This document shows, piece after piece, positions 1-64,000 of a stretch of 64,000 nt of DNA (its first letter is position 1; the number at the start of each line of letters is the position of its first letter). The stretch lies in NCBI RefSeq assembly GCF_011050055.1, contig NZ_DRGM01000167.1:1-64000 (forward strand). Direction: 5' to 3'. The notes under the pieces were generated by a model that saw only the letters and a program-made list of their open reading frames with translations, had not been told where the DNA came from and did not search any database. The position numbers and the translations under genes are program-made. This stretch comes from Pseudoalteromonas prydzensis (GTDB lineage Bacteria > Pseudomonadota > Gammaproteobacteria > Enterobacterales > Alteromonadaceae).

Positions 1-147
1 CAACTAAAACAAGATATTCTTGATGTTATCCGTAAATACGTCAACATCAGTAATGACGCGGTACAAGTCCAATTCGATCAAAACGAAGACGACTTAGCAG
101 TATTAGAACTCAACGTCACTTTACCGGATGAAGAGAAAAAACCATGA
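1..147 (+). CDS. minE: MinE, cell division topological specificity factor (3' part)
   Basis: The window opens inside this gene; 48 codons and a TGA stop are visible. The readable part starts [16 protein letters not shown] and ends in [12 protein letters not shown], which matches the C-terminal dimerisation half of MinE (about 85 residues in full). MinE forms a ring at the membrane and drives MinCD oscillation, so that FtsZ assembles only at mid-cell. minC and minD are expected upstream, outside the window. A strong hairpin follows within 6 bases of the stop. The first base of the window is the first base of a codon. Confidence 0.93.
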
Positions 148-152
148 AAATT

Positions 153-180
153 AGGGCGCTATTTAAGCGCCCTATTTATA
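153..180. terminator. Bidirectional intrinsic terminator between minE and the DUF1428 gene
   Basis: A perfect 8-bp stem (AGGGCGCT, 153-160, with AGCGCCCT, 166-173) and a 5-nt loop are followed by ATTTATATTTT. The same hairpin has A-rich DNA on its other side, so it can end minE (+) and the convergent gene at 195-548 (-). Confidence 0.75.
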
Positions 181-194
181 TTTTGCACACTCAG

Positions 195-548
195 TTAGCG
201 TTCAACAATCGCCTTAAAACTGCCAAAAATGAGACGTTTACCGTCAAATGGCAATGGGTTTTGCTGTATGTCGCAGATTGGATCTTGCATAAATTTAGCC
301 ATGCCTTCGTCTCTGGCGGCTTTTGATGGCCACGTTACCCACGAAAATACCACCGTTTCATTTTCTTGGCACTTTACTGCCTGTAAAAACGAGGTATGTG
401 TCCCATCGGGAACGTCATCACCCCAGGCTTCAATCACCTGGATTGCACCGCATTGTTTAAACACCTTCGCCGCTTTATCTGCATGCTCAACATATTCGGC
501 CTGTCTATTTGTGGGGACTGCACACACAAATCCATCAATATAACTCAT
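195..548 (-). CDS. ybaA: YbaA-like DUF1428 family protein
   Basis: A 117-residue protein of the DUF1428 family, the same length as E. coli YbaA. It shares the family's N-terminal YIDGFVCAVP, the EAWGDDVPDG segment near residue 45, a SWVTWPSKAARD stretch and the PFDGKR segment near the C-terminus. Members fold as small ferredoxin-like alpha/beta barrels; no biochemical role is established. It is the last gene of a minus-strand run (sigma factor, YCII-PhnB fusion, YCII protein, this gene), 29 nt after the YCII gene. YCII, PhnB and DUF1428 proteins are commonly clustered with TPR-tailed ECF sigma factors, so co-regulation is the best hint of function. AGGAGAATT before the ATG supports the start. 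Confidence 0.85.
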   Translation of the reverse strand: MSYIDGFVCAVPTNRQAEYVEHADKAAKVFKQCGAIQVIEAWGDDVPDGTHTSFLQAVKCQENETVVFSWVTWPSKAARDEGMAKFMQDPICDIQQNPLPFDGKRLIFGSFKAIVER

Positions 549-577
549 TGTAATTCTCCTTTTATGTTTACCTATGC

Positions 578-949
578 CTAATAGCCTTGGTTATCAGTGG
601 TTTGTAGCTCTCTAACGGGCCTTATTTCAATACTGCCATAGCGAGCGGGAGGTATTTTACTGGCAACGTGTATCGCTTCATTAAGGTCTTTCACGTCTAA
701 TAAATAAAAACCAGCGAGTTGCTCTTTAGTTTCAGCAAAAGGGCCATCTGTTATTTCTACTTGACCACTGCGAACCCGTAATGTGGTTGCAATTGTCGTT
801 GACTGTAATGCCTGCCCGCCAAGCATATAATTTCGTTCACGCAATGAATCACCACAAGCAAGGCATTCTTGATTCAATGCATCCCACTGCTGTTGCGATA
901 ATTTTTGCATTGTTGCTTCATCGTAATAAACCAGTGCCACATATTTCAT
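578..949 (-). CDS. YCII/DGPF-domain protein
   Basis: A 123-residue single-domain protein of the YCII-related superfamily (PF03795). The signature DGPFAETKEQLAGFY lies at about residues 68-82, followed by DVKDLNEAIHVASKIPPA and an EIRPV ending typical of the group. These proteins form dimeric ferredoxin-like barrels; some relatives are dehydrochlorinases, but the DGPF subgroup has no assigned reaction. The gene starts 34 nt after the YCII-PhnB fusion gene and is probably in the same transcript from the ECF sigma gene upstream. It may be a target or effector of that sigma factor. No signal peptide is present, so it should be cytoplasmic. Confidence 0.85.
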   Translation of the reverse strand: MKYVALVYYDEATMQKLSQQQWDALNQECLACGDSLRERNYMLGGQALQSTTIATTLRVRSGQVEITDGPFAETKEQLAGFYLLDVKDLNEAIHVASKIPPARYGSIEIRPVRELQTTDNQGY

Positions 950-983
950 ATCAATACCTGCTTATTTTATAAATTAATGTCAA

Positions 984-1844
984 TTAGTTGCCATCAGGGC
1001 TTGGTAACATTAGCATCCAACCAATACCGAATTTGTCCGTTACTTGACCATACAAAGGTGACCAGAAAGTCTGCTCCAATGGCATCCTTACCTGACCGCC
1101 ATCGGCTAAGGCAGCAAATACACTACGCAAGGTTTGCTCCGAATCAATTGTTAGGGTTAGATTAAAGCCAGAATAACTAACCCCATCACCTTGGTTATCG
1201 ATACAACCATCTGTCGCTAAAATTTTCATCCCAGCGAGGGTAAATTCGCTATGCATTATCTTATCGTCAAAATTGGCAGGAATTGCGCCTTCGGGGATCG
1301 GCTCTGGACTCTCATTAAAGCGAAACATCATAGCTATTTTTGCATTAAGGTGGGTCTGATAATAGGTTAATGCTTCTTCACAGCGGCCTGAGAAAAACAG
1401 ATAACAACTTGCTTTAGCCTGCTGCATTACAATGTTTTGCTGTAATTTATGCTCTTGCTCAGCAATACTGCCATCGGTGTCTACTTCTGCGAAATCGGCC
1501 ATTTCATAAAAAGGTCGGATCTCAATATCGGACTCTTCACTCATCGGGTTAGGACACTTTTTAACCCAAGCTATCGCCTCATCCATTGAGTTCACATTCC
1601 AGATCCAGTAACCAGCAACGAGCTCATTAGTCTCTGCAAAGGGTCCTTTGGTTACAATCCGCTCAGTATTACTAAAACGCACACGAACCCCTTCCTTGCT
1701 TGGCTTTAAACCATCACCTGAGGCCATGATCCCCGCGGCCACGAGCTGTTCATTATAGTCTCCCATAGCACTTAGCAGCGCTTTATCGGGTAATTCACCA
1801 TTTTCTGAACTGTTGCTTGCTTTGACTATTACCATAACTTTCAT
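984..1844 (-). CDS. Fusion of a YCII/DGPF domain with a PhnB-type VOC domain
   Basis: A two-domain protein of 286 residues. Residues 1-115 are a YCII domain in which the family's DGPFAET reads KGPFAETNELVAGYW and which ends in IEIRPFYEMADF. After a Gln-rich linker, residues about 143-284 are a PhnB/VOC (glyoxalase-like) domain with CYLFFSGRCEEALTYYQ at its start and GIGWML near its end. Both parts normally occur as separate genes beside ECF sigma factors, so the fusion suggests they act together. The substrate is unknown. AAGGAG 8 nt before the ATG fixes the start. A perfect 9-bp inverted repeat lies just upstream (1866-1896). It follows the sigma gene by 109 nt. Confidence 0.85.
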   Translation of the reverse strand: MKVMVIVKASNSSENGELPDKALLSAMGDYNEQLVAAGIMASGDGLKPSKEGVRVRFSNTERIVTKGPFAETNELVAGYWIWNVNSMDEAIAWVKKCPNPMSEESDIEIRPFYEMADFAEVDTDGSIAEQEHKLQQNIVMQQAKASCYLFFSGRCEEALTYYQTHLNAKIAMMFRFNESPEPIPEGAIPANFDDKIMHSEFTLAGMKILATDGCIDNQGDGVSYSGFNLTLTIDSEQTLRSVFAALADGGQVRMPLEQTFWSPLYGQVTDKFGIGWMLMLPSPDGN

Positions 1845-1865
1845 TTTGCATACTCCTTTGTGTTT

Positions 1866-1896
1866 TTACATGAATTAAAAATAGCGCTTCATGTAA
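1866..1896. promoter_or_regulatory. Inverted repeat upstream of the YCII-PhnB gene
   Basis: TTACATGAA (1866-1874) and TTCATGTAA (1888-1896) form a perfect 9-bp inverted repeat with a 13-nt spacer. It sits between the sigma factor stop and the ribosome binding site of the YCII-PhnB gene. It could be an operator or a mRNA hairpin separating the sigma gene from its downstream genes; there is no T-tract to make it a normal terminator. Confidence 0.45.
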
Positions 1897-1953
1897 TAAT
1901 CGAATGGCAAAACATAAAATCGACAGATATTTAAAAATATTTTATAAAAATTT

Positions 1954-3240
1954 CTAAATGTGTCCTAAAGCAACTAATTTACGCTGCAGTACTCGCTGCT
2001 CAGGGATTTGTTTGGTAAGGGTTAAAGCATATTCAAGTGCGGCGCGAGCCTCTTTTTTACGCCCTACCCGAGTTAAAAATTCGGCATAAGTGGCATAACA
2101 AAGATGATATTTTTGCATTACTTTTTGCTGTAATAGTTGCTCGACTAACACTAAAGCTGCCTCAGGGCCATGATGCATAGCCACTGCAACAGCACGATTA
2201 AGCTCAATAACGGGGGAAGGTGCCACTTGTAATAGTAAAGAATACCAAGCCAAGATCTGCTCCCAGTCGGTATTTTTTGCATCTGACGCCTGGGCATGTA
2301 CTGCAGCAATGGCCGCTTGGATAGTATAAAAACCATATTCCCTCTTAGCCGTAGCACTTTGCACTAACGCTATTCCCTCTTGGATCAGCGCTTGGTCCCA
2401 TAGACTGCGGTCTTGCTCTGCTAAAAGAATGATATCGCCATCTTTATTCGTTCGCGCATTGTGGCGAGATCCGTTAAGTAACATTAACGCAAGCAAGCCC
2501 GTTATTTCTGTGTCGGATAATAATGACTGCAGCAGCCGTGCTAGGCGAATAGCCTCAACGGTTAACTCAGTTCGCGTCACGCTATCGCCGAAAGAGGATG
2601 AATAACCTTCGTTATACACTAGGTAAATAACAGATAGCACAGCGTCAACTCTGTTCTCTAACTCTTCTTGTGATGGAATTTGAAAGGGTATATTGGCGTC
2701 ACGAATTTTCTGTTTGCCACGCACGATGCGTTGTGCCATGGTCGATACAGAGGTTAAAAATGCACTTGCAATCTCTTCCGTTGTTAAGCCACACACTTCA
2801 CGTAAGGTGAGTGCAATCTGGACTTTAATATCAATTGCGGGGTGACAACAGGTAAAAATCAAGCGCAGTTGATCATCTGCAATCAACTCATCATCTACTG
2901 CATTTGCTAGAGCAAACTCATCAGTAATAATAGCCTCTTCAGCAGAGTCATTTGCTAATTGCTGCACAATTTCGCTATGACGGTGTTGTCGTCGTAACTG
3001 ATCAATTGCTTTAAAGCGACCAGTAGAGACAAGCCAGTTGGCGGGTTTATTTGGAATGCCTTCAGATTCCCACTTGCTAAGCGCGGCACTAAACGCATCA
3101 TGTAGCGCTTCTTCTGCGAGTTCAAAGTCCCCTAACAAACGGATCAAAGTAGCGTATATGCGCCGTCCTTCATCACGATATATAGCTGCTAGTTTATTTT
3201 TTACCGCATCATTTGTGACGCGTGTATTGTCTTTATTCAT
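1954..3240 (-). CDS. ECF sigma factor with long C-terminal TPR-type extension (ECF42-like)
   Basis: An RNA polymerase sigma factor of the extracytoplasmic-function type. From the chosen start, residues about 15-80 are region 2 (LIRLLGDFELAEEALHDAF, then PANWLVSTGRFKAIDQLRR) and about 115-180 region 4 (LTLREVCGLTTEEIASAFL with the helix-turn-helix). A helical extension of more than 200 residues follows, with ELNRAVAVAM and a C-terminal TPR-like repeat. This layout and the adjoining YCII/DGPF genes match group ECF42, where the tail, not an anti-sigma factor, is thought to control activity. I start at the ATG at 3240; the reading frame stays open to 3312, but the residues added there do not look like sigma region 2. 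No anti-sigma gene is nearby. Confidence 0.88.
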   Translation of the reverse strand: MNKDNTRVTNDAVKNKLAAIYRDEGRRIYATLIRLLGDFELAEEALHDAFSAALSKWESEGIPNKPANWLVSTGRFKAIDQLRRQHRHSEIVQQLANDSAEEAIITDEFALANAVDDELIADDQLRLIFTCCHPAIDIKVQIALTLREVCGLTTEEIASAFLTSVSTMAQRIVRGKQKIRDANIPFQIPSQEELENRVDAVLSVIYLVYNEGYSSSFGDSVTRTELTVEAIRLARLLQSLLSDTEITGLLALMLLNGSRHNARTNKDGDIILLAEQDRSLWDQALIQEGIALVQSATAKREYGFYTIQAAIAAVHAQASDAKNTDWEQILAWYSLLLQVAPSPVIELNRAVAVAMHHGPEAALVLVEQLLQQKVMQKYHLCYATYAEFLTRVGRKKEARAALEYALTLTKQIPEQRVLQRKLVALGHI

Positions 3241-3435
3241 CAACCGCCTAGCTTGTTTTAGCTGAGAAATGACGCGCTGACATTTTACTGCTGATGCCAA
3301 CGAACATCTCACAATTTACCCAAAACAGTAGCGCAGTAAAGCACAATTTTCAAACAAACCTGCCACTAAATCCTGCACGCCAGCTGCTCAAAGGAGTCTT
3401 TTGTGGTGTACGTGTAGAAAGGTAACGGCGTCTGC

Positions 3436-3585
3436 ATGCAAACAATTCGCGATCTCGACAAGCTAATAGATGAATTAGCTAAAGGTAAACCGCGGAAAAA
3501 GTTTTCAGGCTTAGTTTTCATTCCATTGCATATGGTACTCAAACTGATCATCCCCCGTTACTACAAAACCAAGTTGCTGGTATAA
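3436..3585 (+). CDS. Unrecognised 49-codon ORF overlapping the acetyltransferase 3' end
   Basis: A short open frame encodes a charged N-terminal half (MQTIRDLDKLIDELAKGKP) followed by a hydrophobic half (VFIPLHMVLKLIIP). Its last 75 nt overlap the GNAT gene on the other strand. The first 25 codons lie in otherwise empty DNA and look more protein-like than chance would give, but the ribosome binding site (AAAGGT, 11 nt away) is weak. It may be a real small membrane protein, the remnant of a longer gene, or chance. Confidence 0.2.
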   Translation: MQTIRDLDKLIDELAKGKPRKKFSGLVFIPLHMVLKLIIPRYYKTKLLV

Positions 3586-3933
3586 ATGAAAAGCAGGGTT
3601 GTGTTTTAATACGGTCAATTTAATTTTAGCTACGCGCGTTTTAAGTCTATTAATAACTGCACTTCCATAACCTTTTCCTTGATATTCAGGCGCTATTTGT
3701 AATTGCATTAACTCGATTTCAGCCGACTTCTGTGTAAATTTAACGGCCCCTATTAATTTTTTGTTCGCATAAATCAGCTGATACGCCACAAAGTTATCCA
3801 TTAAACGTATATTATGCTGATGTTCAGTTAAATAAATACCTTCACGCTCAAGGTGCTCCACCATAGTCGCTAAGCGCAACGCCATTAAAAATGACTTATC
3901 CCCCTCAGTTGCTTGTATAAATTCCAACGCCAA
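3511..3933 (-). CDS. GNAT family N-acetyltransferase
   Basis: A 140-residue GNAT acetyltransferase. The acetyl-CoA pyrophosphate loop is clear at about residues 81-93 (LQIAPEYQGKGYG), preceded by a beta-strand/Glu pattern (SAEIELMQLQI) and followed by the usual LYQQLGFVVTG segment. The start is TTG, fixed by a strong AAGGAGA six bases upstream. The acceptor is unknown. The gene begins 20 nt after the glycosylasparaginase stop, so it is the likely last gene of the minus-strand glycan operon; acetylation of an amino sugar would fit that setting but is only a guess. Confidence 0.82.
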   Translation of the reverse strand: MALEFIQATEGDKSFLMALRLATMVEHLEREGIYLTEHQHNIRLMDNFVAYQLIYANKKLIGAVKFTQKSAEIELMQLQIAPEYQGKGYGSAVINRLKTRVAKIKLTVLKHNPAFHLYQQLGFVVTGDDQFEYHMQWNEN

Positions 3934-3953
3934 CGTGTTCTCCTTATTTTGCT

Positions 3954-4913
3954 TTAAAGTATGCTTGAAGCATCGAGTAATTGACTCCCTGCCTTTGATG
4001 TTACGGCATAATTAAAACCGGGCTGAATACAAAACGAGCCATATTCGCCTGATTTACTCAAAGCTAAAAAACCGACTTGAAATTGTTTATAATCACCCAA
4101 TTTATGAGCAATTCGCTCAACTGCGGCCTTACACGCTTGAGTAGGTGTCATACCTTGGCGCATCATTTCAACGACTAAATGACAGCCCACCGTTTTGATC
4201 ATTAATTCCCCCATGCCTGTTGCTGTCGCAGCACCAACTTCATTATCCACATACAGTCCAGCCCCGATAATAGGTGAATCTCCTACTCTGCCTGACATTT
4301 TAAATGCCGCGCCACTGGTGGTGCAAGCTCCTGATAAATCGCCATTACTATCAAGCGCTAACATGCCTATAGTATCGTGGTTTTCAATATTGATCACCGG
4401 CGCATATTTTGATTCCACCAGCCAATCCTGCCAGGCTTTTTTTGCTTTGCTAGTTAATAGGTTTTGCTCTTGAAAACCCTGAGATTTAGCAAATTGCAAC
4501 GCACCTTCGCCCACCAGCATGACATGCGGAGTTTTATCCATCACTAAACGAGCAACAGAAATTGGGTGCATAATGTGCTGTAAACATGCAACAGAGCCAC
4601 AGTTTTGATTTTCATCCATAATGCAGGCATCAAGCGTAACGTTCCCTTCTCGATCAGGATAACCTCCATAGCCAACTGTCATCACATCAGGATCGGCTTC
4701 AGGAATTCGCACACCGGCTTCCACTGCATCAATGGCTTTACCATGCTCAGCAAGTATCTGCCATGCAGCTTTATTGGCAGCCAATCCGTGTTGCCATGTC
4801 GAGACTACGATAGGCTTATTAACTTTACTTTTAGCTACTGTCTTAAACGGTATTAATGCAACAGCACTTGAAATAGCTGATAACTTTAAAAAGTCACGTC
4901 TGTTATTGATCAT
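3954..4913 (-). CDS. Tat-exported N4-(beta-N-acetylglucosaminyl)-L-asparaginase (glycosylasparaginase)
   Basis: An Ntn-hydrolase of the asparaginase-2 family, 319 residues. Residues 1-28 are a twin-arginine signal (NNRRDFLKL followed by a hydrophobic stretch), so the enzyme should be periplasmic. The autoproteolytic site is ENHDTIGM: cleavage before Thr181 would expose the catalytic threonine. Downstream GRVGDSPIIGAGLYVDNEVGAA carries the substrate-binding Arg/Asp, and ATGMGE is typical of glycosylasparaginases rather than plant-type isoaspartyl peptidases. The family splits GlcNAc-Asn, the last step in dismantling an N-glycan. It is 88 nt downstream of the GH99 gene and fits N-glycoprotein use. 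It lacks any sign of decay. Confidence 0.88.
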   Translation of the reverse strand: MINNRRDFLKLSAISSAVALIPFKTVAKSKVNKPIVVSTWQHGLAANKAAWQILAEHGKAIDAVEAGVRIPEADPDVMTVGYGGYPDREGNVTLDACIMDENQNCGSVACLQHIMHPISVARLVMDKTPHVMLVGEGALQFAKSQGFQEQNLLTSKAKKAWQDWLVESKYAPVINIENHDTIGMLALDSNGDLSGACTTSGAAFKMSGRVGDSPIIGAGLYVDNEVGAATATGMGELMIKTVGCHLVVEMMRQGMTPTQACKAAVERIAHKLGDYKQFQVGFLALSKSGEYGSFCIQPGFNYAVTSKAGSQLLDASSIL

Positions 4914-5001
4914 TATTGTTTCCTTATCAAACTTGCTAGCATTGGCTGTAAAGCAAGCGATTTAATTTAACCACGGCTCGCCTATGAGTTGGTATATCTG
5001 T

Positions 5002-6141
5002 TTAATCTTTAACTGAGCGTATATTTAAAGACAGCTGAAAACGTTCACTCCAATAATGAGTTCGTTTTAAATAGTAGTCCGCAGCTAAAGGGCTGTAGTC
5101 AAGATACTTATAGTCACCCACTTGCTTCTCAATCGCAGGCTCGATCTGAGTCCCTTCGTGCCATTCATTAAATGAAGTCACCCCGATAAAGGTTGGAGCC
5201 ACTGCAATTGCTTTTTTAAACATCGCGTCATAGTACTTTCCAGCTTCGCGTGCCCTGAAGTTTTTTTTGTTCCAAGGACGAATTCTATCGTCGGCATACC
5301 CAGGGCCGACACTTGGAATAAACAATTTATTGTGTTGCTTTGCCCACTTAGCTAGGTATGGCCAGTTTTTCGTGGTACTGCCATAAACAAAACCATCAAC
5401 AGCAAAGTAGGTATAAAAGCCATCCATACCACTGTTTAAAAAGAATGACTCCTCTCCTTTATCAACCCACAGCCCGATAAAGTTAGCATCATACGTTTTA
5501 CCTCTGACTGTTAATTCGCCTTTTGGTAACAGCACTTTCTGCCATTCACTGATTGGCATTTTGTATGAGTCATAAACATAATATAATGGCTTGCCTTGGT
5601 AATGATATAAAGCGGGATGTTGCCCAAAGCGCTGGTCTAGCTGTTTTACTACCTGTAAAAATTCAGCTGCACTGTGATAGATAGGTTCAATATGGAAGTT
5701 AACTTTAAGGCCAATTTTAGCGGCTTTATCCATAAAAATAGGCACTGAACTGGTACCAAAATCGCTATCACCCCACCAACTTAATATAATTACGCTAACC
5801 CCTGCTTGCTTCATCATCGCCAAATGTGTATCCATAATTGCTTCGTCGTTTGCACTGTAAGTACCTAATTCAGGATAGAAATTAGCACCAATGTCATCGC
5901 CGCCTGGGTAGCCTTTACGTCCCACAATAGGTTGATCACCGTAAGGTAATACCTGGTGATCCCAGTGCGCCCATTGACCATCAACTTTTAAGTTGCCATA
6001 CCAACTGTAATAAAAAATATGCAGCCCACGCTGTTGAGATCCGGCTATAGATTCAGCAGTCACATAAAAACTGCATAATAAAAGGCTTATTAAAATGGCA
6101 GAGCACCTTTTTAATCGCGAAAGTTTATTCTTAAACAACAT
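5002..6141 (-). CDS. GH99 family endo-alpha-mannosidase (secreted)
   Basis: A glycoside hydrolase family 99 protein of 379 residues with an N-terminal signal peptide or anchor (hydrophobic 13-29). Family hallmarks are IFYYSWYGNLKVDGQWAHWD at about 41-61, the ILSWWGDSD strand, and FNEWHEGTQIEPA near the C-terminus; the two glutamates E326 and E329 there correspond to the GH99 catalytic pair. GH99 enzymes cut internal alpha-1,2-mannosidic bonds: animal members release Glc-alpha-1,3-Man from high-mannose N-glycans and bacterial members release a disaccharide from alpha-mannan. It lies between the discoidin lipoprotein and the glycosylasparaginase on the same strand, in a TonB-receptor operon. 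The exact substrate cannot be read from sequence. Confidence 0.9.
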   Translation of the reverse strand: MLFKNKLSRLKRCSAILISLLLCSFYVTAESIAGSQQRGLHIFYYSWYGNLKVDGQWAHWDHQVLPYGDQPIVGRKGYPGGDDIGANFYPELGTYSANDEAIMDTHLAMMKQAGVSVIILSWWGDSDFGTSSVPIFMDKAAKIGLKVNFHIEPIYHSAAEFLQVVKQLDQRFGQHPALYHYQGKPLYYVYDSYKMPISEWQKVLLPKGELTVRGKTYDANFIGLWVDKGEESFFLNSGMDGFYTYFAVDGFVYGSTTKNWPYLAKWAKQHNKLFIPSVGPGYADDRIRPWNKKNFRAREAGKYYDAMFKKAIAVAPTFIGVTSFNEWHEGTQIEPAIEKQVGDYKYLDYSPLAADYYLKRTHYWSERFQLSLNIRSVKD

Positions 6142-6218
6142 ATTATTTACCGTTTCACCTAAAAAATAGGTAGCTTGGAGCGCTATTTAGCACTCACAAG
6201 CTACCAAAAAAATTAAAA

Positions 6219-9002
6219 CTAAAATGGTTGCAGTGGGCCTATTAGTTCGAGTTCAGAAACGTGAACTTGCTGGGCATCGCCATTGTTAGCACTAATACTT
6301 AAACGATATAAGCTAAAGGCAAAACCATTCCCTATTGTAAAGAGACGTCGTTGGTTTAATTGTTCAAATTCCTCGTCTTTAAAGCTAGCTATTTCTAACC
6401 ATGTTTTACCGCCATCATTTGAGCCTTGTAAGATGAAGTTTTTCGGATCTTTGTTGTTACTATCACTGCCATTCGTGATTGCGATATTAGTGACAATCTG
6501 TGCTTGGGGTAATGCAACATCAAGCCATACAGGTACAGTCTCCGTGGTAGCAGTCCATACCGTCGCTTTATCATCATCCGTTGCATTACTTTCTACCACT
6601 CCCTCTTGCTCGCCAGCACCTGCAAGGACTGATGATGCAGTTGCAGAATGATCAACTGAAGCAACCTGCGGACCTATTAGCTCGATCTCTGCTATTTGCA
6701 TCAGCGTATCGTCGCCACGATTTTTAGTAATATTGAAGCGATAAAAACTAAAACCCAAATCGTTACTAAAAGTGAAAACACGACGCTGAAAACGCTGCTC
6801 AAAGTTCTCACCTAGCCAAGTACCAAGTGTGATCCAATTTTCACCGTCATTTGACGCTGCTAAGTTAAAGTTTTGCGGATCACGTGAGTCAGCATCGTTT
6901 GCACTTGTTAGTGCCAGCTTATTAACCGCTGTCGTGGCACTGAACTGTACCATTGCCCAAGATGGATTTTCCGCGCTTGGTGCGCCAGACCAATCATTAT
7001 GGTCCAACCATTTGCTATCAACATTACCATCGAACGCTTTAACACCCGCCTCACCATCACCAATCTGATTACGAACGGTAATTATTGCATCGGCTGATAA
7101 CGCATGATTTAAATCTGCCACTTTAGGCCCTACCAAGGCAATATCAGCAATTTTTAACTCGGCGCCAGCGGCAGTTTTAGTTATGCTTAAGCGATAGCTA
7201 GAAAATGCCAGTGTATTATTGGTCGCAAACGATAGCCTTTCGCCACGACGTTCAAATGTTTCATCTGAATAATCAGCTAAGTGAACCCATGTTTGCCCAT
7301 CATCATTACTTGCAGCAAGTGAAAATGTAGCGGGATCACCATCTGCGTTTTGAGCATCTGAAATCAGTACTAACTTATCAACGGCAGCGGCTTGTGCGAG
7401 CGTAGCTGTGATCGAAACGGGTACTTCAGTTGTAGGCACATCAGAGACCCAACTTGTGGCATCATTATTATCAAATGCCAGCGCATAACTGTCACCTGCA
7501 CTTGCAGATATTACAGCACTGCCAATTGGTTCAGCATGATCAACACTTGCATTTATAGGCCCCACAAAAGCAATCTCTGATAACTGCATTAAACCATCAT
7601 CACCTCTATTTTTAGTGATATTTAAACGATACGAGTAAAATTCTAAACCATTGTCAAAACGAAACTCACGTCGTTGAAAGCGCTCATCAAAGTTCTCACC
7701 AATAAATTTAGCCAAGGTTAGCCAGTTTTCACCATCGACTGAACCTTGAATATTAAAGTTTTGAGGATCTCGAGACTCAGCATCATTAGCACTCGTAATG
7801 AACACACTATTCACAGCATGTTTTTCAGCAAAATCAACTTGGATCCAAGATGGATCTTGCTCACTTGGCGCACCTGACCAATCATTATGATCAAGCCACT
7901 TGGTATTAGTGTCACCATCAAATGCTTTACTTTCAGCTTCGTTGTCACTTATGCGATTACGAGCAGTGATCGTTGCTGTAGCAAGGTTTTCAGCATTGGT
8001 AATTTCTTTAACAGGGCCACTAGATGCGGCACCTTCAAGAAAAGGTAGCGCAACATCAATGACATCCTCAGCTGATAGCGCTAATTTATCTAGATAAGGA
8101 AAACTGGCAATGGTTTTCAACATTCGCTCACGCAATGGCTGTAAAGCAACTACATCGCCGTCATTGGCTAAGTTAATCGCGCTAATGAGTTCGTTAATAA
8201 CACCCGCGACAGTTTCATCTTTACTAAGACTTGCAAATACTGCATTAGCTAAAGAAAGTTTAATAATATTAATGTCGGCCAATTGGTCTGTACAATTACC
8301 TTCACTATCGCAATCTTGGCCTACTACAAAATTATCGTAGCTTTCGGCACTGATCAATTGGGTATTAAAGACATTGGTTTTACTGTCGATCCCTAGTGCT
8401 TTTAGCACTAAACGTGAGTTATCTGATAAAGCTAATTCATATAACTCACGCACAGCAACATTTAAACCATTGGCAATACCTTGCTCAACTAAATGAGTGG
8501 CTGTTGTAGTTAAAGCATTTACTTGAAAATTAGCGTCCGCTACGCCATCACTTGTGGATGCGTAAGGCACATCAACATATGTTAAAGTCGCTAACTGCAG
8601 ATCAGCAATCTCAGCGCCACTGAGCTGTTCACCGATTAGGTGTTCAGCACAGCTGGGCGCATCACACATCATCGTTGAGTTAGCATCCGTATTAACGGTC
8701 ATCTTAAACATACCGTTAATACCAAAGCCTTGTTGACTTTCTATGCTCAGATTTACCATACCAGCAGCATCTGTTTGACTGTTAGACGTCACCTTAATAT
8801 CTGAGCCATTCATTTGCTTTACAGTGACCGTTGCGAAACCTAATGTTCCTTTCACTGCACTACCGGCAATATCAGCAGAGGTAATATCAATTTTTGCTGG
8901 GATATCAGTCGGATCCGGATTATCCGCACCACCACACCCTGATAGGCCGATCATTGCTACTAGCATAATGCTAGATAGTTTACTAAGTTTGGGCTTATTC
9001 AT
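6219..9002 (-). CDS. Surface lipoprotein with four discoidin (F5/8-type) carbohydrate-binding repeats
   Basis: About 927 residues starting at MNKPKLSK; GAGGAAT six bases upstream favours this ATG over the one six codons earlier. A lipoprotein signal ends in LSGCGG. Residues about 30-335 carry no domain I can name. Then come four tandem discoidin-like modules of about 145 residues, each ending in a variant of ..SEIxxVGP. Modules 1 and 3 share KWLDHNDWSGAPS and RDPQNFN and are much closer to each other than to modules 2 and 4, so the array probably grew by doubling a pair. Such modules bind glycans. Lying 52 nt downstream of TonB receptor 1, it is likely the surface glycan-binding partner, playing a SusD-like role without SusD homology. 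Confidence 0.82.
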   Translation of the reverse strand: MNKPKLSKLSSIMLVAMIGLSGCGGADNPDPTDIPAKIDITSADIAGSAVKGTLGFATVTVKQMNGSDIKVTSNSQTDAAGMVNLSIESQQGFGINGMFKMTVNTDANSTMMCDAPSCAEHLIGEQLSGAEIADLQLATLTYVDVPYASTSDGVADANFQVNALTTTATHLVEQGIANGLNVAVRELYELALSDNSRLVLKALGIDSKTNVFNTQLISAESYDNFVVGQDCDSEGNCTDQLADINIIKLSLANAVFASLSKDETVAGVINELISAINLANDGDVVALQPLRERMLKTIASFPYLDKLALSAEDVIDVALPFLEGAASSGPVKEITNAENLATATITARNRISDNEAESKAFDGDTNTKWLDHNDWSGAPSEQDPSWIQVDFAEKHAVNSVFITSANDAESRDPQNFNIQGSVDGENWLTLAKFIGENFDERFQRREFRFDNGLEFYSYRLNITKNRGDDGLMQLSEIAFVGPINASVDHAEPIGSAVISASAGDSYALAFDNNDATSWVSDVPTTEVPVSITATLAQAAAVDKLVLISDAQNADGDPATFSLAASNDDGQTWVHLADYSDETFERRGERLSFATNNTLAFSSYRLSITKTAAGAELKIADIALVGPKVADLNHALSADAIITVRNQIGDGEAGVKAFDGNVDSKWLDHNDWSGAPSAENPSWAMVQFSATTAVNKLALTSANDADSRDPQNFNLAASNDGENWITLGTWLGENFEQRFQRRVFTFSNDLGFSFYRFNITKNRGDDTLMQIAEIELIGPQVASVDHSATASSVLAGAGEQEGVVESNATDDDKATVWTATTETVPVWLDVALPQAQIVTNIAITNGSDSNNKDPKNFILQGSNDGGKTWLEIASFKDEEFEQLNQRRLFTIGNGFAFSLYRLSISANNGDAQQVHVSELELIGPLQPF

Positions 9003-9054
9003 GTTTATTCCTCTATACAATTCTTGGTTATTTGTTCCATCTCACTTGGCACGA

Positions 9055-11949
9055 TTAAAAGCGGTAAGTTGCACCTGCGTAAAAACGACGACCACTGTAT
9101 GCATTTTGAATAAAGCGGTTTTTAGTATCGTCACCTAGATGCATATAAGTATCTGATTGAGTGAGGTTAATAACGGAAGCAGATAACACGAGAGCATCAG
9201 TCAAGTTATAACTTGCATTGATGTCTACCTGATCATAGGCTTCATTGTAATAGTTCATTTCCCATGAGGCGTTGTAGCCTTGAACCGTTGGACCGCGCTT
9301 ATTGTATGAGGCGCGAACACTGAATAAGTCATCTTCATAAAATACCGATAAATTCATCTGGTATTTAGAACTGCCGATCAAAGGTGACTCTCCCACCTTT
9401 TCGCCATCAAGCTCTACATTGGCTTGATTAGTGTTATTGCGGGTATAATTAGCATAAAGACCAAAGCCATTATCAAAGAAGTGCTGGATAAAAACTTCAG
9501 CACCTTCAGAAGAAGCATTCGTACCATTAGCAACAGTACTAAAATCCCGAACTGCAAAATTGTCGCCACTGACATTGACTTGCTCATCACCTGCGTTAGG
9601 TAAATTAAATGAAATGTCCGGTGCACTGCGGGTAACATCAATTATTAAAGGCACAACAAAGTTATCAACATCTTTTTTAAACAAGGCAATACCAAAGCCA
9701 GAGCCAGCTCCGTAGTAGTATTCTAAAGACATATCAAATTGGGTTGACTCAAATGGCGCTAGCTGGTTATTACCACCGGATCCTGTCCACCCTTCGCCAT
9801 CAATAATTGCATCAAAATTGTCTGCCGCTGAGCGATCCGTTGAGTATTCATTCGACGTGTACGTTAAAGTCTGAAACTGGCCTAAATCATCATAACCAGG
9901 ACGAGCCATGGTTTGTGATGCTGCTCCACGTAGTACCCAGTTGTCATCGATATCCCAGACTATATTAAAGCTGGGCAGCACCTTCGTTTCTGTACTCTCT
10001 TTTTCAATAAAAACAAAGTCTTCTACACGTTGTTGGTCGATTGGTAATTCATTGCCATTGTCGTCCTTCCAATCTAATCGGTAGGTGATTTTATCTGATG
10101 ATCCGGTGGTCGTTTTGGTGCGCACTACGCGTACACCCAAATTACCCCGTACTTGTGAAAAACGATAATCAGCTTGCATATAAGCCGCTGTAATTTCTTC
10201 TTCAACACTATAAACATAGTTAGGCTCTATACGCGTATAATGAACAAAGTTTTCATTCAGATGATCTTGGTATTTATGCCAGTTTACGGCTGGGAATAAG
10301 TTCGTATTAATTACATCAGACAAGTTAGCTAATGAATCTGAATAAATTAAATCTGCAATATCCGGTATGCCGCCATTTTTAGAGTAATCATCATCCAAAT
10401 CAATGGTGCCTTCAGCTTCACCTTTTGCTATATCAAAATCTGGGGAGAGATAAAAGCTGTTGCGAGTATCGCGATGAATTTTACCTTTGCGATATTTCGC
10501 ACCAAAATGCAACGTTTCAATTACGCCATAATCCACAAAATAGTCAAAATCAATCTGTCCGTAATCTTCTTCTTGAGTACCGGTCACAAAACTAGAATCG
10601 GTGGCTGTTACGTCGGGTGCACCACCAATGCCTGCGGCCAAGTTACTGATCATACTTGGGTCCATATAAGTGGTCATGCGCCCATCAGAAAAATCGTAAC
10701 CATAGTAAAGCGAGGATTCATTTGCATAATAAGCGGCACGATATTTTTCGGAAGGCCCACCTTCTGCTTCGGTATGGCCCAGCACTACTTTAACGTTGTA
10801 ATTTTCACCTTCGTATTTAGCATAAAAATCATATGTATCAGAGCTGGATTCTTCAATCGTATATTCACCATTAATACGTGGGATAGGAGAAACAGCCTGA
10901 GTGCCAGATGCACCAACAGAGTAGTCAATACCTGTAACAAACTGAGACTCTTCATCAACACGAACATCGGTCCAGAAATTATCGTTATTGTTCCATTCTG
11001 GGTATTCTAATTGATTTAAAATTGAGTCTTGCCCCAATTTAAAATTAAAATAATTAAAGCCAAGTTCTAAGTTACTGGTTGGTCGCCATTGAGTAGTAAA
11101 CTGGATCCCAGTTCGATTTCGCTCTTCGTTTAAGACTTCCTGAACCATACTTTGTGCAGCATAACCTTGCGCGCCGCCCTCAACCATTTGATTATCTTTC
11201 ATTTCAGAATAAAGATAATTTTTATTCATGATATTGATACGCGAGCTTTGTGAGCGATTAGTGCGGTCTTGTTTTGTATAACCCACTAAAACCCCAAAGT
11301 CTTCATCATCATTTTTCCATGAATAAATACCACTAAACTGAGGTTCATACTTATCAGTAATATCAGAATTACTGGTTTCAAAATTAATGATCCCAGAGTT
11401 TTTATCCATATCAAGTGGCTTGCGGCTATACAACAAGACCGTACCGCCAATTCCGCCCTCATCAAGGCGAGCTTCTGAAGATTTATATACTTCAACGCGT
11501 TGGATCATGGTTGCAGGTAATAATGCGTATGAAAATGAACGCGATGGTTCACCGGGGGACGATGCTATAAAATTGCCATTTAATTGTGTGAAGGTTAAGT
11601 CCGATGATAAACCTCGAATACTAACAGAGGCGCCCTCACCGCCATCCCGTTGTATAATGACCCCAGGCACACGTTGCAATGAGTCTGCCACATTCTTATC
11701 TGGGAACTTACCAATATCTTCTGCGGTAATAGCGTCAACGGTTGCATTAGACAACCGCTTAATCGCTAAGTTTTCAGCTGCAGAGGCACGAATCCCCCTG
11801 ACTTCAATTACTTCTAGGTCGCTCTCTTGGTCATTTTGTTCTTCTTGTGCGTATACGCTATTACAGCTTGTCATTACCGCTAGCAGCAGTGCGGATCTCT
11901 TAAATCGCCTTGAAATACCTGAAGCTCCCCGGCTGTTATTATTATTCAT
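9055..11949 (-). CDS. TonB-dependent outer-membrane receptor 1 (glycan importer)
   Basis: A 964-residue TonB-dependent receptor. After a signal peptide (about 1-34) comes a TonB box-like LEVIEVRG, then the plug domain (AEDIGKFPDKNVADSLQRVPGV, SIRGLSSD, DEGGIGGTV) and a long barrel ending in YSGRRFYAGATYRF with the terminal Phe used by BamA. It belongs to the Xanthomonas/Caulobacter-type carbohydrate receptors. It is the first gene of a minus-strand operon with the discoidin lipoprotein, GH99 enzyme, glycosylasparaginase and GNAT. GGAGAT five bases before the ATG supports the start. It is a paralogue of the receptor at 12665-15466: plugs are close, barrels have diverged. Its promoter at 12072-12138 carries the AraC-type site. 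Confidence 0.93.
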   Translation of the reverse strand: MNNNNSRGASGISRRFKRSALLLAVMTSCNSVYAQEEQNDQESDLEVIEVRGIRASAAENLAIKRLSNATVDAITAEDIGKFPDKNVADSLQRVPGVIIQRDGGEGASVSIRGLSSDLTFTQLNGNFIASSPGEPSRSFSYALLPATMIQRVEVYKSSEARLDEGGIGGTVLLYSRKPLDMDKNSGIINFETSNSDITDKYEPQFSGIYSWKNDDEDFGVLVGYTKQDRTNRSQSSRINIMNKNYLYSEMKDNQMVEGGAQGYAAQSMVQEVLNEERNRTGIQFTTQWRPTSNLELGFNYFNFKLGQDSILNQLEYPEWNNNDNFWTDVRVDEESQFVTGIDYSVGASGTQAVSPIPRINGEYTIEESSSDTYDFYAKYEGENYNVKVVLGHTEAEGGPSEKYRAAYYANESSLYYGYDFSDGRMTTYMDPSMISNLAAGIGGAPDVTATDSSFVTGTQEEDYGQIDFDYFVDYGVIETLHFGAKYRKGKIHRDTRNSFYLSPDFDIAKGEAEGTIDLDDDYSKNGGIPDIADLIYSDSLANLSDVINTNLFPAVNWHKYQDHLNENFVHYTRIEPNYVYSVEEEITAAYMQADYRFSQVRGNLGVRVVRTKTTTGSSDKITYRLDWKDDNGNELPIDQQRVEDFVFIEKESTETKVLPSFNIVWDIDDNWVLRGAASQTMARPGYDDLGQFQTLTYTSNEYSTDRSAADNFDAIIDGEGWTGSGGNNQLAPFESTQFDMSLEYYYGAGSGFGIALFKKDVDNFVVPLIIDVTRSAPDISFNLPNAGDEQVNVSGDNFAVRDFSTVANGTNASSEGAEVFIQHFFDNGFGLYANYTRNNTNQANVELDGEKVGESPLIGSSKYQMNLSVFYEDDLFSVRASYNKRGPTVQGYNASWEMNYYNEAYDQVDINASYNLTDALVLSASVINLTQSDTYMHLGDDTKNRFIQNAYSGRRFYAGATYRF

Positions 11950-12066
11950 GTCTATCTCCAGTTTTATTGTGCGTTTTTTGTTGTGCTTGTTATCTAACCC
12001 ATACAGCCTAGCAACTGATCAATCTTCCGATGGTTCAGAACAGGGTTAATAGATTGTTAAACTACT

Positions 12067-12168
12067 TTTCCAGAATAGGGTTCTGTTAAAGAAAGTGATA
12101 ATAGAAATTCGGTTGCTAGCAGGACAAAATCGGCGTTTAGCTTAAAAATAGATCCAATTAATAGTTAC
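12067..12168. repeat. 102-bp perfect direct repeat, copy A (receptor 1 promoter)
   Basis: Identical base for base to 15586-15687, 3519 bp away. It covers the predicted -10 box, both regulator half-sites and about 30 bp beyond. Homology continues more loosely on both sides, into the receptor leader and into cutC. Confidence 0.95.
12072..12138 (-). promoter_or_regulatory. Predicted AraC-type operator and promoter of TonB receptor 1
   Basis: Read on the minus strand: AAACGCCGATTTT, ten bases, CAACCGAATTT, then, 38 bases after the C of CAACC, a -10 box TATTCT preceded by CCC (12072-12077). The CCGA cores lie at 12130-12133 and 12109-12112, 21 bp apart, which is two helical turns. The proximal half-site abuts the weak -35 region, as in class II AraC activators. 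The same arrangement recurs at 15591-15657 and 18236-18303. The transcript would start near 12065, leaving a leader of about 115 nt. Confidence 0.65.
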
Positions 12169-12344
12169 TTCATTTATAGTGACAAACTCAAGAAGGAGTT
12201 AAGGTGACGTTTTATTAGGATAAAAAATCGCAGAAATAAAATTTAACCATTTGAATTTAATGAATATATTTTATTTTTATATTTTAAATTTGAATGTTAA
12301 ATAATTTATCGAAATTAGTCGTCTAAAGATTCTGGAATTGCACA

Positions 12345-12556
12345 ATAGGTAAAAATTTAGCAATCTGTTTAAATTCAGATGATCATATAAATTTAGCTAA
12401 TAATGTAAAAATTGTATTCAGTGCAGATGTAAGTTGAATCGAACTGTGAGGTGCAGCAATGTACCTTGTCGAAGTGAGTCAAAATTGAAACTGCAGCAAC
12501 AACATTGTCCTCAAACGGCGAGTTACTTGTAATAATAAGGCCAATCGCGAAGATTA
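12345..12556 (+). pseudogene. Decayed 5' fragment of cutC
   Basis: Reading from 12345 in the cutC frame gives IGKNLAICLNSDDHINLA then NNVKIVFSADVS, a clear copy of the intact CutC N-terminus (MGKNLEICLNADDHINLA...). The start codon has become ATA, and TGA stops replace Arg at 12435-12437 and Cys four codons later. A short deletion follows, and similarity fades after AATAAGGCCAATCGCG. It ends where receptor 2's downstream DNA begins. It is the scar of a tandem duplication of receptor-promoter-cutC5', not a working gene. The rest of 11950-12664 is the receptor 1 leader, its promoter and the terminator of receptor 2. Confidence 0.88.
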
Positions 12557-12605
12557 ATTGCAAAGCCAACTCTCCTTGTGTTTGCTTTGAGTATCAGAAA
12601 TATAA

Positions 12606-12636
12606 ATAAAACGGGCATTCTTTTTAAAGAATGCCC
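12606..12636 (-). terminator. Intrinsic terminator of TonB receptor 2
   Basis: GGGCATTCTTT (12613-12623) pairs with AAAGAATGCCC (12626-12636). On the minus strand it is followed by GTTTTATTTAT. It lies 28 nt after the receptor 2 stop and should isolate receptor 2 from the receptor 1 operon. Confidence 0.7.
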
Positions 12637-12664
12637 TGTCAGTTTATAATCTTAATTAAGCTAT

Positions 12665-15466
12665 TTAGAAATTATAATTAGCACCTAAATAAAACCTTCT
12701 TCCTGAATACTGATTATAGGTAAACCTATTCTCTTGTTTCCAATACCCTTCTTCGACTTCCTCAGTCAAATTAACCACAGAGGCTGTTAATGACAGTTGT
12801 TCAGTTAAATTATAAGCCGCGTTCAAGTCTAACTGGCCATAATCTTTCGTATACATGTTGTAACCTTGATGGATGCTATTAGCACGGTCATCTTTCCAGT
12901 TATATGAAGCCCTTACACTAAAATCATCATTTTCAAAATAAACGGACACATTGTATTGATGCTTTGCAGTTCCTGGGATTTCAGCATCTGTTTTTTGGCC
13001 ATTTGTTGATACTTGGCTAGTACTTGTATCAGTAAATGTATAATTTGCTAATACCCCAAAACCACTGTTGAAAGAGTGTTGAAAGAATAGCTCAACCCCT
13101 TTAGATTCAGCATCTCCACCAGCAACTTTGGTGTTCATTTCAACTTCAATCGGACCGTTACAACAATCATGTTCCCGTTCAACAATTTCAACAGCAGAGA
13201 TAGGCAAATTAGAAATATCTTTACTAAAGTATGTCGCTCCAAGTGCTGAACCTTCACCGTAATACCATTCAATACCAAGATCAAACTGATCTGACAGCAT
13301 AGGATCTAAGCCTGTGTTAACCGATGTACCAGTACCACGGCCAGTCCAAGAATCAGGTGAGTTGATATTGACCGGAGGACCGTATGACTCAGCTTGGCTC
13401 AAATCAGAATAACTAACACGTGACATAGCACGTGCTGCTGCAAAGCGAACAACGAGATCTTCAGTCGCATCCCAAGCAAGGTTAAAACTCGGCAAAAATT
13501 CACCATCATCACTCGAACGTTCATTTGCAGTGGTATCATTATTATCTTGGCCAACCACATCGTCATAGGTCAATGTACTTAAATCGGTATTTACATAACG
13601 TACCCCTAAGTTGCCGCGAAAATCTTGCCACTCAAAGTTACTTTGTGCATACACAGACCAAATATTTTCCTCTAGCGTGTAGGTCCCACCTAACGAAGGG
13701 ACAACGGTTTGCGTAAAATTATTCCGTAAATAGCTATCGAGTGCTGCAAAATCAAACGCTAAAAAGTTAAACGCTCCGGTATTCCCTGCACTGTTATCAA
13801 CCACAGTGTCACTGACTAGCGATTCTGGATCAGGATGAAAATCAGGATTATGGAACCATTCACTGCCAGACAAGTAGCCACGGTAACCACCATTGTCGGC
13901 AATACCATCATCCCAGCGGAAATCGTTTTTAATACCTTTAATTTCGTGGCTACGGTATTTCGCACCGACAAAGAAAGTAGTGAAAATACCTGTATCGATA
14001 TCAAATTGCAGATCAGCTTGTACATAATCTTCAGTATCTTTATTTTCTGATGAATAAGAATCAAACCAATCATAATATTGATATGCTTGTTTATCCGTGG
14101 CTAAGTCTGTGGAAACTTCATAACTGGGTTTACCATCCACTGTTGACCAGAACCAGCTATTTACAGACCCCTGACGAGCATCAATATTCGCGTAGGTTTC
14201 ACGTGACGTCCCGCCTTCTGCCTCAGTATGACCTAGTTTTAAAGTGGCAGTAAATAAGTCCCCATAATATTTGGCTTCAAAATCAAATGTATCAGATTTA
14301 GACTCCCCGACTCTTTCTCTGCCTGTTAGCTGAGGTGACAATAAGCCTCTCCGAACGGCCACACCATTATTAACATCGGCATCCCCCCAGTTATTATCAT
14401 TCAATAAACCATTATCTGCATTACCATAGGCAACAACGGTATCTCCGTCTAGAACAACGCCATAATATGGGTTATGGTTATCATTCCACTCTGCAAACAA
14501 TACGCTCTGAGAAGATGAGTTATAATCCAGTTTTGCACCAAAATAGTTGAGATTTAAATCGAGTTTATCTGTTGGCATCCATTGAATAGCCACTTGGTAA
14601 CCATCCCGAGTGCGATCTTCTGTTGAGTTACCGGTACTCATTGCACGTGGAGCCCAGACATTGTTGTAAACTTCCCCCGTCGCTTGATCGACAATCGCAG
14701 GACGCTCTGCCCCCTCCACAGTATCTGAATGGAAACGCCAGTGTGAAGCATTGTTGGTAATACTAGTTACTGTTTTATCTTGACGAGTAAATCCAGCTAA
14801 CATCGCGAAGTTTTCATCTGAATTTTTCCAAGAATACAGCACATTCACTTGTGGTTTAATATCTTCAGACACATCATCATAGGTTGCTTCAAGGCTTATT
14901 GCGCCAGAATTGGCTTCCATCTCTAACGGCTTTCGAGTGTGTAATATAACAGTACCGCCGATACCACCTTCATCTATGCGAGCTTCTGCGCTTTTGTAAA
15001 CTTCCACACTGCTGATCATACTTGAAGGCAACAAGGTATAATTAAAACTACGCGTTGGAACACCAGCACCGGATGAAGCAATATAATTACCGTTTAGTTG
15101 GGTCAAGGTCCAATCGGGTGAGGTACCTCGAATACTGACTCGGCTACCTTCACCACCGTCACGATCAATCAATACCCCCGACACGCGTTGTAGTGAATCA
15201 GCGACGTTCTTATCTGGAAATTTACCAATATCTTCTGCGGTGATTGCATCCACCGTTGCTGCAGAAAGGCGCTTAATTGCTAAGTTTTCCGCTGTTGAAG
15301 AACGGATCCCCCTAACTTCAATCACTTCCAAGTCACTTTGTTGTGCTGCTTGATTTGCTTGTGCATACGCACCATTACAACTTGCCATAACCGCCAACAA
15401 CAATGCAGACTTATTAAATCGCCGTGTAAGGGCTGCAAATTCTCGACTCGTTTTATTATTGCTCAT
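12665..15466 (-). CDS. TonB-dependent outer-membrane receptor 2 (glycan importer)
   Basis: About 933 residues from MSNNKTSREF; AAGGAAA seven bases upstream picks this ATG over the one 20 codons earlier. Signal peptide ending near GAYAQA, TonB box-like LEVIEVRG, plug with AEDIGKFPDKNVADSLQRVSG and DEGGIGGTV, and a barrel ending YSGRRFYLGANYNF. It is a paralogue of receptor 1: nearly the same plug, quite different extracellular-loop sequences, suggesting that the pair splits related glycans or chain lengths. It is transcribed alone, divergently from cutC, and closed by its own terminator. Its promoter region (15586-15687) is identical over 102 bp to that of receptor 1. Confidence 0.93.
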   Translation of the reverse strand: MSNNKTSREFAALTRRFNKSALLLAVMASCNGAYAQANQAAQQSDLEVIEVRGIRSSTAENLAIKRLSAATVDAITAEDIGKFPDKNVADSLQRVSGVLIDRDGGEGSRVSIRGTSPDWTLTQLNGNYIASSGAGVPTRSFNYTLLPSSMISSVEVYKSAEARIDEGGIGGTVILHTRKPLEMEANSGAISLEATYDDVSEDIKPQVNVLYSWKNSDENFAMLAGFTRQDKTVTSITNNASHWRFHSDTVEGAERPAIVDQATGEVYNNVWAPRAMSTGNSTEDRTRDGYQVAIQWMPTDKLDLNLNYFGAKLDYNSSSQSVLFAEWNDNHNPYYGVVLDGDTVVAYGNADNGLLNDNNWGDADVNNGVAVRRGLLSPQLTGRERVGESKSDTFDFEAKYYGDLFTATLKLGHTEAEGGTSRETYANIDARQGSVNSWFWSTVDGKPSYEVSTDLATDKQAYQYYDWFDSYSSENKDTEDYVQADLQFDIDTGIFTTFFVGAKYRSHEIKGIKNDFRWDDGIADNGGYRGYLSGSEWFHNPDFHPDPESLVSDTVVDNSAGNTGAFNFLAFDFAALDSYLRNNFTQTVVPSLGGTYTLEENIWSVYAQSNFEWQDFRGNLGVRYVNTDLSTLTYDDVVGQDNNDTTANERSSDDGEFLPSFNLAWDATEDLVVRFAAARAMSRVSYSDLSQAESYGPPVNINSPDSWTGRGTGTSVNTGLDPMLSDQFDLGIEWYYGEGSALGATYFSKDISNLPISAVEIVEREHDCCNGPIEVEMNTKVAGGDAESKGVELFFQHSFNSGFGVLANYTFTDTSTSQVSTNGQKTDAEIPGTAKHQYNVSVYFENDDFSVRASYNWKDDRANSIHQGYNMYTKDYGQLDLNAAYNLTEQLSLTASVVNLTEEVEEGYWKQENRFTYNQYSGRRFYLGANYNF

Positions 15467-15585
15467 GCCAATTTCCTTTATTATTGTGTGTGCTTGGTTA
15501 TATTTATTCACATTAAAGCCCTTCACAAAACGAATCTGTAATACTCAGATCATTTCGCAGAGGGTTAATGGCCTGTTAAAGTGCA

Positions 15586-15687
15586 TTTCCAGAATAGGGT
15601 TCTGTTAAAGAAAGTGATAATAGAAATTCGGTTGCTAGCAGGACAAAATCGGCGTTTAGCTTAAAAATAGATCCAATTAATAGTTAC
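15586..15687. repeat. 102-bp perfect direct repeat, copy B (receptor 2 promoter)
   Basis: Identical to 12067-12168. Here it lies between receptor 2 (-) and intact cutC (+), which is the ancestral arrangement; copy A lies between receptor 1 and the cutC fragment. Confidence 0.95.
15591..15657 (-). promoter_or_regulatory. Predicted AraC-type operator and promoter of TonB receptor 2
   Basis: Same sequence and spacing as the receptor 1 promoter: CCGA cores at 15649-15652 and 15628-15631 (minus strand), -10 box TATTCT at 15591-15596. Because cutC lies divergently about 200 bp away, the site might also influence cutC and the kinase gene. Confidence 0.65.
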
Positions 15688-15864
15688 CTCATTTATAGTG
15701 ACAAACTCAAGAGGAAGTTAATCTGACGTTTTTTTAGTATGAAAAATACGCAGCAATAAAATTTAACCCACTGAATTTAAAGGGTGTATTTTATTATTGT
15801 AGTAACGACCTTAATATTAAATAATTTATTGAAATTAGTCGCCTTAAGATTATGGAATTACGCA

Positions 15865-16605
15865 ATGGGTAAAAATCTAGAGATCTGTTTGAATGCAGAT
15901 GATCATATAAATTTAGCTAATAATGTAAAAACTGCATTCAGTGCAGGTGCAAGTCGCATCGAGCTGTGCGGTGCAATGCATCTTGCTGGACTAAGTCCAA
16001 CGGCAGATGAAATTGAAACTGCAGCAAAAGCATTGCCCTCAAACGGTGAGTTACTGGTGATGATAAGGCCGACCGCGGATCACTTTAATGTTGACGCTGC
16101 GCTACTCAAAACTATGACCAGCCAGATAACCCGCGCTGCACAATTAGGTGCCACTGGGGTTGTTTTTGGGGCAATTGCTGGCAATGAGCTTGATGTGGCA
16201 GCTACATCTACACTGGTTGAGTGCGCGAAACACTATCAGCTTGCCAGCACATTTCATCGCGCCTTCGATTGTATTGCAGATAGTCGCAATGCACTTCACA
16301 TTTTAAGCGAGCTCGGGGTTGATCGTATTCTTACCAATGGCACACCCTGGACTGATAATAAAGATGTAATGCAAGGGCTTAACCAGTTGCAAAGCATCAT
16401 TACTGACGCTAAAGGGCAAATCGAGATCGTGATTGGCGGTGGCGTAACCACAAACAACGCGCCTATTTTGTGGCAGCTAGGCAGCGAAAATTTAATATCA
16501 TTGCATGCCTACTCAGGCGTACTTAATAGTGATGGTTTAGTGGACCCTTTATTAATTAACTCAATTTTACAAAAATCAACTCACGAGCAGACTAAACATG
16601 ACTAA
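15865..16605 (+). CDS. cutC: CutC family TIM-barrel protein
   Basis: A 246-residue CutC homologue starting at MGKNLEIC (the frame is open from 15784, but homology begins here; the ribosome site is weak). Family features: ASRIELCG near residue 30, GVVFGAI mid-protein, TFHRAFD, LGVDRILTNG, and IVIGGGV near the end. CutC was named for copper tolerance in E. coli, but that role is doubtful and its reaction is unknown. Here it is bound to sugar genes: it overlaps the amino-sugar kinase by 8 nt and is divergent from a glycan receptor. That argues for a part in carbohydrate metabolism. A decayed copy of its 5' end lies at 12345-12556. Confidence 0.88.
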   Translation: MGKNLEICLNADDHINLANNVKTAFSAGASRIELCGAMHLAGLSPTADEIETAAKALPSNGELLVMIRPTADHFNVDAALLKTMTSQITRAAQLGATGVVFGAIAGNELDVAATSTLVECAKHYQLASTFHRAFDCIADSRNALHILSELGVDRILTNGTPWTDNKDVMQGLNQLQSIITDAKGQIEIVIGGGVTTNNAPILWQLGSENLISLHAYSGVLNSDGLVDPLLINSILQKSTHEQTKHD

Positions 16606-17473
16606 GCAATCTCACTTCCCTTTGTTTTTAGGTATCGATGGTGGTGGCACTAAATGCCAAGTTAGGCTTGAAAATGACCGCGGAGTGTTACTTGCACAAG
16701 CGCAAAGTGGCCCCGCAAATATTGCTACCTCAGTAACCGTTGCGCAACAATCAATCCTTGCTGCAACAATGCAAGCATTACAAAAAGCTAATTTACCAGC
16801 CAGCGCACTCAGCACAATTAATGCCTATGCGGGCCTCGCTGGTGCAGGGATCAATGGCGCAAAAAACAAAATGGCACAATGGCAGCATCCATTTGCACAA
16901 TTTAATTTCTCAACTGACTTACACATTGCCTGCCAAGGTGCCCATGGCAATAACAGTGGTGCAATTATCATATTAGGCACTGGCTTTTGTGCAGGCGCGA
17001 TAAAAGGTAACACTATCATTGAATTAGGTGGTCATGGTTTACTCTTAAGTGATGGTGCAAGCGGAGGTTGGATTGGTTTAACTTTATTTAGGTATGCGCT
17101 GGAAGTCTTAGACGGAATGTCACCTTCAAGTCCATTAATTAAATGCTTACTAACCGAGTTGGGTTGTGACAATAGCAGTTCACTTACTGAGCTTGCACTC
17201 AACGCAAAACCGGCCTACTTTGCAAGCTTTGCTCCTTTAGTTTTCAACATGCAGGATGATCCCGTAGCACAAACGATATTAGCTCAAGCAGCTAAATTTA
17301 TTACCCGCTATATCGAACATTTAGCCCAACTTGGCTATCAAAGTATTACCTTAATGGGCGGCACCGCAAAAACAATTACACCCTGGTTATCAAGCAAAGC
17401 ACAAGGTTATCTGTGTGATGCACAGTATTCGCCTGAGCAAGGGGCAATTCAATTAGCAAAAATGCACCTTTAA
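16598..17473 (+). CDS. BadF/BcrA-type amino-sugar kinase (glucosamine or GlcNAc kinase)
   Basis: A 291-residue ASKHA-fold kinase. The phosphate-1 motif is FLGIDGGGTKCQV at residues 9-21, the phosphate-2 loop is IILGTGFCAGA, and ELGGHGLLLSDGASGGWIG carries the sugar/phosphate contacts; MGGTAKTITPWL near the C-terminus is the adenosine loop. Length and motifs match the Vibrio glucosamine kinase GspK and related GlcNAc kinases. It overlaps cutC by 8 nt (translational coupling). With a glycosylasparaginase in the locus, the natural substrate would be GlcNAc or GlcN freed from N-glycans. Its stop overlaps the stop of the convergent araC-type gene by 4 nt, with no terminator visible between them. 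Confidence 0.85.
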   Translation: MTKQSHFPLFLGIDGGGTKCQVRLENDRGVLLAQAQSGPANIATSVTVAQQSILAATMQALQKANLPASALSTINAYAGLAGAGINGAKNKMAQWQHPFAQFNFSTDLHIACQGAHGNNSGAIIILGTGFCAGAIKGNTIIELGGHGLLLSDGASGGWIGLTLFRYALEVLDGMSPSSPLIKCLLTELGCDNSSSLTELALNAKPAYFASFAPLVFNMQDDPVAQTILAQAAKFITRYIEHLAQLGYQSITLMGGTAKTITPWLSSKAQGYLCDAQYSPEQGAIQLAKMHL

Positions 17474-18195
17474 CGCTCAATATGGGCACGCATTTGTGAT
17501 GGGATTTCACCAAATAAGCGCCTGAATTGCTTGCTAAAATAGCTAGGTTCAGCAAAACCACATTGATAGGCTATTTGTGAAATCGGTAAACGCGTTTCAA
17601 CCAGTAGTTTACGGGCATTTTCGAGTCGTATCTCATTAATAAATTGATTCGGGGTTTTCGCTAAATGCTTTTTAAAACGCCGCTCTAATGCACTAACAGA
17701 TAAATGCGCAAGTTCAGCTAACTCTTCAACGCAGATATTTCTATGGTAGTGTTCGCGAATATAATTAACCGGACCTTCAATTGCTCTGACATGAGAAAGC
17801 GCCTTGGAGGTTTTCTGTAAATGGCGTGTGATGCCATAAGTACCAAGTATATTGCCATTATCATCACAAATCATTTTTTTAGACGTTGAAAACCAGGCTA
17901 ATTCACCATTTGATGTCTGATTTAATTCCAATCTATCCGTAACAATATAGCCATTCATAACGCGTTTATCGTCATTCACATATTGAAATGCAAGGTGCTT
18001 GGAAGAAAAATCAAAATCGGTTTTAAGCAAGATATGGTCTAACACCTTGTACCCTTGATGTTCAACAAAGTGCTGATTAGCATATAAAATTCTACTTTCA
18101 GTATCTTTTACCCAAAACAAGATATCTGGTAATAAATCAAATGCAGCAATCAATTGCTTTACACCCGCTTTATCGATAATCGTTTCTACATCCAT
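17470..18195 (-). CDS. PAS-AraC family transcriptional regulator
   Basis: A 241-residue one-component regulator. Residues about 15-130 form a PAS-type sensor (LLPDILFWVKDTESRILYAN, ending in GNILGTYGITRHLQ); residues about 140-240 are an AraC/XylS DNA-binding domain with both helix-turn-helix motifs (VEELAELAHLSVSALERRFK and ISQIAYQCGFAEPSYFSKQF). PAS input instead of the usual cupin suggests that a small sugar or redox ligand is sensed in the cytoplasm. It is divergent from the Gfo/Idh operon, and the paired CCGA half-sites lie 41-80 bp upstream of its own start, so it probably regulates itself, that operon and both TonB receptors. AraC activators bind direct repeats about 21 bp apart, exactly the spacing seen. 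Confidence 0.9.
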   Translation of the reverse strand: MDVETIIDKAGVKQLIAAFDLLPDILFWVKDTESRILYANQHFVEHQGYKVLDHILLKTDFDFSSKHLAFQYVNDDKRVMNGYIVTDRLELNQTSNGELAWFSTSKKMICDDNGNILGTYGITRHLQKTSKALSHVRAIEGPVNYIREHYHRNICVEELAELAHLSVSALERRFKKHLAKTPNQFINEIRLENARKLLVETRLPISQIAYQCGFAEPSYFSKQFRRLFGEIPSQMRAHIER

Positions 18196-18235
18196 ACTAT
18201 AAAACTCTGTAAACCTGAATTTGTTAATAATATAT

Positions 18236-18303
18236 AAAACGCCGATTTTATTGCATTGTCAACCGAATTTATATTAGCCCTAGTGCTAGGCATTCCCTAT
18301 TAT
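18236..18303 (+). promoter_or_regulatory. Predicted AraC-type operator and promoter of the 3-keto-glycoside operon
   Basis: AAAACGCCGATTTT, ten bases, CAACCGAATTT, then CCC-TATTAT with the -10 box at 18298-18303, 38 bases after the C of CAACC. CCGA cores are at 18242-18245 and 18263-18266, 21 bp apart. Every spacing equals that of the two receptor promoters, although the intervening sequence differs. The -35 position (TAGCCC) is poor, as expected of an activator-dependent promoter. Confidence 0.65.
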
Positions 18304-18357
18304 TAATAACATGATATTAACCAACTTCAGTTGTCAGTTACTGAAATGGAACTTTTA

Positions 18358-19533
18358 ATGAATAAAACAAAGGTCCGGATGGGCATGGTCGGTGGTGCAC
18401 AAGGCGCGTTTATTGGAGCGATTCATCGCATTGCAGCGCGTTTAGATGGCTTGATTGAGTTAGTCGCGGGCTCTTTTAGTTCAGATCCAACACGCAGCCA
18501 AGCAACTGCGGCAATGCTGGGGATAAATCCAACACGCTGTTATGACAGTTATCAGCAAATGTTTATTGAAGAAGCTAAGTTACCAGCAGATCAACGCATT
18601 GATTTTGTCGCAATTGTTACACCTAATCATTTGCACTTTCCCATCGCAACGCTTGCCATTGAAAGTGGTTTTCACGTTTTATCAGATAAACCAGCGACAT
18701 TAAATTTACAAGAAGCGTTGTTATTAGCGCAAACCTTGCACTCAAGTGATTGCTTATATGGCTTAACACACACTTACACGGGTTACCCGATGATCAAAGA
18801 AGCGCGTCATCGTATTGCGCAAGGTGAACTTGGTGCTATTCGTAAAGTGGTTGTGGAATACAGTCAAGGTTGGCTTTCGAGCAATGAAGACGAGCAAGCT
18901 AAACAAGCAAATTGGCGTTTAGATCCGCAAAAAGCAGGTATTAGCTGCTGCATAGCCGATATCGGTGTCCATGCTGCAAACTTAGCAGAATATGTAAGTG
19001 ACTTAGAAATTACGGCGTTATGCGCAGATTTAAATCACGTTGTACCAGGCAGAACCCTCGATGATGATGGCACTGTTTTACTGCGCTTTAACAGCGGTTG
19101 TAAAGGCGTATTAATGGCAAGTCAAGTTGCATTAGGGGAAGAGAATAATCTTAATCTGCGTATTTACGGCGATAAAGCCAGCATCGAATGGTCGCAAATG
19201 GAACCCAATAGTTTATGGCTAAAAAGTCATAATGCGCCAACGACGCTACTACGAGCAGGAGTCGCACTAAAAAGTAACGCTGCTCAAGACGCTTTACGGG
19301 CTCCCGCCGGTCACCCAGAAGGTTACCTTGAAGCATTTGCCAACATTTATGTCAATTTTGCTAAGCAGATCAACGCGAAAAAAGCAGGTGAGTTAGCAAG
19401 CAACGCTGACTATGACGTACCGGGTATTAAAGAAGCAATTCGTGGCATGGCATTTATTGAAAATGCAGTCGAGGCTGCAAGCCAAGACACTAAATGGCAC
19501 CCATTTAAAATTGGATCAGCAAACTATGAATAA
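18358..19533 (+). CDS. Gfo/Idh/MocA family oxidoreductase
   Basis: A 391-residue NAD(P)-dependent dehydrogenase. The Rossmann dinucleotide loop is GMVGGAQGAFIGAIHR at residues 8-23; VAIVTPNHLHFPIA and VLSDKPATLNLQEA are the typical second half of the cofactor domain, with the catalytic-area DKPA motif in place of EKPx; DIGVHAANLAEYV supplies the usual Asp and His of the active site. The ATG at 18358 follows TGGA by 7 nt; the frame is open 9 codons earlier. First gene of the operon, overlapping the next by 8 nt. Family members oxidise sugars at C3 or reduce 3-keto sugars, which is the most likely job here. No signal peptide, so cytoplasmic. Confidence 0.88.
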   Translation: MNKTKVRMGMVGGAQGAFIGAIHRIAARLDGLIELVAGSFSSDPTRSQATAAMLGINPTRCYDSYQQMFIEEAKLPADQRIDFVAIVTPNHLHFPIATLAIESGFHVLSDKPATLNLQEALLLAQTLHSSDCLYGLTHTYTGYPMIKEARHRIAQGELGAIRKVVVEYSQGWLSSNEDEQAKQANWRLDPQKAGISCCIADIGVHAANLAEYVSDLEITALCADLNHVVPGRTLDDDGTVLLRFNSGCKGVLMASQVALGEENNLNLRIYGDKASIEWSQMEPNSLWLKSHNAPTTLLRAGVALKSNAAQDALRAPAGHPEGYLEAFANIYVNFAKQINAKKAGELASNADYDVPGIKEAIRGMAFIENAVEAASQDTKWHPFKIGSANYE

Positions 19534-20578
19534 AATAAAAGGCCCGGCAATATTTTTAGCGCAGTTCATCAGTGATGAGGCCCCTTTCAACAACTTTACA
19601 AGTATTTGTCAGTGGGCTGCAAGTTTAGGCTATAAAGCAATTCAACTGCCCACTTCAAACCCAGAGTTGTTTGATTTAGAAAAAGCCGCCCAAAGCCAAG
19701 CTTACTGCGATGAGGTGACTGGTATTGCAGCACAAGCAGGGCTTACAATTTCAGAGTTATCAACGCATTTACAAGGTCAATTAGTTGCGGTACACCCAGC
19801 TTACGATGAAATGTTTGACAACTTTGCGCCCGAGCAATTACGCGGCAACCCAACAGGTAGAACCCAGTGGGCAATCGAGCAACTGATGATGGCAGCCAAA
19901 GCCAGTAAACAATTAGGGTTGAATACTCATGTCACTTTCTCAGGCGCTTTGCTTTGGCATACTTTCTACCCTTGGCCACAACGACCAGCAGGCCTCGTCG
20001 AAGCCGGATTTGCAGAGCTCGCAAAACGTTGGCTGCCAATACTCGATTACTTTGATGAAATGGGGGTGGATGTTTGTTACGAGCTTCATCCTGGTGAAGA
20101 TCTCCATGATGGCATTACATTTGAGCGCTTTTTAGCCGCGACAAATAACCATCCACGGGTAAATATTCTTTATGATCCCAGTCATTTTGTACTACAGCAG
20201 CTTGATTACCTTACATTTATTGATATTTACCAGCAACGCATAAAAGCATTCCACGTCAAAGATGCTGAGTTTAATCAAAATGGTCGCAGTGGTGTCTATG
20301 GTGGCTATCAAAATTGGCAAGACCGCCCTGGTAGGTTCCGCTCATTAGGCGATGGGCAAATTGATTTCAAAAGTATCTTTAGCAAATTAACCCAATATGG
20401 GTTTGACGGTTGGGCCGTTTTAGAGTGGGAGTGCTGTATCAAACACCCTGAAGACGGCGCACGCGAAGGCGCTAAATTTATTCAAGATCATCTGATCCGC
20501 CCGACAGCTAAGGCATTCGATGACTTTACTGCGATGGCAACAAATGATGATCGCAATAAGCGGATATTAGGCATTTAA
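19526..20578 (+). CDS. Cytoplasmic sugar isomerase/epimerase-like TIM barrel
   Basis: A 350-residue xylose-isomerase-like TIM-barrel protein. The metal-binding residues typical of the family are placed as expected: CYELHPGED (Glu), ILYDPSHFVLQQLD (Asp/His), KAFHVKDAEF (His) and WAVLEWECCIKHPEDGA (Glu). Start at MNKIKGPA, overlapping the Gfo/Idh stop by 8 nt. Relatives beside Gfo/Idh genes epimerise or isomerise keto-sugars in inositol and 3-keto-glucose pathways. The substrate cannot be fixed from sequence; here it likely processes the product of the 3-keto route. No signal peptide. Confidence 0.85.
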   Translation: MNKIKGPAIFLAQFISDEAPFNNFTSICQWAASLGYKAIQLPTSNPELFDLEKAAQSQAYCDEVTGIAAQAGLTISELSTHLQGQLVAVHPAYDEMFDNFAPEQLRGNPTGRTQWAIEQLMMAAKASKQLGLNTHVTFSGALLWHTFYPWPQRPAGLVEAGFAELAKRWLPILDYFDEMGVDVCYELHPGEDLHDGITFERFLAATNNHPRVNILYDPSHFVLQQLDYLTFIDIYQQRIKAFHVKDAEFNQNGRSGVYGGYQNWQDRPGRFRSLGDGQIDFKSIFSKLTQYGFDGWAVLEWECCIKHPEDGAREGAKFIQDHLIRPTAKAFDDFTAMATNDDRNKRILGI

Positions 20579-20596
20579 TAAACAGGATCACACACA

Positions 20597-21814
20597 ATGA
20601 ATAATAACAATAATCAGCGTATTATTTTTCGGCTTTGCTGCATCGCACTCATTGTTACTTCAATGACGTTTGCAATAAGAGCCGGTATTTTAGGGCAATT
20701 AGGCGAGCAGTTTGGCCTTACTGGCGCTCAGTTAGGCTGGGTTAATGCGATGGCATTTCTCGGTTTTCCAGTTGCGACTATGCTCGGTGGCATCATTTAC
20801 AATGCCATTGGCGCGAAGAAACTAGTGGCATTGGCATTTGTTTGTCACTTAGCAGGACTGCTTTTAACTATTATGGCCGAAGGTTTTTGGGGACTGCTTA
20901 TCTCAACCTTTTTAATCGGCTTTGCAAATGGCTCTGTGGAAGCGGGATGTAATCCGCTTATTGCCCAAATGTACCCGAAAAACACCACCACCATGTTAAA
21001 CCGCTTTCATGTATGGTTCCCTGGCGGCATTGTAATTGGTGCATTGGCTTCAAACACAATGACCTCATTTGGATTTAGTTGGCAATGGCAAGTCGCGTTA
21101 ATTCTAATTCCAACCATTATTTATGGCCTGATGATAGTTAAAGCGCAGTTCCCACAATTTGATGCTCAACAAAATTCAACGACCAGTAACTTAAAGCACT
21201 TACTTTCGCCTTTATATCTGTTTTTAATTATTTGCATGACCCTAACCGCAGTTACCGAGTTTGGTACTCAGCAGTGGATCGAACAAATCCTCGGCTCTTC
21301 TGGTGCCTCGCCTATGGTTATTCTCGCGCTGATCACCGGATTAATGGCGCTGGGTCGCTTCTTTGCAGGGCCTATTGTCCATCGTTTTAGCCCGTCAGGC
21401 GTACTACTAGGTTCAGCGGTGTTTTCAACCATTGGCATATTTTTAATGAGCCAAGCGCAAGGTAATGCAATTTACTTTGCCGCCGCGCTGTTCGCCATTG
21501 GTGTTACCTATTTTTGGCCGACCATGATTGGCTGTGTTGCGGAATACACGCCAAAAACCGGCGCGTTAGGAATGTCTCTGATCGGTGGCGCAGGGATGTT
21601 TGCAATGAGTTTGTGGAACCCAGTTATAGGCTACTGGATTGACAGTGCCAAGCAACAAGCTCAACAAACACATGTCTCAGCAGAGCAAATCGAAGTGGTC
21701 GCAGGACAAGCAGTTTTACAAAACCTATTGATCTTTCCAATAGTACTGATTGTGGTATTTATTGGGCTGCACCTGTTTATAACAAAACATAAAAATGTAG
21801 AAAAATACGTTTAA
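20597..21814 (+). CDS. MFS sugar transporter (inner membrane)
   Basis: A 405-residue major facilitator with about 12 hydrophobic segments, e.g. IALIVTSMTFAIRAGIL near the start and LIFPIVLIVVFIGLHLF at the end. It has the MFS half-repeat pattern (GFPVATMLGGIIYNAIGAKK, the loop-2 motif area; GRFFAGPIVHRF in the second half). It resembles the FucP-like sugar:H+ symporter group more than drug exporters, which suits its place between sugar-enzyme genes. Begins 18 nt after the isomerase stop. Likely cargo is the monosaccharide or keto-sugar made in the periplasm by the downstream DUF1080/GMC enzymes. Confidence 0.85.
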   Translation: MNNNNNQRIIFRLCCIALIVTSMTFAIRAGILGQLGEQFGLTGAQLGWVNAMAFLGFPVATMLGGIIYNAIGAKKLVALAFVCHLAGLLLTIMAEGFWGLLISTFLIGFANGSVEAGCNPLIAQMYPKNTTTMLNRFHVWFPGGIVIGALASNTMTSFGFSWQWQVALILIPTIIYGLMIVKAQFPQFDAQQNSTTSNLKHLLSPLYLFLIICMTLTAVTEFGTQQWIEQILGSSGASPMVILALITGLMALGRFFAGPIVHRFSPSGVLLGSAVFSTIGIFLMSQAQGNAIYFAAALFAIGVTYFWPTMIGCVAEYTPKTGALGMSLIGGAGMFAMSLWNPVIGYWIDSAKQQAQQTHVSAEQIEVVAGQAVLQNLLIFPIVLIVVFIGLHLFITKHKNVEKYV

Positions 21815-21851
21815 TAGCAATACGTCACACACAAAAAATAAGGGGTACTTT

Positions 21852-22544
21852 ATGCTTAAATCAATCTCGATGTTATCAATTGCACTGACGTTTAGCAGTA
21901 CTGCATTTGCCAAAACAGCTGATAACCAGCTAAGCAAAGAAGAGCAAAAAGCAGGCTGGCAATTACTGTTTAACGGCCAAGACATGTCTCATTGGCGCAA
22001 TTTTAAAAGCGATACGCTCAGCTCAAAATGGACAATTGACGACGGCGCTATGTTACTGACCCAAGGCGGTGGTGACATACTAACTAAAAAGAGCTATGTG
22101 AATTTTGACTTAAAACTTGATTGGAAAATCAGTGAAGTTGGTAATAGTGGCATTTTTGTTCTAGCCGATGAATTGGGCAAGTATATTTACTCTCACGCGC
22201 CTGAAATCCAAATTATTGATAATGAACGCCATTCAGACACCAAAATCGACTCTCATTTATCAGGGTCAATTTATGATTTGCTAACGGCGCCTACCTCAGC
22301 TCACAAACCAGCAATGCAATGGAATACTGTGCGCATCAAGATGCTAAACAACCATTTACAGGTTTGGCAAAATGGGGTTAGCACTGCCAGTATTGTTGTT
22401 GGCAGCAGTACGTGGAATACCTTGGTTAAAAACAGTAAATTTGCTACATGGTCCAACTTTGCTACCGCAAAACAAGGCCGTATTGGCCTGCAAGATCATG
22501 GCGACAAAGTTTGGTTCAAAAACATAAAAATTAAGGAGCTGTAA
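21852..22544 (+). CDS. Periplasmic DUF1080 protein, 3-keto-glycoside hydrolase family
   Basis: A 230-residue protein with a clean signal peptide (about 1-20, ending STAFAK) and one PF06439/DUF1080 jelly-roll domain: GWQLLFNGQDMSHW at about 36-49, NSGIFVLAD, PEIQIIDNE with the likely acidic catalytic residues, WNTVRIKMLNNHLQVWQNG, and the closing GRIGLQDHGDKVWFKNI. Family members have been shown to cleave glycosides whose sugar was first oxidised at C3. It sits directly before the GMC oxidoreductase (2 nt) that would make such 3-keto substrates. GGGGTA before the ATG supports the start. Substrate inferred, not proved. Confidence 0.87.
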   Translation: MLKSISMLSIALTFSSTAFAKTADNQLSKEEQKAGWQLLFNGQDMSHWRNFKSDTLSSKWTIDDGAMLLTQGGGDILTKKSYVNFDLKLDWKISEVGNSGIFVLADELGKYIYSHAPEIQIIDNERHSDTKIDSHLSGSIYDLLTAPTSAHKPAMQWNTVRIKMLNNHLQVWQNGVSTASIVVGSSTWNTLVKNSKFATWSNFATAKQGRIGLQDHGDKVWFKNIKIKEL

Positions 22545-22546
22545 TT

Positions 22547-24226
22547 ATGTCAACATTTGATCATAAAGTGTTAGTTGTCGGCTCTGGTGCCGGTGGTGCA
22601 ATGGCTGCGTATACCCTTACTAAGCTTGGCCACAAAGTATTATTACTCGAAGCGGGCCGTGATTACGATCCGAAAAAAGAAAGTCCGATGTTTCGCCGCA
22701 ATAGTGAAGCGCCATTAATGGCAACCAGTACTAAAGATAAAAACTTTGGTTTTTATGATGCCACTGTTGATGGCGGTTGGCAGGTTCCTGATGAACCGTA
22801 TACCAGTGCCAAAGGCTCTGAATTTTTATGGTGGCGTGCTCGCATGCTGGGCGGGCGTACTAACCACTGGGGTCGCTACTCACTACGTTTTAGTGAACAT
22901 GACTTTAAAGGTAAAAGCCGTGACGGCCAAGGAGCTGATTGGCCATTTGTGTACGATGATATCGCCCCTTGGTACGACATTACCGAAGAGTTAGTGGGCA
23001 TTTGTGGCACTAACACGGGTTTAGATGATATGCCCCCTTCACCTGAGGGCGTATTACAACCGCCTCCAAAGCCACGCGTGCCTGAATTATTGATTGCAGC
23101 TTCGGCAAAAAAACTAGGTATTGCCGCGGCTCCTATGCATCGCGCTGTATTAACACGCCCTAAAGATGATCGTATGGCCTGCTTTTACGCCACTCCATGT
23201 GGTGCGGGTTGTTCAATTGGTGCTGCTTTTCAAACCACAACATCCTTGTTACCGATGGCACAAGCTACGGGTAACTTAAAAGTGATCACTGATGCGATGG
23301 TAAAGTCAGTGTCTGTAAATGATGATGGCAAAGTAACCGGCGTGAGTTACATAGACAAACACTCAGCTCAACAACACACTATCGAAGCTGATGTGGTTAT
23401 TTTAGCTGCCAGTGCCTGCGAATCGGCGCGTATTCTGCTTAATTCTAAACATAAAAAGCACCCTAAAGGTCTGGCTAATTCAAGCGGTCAAGTTGGCCGT
23501 AACCTAATGGATTCAACCGGTGCATGGCTAGGCGCACAAATTCCAGCACTTAAAGGCCGTCCGCGCTATAACGAAGATGGGCACACTGCCAATCATTTAT
23601 TTATACCTTGGTGGGGCCACCAAGCCCAAGCAAAAGGAGAACTTGATTTTCCACGTGGTTATCACTTTGAAATAGGCAGTGGCTTTAATCAGCCAGGTGC
23701 GGGTGTATCCGGTGATAAGCAAGGCTATGGCCTACAACTTAAGCAACAAATACGTGATGCCTATGGCTCATATGTGGGCTTTGCACTGCGCGGTGAAATG
23801 TTGCCTAATAAAGATACCTACATGGAAATCGATGAAAACGTTAAAGATAAATGGGGTATTCCGGTGGCTAAGTTCCACTTTAAGTGGTCTGACCGAGAAC
23901 TTAAGCAAATTGAGCACGGTTTAAAAACAGCGAAGCAAATCCTTGAAAACATGGGTGCCAAAGTAGGCGAACTACCGCCTGCGGAAAAAGCAATTTCAAA
24001 GGGCGGCGAAATTATTCATGAAGTGGGTACTACACGTATGGGTAGCTCCCCTACTGATTCAGTCACCAACCAATGGGGACAAACCTGGGATTGCGACAAT
24101 TTATTTGTTATGGATGCCGGAGTGTTCGCTTCTAACCCTCATAAAAATTGTACCTTAACGATTATGACGCTTGCGATGCGTAATTCGACTTGGTTAGCTA
24201 AACAGATCAGTGAAGGAGTATTGTAA
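22547..24226 (+). CDS. GMC family FAD oxidoreductase, probable glycoside 3-dehydrogenase large subunit
   Basis: A 559-residue GMC flavoprotein. FAD binds at VLVVGSGAGGAMAAYTL (residues 9-25) with LLEAGRDYDP after it; GGRTNHWGRYS is the flavin-attachment area; the C-terminal catalytic motif reads VFASNPHKNCTLTIM. A Cys cluster, CFYATPCGAGC at about residue 212, resembles the iron-sulphur-binding region of three-subunit FAD glucose dehydrogenases. With the subunit-3 gene that overlaps it by one base, this is the LacA/LacB-type glucoside 3-dehydrogenase arrangement. It has no signal peptide of its own and is likely carried out by the Tat signal of its partner. It would oxidise glycosides at C3 for the DUF1080 hydrolase upstream. 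The third, cytochrome c subunit is not in the window. Confidence 0.87.
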   Translation: MSTFDHKVLVVGSGAGGAMAAYTLTKLGHKVLLLEAGRDYDPKKESPMFRRNSEAPLMATSTKDKNFGFYDATVDGGWQVPDEPYTSAKGSEFLWWRARMLGGRTNHWGRYSLRFSEHDFKGKSRDGQGADWPFVYDDIAPWYDITEELVGICGTNTGLDDMPPSPEGVLQPPPKPRVPELLIAASAKKLGIAAAPMHRAVLTRPKDDRMACFYATPCGAGCSIGAAFQTTTSLLPMAQATGNLKVITDAMVKSVSVNDDGKVTGVSYIDKHSAQQHTIEADVVILAASACESARILLNSKHKKHPKGLANSSGQVGRNLMDSTGAWLGAQIPALKGRPRYNEDGHTANHLFIPWWGHQAQAKGELDFPRGYHFEIGSGFNQPGAGVSGDKQGYGLQLKQQIRDAYGSYVGFALRGEMLPNKDTYMEIDENVKDKWGIPVAKFHFKWSDRELKQIEHGLKTAKQILENMGAKVGELPPAEKAISKGGEIIHEVGTTRMGSSPTDSVTNQWGQTWDCDNLFVMDAGVFASNPHKNCTLTIMTLAMRNSTWLAKQISEGVL

Positions 24227-24978
24227 TGAACACCAACGATCGTATGGATTCATACAAATATATTTCTGGTATGACACGCCGAGAATCACTTAAGTGGCTG
24301 GGCCTACTTGCTGCAGGTTCAACTGTCGGTTTAACCGCCGGTTGCACTAAAGTACTTGAAGATACACCAACAAGTTCGGGGCATTGGCCTGATATTGATA
24401 TCGCCCCCATTACAGCAAAAGGCTATGGCACCGATCCTAACTTAGTCATTCCACCGTCGTCGCCTTGGCCGTTAACTTTAACCCAGTCGCAATTGACTTT
24501 AGTGGCTATTTTATCCGATCTATTGGTGCCAAAAGAAGGCGATATTCCCAGTGCATCTGAGCTTAATGTGCCAAGTGTTATTGATGAATGGGTCAGCGCG
24601 CCCTATCATGGCCAACAAAAAGATCGTGTTACTATTTTACATGCATTAGCGTGGATTGATGACGAATCTAAAATCCGCTTTAATAAACTTTACAGTGCCC
24701 TCAATAAAGCTGAGCAACACGCTATATTGGATGATATTGCTTATTATAATGACGACACACCAGAACAATTTCAACGTATTGCCAAAGCATTCAAGCGCTT
24801 TAAAGAATTAGTTTTGGCTGCGTTCTTTTGTACGCCTCAAGGCTGTAAAGATATCGGCTATTTGGGCAATGTGCCGATTGCGGGTGATTATCCAGGCCCT
24901 TCAACCGAAGCTAAAGCCCATTTAGAGAGTATTTTAGATGAGCTTGGCTTAAGTGAATATGCTTATAAAGATGAGTGA
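24226..24978 (+). CDS. Gluconate 2-dehydrogenase subunit 3 family protein, Tat-exported small subunit
   Basis: A 250-residue small subunit of a GMC dehydrogenase. The twin-arginine motif TRRESLKWLG (residues 17-26) is followed by a hydrophobic stretch and TAGCTK, a possible lipobox. The family core follows (LTLVAILSDLLVPKEGDIPSA at about 88-108), then a helical region and FFCTPQGCKDIGYLGN. It starts inside the GMC stop (TAATG), so the two are made together. In known systems this subunit is needed for export and maturation of the catalytic subunit. A terminator follows 40 nt later. Confidence 0.87.
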   Translation: MNTNDRMDSYKYISGMTRRESLKWLGLLAAGSTVGLTAGCTKVLEDTPTSSGHWPDIDIAPITAKGYGTDPNLVIPPSSPWPLTLTQSQLTLVAILSDLLVPKEGDIPSASELNVPSVIDEWVSAPYHGQQKDRVTILHALAWIDDESKIRFNKLYSALNKAEQHAILDDIAYYNDDTPEQFQRIAKAFKRFKELVLAAFFCTPQGCKDIGYLGNVPIAGDYPGPSTEAKAHLESILDELGLSEYAYKDE

Positions 24979-25017
24979 TCGACAACCCAATGTTCGTTTT
25001 TAGTTAGCCCAGACCAA

Positions 25018-25046
25018 AGCAGGGATCTATTCCCTGCTTATTTTTT
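25018..25046 (+). terminator. Intrinsic terminator or attenuator inside the operon
   Basis: GCAGGGA (25019-25025) pairs with TCCCTGC (25031-25037) around a 5-nt loop, followed by TTATTTTTTT. The next gene's ATG is only 14 nt further, so this either ends the main operon transcript or limits read-through into the secreted TIM-barrel gene. Confidence 0.75.
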
Positions 25047-25059
25047 TAGGTGTTTTATT

Positions 25060-25926
25060 ATGTTTAAAGCCACGTATTCATTATTAATTAATGCTATAGC
25101 AAGCATTTTAGTCATACTCGCGCTGCAGTCTTTACCTGTATCCGCCAATAGCAGTGAGCCCGCTAAAGTAAGCGTGCAATTGTGGTCGGTTAAAGATGCT
25201 TTAAAGGCTGACTTTGACGCAACCATCACAGCGCTTGCTGACATGGGCTTTCAAGGGCTCGAATTTGCAGGTGATTTTGGCCCTTATAAAAATAACCCAC
25301 GGGCGCTAAAAAACAAACTCGCCAGCTTAGACTTAGTCGCTAGCAGTGCCCATATTGGCTTTGATGCATTAACTGAAACCAACTTAATGGCAACCTTATT
25401 ATTTTATAAAACGCTCGGGGTCACTACTTTGTTCGTACCGTGGGATGAGCGCGCATGGGATCCTAAAGGCGTAATGTCACTGACAAAACAACTCACTGAA
25501 CTTAATGAGCTTGCCCAAAAATATGAGATGCAAATTGGCTTTCATAATCATAATAAAGAGTTTGAACAATATAAAAACGCAACCTATTGGGATGCGATTG
25601 CCAGTAATACCCCCTCGAACTTGCCACTGCAACTTGATATTGGCTGGGTGCATTACGCAGGCAAAGAGCCGCTGCATTTCATAAAGAAATATGCGGGTAG
25701 AACCTATGCGACACATTTAAAAGTTCGCACCCACGAAAATGACGGCTTAAGCCCTATATTCGGCGAAAACAATTACCCGTGGCAAAAGATAATTCAGTCG
25801 CTGCTCACTGATGGCGGCACAAAGTGGTTGGTTATCGAGCAAGAAGAATACCCAACTGGCTTAACGCCTTTACAAAGCGTTGCTAAATCAAAAGCCAACT
25901 TAGATAAAATACTTCACAACATGTAA
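25060..25926 (+). CDS. Secreted xylose-isomerase-like TIM-barrel protein
   Basis: A 288-residue TIM barrel of the sugar isomerase/epimerase family with an N-terminal signal peptide (hydrophobic 10-28, likely cut near SANSS). Metal-site residues appear as GLEFAGD, GFHNHNKEF, LQLDIGWVHYAG, THLKVRTHEND and WLVIEQEE. Export is unusual for sugar isomerases but common for the members found beside DUF1080 and Gfo/Idh genes. It probably acts on keto-sugars or glycosides in the periplasm, with the GMC dehydrogenase and DUF1080 protein. It lies behind a terminator 14 nt upstream, so expression may be lower or separately started. Confidence 0.82.
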   Translation: MFKATYSLLINAIASILVILALQSLPVSANSSEPAKVSVQLWSVKDALKADFDATITALADMGFQGLEFAGDFGPYKNNPRALKNKLASLDLVASSAHIGFDALTETNLMATLLFYKTLGVTTLFVPWDERAWDPKGVMSLTKQLTELNELAQKYEMQIGFHNHNKEFEQYKNATYWDAIASNTPSNLPLQLDIGWVHYAGKEPLHFIKKYAGRTYATHLKVRTHENDGLSPIFGENNYPWQKIIQSLLTDGGTKWLVIEQEEYPTGLTPLQSVAKSKANLDKILHNM

Positions 25927-25935
25927 TGCTGTAAG

Positions 25936-25974
25936 TTAGGAACTTGCTTAATGATAAACGAGTTCCTAAAATCT
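25936..25974. terminator. Hairpin between the sugar locus and rnd
   Basis: TTAGGAACT (25936-25944) pairs with AGTTCCTAA (25961-25969), loop 16 nt, then AATCTATTT. The two flanking genes converge on it, so it may serve both. Confidence 0.5.
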
Positions 25975-25976
25975 AT

Positions 25977-27107
25977 TTACACATCCCACGCATTAAGCGC
26001 ATCTTTTACATAAGCGTAGCGCCATGAGTTAAGCAGATCGGGTTTAGGAGACTGGGCTCGTTGCGCTGCGGTTAACTTCCAATTCCAACTTATTAGCTGG
26101 TTAATTTGCTTTTTAGACGCTAATACATCCTCAGGTATACCCTGCTCTTTCGCGACTTTAGTAATTTTTTGTTTGATCTCTTTGGCGACTTTTTTATAAG
26201 CAGGAAAGTCAATAAGGCGCTTCAACGGCTCCGGGAAATCTGAAACCGGCACTACTTTTGCCTTTTCTATACACTTTAAAATCTCCACACCAGAGCGATT
26301 AACTTCGATGCTTTCAACTTCTGGAATGTTGCGCAATGCATTTAGGCTGGTTGGTTTACGCTTCGCAATTTCAACCAAGTTATGTTCTTTTAATACAAAG
26401 TTTAGCGCTAAGTTTTTACGAATTGCTTTATTACGACGCCATGCGGCAAGCTCTCTAAGCACCGCAAGATCCGCAGGTATTAATTGCCAGGAATTTTTTA
26501 TATCTTGATAAAGGTGTTCATCAGGCGTTTGATAAGCGCGCTTTTCAGCCACCAGCTCACTTTCATTGATCACAATATCAAAAAATTCAGCTTCATTTAT
26601 TTGCTTAATAATAATCTCAAAACACGGCAATAAATGAAACACATCAGCCGCGGCGTAATCGAGCTGCTTAATTGTCAGTGGACGCTGTAACCAATTAGTG
26701 CGTGATTCACTCTTATCTATTTCAATATCCAGCAAGTTTTTAACCATATGTGCAAAGCCCATACAGTTGCCGTTGCCTAATAGTTGCAGTGCAAATTGAG
26801 TATCAAATAATGGCATAGGTACAAAGCCGGCATACTTTTGAAATACTTCAATATCCTCTGAGGGCGAATGTAACACTTTAAGAACATTGGGATCGCGTAA
26901 AATCTGCCAAAAATCAAACAGTGACAATTCAGCAAGGGGGTCGATTAACGCTAAATGCTCACCATCGAACACTTGAATAAGCGCCACTTCAGGATACAAA
27001 GTGCGCCGGCGCATAAATTCGGTATCAATTGCTAAGATAGGTTTGTTGCGAATTTGCTCGACAAACTCATTTAATTGATGTTGGGTTTGGATCAATTGAT
27101 ATTGCAC
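25977..27107 (-). CDS. rnd: Ribonuclease D
   Basis: A 376-residue RNase D, the 3'-5' exoribonuclease that trims tRNA and other small RNA 3' ends. The DEDD exonuclease domain spans about 1-175: AIDTEF gives D28 and E30, LHSPSEDIEVF the third acid, and DYAAADVFHL the fourth with its Tyr. An HRDC domain follows (AVLRELAAWRRNKAIRKN at about 215). Full length and intact. A terminator separates it from fadD upstream on the same strand. In related genomes rnd is usually the gene facing minE, which suggests that the 25 kb between them here was inserted. Confidence 0.95.
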   Translation of the reverse strand: MQYQLIQTQHQLNEFVEQIRNKPILAIDTEFMRRRTLYPEVALIQVFDGEHLALIDPLAELSLFDFWQILRDPNVLKVLHSPSEDIEVFQKYAGFVPMPLFDTQFALQLLGNGNCMGFAHMVKNLLDIEIDKSESRTNWLQRPLTIKQLDYAAADVFHLLPCFEIIIKQINEAEFFDIVINESELVAEKRAYQTPDEHLYQDIKNSWQLIPADLAVLRELAAWRRNKAIRKNLALNFVLKEHNLVEIAKRKPTSLNALRNIPEVESIEVNRSGVEILKCIEKAKVVPVSDFPEPLKRLIDFPAYKKVAKEIKQKITKVAKEQGIPEDVLASKKQINQLISWNWKLTAAQRAQSPKPDLLNSWRYAYVKDALNAWDV

Positions 27108-27122
27108 TTAATCTCCTACAAT

Positions 27123-27151
27123 AAAAAGCCGACAAATAATGTCGGCTTTTT
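27123..27151 (-). terminator. Intrinsic terminator of fadD
   Basis: A 12-bp perfect stem (27123-27134 with 27140-27151) around AATAA. Its outer arms are A5/T5, so it can work in either direction; on the minus strand it ends fadD just before rnd. Confidence 0.85.
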
Positions 27152-27157
27152 AGCTTG

Positions 27158-28810
27158 CTAATCTTTCAAGGCTCGTCTGAGTATTTTGCCAACGTTTGTT
27201 TTTGGCAACTCATCCCTAAACTCAACCAGTTTAGGAACCTTGTAGTTAGTTAAATTATCACGACAGTGGTTTATTATATCTTTTTCAGTTAAGGATGGGT
27301 CTTTTTTAACAACAAAAACTTTAACTTGTTCGCCGCTAACATCATGTGGGATACCAATTGCGGCGGCTTCGAGCACACCGTCATGCATTGCGATCACTTC
27401 TTCGATTTCATTTGGGAACACATTAAAGCCAGATACGATGATCATATCCTTCTTGCGGTCAACAATATAAAAGAACCCTTCGTCGTCATAGGTGGCAATA
27501 TCACCGGTTGCAAACCAACCATCTTGCAAACATTCAGCAGTTGCATCTGGGCGGTTATAATAACCAACCATTACTTGCGGGCCTTTTACCCATAATTCAC
27601 CAGGCTCACCTTTGGCCGCTTCTTCGCCGTTATCTAATATCAGTTTGATATCAGTATTTGGCGCAGGTAAACCAATCGAACCATTGTATGCATCTAGATC
27701 ATAAGGGCTGACAGTCACCAATGGCGAACACTCAGTTAAACCGTATCCTTCCATTAATTTGCTGTTGGTGATTTTTTGCCATTTTTCTGCAACCGGACGC
27801 TGCACGGCCATACCGCCACCCAATGACATTTTCAGACTTGAAAAATCAAGTTCAGCAAAGCCAGGGGTATTTAGTAAGCCATTGAATAATGTATTAACAC
27901 CAGTAATTGCAGTAAATTTATGTTGGCTTAGTTCTTTTACAAAGCCTTTCATATCACGTGGATTAGTGATCAATAAATTTAATCCGCCATACTTCATAAA
28001 CGTTAAGCAGTTAGCCGTTAGTGCAAAGATATGATAAAGCGGTAATGCTGTAACCACGACCTCTTTACCGCGCTCTAATACTTTATCTAAACAGCCTGAT
28101 ACTTGCTCTAAATTACCGACCATGTTGCCATGGGTTAGCATCGCGCCTTTAGAAACACCGGTTGTGCCCCCTGTGTATTGCAAAAAAGCTAAATCAGTAA
28201 GATCAATGGCAGGCTTGTTGTAGCCTGACTCGTCTGCGGCTAACGTATCGGCAAATTTAATCACATTGGGCAAGCTATACGCTGGCACCATTTTTTTGAT
28301 GTATTTAACCACCAAATTAACGATATGCTTTTTCAACCCACCCATCATGTCGCCCACTTGAGTGACCACAATATGTTTAATATTAGTTTTTGGTAAGGCT
28401 TTTTCTAGCGTGTCGGCAAAGTTAGCAAGGATAAAAATCGCTGTCGATTCAGAATCATTAAGCTGATGTTCAAGCTCACGAACCGTGTAAAGTGGGTTTA
28501 CGTTTACCACTACGCAGCCCGCTCGCAAAATACCTAAAATAGCTACAGGCGTTTGTAGCAAGTTGGGCATCATTACTGCTACTTTATCGCCTTTTTTTAG
28601 CCCTAATTCATTTTGCAGATAAGACGCAACCCGCTTAGTGGCGCTATCTACTTCGCGATAGGTCAGTGCTTTACCCATGTTAGTAAAAGCCGGAAGATCA
28701 CTATAGTCAGCAAAACTTTTTTCGAATAAATCGAGTAACGAGTGATAGTGCTCAGGGTCGATTGTTTCAGGCATACCCTCTGGGTAGCGCTTCAGCCAAA
28801 TTTTTTCCAC
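27158..28810 (-). CDS. fadD: Long-chain fatty acid-CoA ligase
   Basis: A 550-residue acyl-CoA synthetase that activates fatty acids to acyl-CoA on import, the entry to beta-oxidation. AMP-binding signature [12 protein letters not shown] at about 212-223; acyl-adenylate motif GYGLTECSP; hinge and C-terminal motif [20 protein letters not shown], and the catalytic Lys near the end in [12 protein letters not shown]. Length is normal for FadD. AGGAGC before the ATG supports the start. It lies upstream of rnd on the same strand, a gene order also known from other gammaproteobacteria. Confidence 0.94.
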
Positions 28811-28931
28811 TCTTAGCTCCTGTTCTATTTATAATTTATTTTTATTAAACCTTAAACTAAGTAAGGCAATTCCACAATTGAGCAATAACTCTAATTTTGC
28901 AAATATTCCCACATTTTGTGCAAATATACAA

Positions 28932-29828
28932 TTAACATGCACCAGTTTGCAGCATAAATGCTTGAACTTGCTGTAAACATTCTGTCGGGCTTTGCATATG
29001 ACAATGATGTCCTCCCTCGACCTTACTAACTATTAACTCTTTGTAATAAATACTGTATTTCTCAAAATTATCATTCACAAAGGCATAACCTTGACGACCT
29101 AATATTAATTGGCAAGGTACATTTATTTCGCTTATTACCGCTATACATTGTTGCTCATCAAACCTAAAACCTGAATGATTTTTAAGCTTTGGATCAGTAC
29201 TTAGCAACCAACCTCGATCAGTTTTGATTATATTTCGCTCCATCAGCACTGTCACCAAATCAAATGGCAAATCGCTAACTTGCGCGCGCGCTTGGTATAT
29301 TGTTTGTTTTGAGTCGTATTGTCTTGGTATTTTTTGCTTTATACGACGTCGGTTTAAAATCGCATTACGCAGTTGCTCAACAGCCCGATCGCTGGGTGTT
29401 GTGATCACACCTAGCCCTTCAATCATAGTCACTGATTGTACTTTTTCGGCAAAACAACTGGCAAACAGGCCTGCTGCCATTGCCCCCATCGAATGGCCAA
29501 CCAAGTGCACTTTTTCAACCCCGAGTTTATCAATTAAATTATAAATATCATCGATATAATCAATAAAATAATAGTGGGCATCAGCACTTCGCCAATCAGA
29601 CTTGCCATGCCCTGGAAAATCAATGCAATACCAGGTTGCTGATAACACACTGTTTTCTAACATAGGTAAAAAGCTATGGCAATTATCTAACCAACCGTGC
29701 AATCCAATCACAACGTCTTCACCTTGGCCAAAGGTTAGGCCATGAAGTGTTAATTCGCCACTTTGTACTGAAAATGGATGCACTTGGTAATTCCTCTTTA
29801 TTTTTGGGTCGTTTAACGTAAAAGACAT
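28932..29828 (-). CDS. Alpha/beta hydrolase
   Basis: A 298-residue alpha/beta-hydrolase fold protein. Oxyanion-hole segment HGWLDNCHSF at about 44-53, nucleophile elbow VGHSMGAMAAG at about 112-122, and catalytic His in VEGGHHCHMQSP near the C-terminus. No signal peptide. It resembles the small esterase/hydrolase often found next to fadD in marine gammaproteobacteria (121 nt from fadD here), so a role in acyl-chain or lipid metabolism is plausible, but the substrate is unknown. Confidence 0.85.
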   Translation of the reverse strand: MSFTLNDPKIKRNYQVHPFSVQSGELTLHGLTFGQGEDVVIGLHGWLDNCHSFLPMLENSVLSATWYCIDFPGHGKSDWRSADAHYYFIDYIDDIYNLIDKLGVEKVHLVGHSMGAMAAGLFASCFAEKVQSVTMIEGLGVITTPSDRAVEQLRNAILNRRRIKQKIPRQYDSKQTIYQARAQVSDLPFDLVTVLMERNIIKTDRGWLLSTDPKLKNHSGFRFDEQQCIAVISEINVPCQLILGRQGYAFVNDNFEKYSIYYKELIVSKVEGGHHCHMQSPTECLQQVQAFMLQTGAC

Positions 29829-29883
29829 TTATTTATCATACAGGGGGTATACAATAACACCACATAATAAACAGGGTACAAAA

Positions 29884-31173
29884 ATGAAAAAACACATCAG
29901 CCTCTTGGCATTATTATGCTCCGCAAGTGCATACGCAGAGCAAGCACCAAAGAACATTATTTATATGATTGGTGATGGCATGGGGCCCGCTTATACTACA
30001 GCATACCGTTATTTTAAAGATGACCCGTCAACCAAAGAAATAGAAAGCACTGTATTTGATACCATGCTTACCGGTATGGCGCATACTTACCCTGACGATC
30101 ATACTTATGTGACAGACAGTGCAGCAAGTGCAACCGCACTAAGCTCAGGCCATAAAAGTTATAATGGTGCAATCGCTGTCGATACAGACAAAAAACCACT
30201 TAAAACCATGCTGGAAATCGCCAAACAACAAGGTATGATCACCGCACTCGTGGCCACCTCACAAATCAACCATGCAACCCCAGCAAGCTTTGCAGCGCAC
30301 AATGAGTCTCGTCGTAACTATGATGAGATTGCTGATGATTACATTGATAATAAAATAGCAGGGAAACTACCTGTCGATCTGATGCTTGGTGGCGGCACCA
30401 AATATTATATCCGTGAAGACCGTAATTTGGTTGCAGAATTCAAACAAGCCGGCTATCAATACAGTGATGACTTTGCTGCTTTAAAAGATATAAAGCAAAT
30501 TCCTGCGCTGGGTTTATTTGCGCCAGTTGGCCTTGATTTTGCGTTAGATAAAAACCCCACTCGTTTAGCACAAATGACCGATAAAGCACTTGAATTACTT
30601 GATAAAAATAAGAAAGACGGCTTTTTCGTTATGATTGAAGGTAGTCAGATTGATTGGTGTGGACATGCCAATGATATTGCCTGTGCAATGGCTGAAATGG
30701 ATGACTTTGCTAAATCAATTGAGCAAGCAAAAGCCTACGTTGATAACAACCCTGATACCTTATTAGTGATCACTGCTGATCATTCTACTGGGGGGCTTAC
30801 CTTAGGTGCCCATGGTCAATATAAATGGGAAGCTGAGGTTGTGAAGGGCGTTAAAGCTACTGCCGTTAAATTAACCGAACAAATGTTAGCCTCGGATGAT
30901 TTAAAAGCGATTTGGACTGCTAATACAACTATTGATTACACTCCTGAAAATCAAGCTAAGCTTGAACAGGCGAAAAAACTAGGTGACAAAGCGCTTAACC
31001 TTGCCATTAAAGATATTATCAGCAACGCCAGCTTTACCGGTTGGACAACGGGTGGTCATACCGCAATTGACGTACAAGTTTTCGCGCATGGTAAAGGTGC
31101 TGAGCACTTTATCGGCTCACAAAACAATACTGATATAGCAAATAAGCTGATTGGCTTTATTAAAGAAAAGTAA
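29884..31173 (+). CDS. Alkaline phosphatase (PhoA family, periplasmic)
   Basis: A 429-residue alkaline phosphatase with a signal peptide (1-18, cut near AYAEQ). Metal and catalytic motifs are complete: IYMIGDGMGPAY (Zn/Mg Asp), YVTDSAASATALSSG with the phosphorylated serine, ATSQINHATPASFAAH, ITADHSTGG and WTTGGHTAIDV. It releases phosphate from organic phosphoesters outside the cytoplasm. I saw no convincing Pho box in the 55 nt before the gene. A strong terminator follows. Confidence 0.92.
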   Translation: MKKHISLLALLCSASAYAEQAPKNIIYMIGDGMGPAYTTAYRYFKDDPSTKEIESTVFDTMLTGMAHTYPDDHTYVTDSAASATALSSGHKSYNGAIAVDTDKKPLKTMLEIAKQQGMITALVATSQINHATPASFAAHNESRRNYDEIADDYIDNKIAGKLPVDLMLGGGTKYYIREDRNLVAEFKQAGYQYSDDFAALKDIKQIPALGLFAPVGLDFALDKNPTRLAQMTDKALELLDKNKKDGFFVMIEGSQIDWCGHANDIACAMAEMDDFAKSIEQAKAYVDNNPDTLLVITADHSTGGLTLGAHGQYKWEAEVVKGVKATAVKLTEQMLASDDLKAIWTANTTIDYTPENQAKLEQAKKLGDKALNLAIKDIISNASFTGWTTGGHTAIDVQVFAHGKGAEHFIGSQNNTDIANKLIGFIKEK

Positions 31174-31238
31174 GGGGTCGCCTTTAAATTGTTTTTATAA
31201 CAAGCAAAAACAATTTTAAACTTATGCCTTATAAAATA

Positions 31239-31274
31239 AAAAGCCCTGCTATCACTATAGCAGGGCTTTTTATT
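31239..31274 (+). terminator. Intrinsic terminator of the alkaline phosphatase gene
   Basis: A 13-bp perfect stem (31239-31251 with 31258-31270) around TCACTA, followed by TATTT and flanked by A/T runs on both sides. Confidence 0.88.
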
Positions 31275-31286
31275 TCCCCGCCAGAT

Positions 31287-31434
31287 TATACCAATCGACT
31301 TAAATATTTAACTATTCTAGCGGGCTAAATAACGCGCTAACAGCATTAGTGATTTTTCAAGTAGAACAATTATGAGCGATGAGAGCCGCAAAGAGCTTAT
31401 AATATTTGCTTAAATGGCTTTAAATTGGGTGTAA
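31287..31434. repeat. Possible MITE-like intergenic repeat
   Basis: About 150 bp of non-coding DNA starting TTATACCAATCGACTTAAAT and ending TTTAAATTGGGTGTAA, so the ends are imperfect inverted copies of each other. The middle (TCTAGCGGGCTAAATAACGC, CAAGTAGAACAATTATGAGC) looks like the dispersed TACCAAT-ended elements common between genes in Alteromonadales, as far as I recall. No second copy is visible in this window. The rest of the gap 31174-31482 holds only the terminator. Confidence 0.4.
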
Positions 31435-31482
31435 GGACAGGCTAACGAGTAAAAAGCTGATTTATTTAAGTGCGCTGCTCTA

Positions 31483-31812
31483 TTAAGCGTATATATCAAC
31501 ACCAATTAAATTTTGCACCTCAGCGCGGCGCTCAAGGTTTGCAAACTCGGTATATGTAGAAATAGCGCGACTGACTTTTGCAGTAGGTTGGTCATAAATC
31601 GTTTGTCGATAGCTAGGCGGTACTGTTTCACTTTGTAGTTTATCGGCAAGCGCAATGCCTGCTTGACTCGACTTTACAAACTCAGCAGACTTTTTATTAT
31701 CGGCAACAGGTTGCTCTAATAAGCCTTGAGGTTTATTAGTAGTGAGCTGTTTTGGGGTGATTTTACCGGGGATATCTCCCGTGTAAAAACCTGAACCAAT
31801 AGGTATAGTCAC
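31483..31812 (-). CDS. Small protein of unknown function
   Basis: 109 residues, no recognised domain, signal peptide or membrane segment. The N-terminus is Gly/Pro-rich (IPIGSGFYTGDIPGK), the middle is polar, and residues about 70-100 (YRQTIYDQPTAKVSRAIS) could form a helix. It lies 75 nt downstream of tsaB on the same strand, with its own leader. The composition resembles small proteins with disordered N-termini. It looks real because of its length, normal codon use and position, but no function can be assigned. Confidence 0.6.
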   Translation of the reverse strand: MTIPIGSGFYTGDIPGKITPKQLTTNKPQGLLEQPVADNKKSAEFVKSSQAGIALADKLQSETVPPSYRQTIYDQPTAKVSRAISTYTEFANLERRAEVQNLIGVDIYA

Positions 31813-31887
31813 AGTTGCGTCTCGCTATTTAGGTTATTAAATTATGTGCCATATTTAATAACCTTGCAAGTTGCTTTATTAATCAGT

Positions 31888-32598
31888 TTATTCGCGCCCA
31901 GGTAACTTTTTCCAGGTTACTGTATCACGTACATATTTAGGCTGAGCTTGCGCTGCACTAACCGTACGTTGCGCACTGAAATCATCGCTAATTGTAGCCA
32001 ACATAAAACCGGCATCAGGTAATATGATGTCGTTATTGATAGCAATTTGTGGGTTATCTACCAGTGCCTCAGGGTATGTTTGCCAACCCGTTCCAACCGC
32101 AATACCTTGTTTATCTGCAAGCGTTAACAATGCCGGTTTTAATACCTGTTCTTCACCCTGCAAAGTCATAATGCCAATATCATTTAGCGTATAATGAGCA
32201 AAGTAAATCTCGCCCATACGCGCATCAATGGCACTAAAAACACTCGTTTCCCCGGTTTGCTGATACGCTTGTTGCGCCATCATCTGCAGCGTAGATACTC
32301 CAACCAGCGGCAGTTTGCACGCATAAGCGAGGCCCTGCGCAATCGCGACACTAATGCGTACTCCGGTAAAACTCCCGGGACCTTGGCCAAAACCAATCAC
32401 ATCTAAATCTGTTAATTTGCAGTTTGCTTTTGCCAGTAGTGCATCCACTAACGGTAAAATCTTTTGGCTATGTTGCTGCGGGCACTCTTCAAAATGGTGA
32501 AAGAGTTGACCATTATAATTCAGCACTAATGACAATGCTTCTGTAGAGGCATCAAACGCCAATATGTTTATTTTGCTCGCAGTTAGTTGCTTATTCAT
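31888..32598 (-). CDS. tsaB: TsaB, tRNA t6A threonylcarbamoyltransferase complex subunit
   Basis: A 236-residue ASKHA-fold protein (YeaZ). N-terminal ILAFDASTEALSLVL (residues 12-26) and the signature GFGQGPGSFTGVRISVAIAQG at about 69-89 identify TsaB, the partner that activates TsaD in making N6-threonylcarbamoyl-adenosine at position 37 of ANN-decoding tRNAs. It follows yoaA by 13 nt, an order also found in E. coli, so the two form an operon. Essential in most bacteria; intact here. Confidence 0.94.
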   Translation of the reverse strand: MNKQLTASKINILAFDASTEALSLVLNYNGQLFHHFEECPQQHSQKILPLVDALLAKANCKLTDLDVIGFGQGPGSFTGVRISVAIAQGLAYACKLPLVGVSTLQMMAQQAYQQTGETSVFSAIDARMGEIYFAHYTLNDIGIMTLQGEEQVLKPALLTLADKQGIAVGTGWQTYPEALVDNPQIAINNDIILPDAGFMLATISDDFSAQRTVSAAQAQPKYVRDTVTWKKLPGRE

Positions 32599-32611
32599 GG
32601 AAATTATTTCT

Positions 32612-34486
32612 CTAATTAATATGTTCTAAAAATTCGCTGGCAGCAGCCAAGCTTCGGGTACGGCGCATCGGCGGTAAGCTTTTTAAGAATACTTGGCCAT
32701 ATTGGCGTGTCACTAGGCGGTTATCGCAAATTACCAACACGCCCTTGTCTTTATTATCACGAATTAAACGGCCAACGCCTTGTTTTAGTGCAATAACAGC
32801 TTGAGGAAGTTGTATGTATGCAAATGGGTCATGGCCTTGTAATTGCGCATCCTGCATTTTAGCTTGTAATAATGGATCATCCGGTGCCGCAAAGGGCAAT
32901 TTGTCAATAATAACACAACTTAACGCACTACCTCGAACATCAACCCCTTCCCAAAATGAAGCCGTACCAAGTAATACGGCATTACCATGGCGGGTGAATT
33001 TTTCGAGTATAATGCGTTTAGACATTTGCCCTTGCATATAAATTGGATAGTCAATTTGTGTGCTTAAACCCTCAGCCACTAAGTGCATCATCCGGTAGCT
33101 AGTAAACAATACAAAGCAGCGCCCTTTTGCCGCTTTAATTAAATCGAGTGTAAGTTTAACTATTGCATGAGGCATATTTGCCGCGTGTGTTTCTGGCAAG
33201 TAGCGCGGTAAGCATAATAATGCTTGTTGATAATAATCAAACGGGCTATCAACCATCATGCTTTTGGCAGGTTTAAGTCCAAGACTTGCGTTAAAATGAT
33301 CAAGTGCGTTATCGACAGACAAGGTTGCGGAGGTAAAAACAAACCCAGCGCCGGTATCTTTCATCATTTGTGCAAATTTAACTGACACATTAAGTGGCGT
33401 AACATGCACGGTTAGATAACGGCGAGTTGTTTCATACCAATAACTGTAGCCGGTTTGGCTAATATCAAACACCCGTTCTAATTGGCCTTTGAACGCAAGG
33501 GTGCGCTCAAATGGGTGCTCAATTTTATCACTTCTATCTAAGCAATGTTTTAGCACTTGATATAAAAAATCGAGATCACTAATAACCCGATGCAATGCAG
33601 CGCAAATTTCCTTACTTGCGAGCATTTGTCGCCAATCTCCGCGACTGCCATCAAGGCCAAACTGCAAGCGTAAGTCAGCAACACTGGTTTCTAACTTATT
33701 TAAGGTTTTGCCCAATTGCAGCATATCGGGTATGTCAGCACGGTAAATGGCTCGCAGATCATTAATTAAATCCACCAGCTTTTTAGTACTGACACTTTCA
33801 CCAAAATAATCGCTGGCAATTTCGCTCAGCTGATGTGCTTCATCAAAAATATAGGCGTCAGCGGTTGGAATAAGCTCTGCGAATCCAGTGTCCTTCACTG
33901 CCATATCAGCAAAAAATAAATGGTGATTAACCACCACTACATCGGCATCCATAGCTTTTAGGCGCGCTTTACGAATATAGCAATCTTGAAAATCAGGGCA
34001 TTCTTTACCCAAACAATTATCAGCGGTAGAGCTTACATAAGGTAAAACTTTGGCGTCTTCTTCAATACCAATACAATCAGCTAAATCACCCGTGTGCGTT
34101 TCGCTCGCAAATTTAGCCACCATCGCTAGTTGATGCATCACGTCAGAATCATCAGTCGGTACATGGGCGACGTGCTGATTTAAGCGATAAGTACACAAGT
34201 AATTACTGCGCCCTTTTAATAAGGCGGTTTTTTTACTGGCGCTGAGTGCTTTTACTAATTGTGGTAAATCTCTATGGTACAACTGCTCTTGCAGCGCTTT
34301 TGTACCGGTAGAAATAATGGTTTTACCTTTCGACTTTAATGCAGGAGCAAGGTAGGCATAGGTTTTACCCGTACCCGTGCCCGCCTCGACCACTAACTGG
34401 GTGCGGTTTTTCAATGCCTCACTGACCGCCACCGCCATATCAATTTGCGGCTGCCGCGGAGTGTAACCCTCCAATGACAACGCCAA
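32612..34486 (-). CDS. yoaA: YoaA, XPD/DinG-family iron-sulphur DNA helicase
   Basis: A superfamily 2 5'-3' DNA helicase, 624 residues from a TTG codon. Walker A VEAGTGTGKT at about 34-43; four iron-sulphur cysteines in CLGKECPDFQDC plus the Cys of YLCTY before it; DEAH box in IFDEAHQLSEI; SATLS, and the C-terminal GTASFWEGVDVRG and QGVGRLIRD motifs. E. coli YoaA works with HolC at stalled replication forks. Codons upstream of the TTG continue the homology (FSADGPLA against FAADGQLA in E. coli), yet the frame holds no ATG, GTG or other TTG before the TAA at 34529-34531. Start may be ATT (34519) or ATC. Confidence 0.93.
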   Translation of the reverse strand: MALSLEGYTPRQPQIDMAVAVSEALKNRTQLVVEAGTGTGKTYAYLAPALKSKGKTIISTGTKALQEQLYHRDLPQLVKALSASKKTALLKGRSNYLCTYRLNQHVAHVPTDDSDVMHQLAMVAKFASETHTGDLADCIGIEEDAKVLPYVSSTADNCLGKECPDFQDCYIRKARLKAMDADVVVVNHHLFFADMAVKDTGFAELIPTADAYIFDEAHQLSEIASDYFGESVSTKKLVDLINDLRAIYRADIPDMLQLGKTLNKLETSVADLRLQFGLDGSRGDWRQMLASKEICAALHRVISDLDFLYQVLKHCLDRSDKIEHPFERTLAFKGQLERVFDISQTGYSYWYETTRRYLTVHVTPLNVSVKFAQMMKDTGAGFVFTSATLSVDNALDHFNASLGLKPAKSMMVDSPFDYYQQALLCLPRYLPETHAANMPHAIVKLTLDLIKAAKGRCFVLFTSYRMMHLVAEGLSTQIDYPIYMQGQMSKRIILEKFTRHGNAVLLGTASFWEGVDVRGSALSCVIIDKLPFAAPDDPLLQAKMQDAQLQGHDPFAYIQLPQAVIALKQGVGRLIRDNKDKGVLVICDNRLVTRQYGQVFLKSLPPMRRTRSLAAASEFLEHIN

Positions 34487-34634
34487 TGGTCCATCTGCAC
34501 TAAAAAGCTGTTTGATAATAACGATCGCTTAACTAAAAATAATGGCAAGATTTTACGCAAGCACAGTAACTAGAGCAAGTGAATACGCAAAGCAAATAGC
34601 AAAGCAGCTTACCTTTGCTATTTAGCGCTTAACA

Positions 34635-36497
34635 TTACTGCGCATTAATAGTCAAAGTGATCCCACTTGCGCCGCTGTAGCCATGTATATCAATATACCA
34701 AGTTCCTGCCTGAGGATTGGTAATGGCGCAACTTTCATTATTGCCGTTTTTATAAGGCCGACATTGATATGTTGAGGTTGTAGACGGTGCTGCAAAATTC
34801 ATATACAAATCTGCATCGCCATTACCACCAGCTATTGATACATCAAGTGCTGTATAACCACTGGGCAATTGCTGAGTAAAGCGCGTCCACTCACCCGTAG
34901 CCACACTGACATTACTCTCGACCCTATTGATAGGCGGTGTTCCCGATGTTGCTGTGTAACTACCGGTTAATGATACACCAGCAATCTGATCCCATGCTTC
35001 AACCATCACATGGTATACCCCTGCTTGTAGATTATTGATAACGCATGTTTCATTACTCGTTGCGGTGGTACTTTTACAATCAAAGTCTTGCAAAGTCGGA
35101 GGGCTTGCATACTTCACATAAAGGTCTGCATCGCCACTTCCACCGGTTGTGGTGAAACTTAAGTTACTGCTTCCCACTGGTACCGACAAAGTATAAAAAA
35201 CTTGTTGTTTGGCCAGCGCATTGATATCGGTAACTGTCACTCCGTTTTCTAATTCATTGTTAGTTGGAGGCTCAATATCCCCGGCATTTTTCGCCATTTC
35301 TGCAACATAGCTAACAGCTAGTTTTGCAAACTTAGTCGCATGATCAGCATCAAAATTACTGTCGTTTGCAGTATGGATCAGCGGATTAATATCAGCCATA
35401 CGAGACTCAAAAGGCATAGAGGCCGCAAACCCCTGCTGATACCAAGATGCATGATCTGAGCAGCCATAGCCACATTGATCAAAACCGTATGTGAGTGTCG
35501 GTAGGTAAGTATCAATCAGTTGTCCTAAAAACTGATTTTGGGCTGTATTCGTATAATCTGTCATCATCACAATATCATCGCTACTACCATGGTTACCGGT
35601 CATATCAAATTGCACCATGCCCAGTACATTTTTACCTTGCGATTTATACGCAGAGGCAATGGCTTTAGAACCACGCAGACCAACTTCCTCCGCAGCAAAC
35701 CCCATTATTTTAATCGTTCGTTGTGGTTTATAGTCGTTGACCACAATAGCGCGTAGTACTTCAGATAACACGGCAATACCAGAGGCATTATCATCGGCAC
35801 CAGGTGCTCGGCCATTACTTGGATCCGATTGGTTAATAGAGTCTAAATGCCCACCAACAACCACTATTTCGTCCGCTTTTTCACTACCAGCAATAGTTAC
35901 AATGACCGATGACTGCGCCCAACTATGGCTAAAATAATCAACACTAATATCCGTACGGCTACTGGCTAACTGCTGCCAGTAGTTTTTTAACCACTGCGAT
36001 GCATCAACGCCACTTTGCACTGAGTAATAGCGATTATGGAAATTGCTCATAGAATTAACTGTATTGGTTAAATCATTGGCACTAATCGTATTAATAAGTT
36101 GTTGAACAGTTTGCCCATTATCGATGCTGTAAGTAGCTGCAACGGTATTCGTAGCCAGGCTTTGCACTGTTGCTAATTGTTCAGTATAAAGCTCTGCTTC
36201 AGCCAATGAATCATGTGCGACAAACCCACCACAGCGATGATAATTATCATGCATAAACTCACTTAAACTGGCGACTTCAGCTTGATTGATACGCATAAAA
36301 TTCACGGTTTCTAAACGAGAGTCTTGTACAGTAAGACGTTCTGCATTGTGATGATGAGCTGTTTGATTCAACTTATAATGCTTAGCGGCGATAGGGTCTA
36401 TCGTGACCCAAATCTTCTCAACATCTTGTGCTACGCTCAGCGGACTTACCAACAGTGACACGATGCCAAGCAATGCACTGGGTGCAAAAATATTCAT
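34635..36497 (-). CDS. Secreted M28 aminopeptidase with two PPC domains
   Basis: A 620-residue secreted peptidase. Signal peptide 1-23. Residues about 130-415 are a two-zinc M28 aminopeptidase domain of the Vibrio leucyl-aminopeptidase type: GGHLDS with H217, GADDNASG, FAAEEVGLRGS (general base Glu), MVQFDMTG, and a final H in NPLIHTANDS. Residues about 425-520 and 530-620 are two pre-peptidase C-terminal (PPC) beta domains with GDADLYV repeats, usually removed or used for substrate binding. It lies 96 nt downstream of the M4 protease on the same strand, and both carry matching PPC pairs. Together they would break extracellular protein to free amino acids. Confidence 0.92.
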   Translation of the reverse strand: MNIFAPSALLGIVSLLVSPLSVAQDVEKIWVTIDPIAAKHYKLNQTAHHHNAERLTVQDSRLETVNFMRINQAEVASLSEFMHDNYHRCGGFVAHDSLAEAELYTEQLATVQSLATNTVAATYSIDNGQTVQQLINTISANDLTNTVNSMSNFHNRYYSVQSGVDASQWLKNYWQQLASSRTDISVDYFSHSWAQSSVIVTIAGSEKADEIVVVGGHLDSINQSDPSNGRAPGADDNASGIAVLSEVLRAIVVNDYKPQRTIKIMGFAAEEVGLRGSKAIASAYKSQGKNVLGMVQFDMTGNHGSSDDIVMMTDYTNTAQNQFLGQLIDTYLPTLTYGFDQCGYGCSDHASWYQQGFAASMPFESRMADINPLIHTANDSNFDADHATKFAKLAVSYVAEMAKNAGDIEPPTNNELENGVTVTDINALAKQQVFYTLSVPVGSSNLSFTTTGGSGDADLYVKYASPPTLQDFDCKSTTATSNETCVINNLQAGVYHVMVEAWDQIAGVSLTGSYTATSGTPPINRVESNVSVATGEWTRFTQQLPSGYTALDVSIAGGNGDADLYMNFAAPSTTSTYQCRPYKNGNNESCAITNPQAGTWYIDIHGYSGASGITLTINAQ

Positions 36498-36592
36498 AAA
36501 GGTTTCCTTTTTAAGCTGTGTTCATTAAATTTATGTGTTAAAAAACAAACAGATAAATAAGGGAGCGGATGCTCCCTTTGGTGAGGAATTGA

Positions 36593-39284
<2,692 letters not shown>

Positions 39285-40559
39285 ATGAATGCTTGGTACC
39301 TCATTTGTTTTTTATCTGCATTAGCTATTTTTATTGCTTTTGCTAATCAATACATACTCAAGATGCAAACAACCATTGCCATAACAACAGGGTCAGTGGT
39401 GATATCATTATTATTAATTTTAGCGGTTAAATTACAAGGGGATTCGACCGCTCTTGAGATAACCCAAATCGTCTCAAGCATTGATTTTAATCAATTATTA
39501 CTCAAAGGGATGTTAGGCTTTTTGCTGTTTGCGGGAGCACTTGAAATCAACCTTGCCGCGCTTAAAAAGCAGCGCTGGGAAATAACCGCCTTAGTATTGT
39601 TTTCAACCTTAGTCTCCACATTCATTATCGGTTACTTAAGCTTTTACTTATTTGCACTACTGGGCTGGCCAGTGCCTTTTATTTATTGTTTATTATTTGG
39701 TGCATTAATTAGCCCTACCGATCCTATTGCTGTACTTGCCATTATTAAACAAATGCGCGCACCTGAAGGGATCTCGGTTCAGGTAGAAGGTGAGTCACTC
39801 TTTAATGACGGTATTGGCTTAGTTATCTTTACAACTATCTTTGCAGTGGCATTTTATGGCACTGAAGCAACAGTGCTTGATATTGGTGAGTTGTTTTTAG
39901 TTGATGCTATCGGCGGTATTGTATTTGGTCTCGCCATTGCATTAGTGGGCCACTACTTGATCATCAACAGTCGTGATGTAAATATTCGCCTTTTGCTAAC
40001 CTTAACGATCCCTACGGCCGGTTTTGCTGCCGCCAACATATGGGAAATATCAGGAGCCCTTGCCATGGTAACCAGTGGCATATTGCTGGGCAATATCACC
40101 CGTAGCAAAGCAACCGAACGCACAGGGCCTGAAGATACCCGCTATGTAAAAGACTTTTGGCATGCCACCGATAGCTTTTTAAACGCGTTGTTATTTTTGA
40201 TCATTGGTATGTTGATTGTCACCATGCCAATCAGCCTAGCTGAAATCGGCTTAGGTCTACTGATGGTACCTGTGGTGTTATTTGCTCGTTTTATCAGTGT
40301 TGGCGCGCCGTTTGTGTTGTTTAAGAAGTTTAGAAAATACGACAAGCATACCGTTAAAATTTTAACTTGGGGTGGCTTGCGCGGTGGCCTTGCGCTGGCA
40401 ATGGCGGCAGCAATTCCTCGCGATGAAGTATTTATAGGTGGCTCTGATTTACACAACCTGCTTGTTATTGTTACCTACGTTGTGGTGATATTTTCCATCG
40501 TTGTACAAGGGCTTACTATTTCGCCACTCATACATAGCAGTATTAACTCCGCTAAATAA
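39285..40559 (+). CDS. NhaP-type Na+(K+)/H+ antiporter (CPA1)
   Basis: A 424-residue cation:proton antiporter with about 12 membrane segments. The ion-binding ND pair typical of CPA1 is in EGESLFNDGIGLVIF at about 168-182, preceded by the conserved GALISPTDPIAVLAI; LTWGGLRGGLALAMA near the C-terminus is another CPA1 signature. No long cytoplasmic tail is present. It exchanges intracellular Na+ or K+ for H+ in the inner membrane, fitting a marine bacterium. Single gene, with a divergent neighbour upstream and a convergent one downstream. Confidence 0.9.
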   Translation: MNAWYLICFLSALAIFIAFANQYILKMQTTIAITTGSVVISLLLILAVKLQGDSTALEITQIVSSIDFNQLLLKGMLGFLLFAGALEINLAALKKQRWEITALVLFSTLVSTFIIGYLSFYLFALLGWPVPFIYCLLFGALISPTDPIAVLAIIKQMRAPEGISVQVEGESLFNDGIGLVIFTTIFAVAFYGTEATVLDIGELFLVDAIGGIVFGLAIALVGHYLIINSRDVNIRLLLTLTIPTAGFAAANIWEISGALAMVTSGILLGNITRSKATERTGPEDTRYVKDFWHATDSFLNALLFLIIGMLIVTMPISLAEIGLGLLMVPVVLFARFISVGAPFVLFKKFRKYDKHTVKILTWGGLRGGLALAMAAAIPRDEVFIGGSDLHNLLVIVTYVVVIFSIVVQGLTISPLIHSSINSAK

Positions 40560-40579
40560 TATTGCTTGGGCTAAAAAGG

Positions 40580-41542
40580 TTAACTTGCCTTTTTAGCCGC
40601 TTTATTTTTGTACATATCTGCATCTGCTATTTGCAACAACGCTTCAAGCTCTAACGGGTGTTGGGGGTCAAATTCGGCTATACCAAACGAAAAACTAAAT
40701 GTTACTAAGTTAGGTAGCGACTCACTCAATTTACTGGCACGTTCTTCTATGCGCGATATAAGAAGCTGGCATTCACGCAACGTTGTCTGTGTTAACATCA
40801 GTACAAACTCATCACCACCAAAACGACCGAACAGATCTGATTTACGACACGACGCGCTTATTACACTTGCAAATAAATGCAGCACTCTATCGCCTTCAGC
40901 ATGTCCATATTCATCATTGATTGGTTTAAATGAATCTAGATCAATAAAGATCACAATCGCGTTTAACTGTTGGCGCATACAAAGATCTAAGTAACGTTCC
41001 GCCATTAAACTAAAACCCCGTCTGTTAGGGATATTTGTTAACTCGTCGCGGGTTGCTAATTGCATGATAGATAGCTCACGTTGTGCTATCAGCGCCAGAT
41101 CTTTTAATGCCTGTATGTCTTCGCTAGCAAACTCTCGTGATTTGCTGTCAATAATACAGAGTGTACCAATACACATACCCTCTAATTTAATTGGATACCC
41201 TGCATAAAAACGTATTTTAGGTGTATTTAGTACCAATGGATTGTCTGCAAACCGAGGGTCAGTTAGTGCATCACAAATAACCAGCGGGTTATCATCTAAT
41301 ATCGCATGACCACAAAAAGAAATATCGCGGGGCGTCTCTTTAACATCGAGCCCAATACATGATTTAAACCATTGTCTATCTTCATCTATTAAGCTAATTA
41401 GCGAGATCGGTACAGCAAATAAATATTTAGCAAGGCGTGTCACGCGATCAAGTGACTCTTCACTTTGCGTGTCTAAAATATTTAGCGCTCTTAATGCTGC
41501 AAGCCTGGCCTCTTCATTGTCAGGGAATAACGGTTTATCCAT
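40580..41542 (-). CDS. GAF-GGDEF diguanylate cyclase
   Basis: A 320-residue signalling protein. A GAF sensor domain spans about 20-150 (VPISLISLIDEDRQWFKS, SFCGHAIL, GTLCIIDSKSREF), and a GGDEF domain about 165-318 with the intact active site FGRFGGDEFVLM, so it should make cyclic di-GMP. No inhibitory RxxD motif is evident five residues before GGDEF. No membrane segments: it senses a cytoplasmic ligand. TGAGG seven bases before the ATG at 41542 is the reason for choosing that start over one five codons upstream. Confidence 0.9.
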   Translation of the reverse strand: MDKPLFPDNEEARLAALRALNILDTQSEESLDRVTRLAKYLFAVPISLISLIDEDRQWFKSCIGLDVKETPRDISFCGHAILDDNPLVICDALTDPRFADNPLVLNTPKIRFYAGYPIKLEGMCIGTLCIIDSKSREFASEDIQALKDLALIAQRELSIMQLATRDELTNIPNRRGFSLMAERYLDLCMRQQLNAIVIFIDLDSFKPINDEYGHAEGDRVLHLFASVISASCRKSDLFGRFGGDEFVLMLTQTTLRECQLLISRIEERASKLSESLPNLVTFSFSFGIAEFDPQHPLELEALLQIADADMYKNKAAKKAS

Positions 41543-41628
41543 TAAATACCTCAACATGCATATTTATTGACTTTTTGCGTTTATTTAATATAGCAGATTA
41601 AATAAATACTATGCATGTATTGAGTTCT

Positions 41629-41862
41629 TTAGGCCCATGTATCAAGGTGTTTTTCGCCATTTTCATCTTCAGATATGGCAGAACCATCAGATTTAGGTTC
41701 TTTATCCAACAGTAATTCTTTCTGAAGAAGCTCACGTTTTCTACGTTTTTCACGTTCAATTCGCGACGTGTTCGAGTCTTTTAGGCCCGCAATGTAAAAA
41801 GCGCCTTTCGATTCAAGTTGCAAACGGGTGATCTGCCCTAAATACGGGATCATCATATCCAT
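41629..41862 (-). CDS. Small charged protein of unknown function
   Basis: 77 residues with a good ribosome site (AAAGGAGGA). The N-terminal part (MDMMIPYLGQITRLQLESKG) could pack against a membrane or partner; residues 30-57 are a long basic/acidic helix (RIEREKRRKRELLQKELLLD), probably a coiled coil, and the tail is acidic. No known domain. It looks genuine because of the strong Shine-Dalgarno sequence. No functional link to its neighbours is visible. Confidence 0.55.
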   Translation of the reverse strand: MDMMIPYLGQITRLQLESKGAFYIAGLKDSNTSRIEREKRRKRELLQKELLLDKEPKSDGSAISEDENGEKHLDTWA

Positions 41863-42044
41863 ACGTTCCTCCTTTGGTTACTCTTATCATCGGCCGTTAT
41901 AGCTTATTCTTTAATTTATGCAAAAAAAACTTGCCAGCTTCCCCACAACTGTGTTTTTCTATATGTGAAATTTACTTAAACAGATTAAACACTTTTGTTT
42001 ACATGAAGCAATGATAAAACGAAAGTTATTTAGGATATATTATA

Positions 42045-42098
42045 ATGCGCTTAAACCCGACAACAGTACATCATCATCACCACCATTCATCGGAATAA
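42045..42098 (+). CDS. hisL: his operon leader peptide HisL
   Basis: A 17-codon ORF reads MRLNPTTVHHHHHHSSE and stops: six consecutive His codons (42069-42086). AGGAT nine bases upstream is its ribosome site. When charged His-tRNA is scarce the ribosome stalls on the His run and the downstream attenuator opens. The peptide itself has no other role. Confidence 0.93.
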   Translation: MRLNPTTVHHHHHHSSE

Positions 42099-42198
42099 CC
42101 TGTCAGGTCTTTCGCTGAGAGGTTATTCCTAAAAGGAACCTCTGGCGAGTCAACATACAATGATTCATTTTTCGCCCTGAGGTTCCCTCGGGGTTTTT
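42092..42198 (+). promoter_or_regulatory. his operon transcription attenuator
   Basis: Mutually exclusive stems can be read directly. GGAATAACC (42092-42100, overlapping the hisL stop) pairs with GGTTATTCC (42121-42129). AGAGGTT (42118-42124) pairs with AACCTCT (42137-42143). GGAACCTC (42135-42142) pairs with GAGGTTCC (42179-42186), the antiterminator, which blocks the terminator CCCTGAGG / CCTCGGGG (42175-42182 with 42186-42193) that ends in T5. Stalling in the His codons covers the first segment and favours the antiterminator. Confidence 0.88.
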
Positions 42199-42226
42199 AG
42201 TTTTTAAATTAAAGGAAAAATGAATA

Positions 42227-43126
42227 ATGAGTAATAGCAACCGTCTACGTATCGCCATCCAAAAAGGTGGCCGCCTTTCTAAAGATTGCCAAGACTTACT
42301 AAAGCAGCTAGGTGTTAAACTTAACTTACGTGAGCAACGCTTGATCGCCCACTCGACCAATATGCCGATTGACGTACTGCGTGTGCGCGATGACGATATC
42401 CCAGGTCTGGTAATGGATGGTGTGTGTGATTTAGGCATAGTAGGCGAAAACGTACTCGTTGAAGTACAAGCAGAGCGTCAGCGCCAAGGCGTACCAAGTG
42501 AAGTAACTAAATTATCTAAACTTGATTTTGGCTACTGCCGCCTTGCACTCGCATGGCCACAAGAGCTAGGCAAGCAAGATAAAAGCTGGTTTGAAGGCAA
42601 ACGCATTGCTACCACCTACCCTGAAATCTTAACTCAATACTTAAAGCGTGAAGGCATAAACGCCAGCACAGTAATGCTGACTGGCTCAGTAGAAGTCGCG
42701 CCACGTGCCGGACTTGCTGACGCAATTTGTGATCTAGTATCTACCGGTGCCACGCTTGAAGCTAACGGCCTTATGCAAGGCGATACTATCTTAGAATCAA
42801 ATGCCTGCCTTATCCAAAATAAAGACCTGCAAGATACCGACAAATTAGCGCTGATCAACAAACTTATGCCACGTTTACGCGGCGTGAGACAAGCCAAAGA
42901 AAGCAAATACATCATGCTCCATGCGCCAAAAGATAAACTGGATGAGATTTGCGATATTTTACCAGGCTCAGGTCAACCAACGGTATTAGCACTAGCTGGC
43001 TCTGATGAGTACGTAGCCCTGCACATGGTAAGCAGCGAAACCTTATTCTGGGAAACCATGGAGCAATTAAAAGCGCTTGGCGCAAATTCTATCTTGGTTA
43101 TGCCAATTGAAAAGATGATGGAGTAA
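42227..43126 (+). CDS. hisG: ATP phosphoribosyltransferase
   Basis: A 299-residue long-form HisG, the first committed and feedback-controlled step of histidine synthesis: ATP + PRPP to phosphoribosyl-ATP. N-terminal [31 protein letters not shown] and the PRPP-binding region ending in [18 protein letters not shown] are typical; the C-terminal ferredoxin-like regulatory domain (about 225-299) that binds histidine is present, so no HisZ is needed. First structural gene after the attenuator; 4 nt before hisD. Confidence 0.97.
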
Positions 43127-43130
43127 CCAA

Positions 43131-44432
43131 ATGCTGCGCTGGAATGAGGTATCCGCAGATGCACAAGCCGCGGCGCTAATGCGCCCTGCTGTAAGTGCAA
43201 GTGCTGAAGTTGAGGAAATTTGCCAAACCATTATGGCAAATGTAAAAGAGCAAGGCGATAGTGCCCTGCTCGCCATGGCAAAGCAATTTGATAATCGCAC
43301 AACACCGCGGTTATTAGTGCCAAGCGAAGAAATAAATGATGCAGTGCAGCAGCTTAGCCCTGAGCTTAAGTATGCGATTGATACTGCTTATGCCAATGTT
43401 AAACGCTTTCACCAAGCGCAATTACCTAAAGATATTAAGTTGACTACCCAACCGGGTGTGTTATGTGAGCTAAAATATCAAGCCATTGAAGCGGTTGGTA
43501 TTTATGTACCCGGTGGCAGTGCCCCATTACCTTCGTCGGTTATTATGCAAGGTGTACTGGCGCAGCTAAGTGGTGCGACAACCGTAGTGTTAGCAACACC
43601 GGTGCAAGGTGATTTACCGATTAACCCAGCAATTTTATATGCGGCTAAACTATGCGGTATCAAAACAATCGTAGAAAGTGGCGGCGCAGGTGCAATCGCC
43701 GCAATGGCCTATGGTACAGACTCAGTGCCCAAGGTGAATAAAATTTTTGGCCCGGGTAACAGCTTTGTAACTATGGCAAAACAACTAGTCGCTCAGACCA
43801 TCCCAGGCATGGCGATTGATATGCCAGCGGGCCCATCTGAAGTATTAGTAATTGCCGATGAACGCGCAAACCCTGAATTTATTGCCGCTGATTTATTATC
43901 TCAAGCTGAGCACGGCGCTGATTCGCAAGTTATTTTACTTAGCAACAGTGAATTGACTATCACCCGCACTGAGCAAGCCATTGAACGTCAGTTAGCTAAC
44001 CTATCGCGTCAAGATATCGCCGCAAAAGCATTGGCTAATTCATCGCTTATTTTGGTTGATTCAATCGAACAAGCATTTGATGTATCAGCGCAATACGGTC
44101 CTGAACACTTGATACTGCAACTAGCGGATGCTAACCCGTATTTAAGCAAAGTTAAAAATGCCGGATCTGTGTTTGTCGGTGACTATACGCCAGAATCGGC
44201 TGGTGACTACGCCTCGGGTACTAATCACGTATTACCAACCTATGGTTACAGTGCCACTTATTCAAGCTTAAACTTGCTGGATTTTTTTCGCACTTATACC
44301 GTACAAACCATTACTCAAAATGGTTTAAAAAACTTATCAAAAGCAATTTTACCATTGGCTGATGCAGAAGGACTTGATGCCCACGCAAATGCCGTTAAGG
44401 TGCGTTTAGAGGCCATGAACAATGAGCAATAA
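43131..44432 (+). CDS. hisD: Histidinol dehydrogenase
   Basis: A 433-residue zinc enzyme making the last two oxidations, L-histidinol to L-histidine with two NAD+. Family blocks: GIYVPGGSAPLPSSVIM, KIFGPGNSFV, AIDMPAGPSEVLVIAD, LLSQAEHGADSQ (zinc ligands Gln/His), YGPEHLIL (catalytic Glu-His) and DYASGTNHVLPTYG. Full length. It overlaps hisC by 11 nt. Confidence 0.97.
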   Translation: MLRWNEVSADAQAAALMRPAVSASAEVEEICQTIMANVKEQGDSALLAMAKQFDNRTTPRLLVPSEEINDAVQQLSPELKYAIDTAYANVKRFHQAQLPKDIKLTTQPGVLCELKYQAIEAVGIYVPGGSAPLPSSVIMQGVLAQLSGATTVVLATPVQGDLPINPAILYAAKLCGIKTIVESGGAGAIAAMAYGTDSVPKVNKIFGPGNSFVTMAKQLVAQTIPGMAIDMPAGPSEVLVIADERANPEFIAADLLSQAEHGADSQVILLSNSELTITRTEQAIERQLANLSRQDIAAKALANSSLILVDSIEQAFDVSAQYGPEHLILQLADANPYLSKVKNAGSVFVGDYTPESAGDYASGTNHVLPTYGYSATYSSLNLLDFFRTYTVQTITQNGLKNLSKAILPLADAEGLDAHANAVKVRLEAMNNEQ

Positions 44433-45507
44433 CCCTTTGTTACCCGCTAATATTGATGCATTAGCAGCATATAGCTCGGCAAAAAGTGAGAAACTAACCG
44501 GCACAACGTGGCTTAATGCCAATGAAAGCCCGTATGTTAAAAGTATCGATATCAGCATTAATGATTTAAACCGCTACCCTGATCCGCAACCGGCAAGCGT
44601 TATAAACCGTTATGCAAGTTACGCTCAGTTAACCCCTGAACAAGTATTGATGACCCGTGGTGCTGATGAAGGTATTGAGCTACTGGTACGCACCTATTGC
44701 CAACCAGCGCAAGATTCAGTTGCGCTATTTTTACCAACGTACGGCATGTACAAAGTAACGGCAGATACCCACAACGTAGCAATAAATGACTTAAGCCAAG
44801 CATTATTACTCGATGGTACAGTTGATGAAATAGTCACCGCTGTTGGTAATAGCAAATTAGTGTTTATTTGTAATCCAAATAACCCAACAGGCAGCTTAAC
44901 ACCGCTTGAAAAAGTAAAGGCCATTGCCACAGCACTTGCCGATAAAGCACTGATCGTTGTGGATGAAGCCTATATTGAATTTTGCCCAGAGCAAAGTGCA
45001 AGCAAACTCATCAATGACTTTGCCAACATAGTTGTACTTAGAACGCTCTCTAAGGCGTTTGCGTTAGCGGGCCTGCGTACGGGTTTTACCCTTGCCCAAG
45101 CGTCGGTACTAGCGCCAATACGTAAAGTAATTGCGCCGTATCCGGTATCAACCGTGGTTGCCAGTATTGCTGCAAGTGCTCTGAGCCCAGATGCCATTAC
45201 CTCTATGCGTCGCCAAGTAAGCATTTTAAACGCACTGAGGGCAAAGCTTAAGCAGTGGCTCGAAGCCTCCCCTGCGGTATTACAAGTACTCAGTGGTGAA
45301 GGTAACTTTGTCACTCTAAAGCTAGCCGATAAAAACAGCTTTACTATCGCACTTGAGCAAGGCTTAGTGATGCGTGCTTTTACCTTATACGGTGAAAACG
45401 ATTGGCTACGTATTTCAATCGGCAGTGAGCAAGAATTAGAACAAGTTAAAATATGGTTAGATGGCCTAAGTCAATCAGCCACTTTTGAAGAGCAGGAAGT
45501 ATCATGA
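44422..45507 (+). CDS. hisC: Histidinol-phosphate aminotransferase
   Basis: A 361-residue PLP-dependent class I/II aminotransferase converting imidazole-acetol phosphate to histidinol phosphate. TWLNANESPY at the start, ICNPNNPTGSL, VVDEAYIEFC (PLP Asp) and LRTLSKAFALAGLRTGF with the Schiff-base Lys identify HisC. ATG lies inside hisD; its end overlaps hisB by 4 nt (ATGA). Confidence 0.96.
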   Translation: MSNNPLLPANIDALAAYSSAKSEKLTGTTWLNANESPYVKSIDISINDLNRYPDPQPASVINRYASYAQLTPEQVLMTRGADEGIELLVRTYCQPAQDSVALFLPTYGMYKVTADTHNVAINDLSQALLLDGTVDEIVTAVGNSKLVFICNPNNPTGSLTPLEKVKAIATALADKALIVVDEAYIEFCPEQSASKLINDFANIVVLRTLSKAFALAGLRTGFTLAQASVLAPIRKVIAPYPVSTVVASIAASALSPDAITSMRRQVSILNALRAKLKQWLEASPAVLQVLSGEGNFVTLKLADKNSFTIALEQGLVMRAFTLYGENDWLRISIGSEQELEQVKIWLDGLSQSATFEEQEVS

Positions 45508-46565
45508 GCAACCCGTATTTATTTATCGACCGTGACGGCACTATTATCGAAGAGCCAATCACCGACAAGCAAGTAGACAGTCTTGAAAAGCTGGCGTTTT
45601 TACCTAATGTGATCCCTGCTCTATTACAATTGCAAGGTGCGGGTTATCGTTTAGTGATGGTGTCAAACCAAGATGGTTTAGGCACAGATAGTTTCCCAAC
45701 CGCGGATTTTGATATTGCCCAAGATAAGATGATGGCTATTTTATCAAGCCAAGGCATTAAATTTGATGAGGTGTTAATTTGCCCACATTTTAATGAGCAA
45801 AATTGTGATTGTCGTAAGCCAAAAACAGGTTTGCTTACCGAGTTAATGCGTTCAGGCAAAGTCGATTTAGCACGCTCATTTGTGATTGGCGATCGCCAAA
45901 CAGATATTGGTCTTGCCCAAAACTTATGCTGCGAAGGCATTTTGTATGACGGTGACTGGAACGCGATAGTTACTAAGTTGACCACCGCCGACCGCCAAGG
46001 CCGCGTTACTCGCAATACCAAAGAAACGCAAATTGATGTCAAACTCAATTTAGATCAAAGTAAAAATGGCGAGATCAGCACAGGCCTAGGCTTTTTTGAT
46101 CACATGCTTGATCAAATTCGCACCCACGCCAACATTGGCCTTGATATTCAAGCCCGTGGCGATTTACACATTGACGAGCACCACCTTGTTGAAGATATCG
46201 GTATTGCCCTTGGTTTAGCCCTTAAGCAAGCCCTTGGTACTAAATCGCAAATTGCTCGCTATGGGTTTGCCCTGCCAATGGATGAATGCAAAGCGGAAGC
46301 GCAAATCGATTTATCGGGGCGTGCCTCATTTGTATTAAACGCCAACTTTAGCCGTGAAAAAGCCGGTGATTTAGACGTACAAATGGTTGAGCATTTTTTC
46401 AAAAGCTTAAGCGACAATGCAGCGATCAGCTTAATACTGTCGGTTAGCGACGGTAACTGTCATCACCAAGTTGAAGGTTTATTTAAAGCGTTTTCTCGCG
46501 CTTTACGTATGGCCATTGCCGCTGATACCAGCCAACAAACCGCCAGCTCTAAGGGGTGTTTATGA
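45504..46565 (+). CDS. hisB: Bifunctional histidinol phosphatase / imidazoleglycerol-phosphate dehydratase
   Basis: A 353-residue fusion, as in enterobacteria. Residues 1-165 are a HAD-type phosphatase (FIDRDGTIIEEP with the nucleophile Asp, CPHFNEQNCDCRKP zinc loop, VIGDRQTDIGLA). Residues about 168-353 are the IGP dehydratase with its manganese-binding histidines (GFFDHMLDQIRTH, DEHHLVEDIG, and VSDGNCHHQVEG). Catalyses steps 7 and 9 of the pathway. Overlaps hisH by 4 nt. Confidence 0.96.
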   Translation: MSNPYLFIDRDGTIIEEPITDKQVDSLEKLAFLPNVIPALLQLQGAGYRLVMVSNQDGLGTDSFPTADFDIAQDKMMAILSSQGIKFDEVLICPHFNEQNCDCRKPKTGLLTELMRSGKVDLARSFVIGDRQTDIGLAQNLCCEGILYDGDWNAIVTKLTTADRQGRVTRNTKETQIDVKLNLDQSKNGEISTGLGFFDHMLDQIRTHANIGLDIQARGDLHIDEHHLVEDIGIALGLALKQALGTKSQIARYGFALPMDECKAEAQIDLSGRASFVLNANFSREKAGDLDVQMVEHFFKSLSDNAAISLILSVSDGNCHHQVEGLFKAFSRALRMAIAADTSQQTASSKGCL

Positions 46566-47152
46566 TTGCCATCATTAATACCGGTTGTGCCAATATAAAC
46601 TCAGTGCGTTTTGCTTTTGAACGCCTTGGCCAAACGCCTGAGGTTATTACCTCACCAGAGCAACTTAAAAACTTTGAACGCGCCATTTTACCCGGAGTTG
46701 GTCATGCATCAGTTGCCATGAAGCGCTTAGTTGAAGGCGGCTGGCAACAAGCGATAAATGACTACCAACGCCCGCTGATGGGGATTTGTTTAGGTATGCA
46801 GCTTTTGTGCGACAGCACTGAAGAAGGTAATGTGCAATGTTTGGGTAAAATCCCAGGGCAAGTTAAAGCGCTGGATGTGGGCAGTTTAACCTCGCCGCAC
46901 ATGGGCTGGAACAATCTTACCGTTAACCGTGAACATGCGCTCACCAAAGGCCTTGATGCAAACGACCAAGTGTATTTTGTACACAGTTTTGCCCATACAG
47001 TAAATGACGCAACACTTGTTAGCGGCGAATACGGGCAAACATTTTCGGCGATTGTTGCCAACGACAACTACGCGGGCATGCAATTTCACCCTGAGCGTAG
47101 CGCTAAAGTCGGCACTCGGTTATTACAGAACTTTTTAGACTGGCAAGTTTAA
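46562..47152 (+). CDS. hisH: Imidazole glycerol phosphate synthase, glutaminase subunit
   Basis: A 196-residue class I glutamine amidotransferase supplying ammonia to HisF. Nucleophile Cys in MGICLGMQLL (about residue 77), and His/Glu in MQFHPERSAK near the C-terminus complete the triad; oxyanion loop LPGVGHAS. I start at the ATG at 46562 (ATGA overlap with hisB, AAGGGG upstream); a GTG two codons earlier is less likely because homology begins at IAIINTGCAN. Confidence 0.95.
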   Translation: MIAIINTGCANINSVRFAFERLGQTPEVITSPEQLKNFERAILPGVGHASVAMKRLVEGGWQQAINDYQRPLMGICLGMQLLCDSTEEGNVQCLGKIPGQVKALDVGSLTSPHMGWNNLTVNREHALTKGLDANDQVYFVHSFAHTVNDATLVSGEYGQTFSAIVANDNYAGMQFHPERSAKVGTRLLQNFLDWQV

Positions 47153-47177
47153 TCAAATATTTATAAAGAGAATTCAA

Positions 47178-47912
47178 GTGATTATTCCAGCATTAGATGT
47201 ATTACAAAATCAAATCGTGCGTTTATACCAAGGTAAGTACGATACTGCGCAATTTTACCCGTTTGAGCTTGGTGCGCGCTTACAAGAGTACGCACAAAGC
47301 GGCGCAGGTAAATTGCACCTTGTTGATTTAGAAGGTGCACGCGATCCAAGTAAAAAACAATGGCAACACATTCAAGCAGCCACTAAAGCACTTAACGTGC
47401 CGTATCAAGTCGGTGGCGGTATTCGTACCGAGCAAGACGTAAGCGACTGGCTTAAAGCCGGCGCCAACCAAGTGGTGATTGGCTCTATGGCGGTTGAAAA
47501 ACGTGATGAAGTGAAAGGCTGGATTGAAAAATTCGCTGCCAAGCACTTTGTTATCGCCCTTGATGTTAATAAAACCGACAATGGCTGGGCGCCTGCCACT
47601 CACGGTTGGTTAAGTGAATCTGAATTTGGCTTATTTGAATTAGTCGATTTTTATGTGTCATTGGGTGTTATAGACTTCCTATGTACGGACATCAGTAAAG
47701 ACGGCACCATGACCGGCCCTTCGTTTGCACTGTACCAAGATTTAGCGAACCACAACAGCGACATCAAAGTACAAGCATCTGGTGGCGTAAGCTCACTTGA
47801 TGACATTAAAAAGCTCAAAGAACTAGGCGTAGGTGGCGTTATTTTAGGTAAGTCATTACTGGATGGCGCATTTAATGTTGAGGAGGCGCTGGCATGTTAT
47901 CAAAACGCATAA
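47178..47912 (+). CDS. hisA: ProFAR isomerase
   Basis: A 244-residue TIM barrel catalysing the Amadori rearrangement of ProFAR to [23 protein letters not shown] begins the barrel with the catalytic Asp of PALD; VGGGIR and [10 protein letters not shown] are the two phosphate-binding loops; the second catalytic Asp is in [14 protein letters not shown]. The start is GTG (47178), fixed by AAAGAG nearby and by homology from the first residue. Overlaps hisF by 19 nt. Confidence 0.96.
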
Positions 47913-48673
47913 TCCCGTGTTTAGACGTTAAAGACGGCCAAGTAGTTAAAGGCGTTAAATTTAAAGGCCATGAAATTGTTGGTGATATTTTAACGCTTGC
48001 GCAAGCTTACAGTGAAGCGGGCGCAGACGAACTGGTGTTTTATGAAATTAGCGCCAGTGTTGAAAAACGCCTACTCGATGTGAATTGGGTAGAAAGCATT
48101 GCTCGCCATATTGATATTCCATTTTGTGTTGCGGGTGGTATTAAATCAGTTGCTGATGCGGCGCGCGTACTTGAGCGCGGCGCGGATAAAATCAGTATCA
48201 ACAGCCCTGCTATCGCCCGCCCTGAGCTTATTAAAGAACTACACGATGAGTTTGGTAAGCAATGTGTAGTGGTCGGCATTGATAGCTTTTATGATGAAGC
48301 AACCGGTGAATACTTGGTTTATCAATTGACTGGCGATCCGAACGCATCAAGCCGTACCCGTTATAAAACCGAGGAATGGGTGCAGCGCGTGCAAGACTTA
48401 GGCGCGGGCGAAATCGTACTAAACTGCATGAACCAAGACGGTGTACGTAATGGTTACGATAACCAGCAATTATCTAAAATGCGTGCTTTATGTGATATAC
48501 CACTGATCGCCTCAGGCGGCGCTGGCAGCATGCAAGATTTTGTCGATGTATTTCAGCAAAGCCACGTTGATGGCGCACTGGCAGCCAGCGTATTTCACAA
48601 AAATGTGATCAATATCGGCGAATTAAAACAATATTTAATCGATAACCAAGTGGCGGCGCGACTATGCAACTAA
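47894..48673 (+). CDS. hisF: Imidazole glycerol phosphate synthase, cyclase subunit
   Basis: A 259-residue TIM barrel. [16 protein letters not shown] holds the catalytic Asp and [10 protein letters not shown] the C-terminal phosphate loop; the second catalytic Asp is in [11 protein letters not shown]. With HisH it closes the imidazole ring and releases AICAR to purine synthesis. Overlaps hisA by 19 nt and hisIE by 10 nt. Confidence 0.97.
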
Positions 48674-49278
48674 CCAAACAAAACCTTACCCAAGTTGATT
48701 TTGCTAAAAGCGAATTGATCCCTGCCATCGTGCAAGATGCCCGTACTGGTGTGATTTTAATGCAAGGCTTTATGAATCAAGAATCGCTGGCAGTGACCTT
48801 TGAAAAGCAAAAAGTGACGTTTTACTCGCGTTCAAAAAACCGTTTATGGACCAAAGGCGAAACCTCTGAGAATTACTTAGAAGTGGTGTCGGTGCATACT
48901 GATTGTGACTACGACTCTATTTTAGTGCTAGCCAAACCACTTGGCCCTACTTGTCACTTAGGCACACAAAGTTGCTTTGGTGATGCTGCCAAACCGGCAT
49001 TAAGCTTTTTAGCCCAGCTTGAGCAAGTGATTGTCGCGCGTAAAAATGACGACCCCGAAACAAGCTACACTGCCTCTTTATTTGCAAAAGACTTAAGCCG
49101 CAGCTGCCAAAAAGTAGGCGAAGAAGGCGTTGAAGTTGCACTTGCTGCGATGAAACACGACAACGAAGAGCTCACTAATGAGTCAGCTGATTTGTTATAT
49201 CACCTAATCGTGTTACTACAACGCCAAGGCTTAGAGCTGAAAGACGTGGTTGCGTGTTTGCAAGGAAGACATAAGTAA
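48664..49278 (+). CDS. hisI: Bifunctional PR-AMP cyclohydrolase / PR-ATP pyrophosphatase
   Basis: A 204-residue HisIE fusion catalysing steps 2 and 3. HisI part (1-115): [35 protein letters not shown] and [12 protein letters not shown] with zinc cysteines. HisE part (about 118-204): helical, with [13 protein letters not shown] and [12 protein letters not shown] carrying the Mg-binding acids. Last gene of the operon, followed by a terminator 19 nt later. Confidence 0.96.
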
Positions 49279-49297
49279 GTTTAACTAACTTGCTATT

Positions 49298-49324
49298 AAG
49301 CGCTGAGTGTTGCTCAGCGCTTTT
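49298..49324 (+). terminator. his operon terminator
   Basis: AAGCGCTGAG (49298-49307) pairs perfectly with CTCAGCGCTT (49313-49322) around a 5-nt loop, then TT. The DNA from 49325 to 49464 shows nothing recognisable. Confidence 0.85.
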
Positions 49325-49464
49325 AAGTGAATTACTCACAAAGAGGCCAAGAGGCGCTGCGCTTAAGAGAAATTAAAAAGTAATTACAAATTAAATGCTA
49401 AGCCTCGACACATAGCTACCGATTATAAAAACCGAGAAGCTAAGTAAGTTTTTTACAGTCTAGA

Positions 49465-49767
49465 TCACGCTATGGTCTCAAGACCTTTCTTTTGGGCTAG
49501 TGAGAGCATTTTTAACGCTGCGCCTCTTGGTTTACTTTCACCTTGTTCCCATTTCTTCACTAGTTTATCACTAACATTAAAATAGCGAGCGAATACTGGT
49601 TGGGAAAGGTTATTTTTTTGCCTAAGACTTCGCACTTGCTCGGGTGTAAATTCATGTACCGTAGTTAAGCAAAGAGCATCAAACTTTCGCATGGTAGTCT
49701 TATTAATTACCTTAGACTTTTGCAAGCCTTTCGCAGTTTTATGTACTGCAGTTAAAATATCACTCAT
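49465..49767 (-). CDS. XRE-type antitoxin (HigA/NadS-like)
   Basis: A 100-residue antitoxin. The N-terminal 40 residues should wrap the toxin; residues about 42-95 are an XRE helix-turn-helix (LRQKNNLSQPVFARYFNV then LVKKWEQGES). It overlaps the toxin gene upstream by 8 nt. Toxin-first order is typical of higBA-type modules. It would neutralise the toxin and repress the pair at 50134-50152. Confidence 0.85.
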   Translation of the reverse strand: MSDILTAVHKTAKGLQKSKVINKTTMRKFDALCLTTVHEFTPEQVRSLRQKNNLSQPVFARYFNVSDKLVKKWEQGESKPRGAALKMLSLAQKKGLETIA

Positions 49768-50131
49768 AATTTACTACCTCAATCAGCTCACCATCATCTA
49801 CTAATTGGTTAAGCTCAGTCTGATTAAACGCTAAAAACTCTTTTGCTAACTCTTTTAAAGCGAGTTTTTCTTTACCGTTGATATTAGCTCTGTCGCTTTT
49901 AGCAAACTCATACAGAAAAAAGTATTTGTCTCCTATCACAGCCCCAACAATAGTGCGATATCCTGCACTTTTCCCCTTATTTCCAACAGCAATACGTTTT
50001 TTAAAAACATTACCACCCAACTCTGCATCAAAAAGTCCTTTGCTCATCTGCTCACAGGCGTTGATAAGATCATTGTCTGATAGAATTTCTTTTTTAGTTA
50101 AAGATGCAAAAACCTTCGTTTTATAAATCAA
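49760..50131 (-). CDS. RelE/HigB-superfamily toxin
   Basis: A 123-residue toxin-like protein (RelE group of the COG4737 kind). Features are the early KTKVFASLTKKEILSD, the central beta segment VFKKRIAVGNKGKSAGYRTIV with basic residues, FFLYEFAKSDRANI, and a C-terminal LKELAKEFL helix. Such proteins are mRNA interferases acting on ribosomes. Start is TTG at 50131 with TAGGAG six bases upstream. It precedes the antitoxin with 8-nt overlap. The pair forms a small mobile-type island between his and the DGSG protein. Confidence 0.85.
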   Translation of the reverse strand: MIYKTKVFASLTKKEILSDNDLINACEQMSKGLFDAELGGNVFKKRIAVGNKGKSAGYRTIVGAVIGDKYFFLYEFAKSDRANINGKEKLALKELAKEFLAFNQTELNQLVDDGELIEVVNYE

Positions 50132-50133
50132 AG

Positions 50134-50152
50134 TATACTCCTATAGGGTATA
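50134..50152. promoter_or_regulatory. Palindromic autoregulatory site of the toxin-antitoxin pair
   Basis: TATAC (50134-50138) and GTATA (50148-50152) flank a second, perfect palindrome CCTATAGG (50140-50147), all overlapping the toxin's ribosome binding site. Toxin-antitoxin operons usually repress themselves at such palindromes. Confidence 0.5.
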
Positions 50153-50334
50153 TTTACAAGGTGTAGAAATTGCCATTAATCAAGATTGGCGCAAACATGT
50201 TTCAATACCCATATAAGATACAACCTGTATTAGATAACTTTAATTTAAAATAAAAAATTATCAAACCCTCTTTAAACCTTTCAATCACTGTGTGCGACTA
50301 AACTAAAAACACCACAAAATAAAAGGGAATAATA

Positions 50335-51072
50335 ATGATTAACGCATTCACACGACTGACTCTGATTGGCGCGGCACTGCTATCAGCTCAAGCTTTGGCT
50401 TGGAATAACGAGATGACACTACAAGACACAAAACAGCTTACCCTTGATGCTCAATCACTATCAGCATTAAACGTTGCAGCCGGTTCGGGCTTTTTACATA
50501 TCGTAGGCAGTAATACCGACACCGTAACGGTAAAGGCTGAAATTTATCAAGATGAAGCGCACGACAACTACTGCCTTGCTTTAGATAAAAGTGGCAACTC
50601 AGCAAAGTTAACCGCGAATAATTGTGACAGTAATAATGACCAACCAACGCGCATTGATTTAACGGTTTCAATACCGAAAACATTTACCCTTGATATTACT
50701 GATGGCTCAGGTGACATTTCGATTGAAAATGCAGCTACAACCAAAATCAATGATGGCTCTGGCGCAATTAAAATCAATAATATTTCGGGTCAATTAACCA
50801 TTGAAGATGGCTCAGGCGCAATCACTGCGAGCAATATTACTGACAACGTAAATATCCATGACGGCTCTGGCAGTATTGAACTGGCAAACACTCAAGGTGA
50901 TGTAATTATTCATGATGGTTCGGGCAGTATCGATGTGCAAAACATTGGCGGCAACGTTACTGTGAGTGATGGCTCCGGTGGTATTTATGTCAACAAAGCT
51001 GCTAGTTTTACATTACTTGCTGATGGCTCAGGTAGCGTAACAATAAAAAATGTACCCGTTCAAAATCGATAA
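50335..51072 (+). CDS. Secreted DGSG-repeat beta-solenoid protein (DUF4097-like)
   Basis: A 245-residue exported protein (signal peptide 1-22, ending AQALAW). Residues about 125-240 hold seven copies of a DGSG(D/A/S/G)(I/V) motif spaced 17-21 residues, each followed by a short beta segment such as QLTIEDGSGAI. This regular turn-strand pattern predicts a right-handed beta-helix, as in DUF4097 putative adhesins. Residues 30-120 resemble the N-terminal beta domain of that group, with a Cys pair (YCLALDK, NNCDSN). AAAGGGA precedes the ATG. Probably periplasmic or surface-located; ligand unknown. Confidence 0.75.
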   Translation: MINAFTRLTLIGAALLSAQALAWNNEMTLQDTKQLTLDAQSLSALNVAAGSGFLHIVGSNTDTVTVKAEIYQDEAHDNYCLALDKSGNSAKLTANNCDSNNDQPTRIDLTVSIPKTFTLDITDGSGDISIENAATTKINDGSGAIKINNISGQLTIEDGSGAITASNITDNVNIHDGSGSIELANTQGDVIIHDGSGSIDVQNIGGNVTVSDGSGGIYVNKAASFTLLADGSGSVTIKNVPVQNR

Positions 51073-51242
51073 GTGGCTGCGTTTAATTAAAATAAGGGCT
51101 AGTCGTCAAAAATAGCGCTGCGGACGTTTGATATAAGTCATGCAATGATTTTATTTTCACGTCTTTAATGGCATTTTTTCAAGCCCTTAGGTATCCTTTA
51201 AGCAACTTCGAAGGATTAGCTATCACATAAGGATAGTCCACT

Positions 51243-51755
51243 ATGAAAAAGTATTTATCGGTATTATTAACAGGCCTTATTTTATCGGGTTGTAGCAGCT
51301 TCACGACTGAGCAAAAAGCAAGCATTGATAACCTCACGCCTTGTGAAAAAATCAATGGTTTATTAGCCGCCTACGACTCACGTTTTGAGGTGTTAAAGCG
51401 CACCCGCGTAAATACAAAGTACGCAGAAACCTGGACAGCTAAATACAATCTCGTTGGTGATGCATGCCAAATCAGTGCTCTCGATGCCGATACCGTAACT
51501 TATCGTTGTCAAGATAACTACCAAGAGCAAACGCAAGCGGTGGCCATTCATCAAAAGGCGGTTGACTTCACCCGCGCTTGTTTAGCGCAAAATAACTGGC
51601 ATGAACAACAAAAAGAATCTGCCGATTCATTACGTACTACCTTTGTACTTGATGAAAAAAACCCAGCGATTTCAATCCATACTGGAAAAACATTATCACG
51701 CTCAACGCCATGGTCGACCTCATTTGAAGTGGGTAAATCAGTAGCAAATAAATAG
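51243..51755 (+). CDS. Small lipoprotein of unknown function
   Basis: A 170-residue lipoprotein: LILSGCSSF gives lipid attachment at Cys17. Five further cysteines, CEKINGLL, VGDACQIS, YRCQDN and RACLAQNN among them, suggest disulphides in the periplasm. No named domain. Serine after the lipidated Cys favours the outer membrane. A hairpin (51772-51793) follows. No link with the flanking genes is visible. Confidence 0.7.
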   Translation: MKKYLSVLLTGLILSGCSSFTTEQKASIDNLTPCEKINGLLAAYDSRFEVLKRTRVNTKYAETWTAKYNLVGDACQISALDADTVTYRCQDNYQEQTQAVAIHQKAVDFTRACLAQNNWHEQQKESADSLRTTFVLDEKNPAISIHTGKTLSRSTPWSTSFEVGKSVANK

Positions 51756-51771
51756 CACTAAAACCATAAAA

Positions 51772-51793
51772 CAGGCCAGCAAATGTTGGCCTG
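51772..51793 (+). terminator. Terminator-like hairpin
   Basis: CAGGCCA (51772-51778) pairs with TGGCCTG (51787-51793); no T-tract follows. It lies 15 nt before the DUF1289 ATG, so it may equally act in that gene's leader. Confidence 0.35.
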
Positions 51794-51808
51794 CTTGGCT
51801 AAGGATTT

Positions 51809-51997
51809 ATGAATTCAACACCAAAAAAAAGTTCATCGCTATTAAAAACCGACTGCATTGGTAAATGCCACCGCCTCAAGGGCTATTGCAGCGGCTGCGG
51901 CCGAACTAGCGACGAAATATTTGACTGGATCATTTTATCAGACCAAGAGAAACAAGCTATTTTAGATACTCCCAGAGAGGATGTTAATAATCCATAA
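51809..51997 (+). CDS. DUF1289 family protein
   Basis: A 62-residue protein with the DUF1289 cysteine pattern CIGKCHRLKGYCSGCGRT at residues 16-33 (four Cys, probably binding a metal ion), followed by DEIFDWIILSDQEKQAIL, which is the family's conserved W/L region. Function unknown. TAAGGA precedes the ATG by 5 nt. The next gene on the other strand ends 5 nt further. Confidence 0.85.
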   Translation: MNSTPKKSSSLLKTDCIGKCHRLKGYCSGCGRTSDEIFDWIILSDQEKQAILDTPREDVNNP

Positions 51998-52001
51998 CTT
52001 A

Positions 52002-52661
52002 TTAAGGTGCATTACGTTGCGACGGATCGCGTTTAAAGTCTTTAATTAATTGCTTAGGATCAAGTCGCTCGCGTTGCTTACTTGCTGTCTCAGCCCACCA
52101 CAGTAACTGATTAAACGACCGCGAAAAATATTCGCGCCATGATGCTTGCTCTGCCTCATTGTTTGTTTCACCACTTTCAATAAATACATCCTGCGCTTTT
52201 GGCACATGGATCATAGCTGACACCGGCAAACAGCCAAGCTCACTTAAAAAGCTGCGCATCCCAACAGCAGCGCGCACCCCGCCCCACTGCCCTGCAGAGT
52301 ACGTAACAATAGCGCTGGGTTTATAAGCAAATAAAGAACTACCAAAGTGGTTTAACAAATTAGCTAATGCCGGACTCATTGAATGATTGTACTCAGGGCT
52401 GACCATAATAAACCCATCGCTGGCTGTAATTTTTGCCGCTAGATCATCGAGTTTTTTAGGTACCTCGGCTTGTGAATAAGCAAAGTGCGGTTTAAATATA
52501 GGGTCAAGGTCGTAATCTAGCGGATCTATCAGTTCAATATCATGGTCACTGTATTGCTCAAGCAAACAGCGTTAGCATGCCTTGGCAACTCTTTCACCGA
52601 GACGTGCCGGCTTAGGTGGCGAACTATTTCGAACTGAACCTAAAAAAATCAATAGTTTCAT
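52002..52661 (-). pseudogene. NAD(P)H-dependent FMN reductase gene interrupted by one in-frame TAA
   Basis: From the ATG at 52661 the frame reads MKLLIFLGSVRNSSPPKPAR, a typical flavodoxin-fold FMN-binding start, reaches AKAC and then a TAA (52572-52574), and continues in the same frame as RCLLEQYSDHDIELIDPLDY to the natural end at 52002 (about 219 codons). FMN/substrate segments MVSPEYNHSMSPALANLLNHF and YSAGQWGGVRAAVGMRSFL are intact. The TAA could come from CAA (Gln) by one C-to-T change. A TTG just after the stop would lose the FMN-binding loop. Read-through or a sequencing error are the alternatives. Confidence 0.8.
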
Positions 52662-52711
52662 GTACTAGCATTCCATTTTATTTAAATCAATATACGAATA
52701 TAAACGTAAAT

Positions 52712-52747
52712 TTGTAAGGTAGGTCGTAAATAAAACCTACCTTACAA
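52712..52747. terminator. Long hairpin downstream of metY
   Basis: A 13-bp perfect stem (52712-52724 with 52735-52747) with a 10-nt loop, 65 nt after the metY stop. The minus-strand tail AATTTACG is a poor T-tract, so it may protect the mRNA 3' end as much as terminate. Confidence 0.6.
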
Positions 52748-52812
52748 GCAAAACACAAAATGCATGGTTAAACATTAATGTGGATCACGCTTTAACCCAA
52801 TAGCTAACGTTA

Positions 52813-54084
52813 CTAAGCTTTATCGAGCGCTTGGCTTACATCAGCAATGATATCGTCGATGTTTTCTATCCCCACCGATAAACGAATTAAATCGCGGCTA
52901 ACTCCTGCGTTCGCCAGTTCTTCATCATTCAGTTGGCGATGTGTAGTAGATGCTGGGTGGCAGGCCAGCGATTTGGCATCGCCGATATTTACCAAACGTA
53001 AAATCATCTTAAGGGCGTCAATAAAGCGTGTGCCAGCTTCAAGGCCGCCCGCTATACCAAAGCTTAAAATACCCGACGCTTTGCCACTGGTGGTTGTTTT
53101 ACTCATTGAGTGATAGGGACTTGACGCTAACCCCGCGTAGTTTACCCACAATACCTTGGGGTGATTCTCTAGATATTCAGCAAGCTGTTGCGCGTTTTCA
53201 CAGTGGCGCTGCATTCTTAGCCCTAAAGTTTCAAGGCCAATTAAAATGTCAGAGGCGTTTTTAGGCGCAAGCGCGGCACCGGTATTTCTCAGTGGTACAA
53301 CGCGGCAACGGCCTATAAACGCCGCTTCTGCAAAGGCATCGGTATACACTACATTATGATACGACGGATCCGGCTCATTCATCATCGCAAAACGAGTGGC
53401 ATTAGCTTGCCAGTCAAACTTGCCCGAATCAACAATCATGCCGCCAATCGCCGTACCATGACCGTTAATATATTTAGTAAGCGAATGCACCACAATATCG
53501 GCGCCTAGCTCAAATGGCCGGCATAAATACGGCGTTGCTACCGTGTTATCTACAATCAGCGGCACGCCTTTGCTATGGGCTATTTTAGCTAATCGAGCGA
53601 TATCAACAATATTCCCTGCAGGGTTACCAATTGATTCACAAAAAACTGCGCGGGTATTCTCATCAATCGCGTTTTCAAAACCGGCAAAGTCATCGGCTTT
53701 AATCATCCGCGCTTCAATACCTTGGCGCGGTAAACTATGGGCAAATAAGTTATAGGTACCGCCATATACTTGGCTGGTACTGACAATATTAGTGCCCACT
53801 TCACATAAACATTGAATCGCGTAAGTAATAGCCGCCATGCCAGAGGCCACCGCCAGTGCTCCAATGCCCCCTTCCATGGCTGCAATACGCTGTTCAAGCA
53901 CCGCATTAGTCGGGTTCATTATGCGGGTATAAATATTCCCAGGTACTTTTAAATCAAATAAATCAGCACCATGCTGAGTATTATCAAACGTATACGATGA
54001 AGTGTTGTAAATCGGCACCGCCGCCGATTTAGTTGTAGGTTCAGACTCGTAACCGTGATGCAGCGCTAAAGACTCAAGTTTCAT
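52813..54084 (-). CDS. metY: O-acetylhomoserine (thiol)-lyase
   Basis: A 423-residue PLP enzyme of the Cys/Met-metabolism family. It makes homocysteine (or methionine) directly from O-acetylhomoserine and sulphide (or methanethiol). PLP-binding Lys is in VVHSLTKYINGHGTAIGG at about 205-222; VYGGTYNLF, NPAGNIVDI and IVDNTVATPYL are family blocks; length fits the large MetY group (about 425) rather than MetB/MetC (about 385). AAGGAAAT before the ATG at 54084 chooses this start over one five codons upstream. No S-box or SAM riboswitch is visible upstream. Confidence 0.92.
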   Translation of the reverse strand: MKLESLALHHGYESEPTTKSAAVPIYNTSSYTFDNTQHGADLFDLKVPGNIYTRIMNPTNAVLEQRIAAMEGGIGALAVASGMAAITYAIQCLCEVGTNIVSTSQVYGGTYNLFAHSLPRQGIEARMIKADDFAGFENAIDENTRAVFCESIGNPAGNIVDIARLAKIAHSKGVPLIVDNTVATPYLCRPFELGADIVVHSLTKYINGHGTAIGGMIVDSGKFDWQANATRFAMMNEPDPSYHNVVYTDAFAEAAFIGRCRVVPLRNTGAALAPKNASDILIGLETLGLRMQRHCENAQQLAEYLENHPKVLWVNYAGLASSPYHSMSKTTTSGKASGILSFGIAGGLEAGTRFIDALKMILRLVNIGDAKSLACHPASTTHRQLNDEELANAGVSRDLIRLSVGIENIDDIIADVSQALDKA

Positions 54085-54099
54085 AATTATTTCCTTCAA

Positions 54100-54478
54100 T
54101 TAATTTGCCACTAAGCTAGCATTTATTGGTTATAAAGTGCACATGAAATAGATTAAAAGATGTTGAGAAAAATATTCTTTTAATAGAGGCTGATTTGAGC
54201 AAATTGTAGACCTAGAAAAAAAGAGTGTTGTTTAAATCTTTTAAATTCGGTTTAAGGATCCACAATAAACGCAGAGCAACGCAGGAAAGCTACTAGATCC
54301 GTTTCTCAAACTGAAGATGAAAGGCATAGCAAATACAAAAAAGCGCTTTGCATTAAAGTAAACTTCCAGCGATTTACTCACTGCTTATTTCAAGATTTTG
54401 CTAGTCACAGCCTGACTAAAACAATATTATTTCAGTCAGCTATGTCTTAATATTTAAATCAATTAAAAAGAAGAAACC
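54100..54478. other. Intergenic DNA with one imperfect palindrome
   Basis: About 380 bp without a gene between metY (-) and the next gene (+). The only structure I see is at 54413-54438: TGACTAAAACAAT against ATTATTTCAGTCA, 11 of 13 positions complementary around the centre, 40 nt before the next start. It could be an operator. Confidence 0.4.
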
Positions 54479-55444
54479 TTGAAAAGCTACAATAAAAATA
54501 AGCACATCTGGATTTATCTAGCAATACTCTTAGTATTATTTTTATTCATTGTGGGCTATTCCTACAATCCCCCTTCAGAAGGTTCGCATTCTGCAAAGCA
54601 CATTAGTGATCATTTAGAGCCATTATCCGCCCCTCCTATACCAGAAATCATTGCTGCTAACTTAACCGATAGCAAAGATGTTTCGACACAGCAAAATGAA
54701 GCGCACACAAATGATATTCAGCTGATTGTAATGCAAAGGACACAATGGAAACAGCAAGGCCAATTTAAAGAACACTTTAAAAACCTAAAAGTTGCAGCCG
54801 AGAATGGTGATATTGAAGCAAAATATATCATTGCAGCTAACTTAAGGTATTGTTTATCAGCGCCTATTGATGATAATGCCTTACACCTAAAGTTAGAAAC
54901 AGTAGCCCAATATAGTGATGCAGGCGAAGCCATAGATAACACTCTAGAGAAATTTGAATATTGTACGGGCATTAATGAGATTGCACGCCGCCAATTTTAT
55001 ACATACCTTGTAGATGCAGCGCAACATGGCTCTGTTGCAGCACAAGAAACATTTGCAAATCTTACACCTGAGTTTTATATGAAATCACAAGGGTTTGAAA
55101 CTCTAAACAGAGGTGAATACATTAAAAAACGCGATACATATAAACTACAAAAAGTCGCTTTTTTAGAGCAAGCAGCTCAACATGGCAGTGAAAAAGCATT
55201 AATGGCACTCTCTGATTTGTATCATTCACAACAACTAACTGAAAATAGTTTAGCTAACGCTTACGCACTAAATCGTTTAATGATGGAAATTACTAACAAC
55301 AACGATCTTTATAACCGTTATGCGTGGTTTGAACAACGACAATACCCACAACTTTCAGCCGATGAACTTGCCAGTGCACAAACCATGATAGAAAAATGGC
55401 AGAGTAGCATCAGTAAAAATGGCACTCTTTATCCATCTGATTAA
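54479..55444 (+). CDS. Membrane-anchored helical-repeat protein (Sel1/TPR-like)
   Basis: A 321-residue protein with one N-terminal membrane segment (about 11-27, IWIYLAILLVLFLFIVGY) and a periplasmic part. Residues about 85-300 are helical with Sel1-like repeats: FKNLKVAAENGDIEAKYIIA, YLVDAAQHGSVAAQETFA and FLEQAAQHGSEKALMALSDL, the classic A..G...A pattern. Start is TTG at 54479 with AAGAAG upstream. Such proteins act as scaffolds in envelope or signalling complexes; the partner is unknown. Confidence 0.7.
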   Translation: MKSYNKNKHIWIYLAILLVLFLFIVGYSYNPPSEGSHSAKHISDHLEPLSAPPIPEIIAANLTDSKDVSTQQNEAHTNDIQLIVMQRTQWKQQGQFKEHFKNLKVAAENGDIEAKYIIAANLRYCLSAPIDDNALHLKLETVAQYSDAGEAIDNTLEKFEYCTGINEIARRQFYTYLVDAAQHGSVAAQETFANLTPEFYMKSQGFETLNRGEYIKKRDTYKLQKVAFLEQAAQHGSEKALMALSDLYHSQQLTENSLANAYALNRLMMEITNNNDLYNRYAWFEQRQYPQLSADELASAQTMIEKWQSSISKNGTLYPSD

Positions 55445-55465
55445 TGGTTTAGATGATTCATTTAC

Positions 55466-55494
55466 AAAAAAAACGCTTACCGTTAAGGTAAGCG
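55466..55494 (-). terminator. Intrinsic terminator downstream of the M56 gene
   Basis: CGCTTACC (55474-55481) pairs with GGTAAGCG (55487-55494). On the minus strand the stem is followed by eight T, a strong terminator for transcripts coming from the M56 gene through the repeat. Confidence 0.82.
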
Positions 55495-55512
55495 CCCTGC
55501 TATTTCACTCAT

Positions 55513-55567
55513 TACTTATTTTACGATTTTCATTTCGTCTAATAAGTTTTGTGCATTGTCTACTTTA
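55513..55567 (-). repeat. 55-bp perfect repeat of the S46 peptidase 3' end, distal copy
   Basis: Identical to 57802-57856, which encodes the last residues (VDNAQNLLDEMKIVK and stop) of the S46 peptidase. It lies beyond the end of the M56 gene and is itself followed by a terminator, mimicking the S46 end. Together the two copies bracket blaI-M56. Confidence 0.95.
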
Positions 55568-55596
55568 CACGCAGCTTGTAACAAGTTAAGCAGCTC

Positions 55597-57198
55597 TTAA
55601 ATTTCTCTTAATAACGGCGAACCCGGAATGCTAATTTGCGGTAGTTTTGCGGGTGTAACTGCAAAAGGAGTTGGAATTTTAGCTTTTAATTCGTCCGCCT
55701 TTTGGCGATTATTTTGCTGATCGTACACATAATATCTAAGAATATTTGTATAAGTATTATCCCCAGCATTTTCGCTATTGAGTAAGTCCATTGCTTTGTC
55801 ATAGTCAGCAACTTCAATATACGCACGGGCTAGATTCATCAGCGAACCAGGTTGCAACTTCCCATCTAAGATATCAGACAAACTTTCAAGCTCATTTATT
55901 GCTAATTCGTTGCGCCCCATCTGCATATAGGTTGTTGCAAGTACATTCTTCAAAAAGTACTCAGGGTTACTTCCCGGTGCGTACCACTTTTCGTATGCGT
56001 CTAATACATCTTGATACTGGCCAAGCTTATGATAAATATGACTCACTAAGGTAAAACTCAGTATTTTTAACTCTGATTCTTCATAGCCAGACAATGCGCT
56101 TCTGCTTTGGTGCCACTGCAAAATATTGGCTGCGGATTGTTGTAATTGTTGTTCATTCTCACTCTTTGCGTTTTTTGCACCTTCAAGAAGTGCTGCTAAT
56201 TGTGCATTATATTGTTCACTGTAGGCTTGCTGCTCGACCACTTTTGTATCCGACACTTTGTTTTTTTTGCCATCAACGATTTGTGTAGCAGCTAGCGCGC
56301 TAAATGACATCGCTGCTGTAACCAATAATAAATATTTACTTTTCATTACTTTCTCCTTGTTTAACATTTTTATTCTTTGAATATTAAAACTACTTGTATG
56401 TGAAATACTCAAAAGTGGGGGGGTAAATAGTGGCGTGCTATGTTTTCGTTTTTGTTCTGATAACAATAAGCTTGCTAAGTCGAGCTGATACTTATCGTTT
56501 AATTTTTGCATACACAGTTCATCACAACGTAACTCAAGTTGTTGCCTTGCTTGTTTTGCTAACTTTAAACACAATGGGTTCCACCAAAATATACTTTCAA
56601 TCAAGCAGATCAACCAGGTCCAGTAAATATCACCTTGCTTTAAGTGGGTTAGTTCATGGTGCAACACTGACTCCATCTCGTCACGATTAGTCATTGATGA
56701 TTCAAGCCAAATCACAGGGTTAAGTACACCAGTGGCAATAGCTGGCTCACCAAGCTTAGTTAAGCGTATTGGGTAAGCTTTACTAATGTGATCAAAGTGA
56801 TTACTCGGTGTTGAATGTATTTGTAAGTGTTTAATAAATTTACGGTATGCAACGACACGCCAGATAAACACACTTAGGCCAATCGTGCATAGCCATAAAA
56901 ATACATCAATTATTGCAGGCCATTGATAATCCGCTTGTGGCTCAGCAACAATGCTCTTTGCCCTAGTTATGTCGCTGGAGGGCACTATGTCAAATGTAAA
57001 CTCTGAGACATCAATCGTATAAATTGATGAAGCGGAAAAATAATTAATTTGCGACAATGTATGCCATGGCACTAGCCAACTGAATAAGGCAATTATCAAT
57101 AAATAAAAGCTTAATGCGGCAGGTGCATTTTTTAAGCGCTGTACAGTTAGCAACACACATAAACTGATCAATGAGTTGGTAAGCAAATAGTCCATCAT
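55597..57198 (-). CDS. BlaR1-like M56 membrane metalloprotease with periplasmic TPR tail
   Basis: A 533-residue M56 family protein. Membrane segments lie at about 5-20, 33-50 and 92-112; the zinc motif is LHHELTHLKQGD (H181, E182, H185), and another segment follows at about 293-310 (KYLLLVTAAMSFSALAA). The C-terminal 220 residues are not a penicillin-binding sensor as in BlaR1 but a TPR-type helical domain (LVSHIYHKLGQYQDVLDAYEKW, LMNLARAYIEVADYDKAMDLL). It likely cleaves or inactivates its BlaI partner, 9 nt upstream, on an envelope signal. The last 160 residues differ from known resistance systems. Confidence 0.85.
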   Translation of the reverse strand: MMDYLLTNSLISLCVLLTVQRLKNAPAALSFYLLIIALFSWLVPWHTLSQINYFSASSIYTIDVSEFTFDIVPSSDITRAKSIVAEPQADYQWPAIIDVFLWLCTIGLSVFIWRVVAYRKFIKHLQIHSTPSNHFDHISKAYPIRLTKLGEPAIATGVLNPVIWLESSMTNRDEMESVLHHELTHLKQGDIYWTWLICLIESIFWWNPLCLKLAKQARQQLELRCDELCMQKLNDKYQLDLASLLLSEQKRKHSTPLFTPPLLSISHTSSFNIQRIKMLNKEKVMKSKYLLLVTAAMSFSALAATQIVDGKKNKVSDTKVVEQQAYSEQYNAQLAALLEGAKNAKSENEQQLQQSAANILQWHQSRSALSGYEESELKILSFTLVSHIYHKLGQYQDVLDAYEKWYAPGSNPEYFLKNVLATTYMQMGRNELAINELESLSDILDGKLQPGSLMNLARAYIEVADYDKAMDLLNSENAGDNTYTNILRYYVYDQQNNRQKADELKAKIPTPFAVTPAKLPQISIPGSPLLREI

Positions 57199-57207
57199 TT
57201 GTTACTC

Positions 57208-57591
57208 CTATTTTTCTGATTTCTTGTCTTTTAAGAGTGTTTGTAAAAACTCAATATCATCACTATTAAGCTCTTCTTGTTTTATAAAGTGAGCAATTAA
57301 ACTGCGTGAATTACCTTTAAAAAACCGACGCATAAAATTTGGTCCGGCTTGCTCTGAAAGCGTGCTTTGCGCTACAAGTGAACGATAAATGATTGCCCGT
57401 CCCTGCTGACCACAACGCTCAACTGCATTTTTTTGCTCTAACCTATCAACAATTGTTTTGACTGTGGTATACGCTACTTTTTTAGTTTTGCGCTCATCAG
57501 CCAATAGCAACTGATGAAGTTCACTTGCCGTACACGGTTCCTGCTGCCAAAGCAGTTGCATTATGTCCATTTCAAAATCACTGAGTTTCAT
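57208..57591 (-). CDS. blaI: BlaI/MecI-family winged-helix repressor
   Basis: A 127-residue repressor of the BlaI/MecI/CopY family. N-terminal winged helix (EMDIMQLLWQQEPCTASELHQLL, then VAYTTVKTIVDRLEQKNAVER) and a C-terminal dimerisation part (LIAHFIKQEELNSDDIEFLQTLL). It would bind the paired TACA/TGTA operators at 57606-57641 in its own promoter and be inactivated by the M56 protease. No beta-lactamase gene is near; its target may be only itself or genes elsewhere. Confidence 0.9.
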   Translation of the reverse strand: MKLSDFEMDIMQLLWQQEPCTASELHQLLLADERKTKKVAYTTVKTIVDRLEQKNAVERCGQQGRAIIYRSLVAQSTLSEQAGPNFMRRFFKGNSRSLIAHFIKQEELNSDDIEFLQTLLKDKKSEK

Positions 57592-57605
57592 ATTTCGCCC
57601 TTATT

Positions 57606-57641
57606 ACTACACTTGTAGTTTTAAATTTTTACAAATGTAGT
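57606..57641. promoter_or_regulatory. Double BlaI-type operator
   Basis: ACTACA-CT-TGTAGT (57606-57619) is a perfect 14-bp dyad of the BlaI/MecI type (ACTACA-N2-TGTAGT). A second, imperfect copy TTTACA-AA-TGTAGT lies at 57628-57641, 22 bp centre to centre. They lie 15-50 bp upstream of the blaI start, where bound repressor would cover the promoter. Confidence 0.8.
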
Positions 57642-57760
57642 AGTTAACTCTTTTAGTGTCAAGCATAAATATCGCTAAAATGGGTAAAGCAAGAGAAAAT
57701 ATAAGCTGATTAGGTATTGTCGTTACATCTTGCAGTACTCGAACCTCCTATCGATGCAAC

Positions 57761-57787
57761 AAAAAAAGGCGCTTCACTGAGCGCCTT
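57761..57787 (-). terminator. Intrinsic terminator of the S46 peptidase gene
   Basis: AAGGCGCT (57766-57773) pairs with AGCGCCTT (57780-57787); the minus-strand product ends in a T tract. It lies 18 nt after the S46 stop. Confidence 0.82.
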
Positions 57788-57801
57788 GTTAACTTACTAA
57801 C

Positions 57802-57856
57802 TACTTATTTTACGATTTTCATTTCGTCTAATAAGTTTTGTGCATTGTCTACTTTA
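57802..57856 (-). repeat. 55-bp perfect repeat, copy within the S46 peptidase 3' end
   Basis: Identical to 55513-55567. The intact copy: it encodes the C-terminus and stop of the S46 peptidase. Distance between copies is 2289 bp. Confidence 0.95.
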
Positions 57857-59964
57857 TCCATTACCCACAGCATGTAGCGTGAGTCAACGTGGATAGAGCG
57901 ATTAAGTGCTGGGTTGTAATCCCAGTCACCAATAATGCTTTCGTACACACCATCAAACAGTAAGCCTACCAGTTCGGCTTTGCCATTAAGCGTAGGTGAA
58001 CCTGAGTTACCACCGGTAGTATCCACATTCGATAAGAAGTTAACCGGTACGGTATTCATGCCACCGGTGTAGTCACCAAATATTTTAGCCTTGATTTGCT
58101 GTTGCAGTTTTTCAGGCGCGTTAAATGGATCAACATCGGTGTTTTTTGCAAGTAGCCCTTCAAGTGTTGTAAACGGTGTTGCTACCAAACCGTCTTGTGG
58201 TGAATAACCGCCAACGGTGCCATAGGTTACCCGTAACGTACTATTGGCATCTGCATACACAGGTTTATTCTGCGCTTTATTGTAAGCAATAATTGCCGCC
58301 ATTAATTGTGGACGCGCTGCTTGTAATTTACCTGTAAGTGCTTTGTTTTCGTCTTCTTCTGCTTTCATCACCGCAAAAATTGCTTTTGCATATTGAATGA
58401 ATGGGTCTTGACTTTGTTCAAGCTCAGCAAATGATTGCTGAGACAATGCAATGCGCACGTCTTCATCATTAAGTGTTGAATTAGCATACATTTTCGATAG
58501 TAATGCACTGTGCTTGGCTTTATCAAAGCCATTTTCTAGCTTAAACACTTTATCAACCTCAGCAAAACGTTCTTGCTTTGGCAGCGCTGCGTATAACTCT
58601 AAAAAGTGCAGTAAGATTGCTTTATCAACGTTTGCATCAAAACGGCGGGTCATACGTTTTAAACCAGCTTCAAAGCGAGGTAAGTCACGCTCTTGATAAC
58701 CTGATTCACGCTCGCTATCAGGTTTTTGTTGCTCATACGCTAAGCGATATAAGCTACGTGCGGTGCTGATCATTTGTGAGCGGTGCACATAGCCAAGCAT
58801 ACGATCACGTTCGTTATGCTGTTGTGATTGTGCCACCAGCGTTGATAAATCATTTAACACCGTACCGTATTGTTGTTTACGCTTACGATCGCTGTTAATC
58901 CAGGTTGTTAAATCTTGCTCAAACTGTTTTTTACGCTCATACATAGTGCCTTTATTAAAGCTTTCTATCATTGAGCCATAGTTTTTAATGTAGTTATTGT
59001 AGCCCGCTATAGTACTTTCGTAGGCAATGCGCGCTTTACTGCCATCTTCTGAGTTTTCTTCAATTAAAGACACATATTTTGAATTATGCTCACGCGATTT
59101 TGGATAACTGGTATTAAATACATAATCAACTTCAGCAGCAATGCGGTAACGGTTAGTGCGCCCAGGGTAACCTGTGACCATCACAAAGTCGCCCTCTTGC
59201 ACGCCTTTGGCACTGACACTGAGATATGACTCAGGCACATAGGGCACATTGTCTTCGCTAAATTCAGCTGGCTTGCCATCTTTACCTACATAGGCACGAT
59301 AGAAAGAAAAATCCCCAGTGTGGCGCGGCCACATCCAGTTATCGATATCGCCGCCATATTTACCTACGCCCATAGCGGGCGCGTAAGCTAAACGTACATC
59401 TTTTATTTCCAGTGATTTGATCAAGTAAAACTCTAAGCCACCATGAAATGAATACACATTACAGCGGTAGTTTTTATCTGCTTCACACTGCGCCACTAAC
59501 GCTTTTTCGTTTTTCTCTAGCGCGTCGTAGCGCGCTTTTGCGCTGAGTTTTTCAGTACCTTTTATTACTTTGTTGGTCACGTCGGTAACTGTTTCAGTTA
59601 CATACACTCTGGAGCCGGGTGCCGCTGGTAAGTCTTCAGCCGGCGTTTTTGCTAAAAAGCCGTTTTCTAAAATATTGTTCTCTGGTGTTGAGTTATATTG
59701 AATCGAACCATAAGCACAGTGATGATTGGTAACCACAAGGCCTTTTGGCGATACAAATGATGCCGTACAGCCACCAAGGCTTATCACTGCATTCATTGGG
59801 AACTCGGTTAATTTAGAAATCGATTTAGCGTCAATTTCCAGCCCTTTGGCTTTTAGAATTGATTCTAGATCAGGAAGTTGGTGTGGTTGCCACATGCCTT
59901 CATCAGCAAATGAGGTGCCCGAGATTGCAATAGCAAGTGTGGCGATGAGTGGTTTTAAACGCAT
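57805..59964 (-). CDS. S46 family dipeptidyl peptidase (DPP7/DPP11 type)
   Basis: A 719-residue periplasmic serine peptidase. Signal peptide 1-20. Chymotrypsin-like triad: His in VVTNHHCAYGS (H81/H82), Asp in the NWMWPRHTGDFSFYRAYV region, Ser654 in TTGGNSGSPTLNG. A helical cap domain fills about 280-550. S46 enzymes remove dipeptides from oligopeptide N-termini; DPP7 prefers hydrophobic and DPP11 acidic P1 residues, which I cannot decide from this sequence. Length is normal. The gene's last 55 bp are duplicated at 55513-55567. Confidence 0.93.
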   Translation of the reverse strand: MRLKPLIATLAIAISGTSFADEGMWQPHQLPDLESILKAKGLEIDAKSISKLTEFPMNAVISLGGCTASFVSPKGLVVTNHHCAYGSIQYNSTPENNILENGFLAKTPAEDLPAAPGSRVYVTETVTDVTNKVIKGTEKLSAKARYDALEKNEKALVAQCEADKNYRCNVYSFHGGLEFYLIKSLEIKDVRLAYAPAMGVGKYGGDIDNWMWPRHTGDFSFYRAYVGKDGKPAEFSEDNVPYVPESYLSVSAKGVQEGDFVMVTGYPGRTNRYRIAAEVDYVFNTSYPKSREHNSKYVSLIEENSEDGSKARIAYESTIAGYNNYIKNYGSMIESFNKGTMYERKKQFEQDLTTWINSDRKRKQQYGTVLNDLSTLVAQSQQHNERDRMLGYVHRSQMISTARSLYRLAYEQQKPDSERESGYQERDLPRFEAGLKRMTRRFDANVDKAILLHFLELYAALPKQERFAEVDKVFKLENGFDKAKHSALLSKMYANSTLNDEDVRIALSQQSFAELEQSQDPFIQYAKAIFAVMKAEEDENKALTGKLQAARPQLMAAIIAYNKAQNKPVYADANSTLRVTYGTVGGYSPQDGLVATPFTTLEGLLAKNTDVDPFNAPEKLQQQIKAKIFGDYTGGMNTVPVNFLSNVDTTGGNSGSPTLNGKAELVGLLFDGVYESIIGDWDYNPALNRSIHVDSRYMLWVMDKVDNAQNLLDEMKIVK

Positions 59965-60176
59965 TTTTTAATCCTTTTTATTGTTTCTAAAGTAGGTTAC
60001 GCGTGAACGCGTATTAGGGTCAATATTTCTGCGACTAAAGTAAGTGTTATAGTGTAACAAAATATATAGATTTACCACTCATGCTGCTGTGTTCAACTAA
60101 ACCAATATATTACTGCAATCAAATTGTCATCATTAATGGCTAGGGTTTACTTACTATTAATAAAAGGTAGCCAGCT

Positions 60177-60989
60177 ATGCCAACTATTTTTGTGATCAAC
60201 CTCGCTCGCTCAACAGAGCGATTGGCAAACAGCCAGCGACAATTAGCCGCACATGGGCTAAGTTTTGAGCGTATAGATGCAATTGATGGGGCAACGCTTA
60301 CGCCAGCACAAAGAGCAATTAATTACAGTCCTAGCCTCAATAAGCAAAAATACCACTACCCGCTCAGTGCAGGGCAAATCGGCTGTTATTTGAGTCATCG
60401 TAAAGCATGGCAAACTATCGTTGATAGGCAGCTTGATTACGCTATTGTGCTTGAAGATGACTTTATCTTAAAAAATGATCTCAACCATACAATCAAAAAT
60501 ATTGAACAAGCACCAATAGATTGGCAGATGATAAAATTATCGGCTTATCAAAACAGAACTCACCCTATTGCCTACCAAGTTGCTTTACAGCATCACCAAC
60601 ACTTAGTGATCCATAAAAAGTTGATGACAGGCTGTTGTGCTACTGCAATCAGTTATCACGGTGCCAAACAATTATTAGCGGCCACGCAAGCGTTTGGCCG
60701 CCCTGTTGATTGTGATCTACAGCATATATGGGAAACTCAAGTAGCTGGCTATTCGTTATTGCCTTATCCGTTTGGCCAAAATCATGAGCAAGTCAGTGAT
60801 ATAAAATCTCGCAGCGCGGCCCGTGTTAAAAAGTCATTTTTAACGCGTAAACGTCAGCAGCTATCGAGTGCTGTGAATAATAAGTTTGCCACTGCAGCCT
60901 TTGTTAAACACACCAAACGTGCCTTGAGTACGAGTGAATATAAAAAAGGAGCCGCAGCTCCTTTTATCAATAACGTTTTAAAACAATAA
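60177..60989 (+). CDS. Family 25 glycosyltransferase
   Basis: A 270-residue GT25 (LPS beta-1,4-galactosyltransferase-like) enzyme. It has the family start IFVINLARSTERLANSQRQLA, FERIDAIDG, LSAGQIGCYLSHRKAWQ and the metal/nucleotide acid pair AIVLEDDFIL at about 99-108, then GCCATAISYHGAKQLL. It probably adds a sugar to lipooligosaccharide or another surface glycan. The basic C-terminal tail may contact the membrane. AAAGG precedes the ATG. Stands alone; the convergent M61 gene ends 5 nt after it. Confidence 0.87.
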   Translation: MPTIFVINLARSTERLANSQRQLAAHGLSFERIDAIDGATLTPAQRAINYSPSLNKQKYHYPLSAGQIGCYLSHRKAWQTIVDRQLDYAIVLEDDFILKNDLNHTIKNIEQAPIDWQMIKLSAYQNRTHPIAYQVALQHHQHLVIHKKLMTGCCATAISYHGAKQLLAATQAFGRPVDCDLQHIWETQVAGYSLLPYPFGQNHEQVSDIKSRSAARVKKSFLTRKRQQLSSAVNNKFATAAFVKHTKRALSTSEYKKGAAAPFINNVLKQ

Positions 60990-60994
60990 CGCTG

Positions 60995-62779
60995 TTATTT
61001 TTTAGCTAGATTTGGGTGCTCTACACCCATCCATGCTTTAAATAACGCCATTTGCTCTGCTGTTGCATCTTTATCAGCAACTAGCTTTTTATCTTTATCA
61101 AAGTCTTCACTGAGCACTAATGTGGTGCTTTGCAGCGCATCACGGCGAATAAAATCAATGGTTACTTTATCCCCGGCTTTAAAGGTTTCTAAGCTTGCTG
61201 TTAAATCTTTGCCGACATGCTTTTTATTAATCGCGACAATTTTATCATCCGTCGTTAAACCTGCCTGCCAGGCAGCCCCCTCACGTCGCACATGAATTAA
61301 AGTAAGCAATTCACCGCTATTTTTTGCTAGAGCATCAACACTGGCAACAGCTTTCGCGCCTTTTGGACGCGCTAACTCTAAGCCTACTTTTTTAAATAAA
61401 GCATCAAAATCGATTGCTGCGGGTGCATCAACATTAGTAGCCCACCACTGGCTGTAATCACGGCCTGTTAACTGTTTTAAAATAGTTTTCACGTCAGTTG
61501 CAGTAAAGCCATGGGGCATCTTATATTGATTGTAAAGTGCGCGATGAACATCACGGTAGCTTTGCTTACCTTGGCTGTTCTCGAGTAAATCGATATCTAA
61601 AGCCATTGAAATCAATGAGCCCTCTAAATAAATATTAGTGCTGTAGTTGCCTGCATGGTCACCACCTTGATTTATCCATTTATCAAAACTGGTTTCGCTG
61701 GCACTTTGCACTTCACGCCCTGGTGTTAATAAATGGCGATTAACCGTTTTAGTTAAGGTGTTAAGAAATTCATCGGTGGTTGAAATACCTGAGCGCACCA
61801 TTAAGTGATCTTCAAAGTAACTGGTTGAGCCTTCAGCTATCCATAATAATTTATCGTAATTAATATGCGTGTAATCATAAGGCACTAAACCTTCTGGACG
61901 GTACGCTTTTACATTCCAAGTATGAATAAATTCATGGGCTGCTGTACTAATGAAAGCAAGGTAGTCTTCACGTGAGCCAAAGCGATCACGTGGGCGTTGA
62001 ATAATCGTCGAATTTAAATGCTCTGTAGCGCCACCGGCACCCGATGTTGCGTGTACCATAAATACGTAACGTTGGTATGGGTAATCATCCCAAATAACAC
62101 TGCCCGTTGTTACTAATTTTTTAAGATCAGTAAGCATTTGCTCAACATCGTAGTTGCCCTCGCCCCAGATCACTAATTCGTAATCGCGGCCATCCACTGC
62201 AAACTTATGTAACTCGTTGATACCTGTTTCAATCGGTGAATCAACTAATACATCGTAATCAGCAGCTTTAAAACTATGTTTCGAACCGGCATTGTCCATC
62301 CCTGACACTGAACGCCATGCTTTTGGCACATCAAGCTTAACGGTAACCGGCTCTTGACGAAATGATTCACTGAACATAAAAAAGCCTGATGCATCAATAA
62401 ATGCATGGCTGTCATCAATATGACGTGCACGCATGCCAAGCTCGTTAGCGTAAACTTGGTAATCAATATTTACTTCGGTTGGCTCATCAAGGTGAACACG
62501 CCATGTACTGGCATCCACTTTTTCCCATTTTAATGCTTTACCATTTTCGTCTTTAGCCTCAAAAAAACGCACCCCATTAGCCAGATTTAAAATTTCGTAA
62601 CGGCCAGTACGCCACGCGGGTAATTTTACATCTAAATGTGCTTGCGCGGTTTGCGGAAATTCAACACTCACATCGCCTAAATGATGCTCAGGCTGAGTGA
62701 CAGCAAGTGAATAATTAACATCGGCCCATGCCGAGTGAGATAATGCGGCTACTACCGACAAAGCTAAAAACGTTTTCAT
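60995..62779 (-). CDS. M61 family glycyl aminopeptidase with PDZ domain
   Basis: A 594-residue secreted metallopeptidase. Signal peptide 1-19; beta-rich N-terminal domain to about 215; M61 catalytic domain with STAAHEFIHTWNVKAYRPEG (H282, E283, H286) and the downstream WIAEGSTSYFEDHL supplying the third zinc ligand Glu. Residues about 490-565 form a PDZ domain (RREGAAWQAGLTTDDKIVAIN). M61 enzymes release N-terminal glycine or alanine from peptides. It joins S46, M28 and M4 enzymes as a rich exopeptidase set. Confidence 0.91.
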   Translation of the reverse strand: MKTFLALSVVAALSHSAWADVNYSLAVTQPEHHLGDVSVEFPQTAQAHLDVKLPAWRTGRYEILNLANGVRFFEAKDENGKALKWEKVDASTWRVHLDEPTEVNIDYQVYANELGMRARHIDDSHAFIDASGFFMFSESFRQEPVTVKLDVPKAWRSVSGMDNAGSKHSFKAADYDVLVDSPIETGINELHKFAVDGRDYELVIWGEGNYDVEQMLTDLKKLVTTGSVIWDDYPYQRYVFMVHATSGAGGATEHLNSTIIQRPRDRFGSREDYLAFISTAAHEFIHTWNVKAYRPEGLVPYDYTHINYDKLLWIAEGSTSYFEDHLMVRSGISTTDEFLNTLTKTVNRHLLTPGREVQSASETSFDKWINQGGDHAGNYSTNIYLEGSLISMALDIDLLENSQGKQSYRDVHRALYNQYKMPHGFTATDVKTILKQLTGRDYSQWWATNVDAPAAIDFDALFKKVGLELARPKGAKAVASVDALAKNSGELLTLIHVRREGAAWQAGLTTDDKIVAINKKHVGKDLTASLETFKAGDKVTIDFIRRDALQSTTLVLSEDFDKDKKLVADKDATAEQMALFKAWMGVEHPNLAKK

Positions 62780-62995
62780 AAAGGCTCTTAATTCTTATAT
62801 GCAGTGATTTTATTGTGTTTGAGCCTAACAACGATAATCGCAAATGTGAATTAAAAGCGATAAATTCACATGCGAATAGGTTCGATGAATAAAAATCACC
62901 AACAAATGCTAAGTTTTTGACTTAGTAACTACATTTGTGCAAATTTTGTTGTAAACTTACGCCATAAGAGATTTAATCAATGGCGGTAACTATTA

Positions 62996-64000
62996 GTGTC
63001 ACAACAGCTCGAAGTTTTAAACAAAAAACTTAAACAAGCCATTGATACTCGCATGGTGATTGAACATGCACGAAAACATCAAGTAGACACGCTTAGCAAC
63101 TTTGCTGCAAAGTTATCGTTAAGTTGTAAAGGCATGGATATTGAACTTGATAATCGCTTAGCCAAGTTTCGTAGTGCCCTCACTAAAGGGGTGGATTTTG
63201 AATTATTCGCGCCCCAGATTGATGAAATTCTCACACTGCTAAAAAACCAAGAGGCACAACAGGCCACACATCAGCGTGAACTGCACAATAGTGTCCTTGA
63301 TGCTGGCAAGTTACTGCAAAAAACCAAAGGGTTACCTGATGATGCGCGCAGGACTTTGCGCCATTTACTCGATCACGAACTCAATAACGTACAATCGACT
63401 CGGGATTTTATTCCGCTGCTCAATCGTTTGGTGACTATTTACCACCAAGCATTGCAAGTTAAACTCACGGTGCCTTCTACGCAACAAGCCGCAGTGCAAC
63501 CTGCGCTTGCCAAAGAACTGCTTAATTTAGCAAATGATTTGGTATTTGAAGATGAAGCCGCAGAGCAAGTAAAAACGATTAAAAATAATATTTCTGAAAC
63601 CGATTCAGTCGACAATTTATTAACCGCTGCAATTGATATTATTAAAATTGTTGCGGGGAATATCAGTAAAGAACGTCAATCTGCGCAAAGCTTTTTAGTT
63701 TCGTTAAATCAAACCCTTGAAGAACTCCACCATTCAATAGTGGCGACGAGTAAACACTCTGAAGCTATGGGTGCAGAGTTTGCGGTACTGAATAAACGCA
63801 TTGAAGGTAAAATTAATAATCTAACAATACAAACCCAAAATGCCACGTCAATTTCAGCATTAAAAGCACTCGTTGATAACGAATTAAAGTCGTTAAGCCA
63901 AGACTTAATTGAAAAAGAACGCCTTGAACAACAAGACCGCGAAATGTTATTAAACAATTTTCAAGGGATCAACCACCGTATCAATAACCTTGAAACTAAG
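62996..64000 (+). CDS. Long helical N-terminal region of an uncharacterised protein (3' end outside window)
   Basis: 335 codons are open to the end of the window. GTG at 62996 is the first possible start after an in-frame TAA; GGCGG lies nine bases upstream. The product is almost wholly helical and coiled-coil-like (LEVLNKKLKQAIDTRMVIEH, LRHLLDHELNNVQ, EERLEQQDREML-type heptads). No GGDEF or other catalytic motif is reached. The pattern recalls N-terminal regions of some soluble diguanylate cyclases in this order of bacteria, in which a GGDEF domain follows, but that part is not in the window. Confidence 0.7.
   Translation, partial: MSQQLEVLNKKLKQAIDTRMVIEHARKHQVDTLSNFAAKLSLSCKGMDIELDNRLAKFRSALTKGVDFELFAPQIDEILTLLKNQEAQQATHQRELHNSVLDAGKLLQKTKGLPDDARRTLRHLLDHELNNVQSTRDFIPLLNRLVTIYHQALQVKLTVPSTQQAAVQPALAKELLNLANDLVFEDEAAEQVKTIKNNISETDSVDNLLTAAIDIIKIVAGNISKERQSAQSFLVSLNQTLEELHHSIVATSKHSEAMGAEFAVLNKRIEGKINNLTIQTQNATSISALKALVDNELKSLSQDLIEKERLEQQDREMLLNNFQGINHRINNLETK

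What the first reader, a model, noticed from the sequence alone, without database searches (positions are those of the whole stretch)
12072..18303. Shared 21-bp-spaced CCGA operator and matching -10 box define a PAS-AraC glycan regulon
Three promoters (TonB receptor 1, TonB receptor 2, Gfo/Idh operon) carry CGCCGATTTT, ten unconserved bases, CAACCGAATTT, and a CCC-TATTMT -10 box starting exactly 38 bases after the C of CAACC. The two CCGA cores are 21 bp apart in all three. The third promoter is not part of the duplicated DNA and its intervening sequence differs, so the match cannot be explained by recent copying. Direct half-sites two turns apart, with the proximal one touching a poor -35 box, are what AraC-family class II activators use. 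The PAS-AraC gene is next to the third site. This links import, outer processing and the 3-keto route in one regulon.
Basis: partly seen in the sequence, partly recalled or inferred. Interest (0 to 1): 0.86.

Follow-up and report, generated by a model that had tools for sequence, protein, structure and literature searches.

The report
Marine sugar-oxidation regulon and its operator
A short paired DNA signal in front of two sugar-uptake genes and a sugar-oxidation operon of a marine Pseudoalteromonas bacterium is, on strong comparative evidence, the landing site of the neighbouring AraC-type regulator, and the same pairing of signal and regulator recurs in many marine relatives.

Summary
Confirmed. 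Three CCGAWTTT pairs exactly 21 bp apart stand in the window and no more were found in the 5.13 Mb genome; the -10 hexamer lies at the stated 38 bases in all three. Of 96 regulator genes of 46-100% identity, 74 carry the pair (at most 2 mismatches) in the divergent sense, 0 in the other; shuffles average 0.02. A refined pattern gives 9 hits in 394 genomes, 0 for its reversed control; all 9 lie at regulator loci, two in another family. In 26 of 26 named Pseudoalteromonas loci a site precedes Gfo/Idh, and in 24 of 24 where the receptor gene was seen a site precedes it. Corrections: the spacer holds a conserved second box, each half-site reading CCGAWTTT-N-T-NN-YA; the -10 offset is 27-28 bp in relatives. 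Against: 22 of 96 lack a clear pair. Best reading: class II-type activator site of an undescribed PAS-AraC regulon joining receptor uptake, glycan trimming and 3-keto-sugar catabolism. Binding, activation, ligand and substrate are untested.

The parts
12105..12135 (-). Operator 1, upstream of TonB receptor 1 (repeat 1 CCGATTTTGTCCTG 12120-12133, repeat 2 CCGAATTTCTATTA 12099-12112)
12072..12077 (-). -10 hexamer TATTCT of promoter 1, preceded by CCC; hexamer at the -35 place (17 bp spacer) is TATCAC
   Evidence: promoter function inferred
15624..15654 (-). Operator 2, upstream of TonB receptor 2 (repeat 1 15639-15652, repeat 2 15618-15631)
15591..15596 (-). -10 hexamer TATTCT of promoter 2
   Evidence: promoter function inferred
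18240..18270 (+). Operator 3, between the PAS-AraC gene and the Gfo/Idh operon (repeat 1 CCGATTTTATTGCA 18242-18255, repeat 2 CCGAATTTATATTA 18263-18276)
18298..18303 (+). -10 hexamer TATTAT of promoter 3; hexamer at the -35 place is TAGCCC
   Evidence: promoter function inferred
17470..18195 (-). PAS-AraC regulator gene (241 aa, PAS_4 + HTH_18)
   Evidence: Pfam; DNA-binding domain matches XylR and AraC chains in the PDB
9055..11949 (-). TonB-dependent receptor 1, first gene behind operator 1
   Evidence: TIGR01782 above cut-off
6219..9020 (-). Lipoprotein-like protein with F5/8 type C (discoidin) domains
   Evidence: lipobox-like N terminus seen by eye in the translation
5002..6141 (-). GH99 family enzyme, nearest solved relative 4acz endo-alpha-mannosidase
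3954..4913 (-). Glycosylasparaginase relative, Tat-like signal by eye
   Evidence: 3ljq, E 2.8e-129
12665..15526 (-). TonB-dependent receptor 2, behind operator 2 (translation start uncertain)
15784..16605 (+). CutC family protein, divergent from receptor 2
16598..17473 (+). BadF-type kinase, below the NagK_SO3507 cut-off (246.6 against 370 bits)
18331..19533 (+). Gfo/Idh/MocA oxidoreductase, first gene behind operator 3 (translation start uncertain)
19412..20578 (+). AP_endonuc_2 (sugar isomerase-like) protein
20597..21814 (+). MFS transporter
21852..22544 (+). 3-keto-disaccharide hydrolase family protein (PF06439), secretion signal by eye
22547..24226 (+). GMC oxidoreductase, relative of FAD glucose and fructose dehydrogenase large subunits
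24226..24978 (+). Gluconate 2-dehydrogenase subunit 3 family protein with a Tat-like signal by eye
25060..25926 (+). Second AP_endonuc_2 protein, last gene of the same direction in the 3-keto operon

Best explanation
Each element is a bipartite operator for the adjacent PAS-AraC protein. Two directly repeated half-sites, each CCGAWTTT-N-T-NN-YA, are read by the two helix-turn-helix motifs of one AraC-type domain, and the half-sites lie 21 bp (two helical turns) apart so that two subunits bind in tandem on one DNA face. The downstream half-site overlaps the edge of a poor -35 element, so bound regulator would recruit RNA polymerase to the -10 box 27-28 bp beyond the second core. The PAS domain would sense a cytoplasmic intermediate of the 3-keto pathway and switch on together a receptor/lipoprotein/GH99/glycosylasparaginase operon, a second receptor, and the Gfo/Idh-isomerase-MFS-3-keto-hydrolase-GMC operon. 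Shown by sequence: the sites, their spacing, their link to the regulator gene, and recurring target genes. Inferred: binding, activation, ligand, substrate. The confidence given is for operator ownership plus activation; the ligand clause alone stands at about 0.3.
For: Three sites found in the genome, all at this locus. 34 of 37 site-bearing family genomes have a regulator hit (95 of 295 overall), p = 5.6e-16, and 33 of 48 exact sites lie within 5 kb of it. Of 96 regulator genes of 46-100% identity, 74 have the pair at 21 bp with at most 2 mismatches in the divergent sense, 0 in the other sense; of 12 other spacings tried, 16 and 18-20 bp give 0 and the rest 1-13 (22 bp: 13); shuffles mean 0.02, maximum 1. 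Refined pattern: 9 hits in 394 order genomes, reversed control 0; all 9 at a regulator locus, two in a second family. 26 of 26 named Pseudoalteromonas loci have a site before Gfo, and 24 of 24 in which the receptor gene was seen have one before it. In other genera sites stand before Gfo operons, 3-keto hydrolase operons or TonB receptors, some of these far from the regulator gene. The half-sites share one grammar. 38 columns of the regulator are invariant in 42 sequences, 18 of them in the PAS half.
Against: No binding or transcript data. 22 of 96 regulator genes lack a pair at 2 mismatches or fewer and 12 at 3 or fewer; one of the 12, L084, has a 1-mismatch site missed because its locus is cut by a contig end, while at least four of the 3-mismatch matches (L086, L087, L202, L245) look out of register. 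The short pattern is not specific by itself: its reversed control gave 30 scattered hits in the 295 genomes, by my count of the table, against 48 for the pattern. Three site-bearing genomes lack the regulator at E <= 1e-30 (G036, G247, G264). In G284 the receptor-side sites point away from the nearest receptor. The -10 offset varies. One site lies between the regulator gene and the operon, so autoregulation cannot be told apart from operon control.
Confidence: 0.82

Rival explanations
1. The PAS-AraC protein owns the operator but mainly represses: bound at the -35 it blocks polymerase, and the ligand releases it.
For: Repeat 2 overlaps the -35 place in all three promoters, which would also suit a repressor. 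The site lies 44-156 bp from the regulator start (by tblastn; 57 sites), so it could repress the regulator's own promoter.
Against: The -35 hexamers are poor (TATCAC, TAGCCC), so the promoters look activator-dependent, and direct repeats two turns apart are those of AraC-type activators (AraC recalled; MtlR in PMC4514859, passages).
Confidence: 0.13
2. The operator belongs to another, perhaps global, regulator and stands near the PAS-AraC gene only because the locus is inherited as a block.
For: Sites far from the regulator gene exist, and three site-bearing genomes have no regulator hit at E <= 1e-30.
Against: A global regulator would have sites elsewhere: three were found in the genome, all here. 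The 9 refined-pattern hits in 394 genomes fall only at regulator loci, one of them (G067, L126) a locus where the 3-keto hydrolase operon and not Gfo was seen. Of the three exceptions, the G264 site lacks the CG that precedes the other sites and G036's match is its near copy (its flank was not read); G247 lacks the regulator in a locus that has it in G207 of the same genus.
Confidence: 0.04
3. The likeness of the three promoters is left over from copying.
For: Promoters 1 and 2 do lie in duplicated DNA, and in P. prydzensis L004 the two copies are near-identical over about 240 bp, beyond the operator, which suggests copy-to-copy homogenisation.
Against: No blastn self-match (E <= 1e-5) joins promoter 3 to the other two. 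In 24 of 24 named loci where both genes were seen, receptor and Gfo promoters share the operator, and across other genera the sequence between operator and -10 carries almost no information while the operator is kept.
Confidence: 0.01

Closest known systems
araBAD I1-I2 operator of E. coli AraC (recalled) and XylR-type AraC DNA-binding domains
   Same: Two directly repeated half-sites about two helical turns apart, the proximal one at the -35 (recalled for AraC); the DNA-binding domain matches XylR (4fe4) and AraC (2k9s) in the PDB.
   Different: Recognition sequence CCGAWTTT-N-T-NN-YA; a PAS domain in place of the AraC or XylR sensor domains; no distant looping site was looked for.
MtlR / PmtlE of Pseudomonas fluorescens (PMC4514859, passages)
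   Same: AraC/XylS activator; two similar 15-bp blocks holding direct repeats (-72 to -58 and -50 to -36, so 22 bp apart); EMSA and footprint are said to confirm that the first repeat begins the binding site.
   Different: 22 bp rather than 21, the site placed upstream of the -35; mannitol promoter.
CUT loci of Xanthomonas and aquatic bacteria (PMC1790865, passages)
   Same: TonB receptor, inner-membrane transporter, enzyme and regulator in one carbohydrate locus; the abstract names Pseudoalteromonas and Colwellia among bacteria sharing such receptors and loci.
   Different: The passages seen describe sucrose, xylose and maltose loci, not this regulator or motif.
lacABC + DUF1080 lactose route of Caulobacter (PMC9007349, passages)
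   Same: lacABC dehydrogenase, PF06439 hydrolase, transporter, two epimerases and a reductase in one cluster for 3-keto sugars.
   Different: No AraC regulator there (the term occurs 0 times in the main text); no N-glycan genes in the passages seen.

Membership tests
AraC/XylS transcription regulators | C-terminal domain with two helix-turn-helix motifs (HTH_18 / HTH_AraC) | tested here: met
   HTH_18 1.8e-26 at residues 159-237 and HTH_AraC 2.5e-18; PDB matches to XylR and AraC domains
AraC/XylS transcription regulators | Direct-repeat half-sites about two turns apart | tested here: met
   21 bp in 74 of 96 regulator upstreams at <= 2 mismatches, 0 in the opposite sense
RhaS (named AraC-family activator) | NCBIfam equivalog score | tested here: not met
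   best NCBIfam match is RhaS at 78.6 bits against a cut-off of 288, over the DNA-binding half only
Class II (-35-overlapping) AraC-type activation | Proximal half-site touching or overlapping the -35, with a -10 at matching distance | tested here: met
   Repeat 2 overlaps the -35 place by two bases in all three promoters; -10-like hexamer peak at 27-28 bp in 57 sites
Class II (-35-overlapping) AraC-type activation | Regulator binds and activates transcription | not testable with these tools
   needs EMSA or footprint and transcript mapping
3-keto-glycoside catabolic cluster (lacABC/DUF1080 type) | GMC dehydrogenase with subunit 3, PF06439 hydrolase, reductase, epimerases/isomerases, transporter | tested here: met
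   no cytochrome c (LacB) gene among those scanned here; reductase role of Gfo/Idh inferred
3-keto-glycoside catabolic cluster (lacABC/DUF1080 type) | Oxidation at C3 of a named substrate | not testable with these tools
   enzyme assay needed
N-glycan degradation locus | Glycosylasparaginase and glycan-trimming enzymes behind an uptake receptor | tested here: inconclusive
   glycosylasparaginase and GH99 relatives present; no releasing enzyme (PNGase or endoglycosidase) seen among the genes scanned
CUT locus | TonB receptor, inner-membrane transporter, enzymes and regulator together | tested here: met

The most novel reading that the evidence does not exclude
The PAS domain is a cytoplasmic sensor for a C3-oxidised sugar or its Gfo/Idh product, and this regulon defines a widespread, so far undescribed marine route in which sugars trimmed from N-glycans and other glycans are oxidised at C3 in the periplasm, imported by the MFS transporter and reduced in the cytoplasm, with receptor cassettes for different glycans swapped beneath one conserved promoter.
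Probability: 0.3. Interest if true: 0.72.

Novelty: new member of a known kind. Interest (0 to 1): 0.55.

Why it matters
It gives a testable operator and a candidate regulator for a pathway whose regulator gene (46% identity or more) is in 90 of 295 genomes sampled from the window's family (the family is Alteromonadaceae in GTDB, recalled), a group of marine glycan degraders. It also offers a DNA signature for finding which uptake receptors in each species feed the 3-keto route, including receptors far from the regulator gene. The protein has 579 homologues at E <= 1e-40; in the 120 listed, names where given are generic, apart from one automatic 'RhaS' that the NCBIfam cut-off does not bear out.

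Tried and rejected
Chance origin: rejected. Copying as the sole cause: rejected for promoter 3; for promoters 1 and 2 their mutual identity is not used as evidence, because copies in L004 are alike well beyond the operator. Extra sites in the genome: none with the refined pattern at <= 3 mismatches. Position-weight scan of 34 regulator genes in 33 loci from other genera and of one Pseudoalteromonas paralogue: its null windows include true sites, so its p values have a floor; I rely instead. The 62-gene count (58 with a site) is not a random sample, since I picked some loci because they had sites, and one named locus, probably L029, fell out by the length filter; one search takes all 96 genes at 46% identity or more (10 of its 106 matches, at 32-37%, left out). 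The 22-bp signal (27 of 62) I judge mostly a register shift within the T run at 2 mismatches; a real 22-bp pair is seen in L135. The 10 left-out paralogues were a specificity test: no match to CG plus the pair within 4 mismatches in 300 bp upstream of any. Ten flanking genes in other genera gave mostly functions with no evident link to glycans, one TonB receptor and one AraC-type gene: no substrate clue. Literature; among the papers listed, judged by title and start of abstract, none is on this regulator or motif. Lists were capped (15 of 24; 10 of 124; 10 of 95), one search found none, and the library holds open-licence PMC papers only. PMC2996990 passages concern araC as a dehydratase gene; PMC9522356 has 0 occurrences of glycosylasparaginase or GH99 in its main text. 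Odds: the best explanation went from 0.85 to 0.82 on re-check only because the listed odds summed to more than 1.
Full report
WHAT IS THERE. The window is part of a 5.13 Mb genome, a Pseudoalteromonas by its relatives: its closest named match over the locus is P. prydzensis (regulator 96% identical). The three elements are as described: CGCCGATTTT-N10-CAACCGAATTT at 12105-12135 (-), 15624-15654 (-) and 18240-18270 (+), cores 21 bp apart, TATTCT/TATTCT/TATTAT starting exactly 38 bases after the C of CAACC and each preceded by CCC. The pattern gives 3 matches in the window against 0 in each of 100 shuffles, 3 in the whole genome against 0 for the reversed pattern, and about 0.015 expected by composition. 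A refined pattern with up to three mismatches adds none. The genome is 93.84% complete with 8.62% contamination.

GENES. Behind operator 1: a TonB receptor (TIGR01782), a lipoprotein-like protein with F5/8 type C domains, a GH99 enzyme (closest solved relative 4acz, an endo-alpha-mannosidase) and a glycosylasparaginase relative (3ljq, E 2.8e-129). Behind operator 2: a second TonB receptor. Behind operator 3: Gfo/Idh, AP_endonuc_2, MFS, PF06439 3-keto-disaccharide hydrolase, GMC oxidoreductase, gluconate-2-dehydrogenase subunit 3, and a second AP_endonuc_2. Between them: CutC, a BadF-type kinase below the NagK_SO3507 cut-off, and the PAS_4 + HTH_18 regulator. Signal sequences were judged by eye from translations. 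That the GMC subunit is exported with its Tat-signalled partner is recalled from fructose dehydrogenase-type complexes, not tested. Operon membership is inferred from order and direction.

DOES THE REGULATOR OWN THE SITE? In 295 family genomes the exact pair occurs in 37 and a regulator hit (E <= 1e-30) in 95; five of the 95 (G085, G113, G138, G158, G224) have only a 33-36% identical paralogue and none of these five has a site. 34 genomes have both, Fisher p = 5.6e-16 (computed with 95), and 33 of 48 sites lie within 5 kb of a regulator gene; the window's own site 1, at 5.3 kb, is not among the 33. The short pattern alone is not specific: by my count of the table the reversed control gave 30 scattered hits. 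I then took every one of the 96 regulator genes of 46-100% identity, the window's own among them, and read 400 bp upstream. With at most 2 mismatches, 74 of 96 have the pair at 21 bp in the divergent sense and 0 of 96 in the opposite sense. Of 12 other spacings, 16, 18, 19 and 20 bp give 0 and the rest 1-13, the largest at 22 bp. Shuffled upstreams average 0.02, maximum 1. By identity band: 8 of 8 (80% and above), 4 of 5 (60-79), 29 of 40 (55-59), 30 of 37 (50-54), 3 of 6 (46-49). At most 3 mismatches: 84 of 96, with 1 in the opposite sense, shuffles up to 3, much more noise at other spacings (up to 38), and at least four matches (L086, L087, L202, L245) that look out of register. One of the 12 misses, L084, has a 1-mismatch site lost to contig-end trimming.

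BLIND TEST. The refined pattern CGCCGAWTTTRTYNYAN6RCCGAWTT in 394 genomes of the order (37 or so of them from the window's own family, by the table) gave 9 hits and none for its reversed control. Five of the nine (G030, G038, G050, G573, G606) were compared by tblastn and all five flank a PAS-AraC/Gfo pair. The other four (G000, G018, G039, G067) lie within 2 kb of regulator genes already listed. Two hits, G573 and G606, are in a different family; a protein 61% identical, on a contig of the same length as G606's, is named from a Kangiellaceae MAG. The pattern was built from family sites, so only those two hits are wholly outside its training range.

TARGETS. In 26 of 26 named Pseudoalteromonas loci a site (at most 1 mismatch) stands 53-100 bp above the tblastn start of Gfo, and in 24 of 24 in which the receptor gene was seen one stands 89-258 bp above it (not seen in L013, L022). 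Elsewhere the site often precedes Gfo operons, but the 3-keto hydrolase-GMC-subunit 3 operon directly in L125, L126 and L151, a subunit 3-GMC-isomerase operon in L155, and TonB receptors far from the regulator in L153, L154, L156 and L158, 300-620 bp away. In L152 (G284) two tandem sites point away from the nearest receptor. Four of the 48 exact sites (G036, G050 second contig, G239, G264) look like chance: three lack the preceding CG and the fourth, G036, is a near copy of G264's match. In L157 (G247) the site remains where the regulator and the isomerase seen in G207 of the same genus are absent.

ANATOMY. Over 42 distinct sites from other genera and 47 distinct sequences from Pseudoalteromonas, all chosen to match the two cores with at most 2 mismatches, both repeats show the same grammar beyond the cores: repeat 1 ACGCCGAWTTTGTtNcAt, repeat 2 aACCGATTTTNTNNTANC, that is CCGAWTTT, one base, T, two bases, YA. 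The cores are conserved by selection of the set; the second box is not. Two boxes per half-site suit the two recognition helices of one AraC-type domain. The hexamer at the -35 place is TATCAC or TAGCCC, poor against TTGACA (recalled), and repeat 2 overlaps it by two bases. The -10 match is strongest at 28 bp after the second core in 57 sites (61%) and next at 27 bp (30%).

HOW IT PROBABLY WORKS. Two PAS-AraC subunits bind in tandem; the proximal one contacts polymerase at the -35, and the -10 lies at a fitting distance. Given the target genes, the PAS domain most likely reads a cytoplasmic 3-keto intermediate or its reduction product; 18 PAS-half columns are invariant in 42 sequences, the other 41 being 46-91% identical to the window's protein, which fits a common ligand. 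Receptor cassettes vary while core and operator stay: of the six named loci whose fetched span reaches the glycosylasparaginase gene, two have GH99 (L006, L007). The window's own receptor-1 cassette appears swapped: 3970-12411 is 92-93% identical to P. ostreae and P. rhizosphaerae while 14.9-26.5 kb is 77%, yet its promoter matches P. prydzensis (100% over the operator and on to the -10) rather than those species (86% and 94%).

RELATION TO KNOWN SYSTEMS. It behaves like araBAD I1-I2 (recalled) and MtlR/PmtlE (PMC4514859, passages), and its gene set resembles the Caulobacter lacABC/DUF1080 cluster (PMC9007349, passages and abstract) within a CUT-type locus (PMC1790865, passages). I found no paper on this regulator or motif among those listed. 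Verdict: a real regulon of a known kind, undescribed as far as these searches go; regulator-operator pairing very likely, activation likely, ligand and substrate open.

Noticed in passing
L176, L177, L178, L180 (upstream of paralogous regulators): Paralogous regulator genes (32-36% identity) stand beside paralogous Gfo/isomerase/MFS genes, lack the CCGAWTTT pair, and share by eye another upstream element resembling GTTACAWWTGCNGAWTTWRTTATA...GACTGAATTATTACAGAA, perhaps the operator of the sister regulator.
   Followed up: partly
window 3970-12411: Receptor 1, lipoprotein, GH99 and glycosylasparaginase cassette is 92-93% identical to P. ostreae / P. rhizosphaerae, 14.9-26.5 kb only 77%; the promoter is of P. 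prydzensis type. Looks like a cassette swapped beneath a resident promoter.
   Followed up: partly
window about 12380-12560: Decayed fragment of the start of cutC left by the tandem duplication of receptor and upstream DNA (by eye; duplication).
   Followed up: partly
L157 (G247), site near 9681: Operator retained where the PAS-AraC and isomerase genes seen in L129 (same genus) are absent: possible fossil site.
   Followed up: partly
L152 (G284), about 9754-9850: Two operators in tandem, 65 bp apart, pointing away from the nearest TonB receptor.
   Followed up: no
L129 and L157: Another AraC-type gene (about 400 aa, HTH_18) lies next (L157) or next but one (L129) downstream of the operator.
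   Followed up: no
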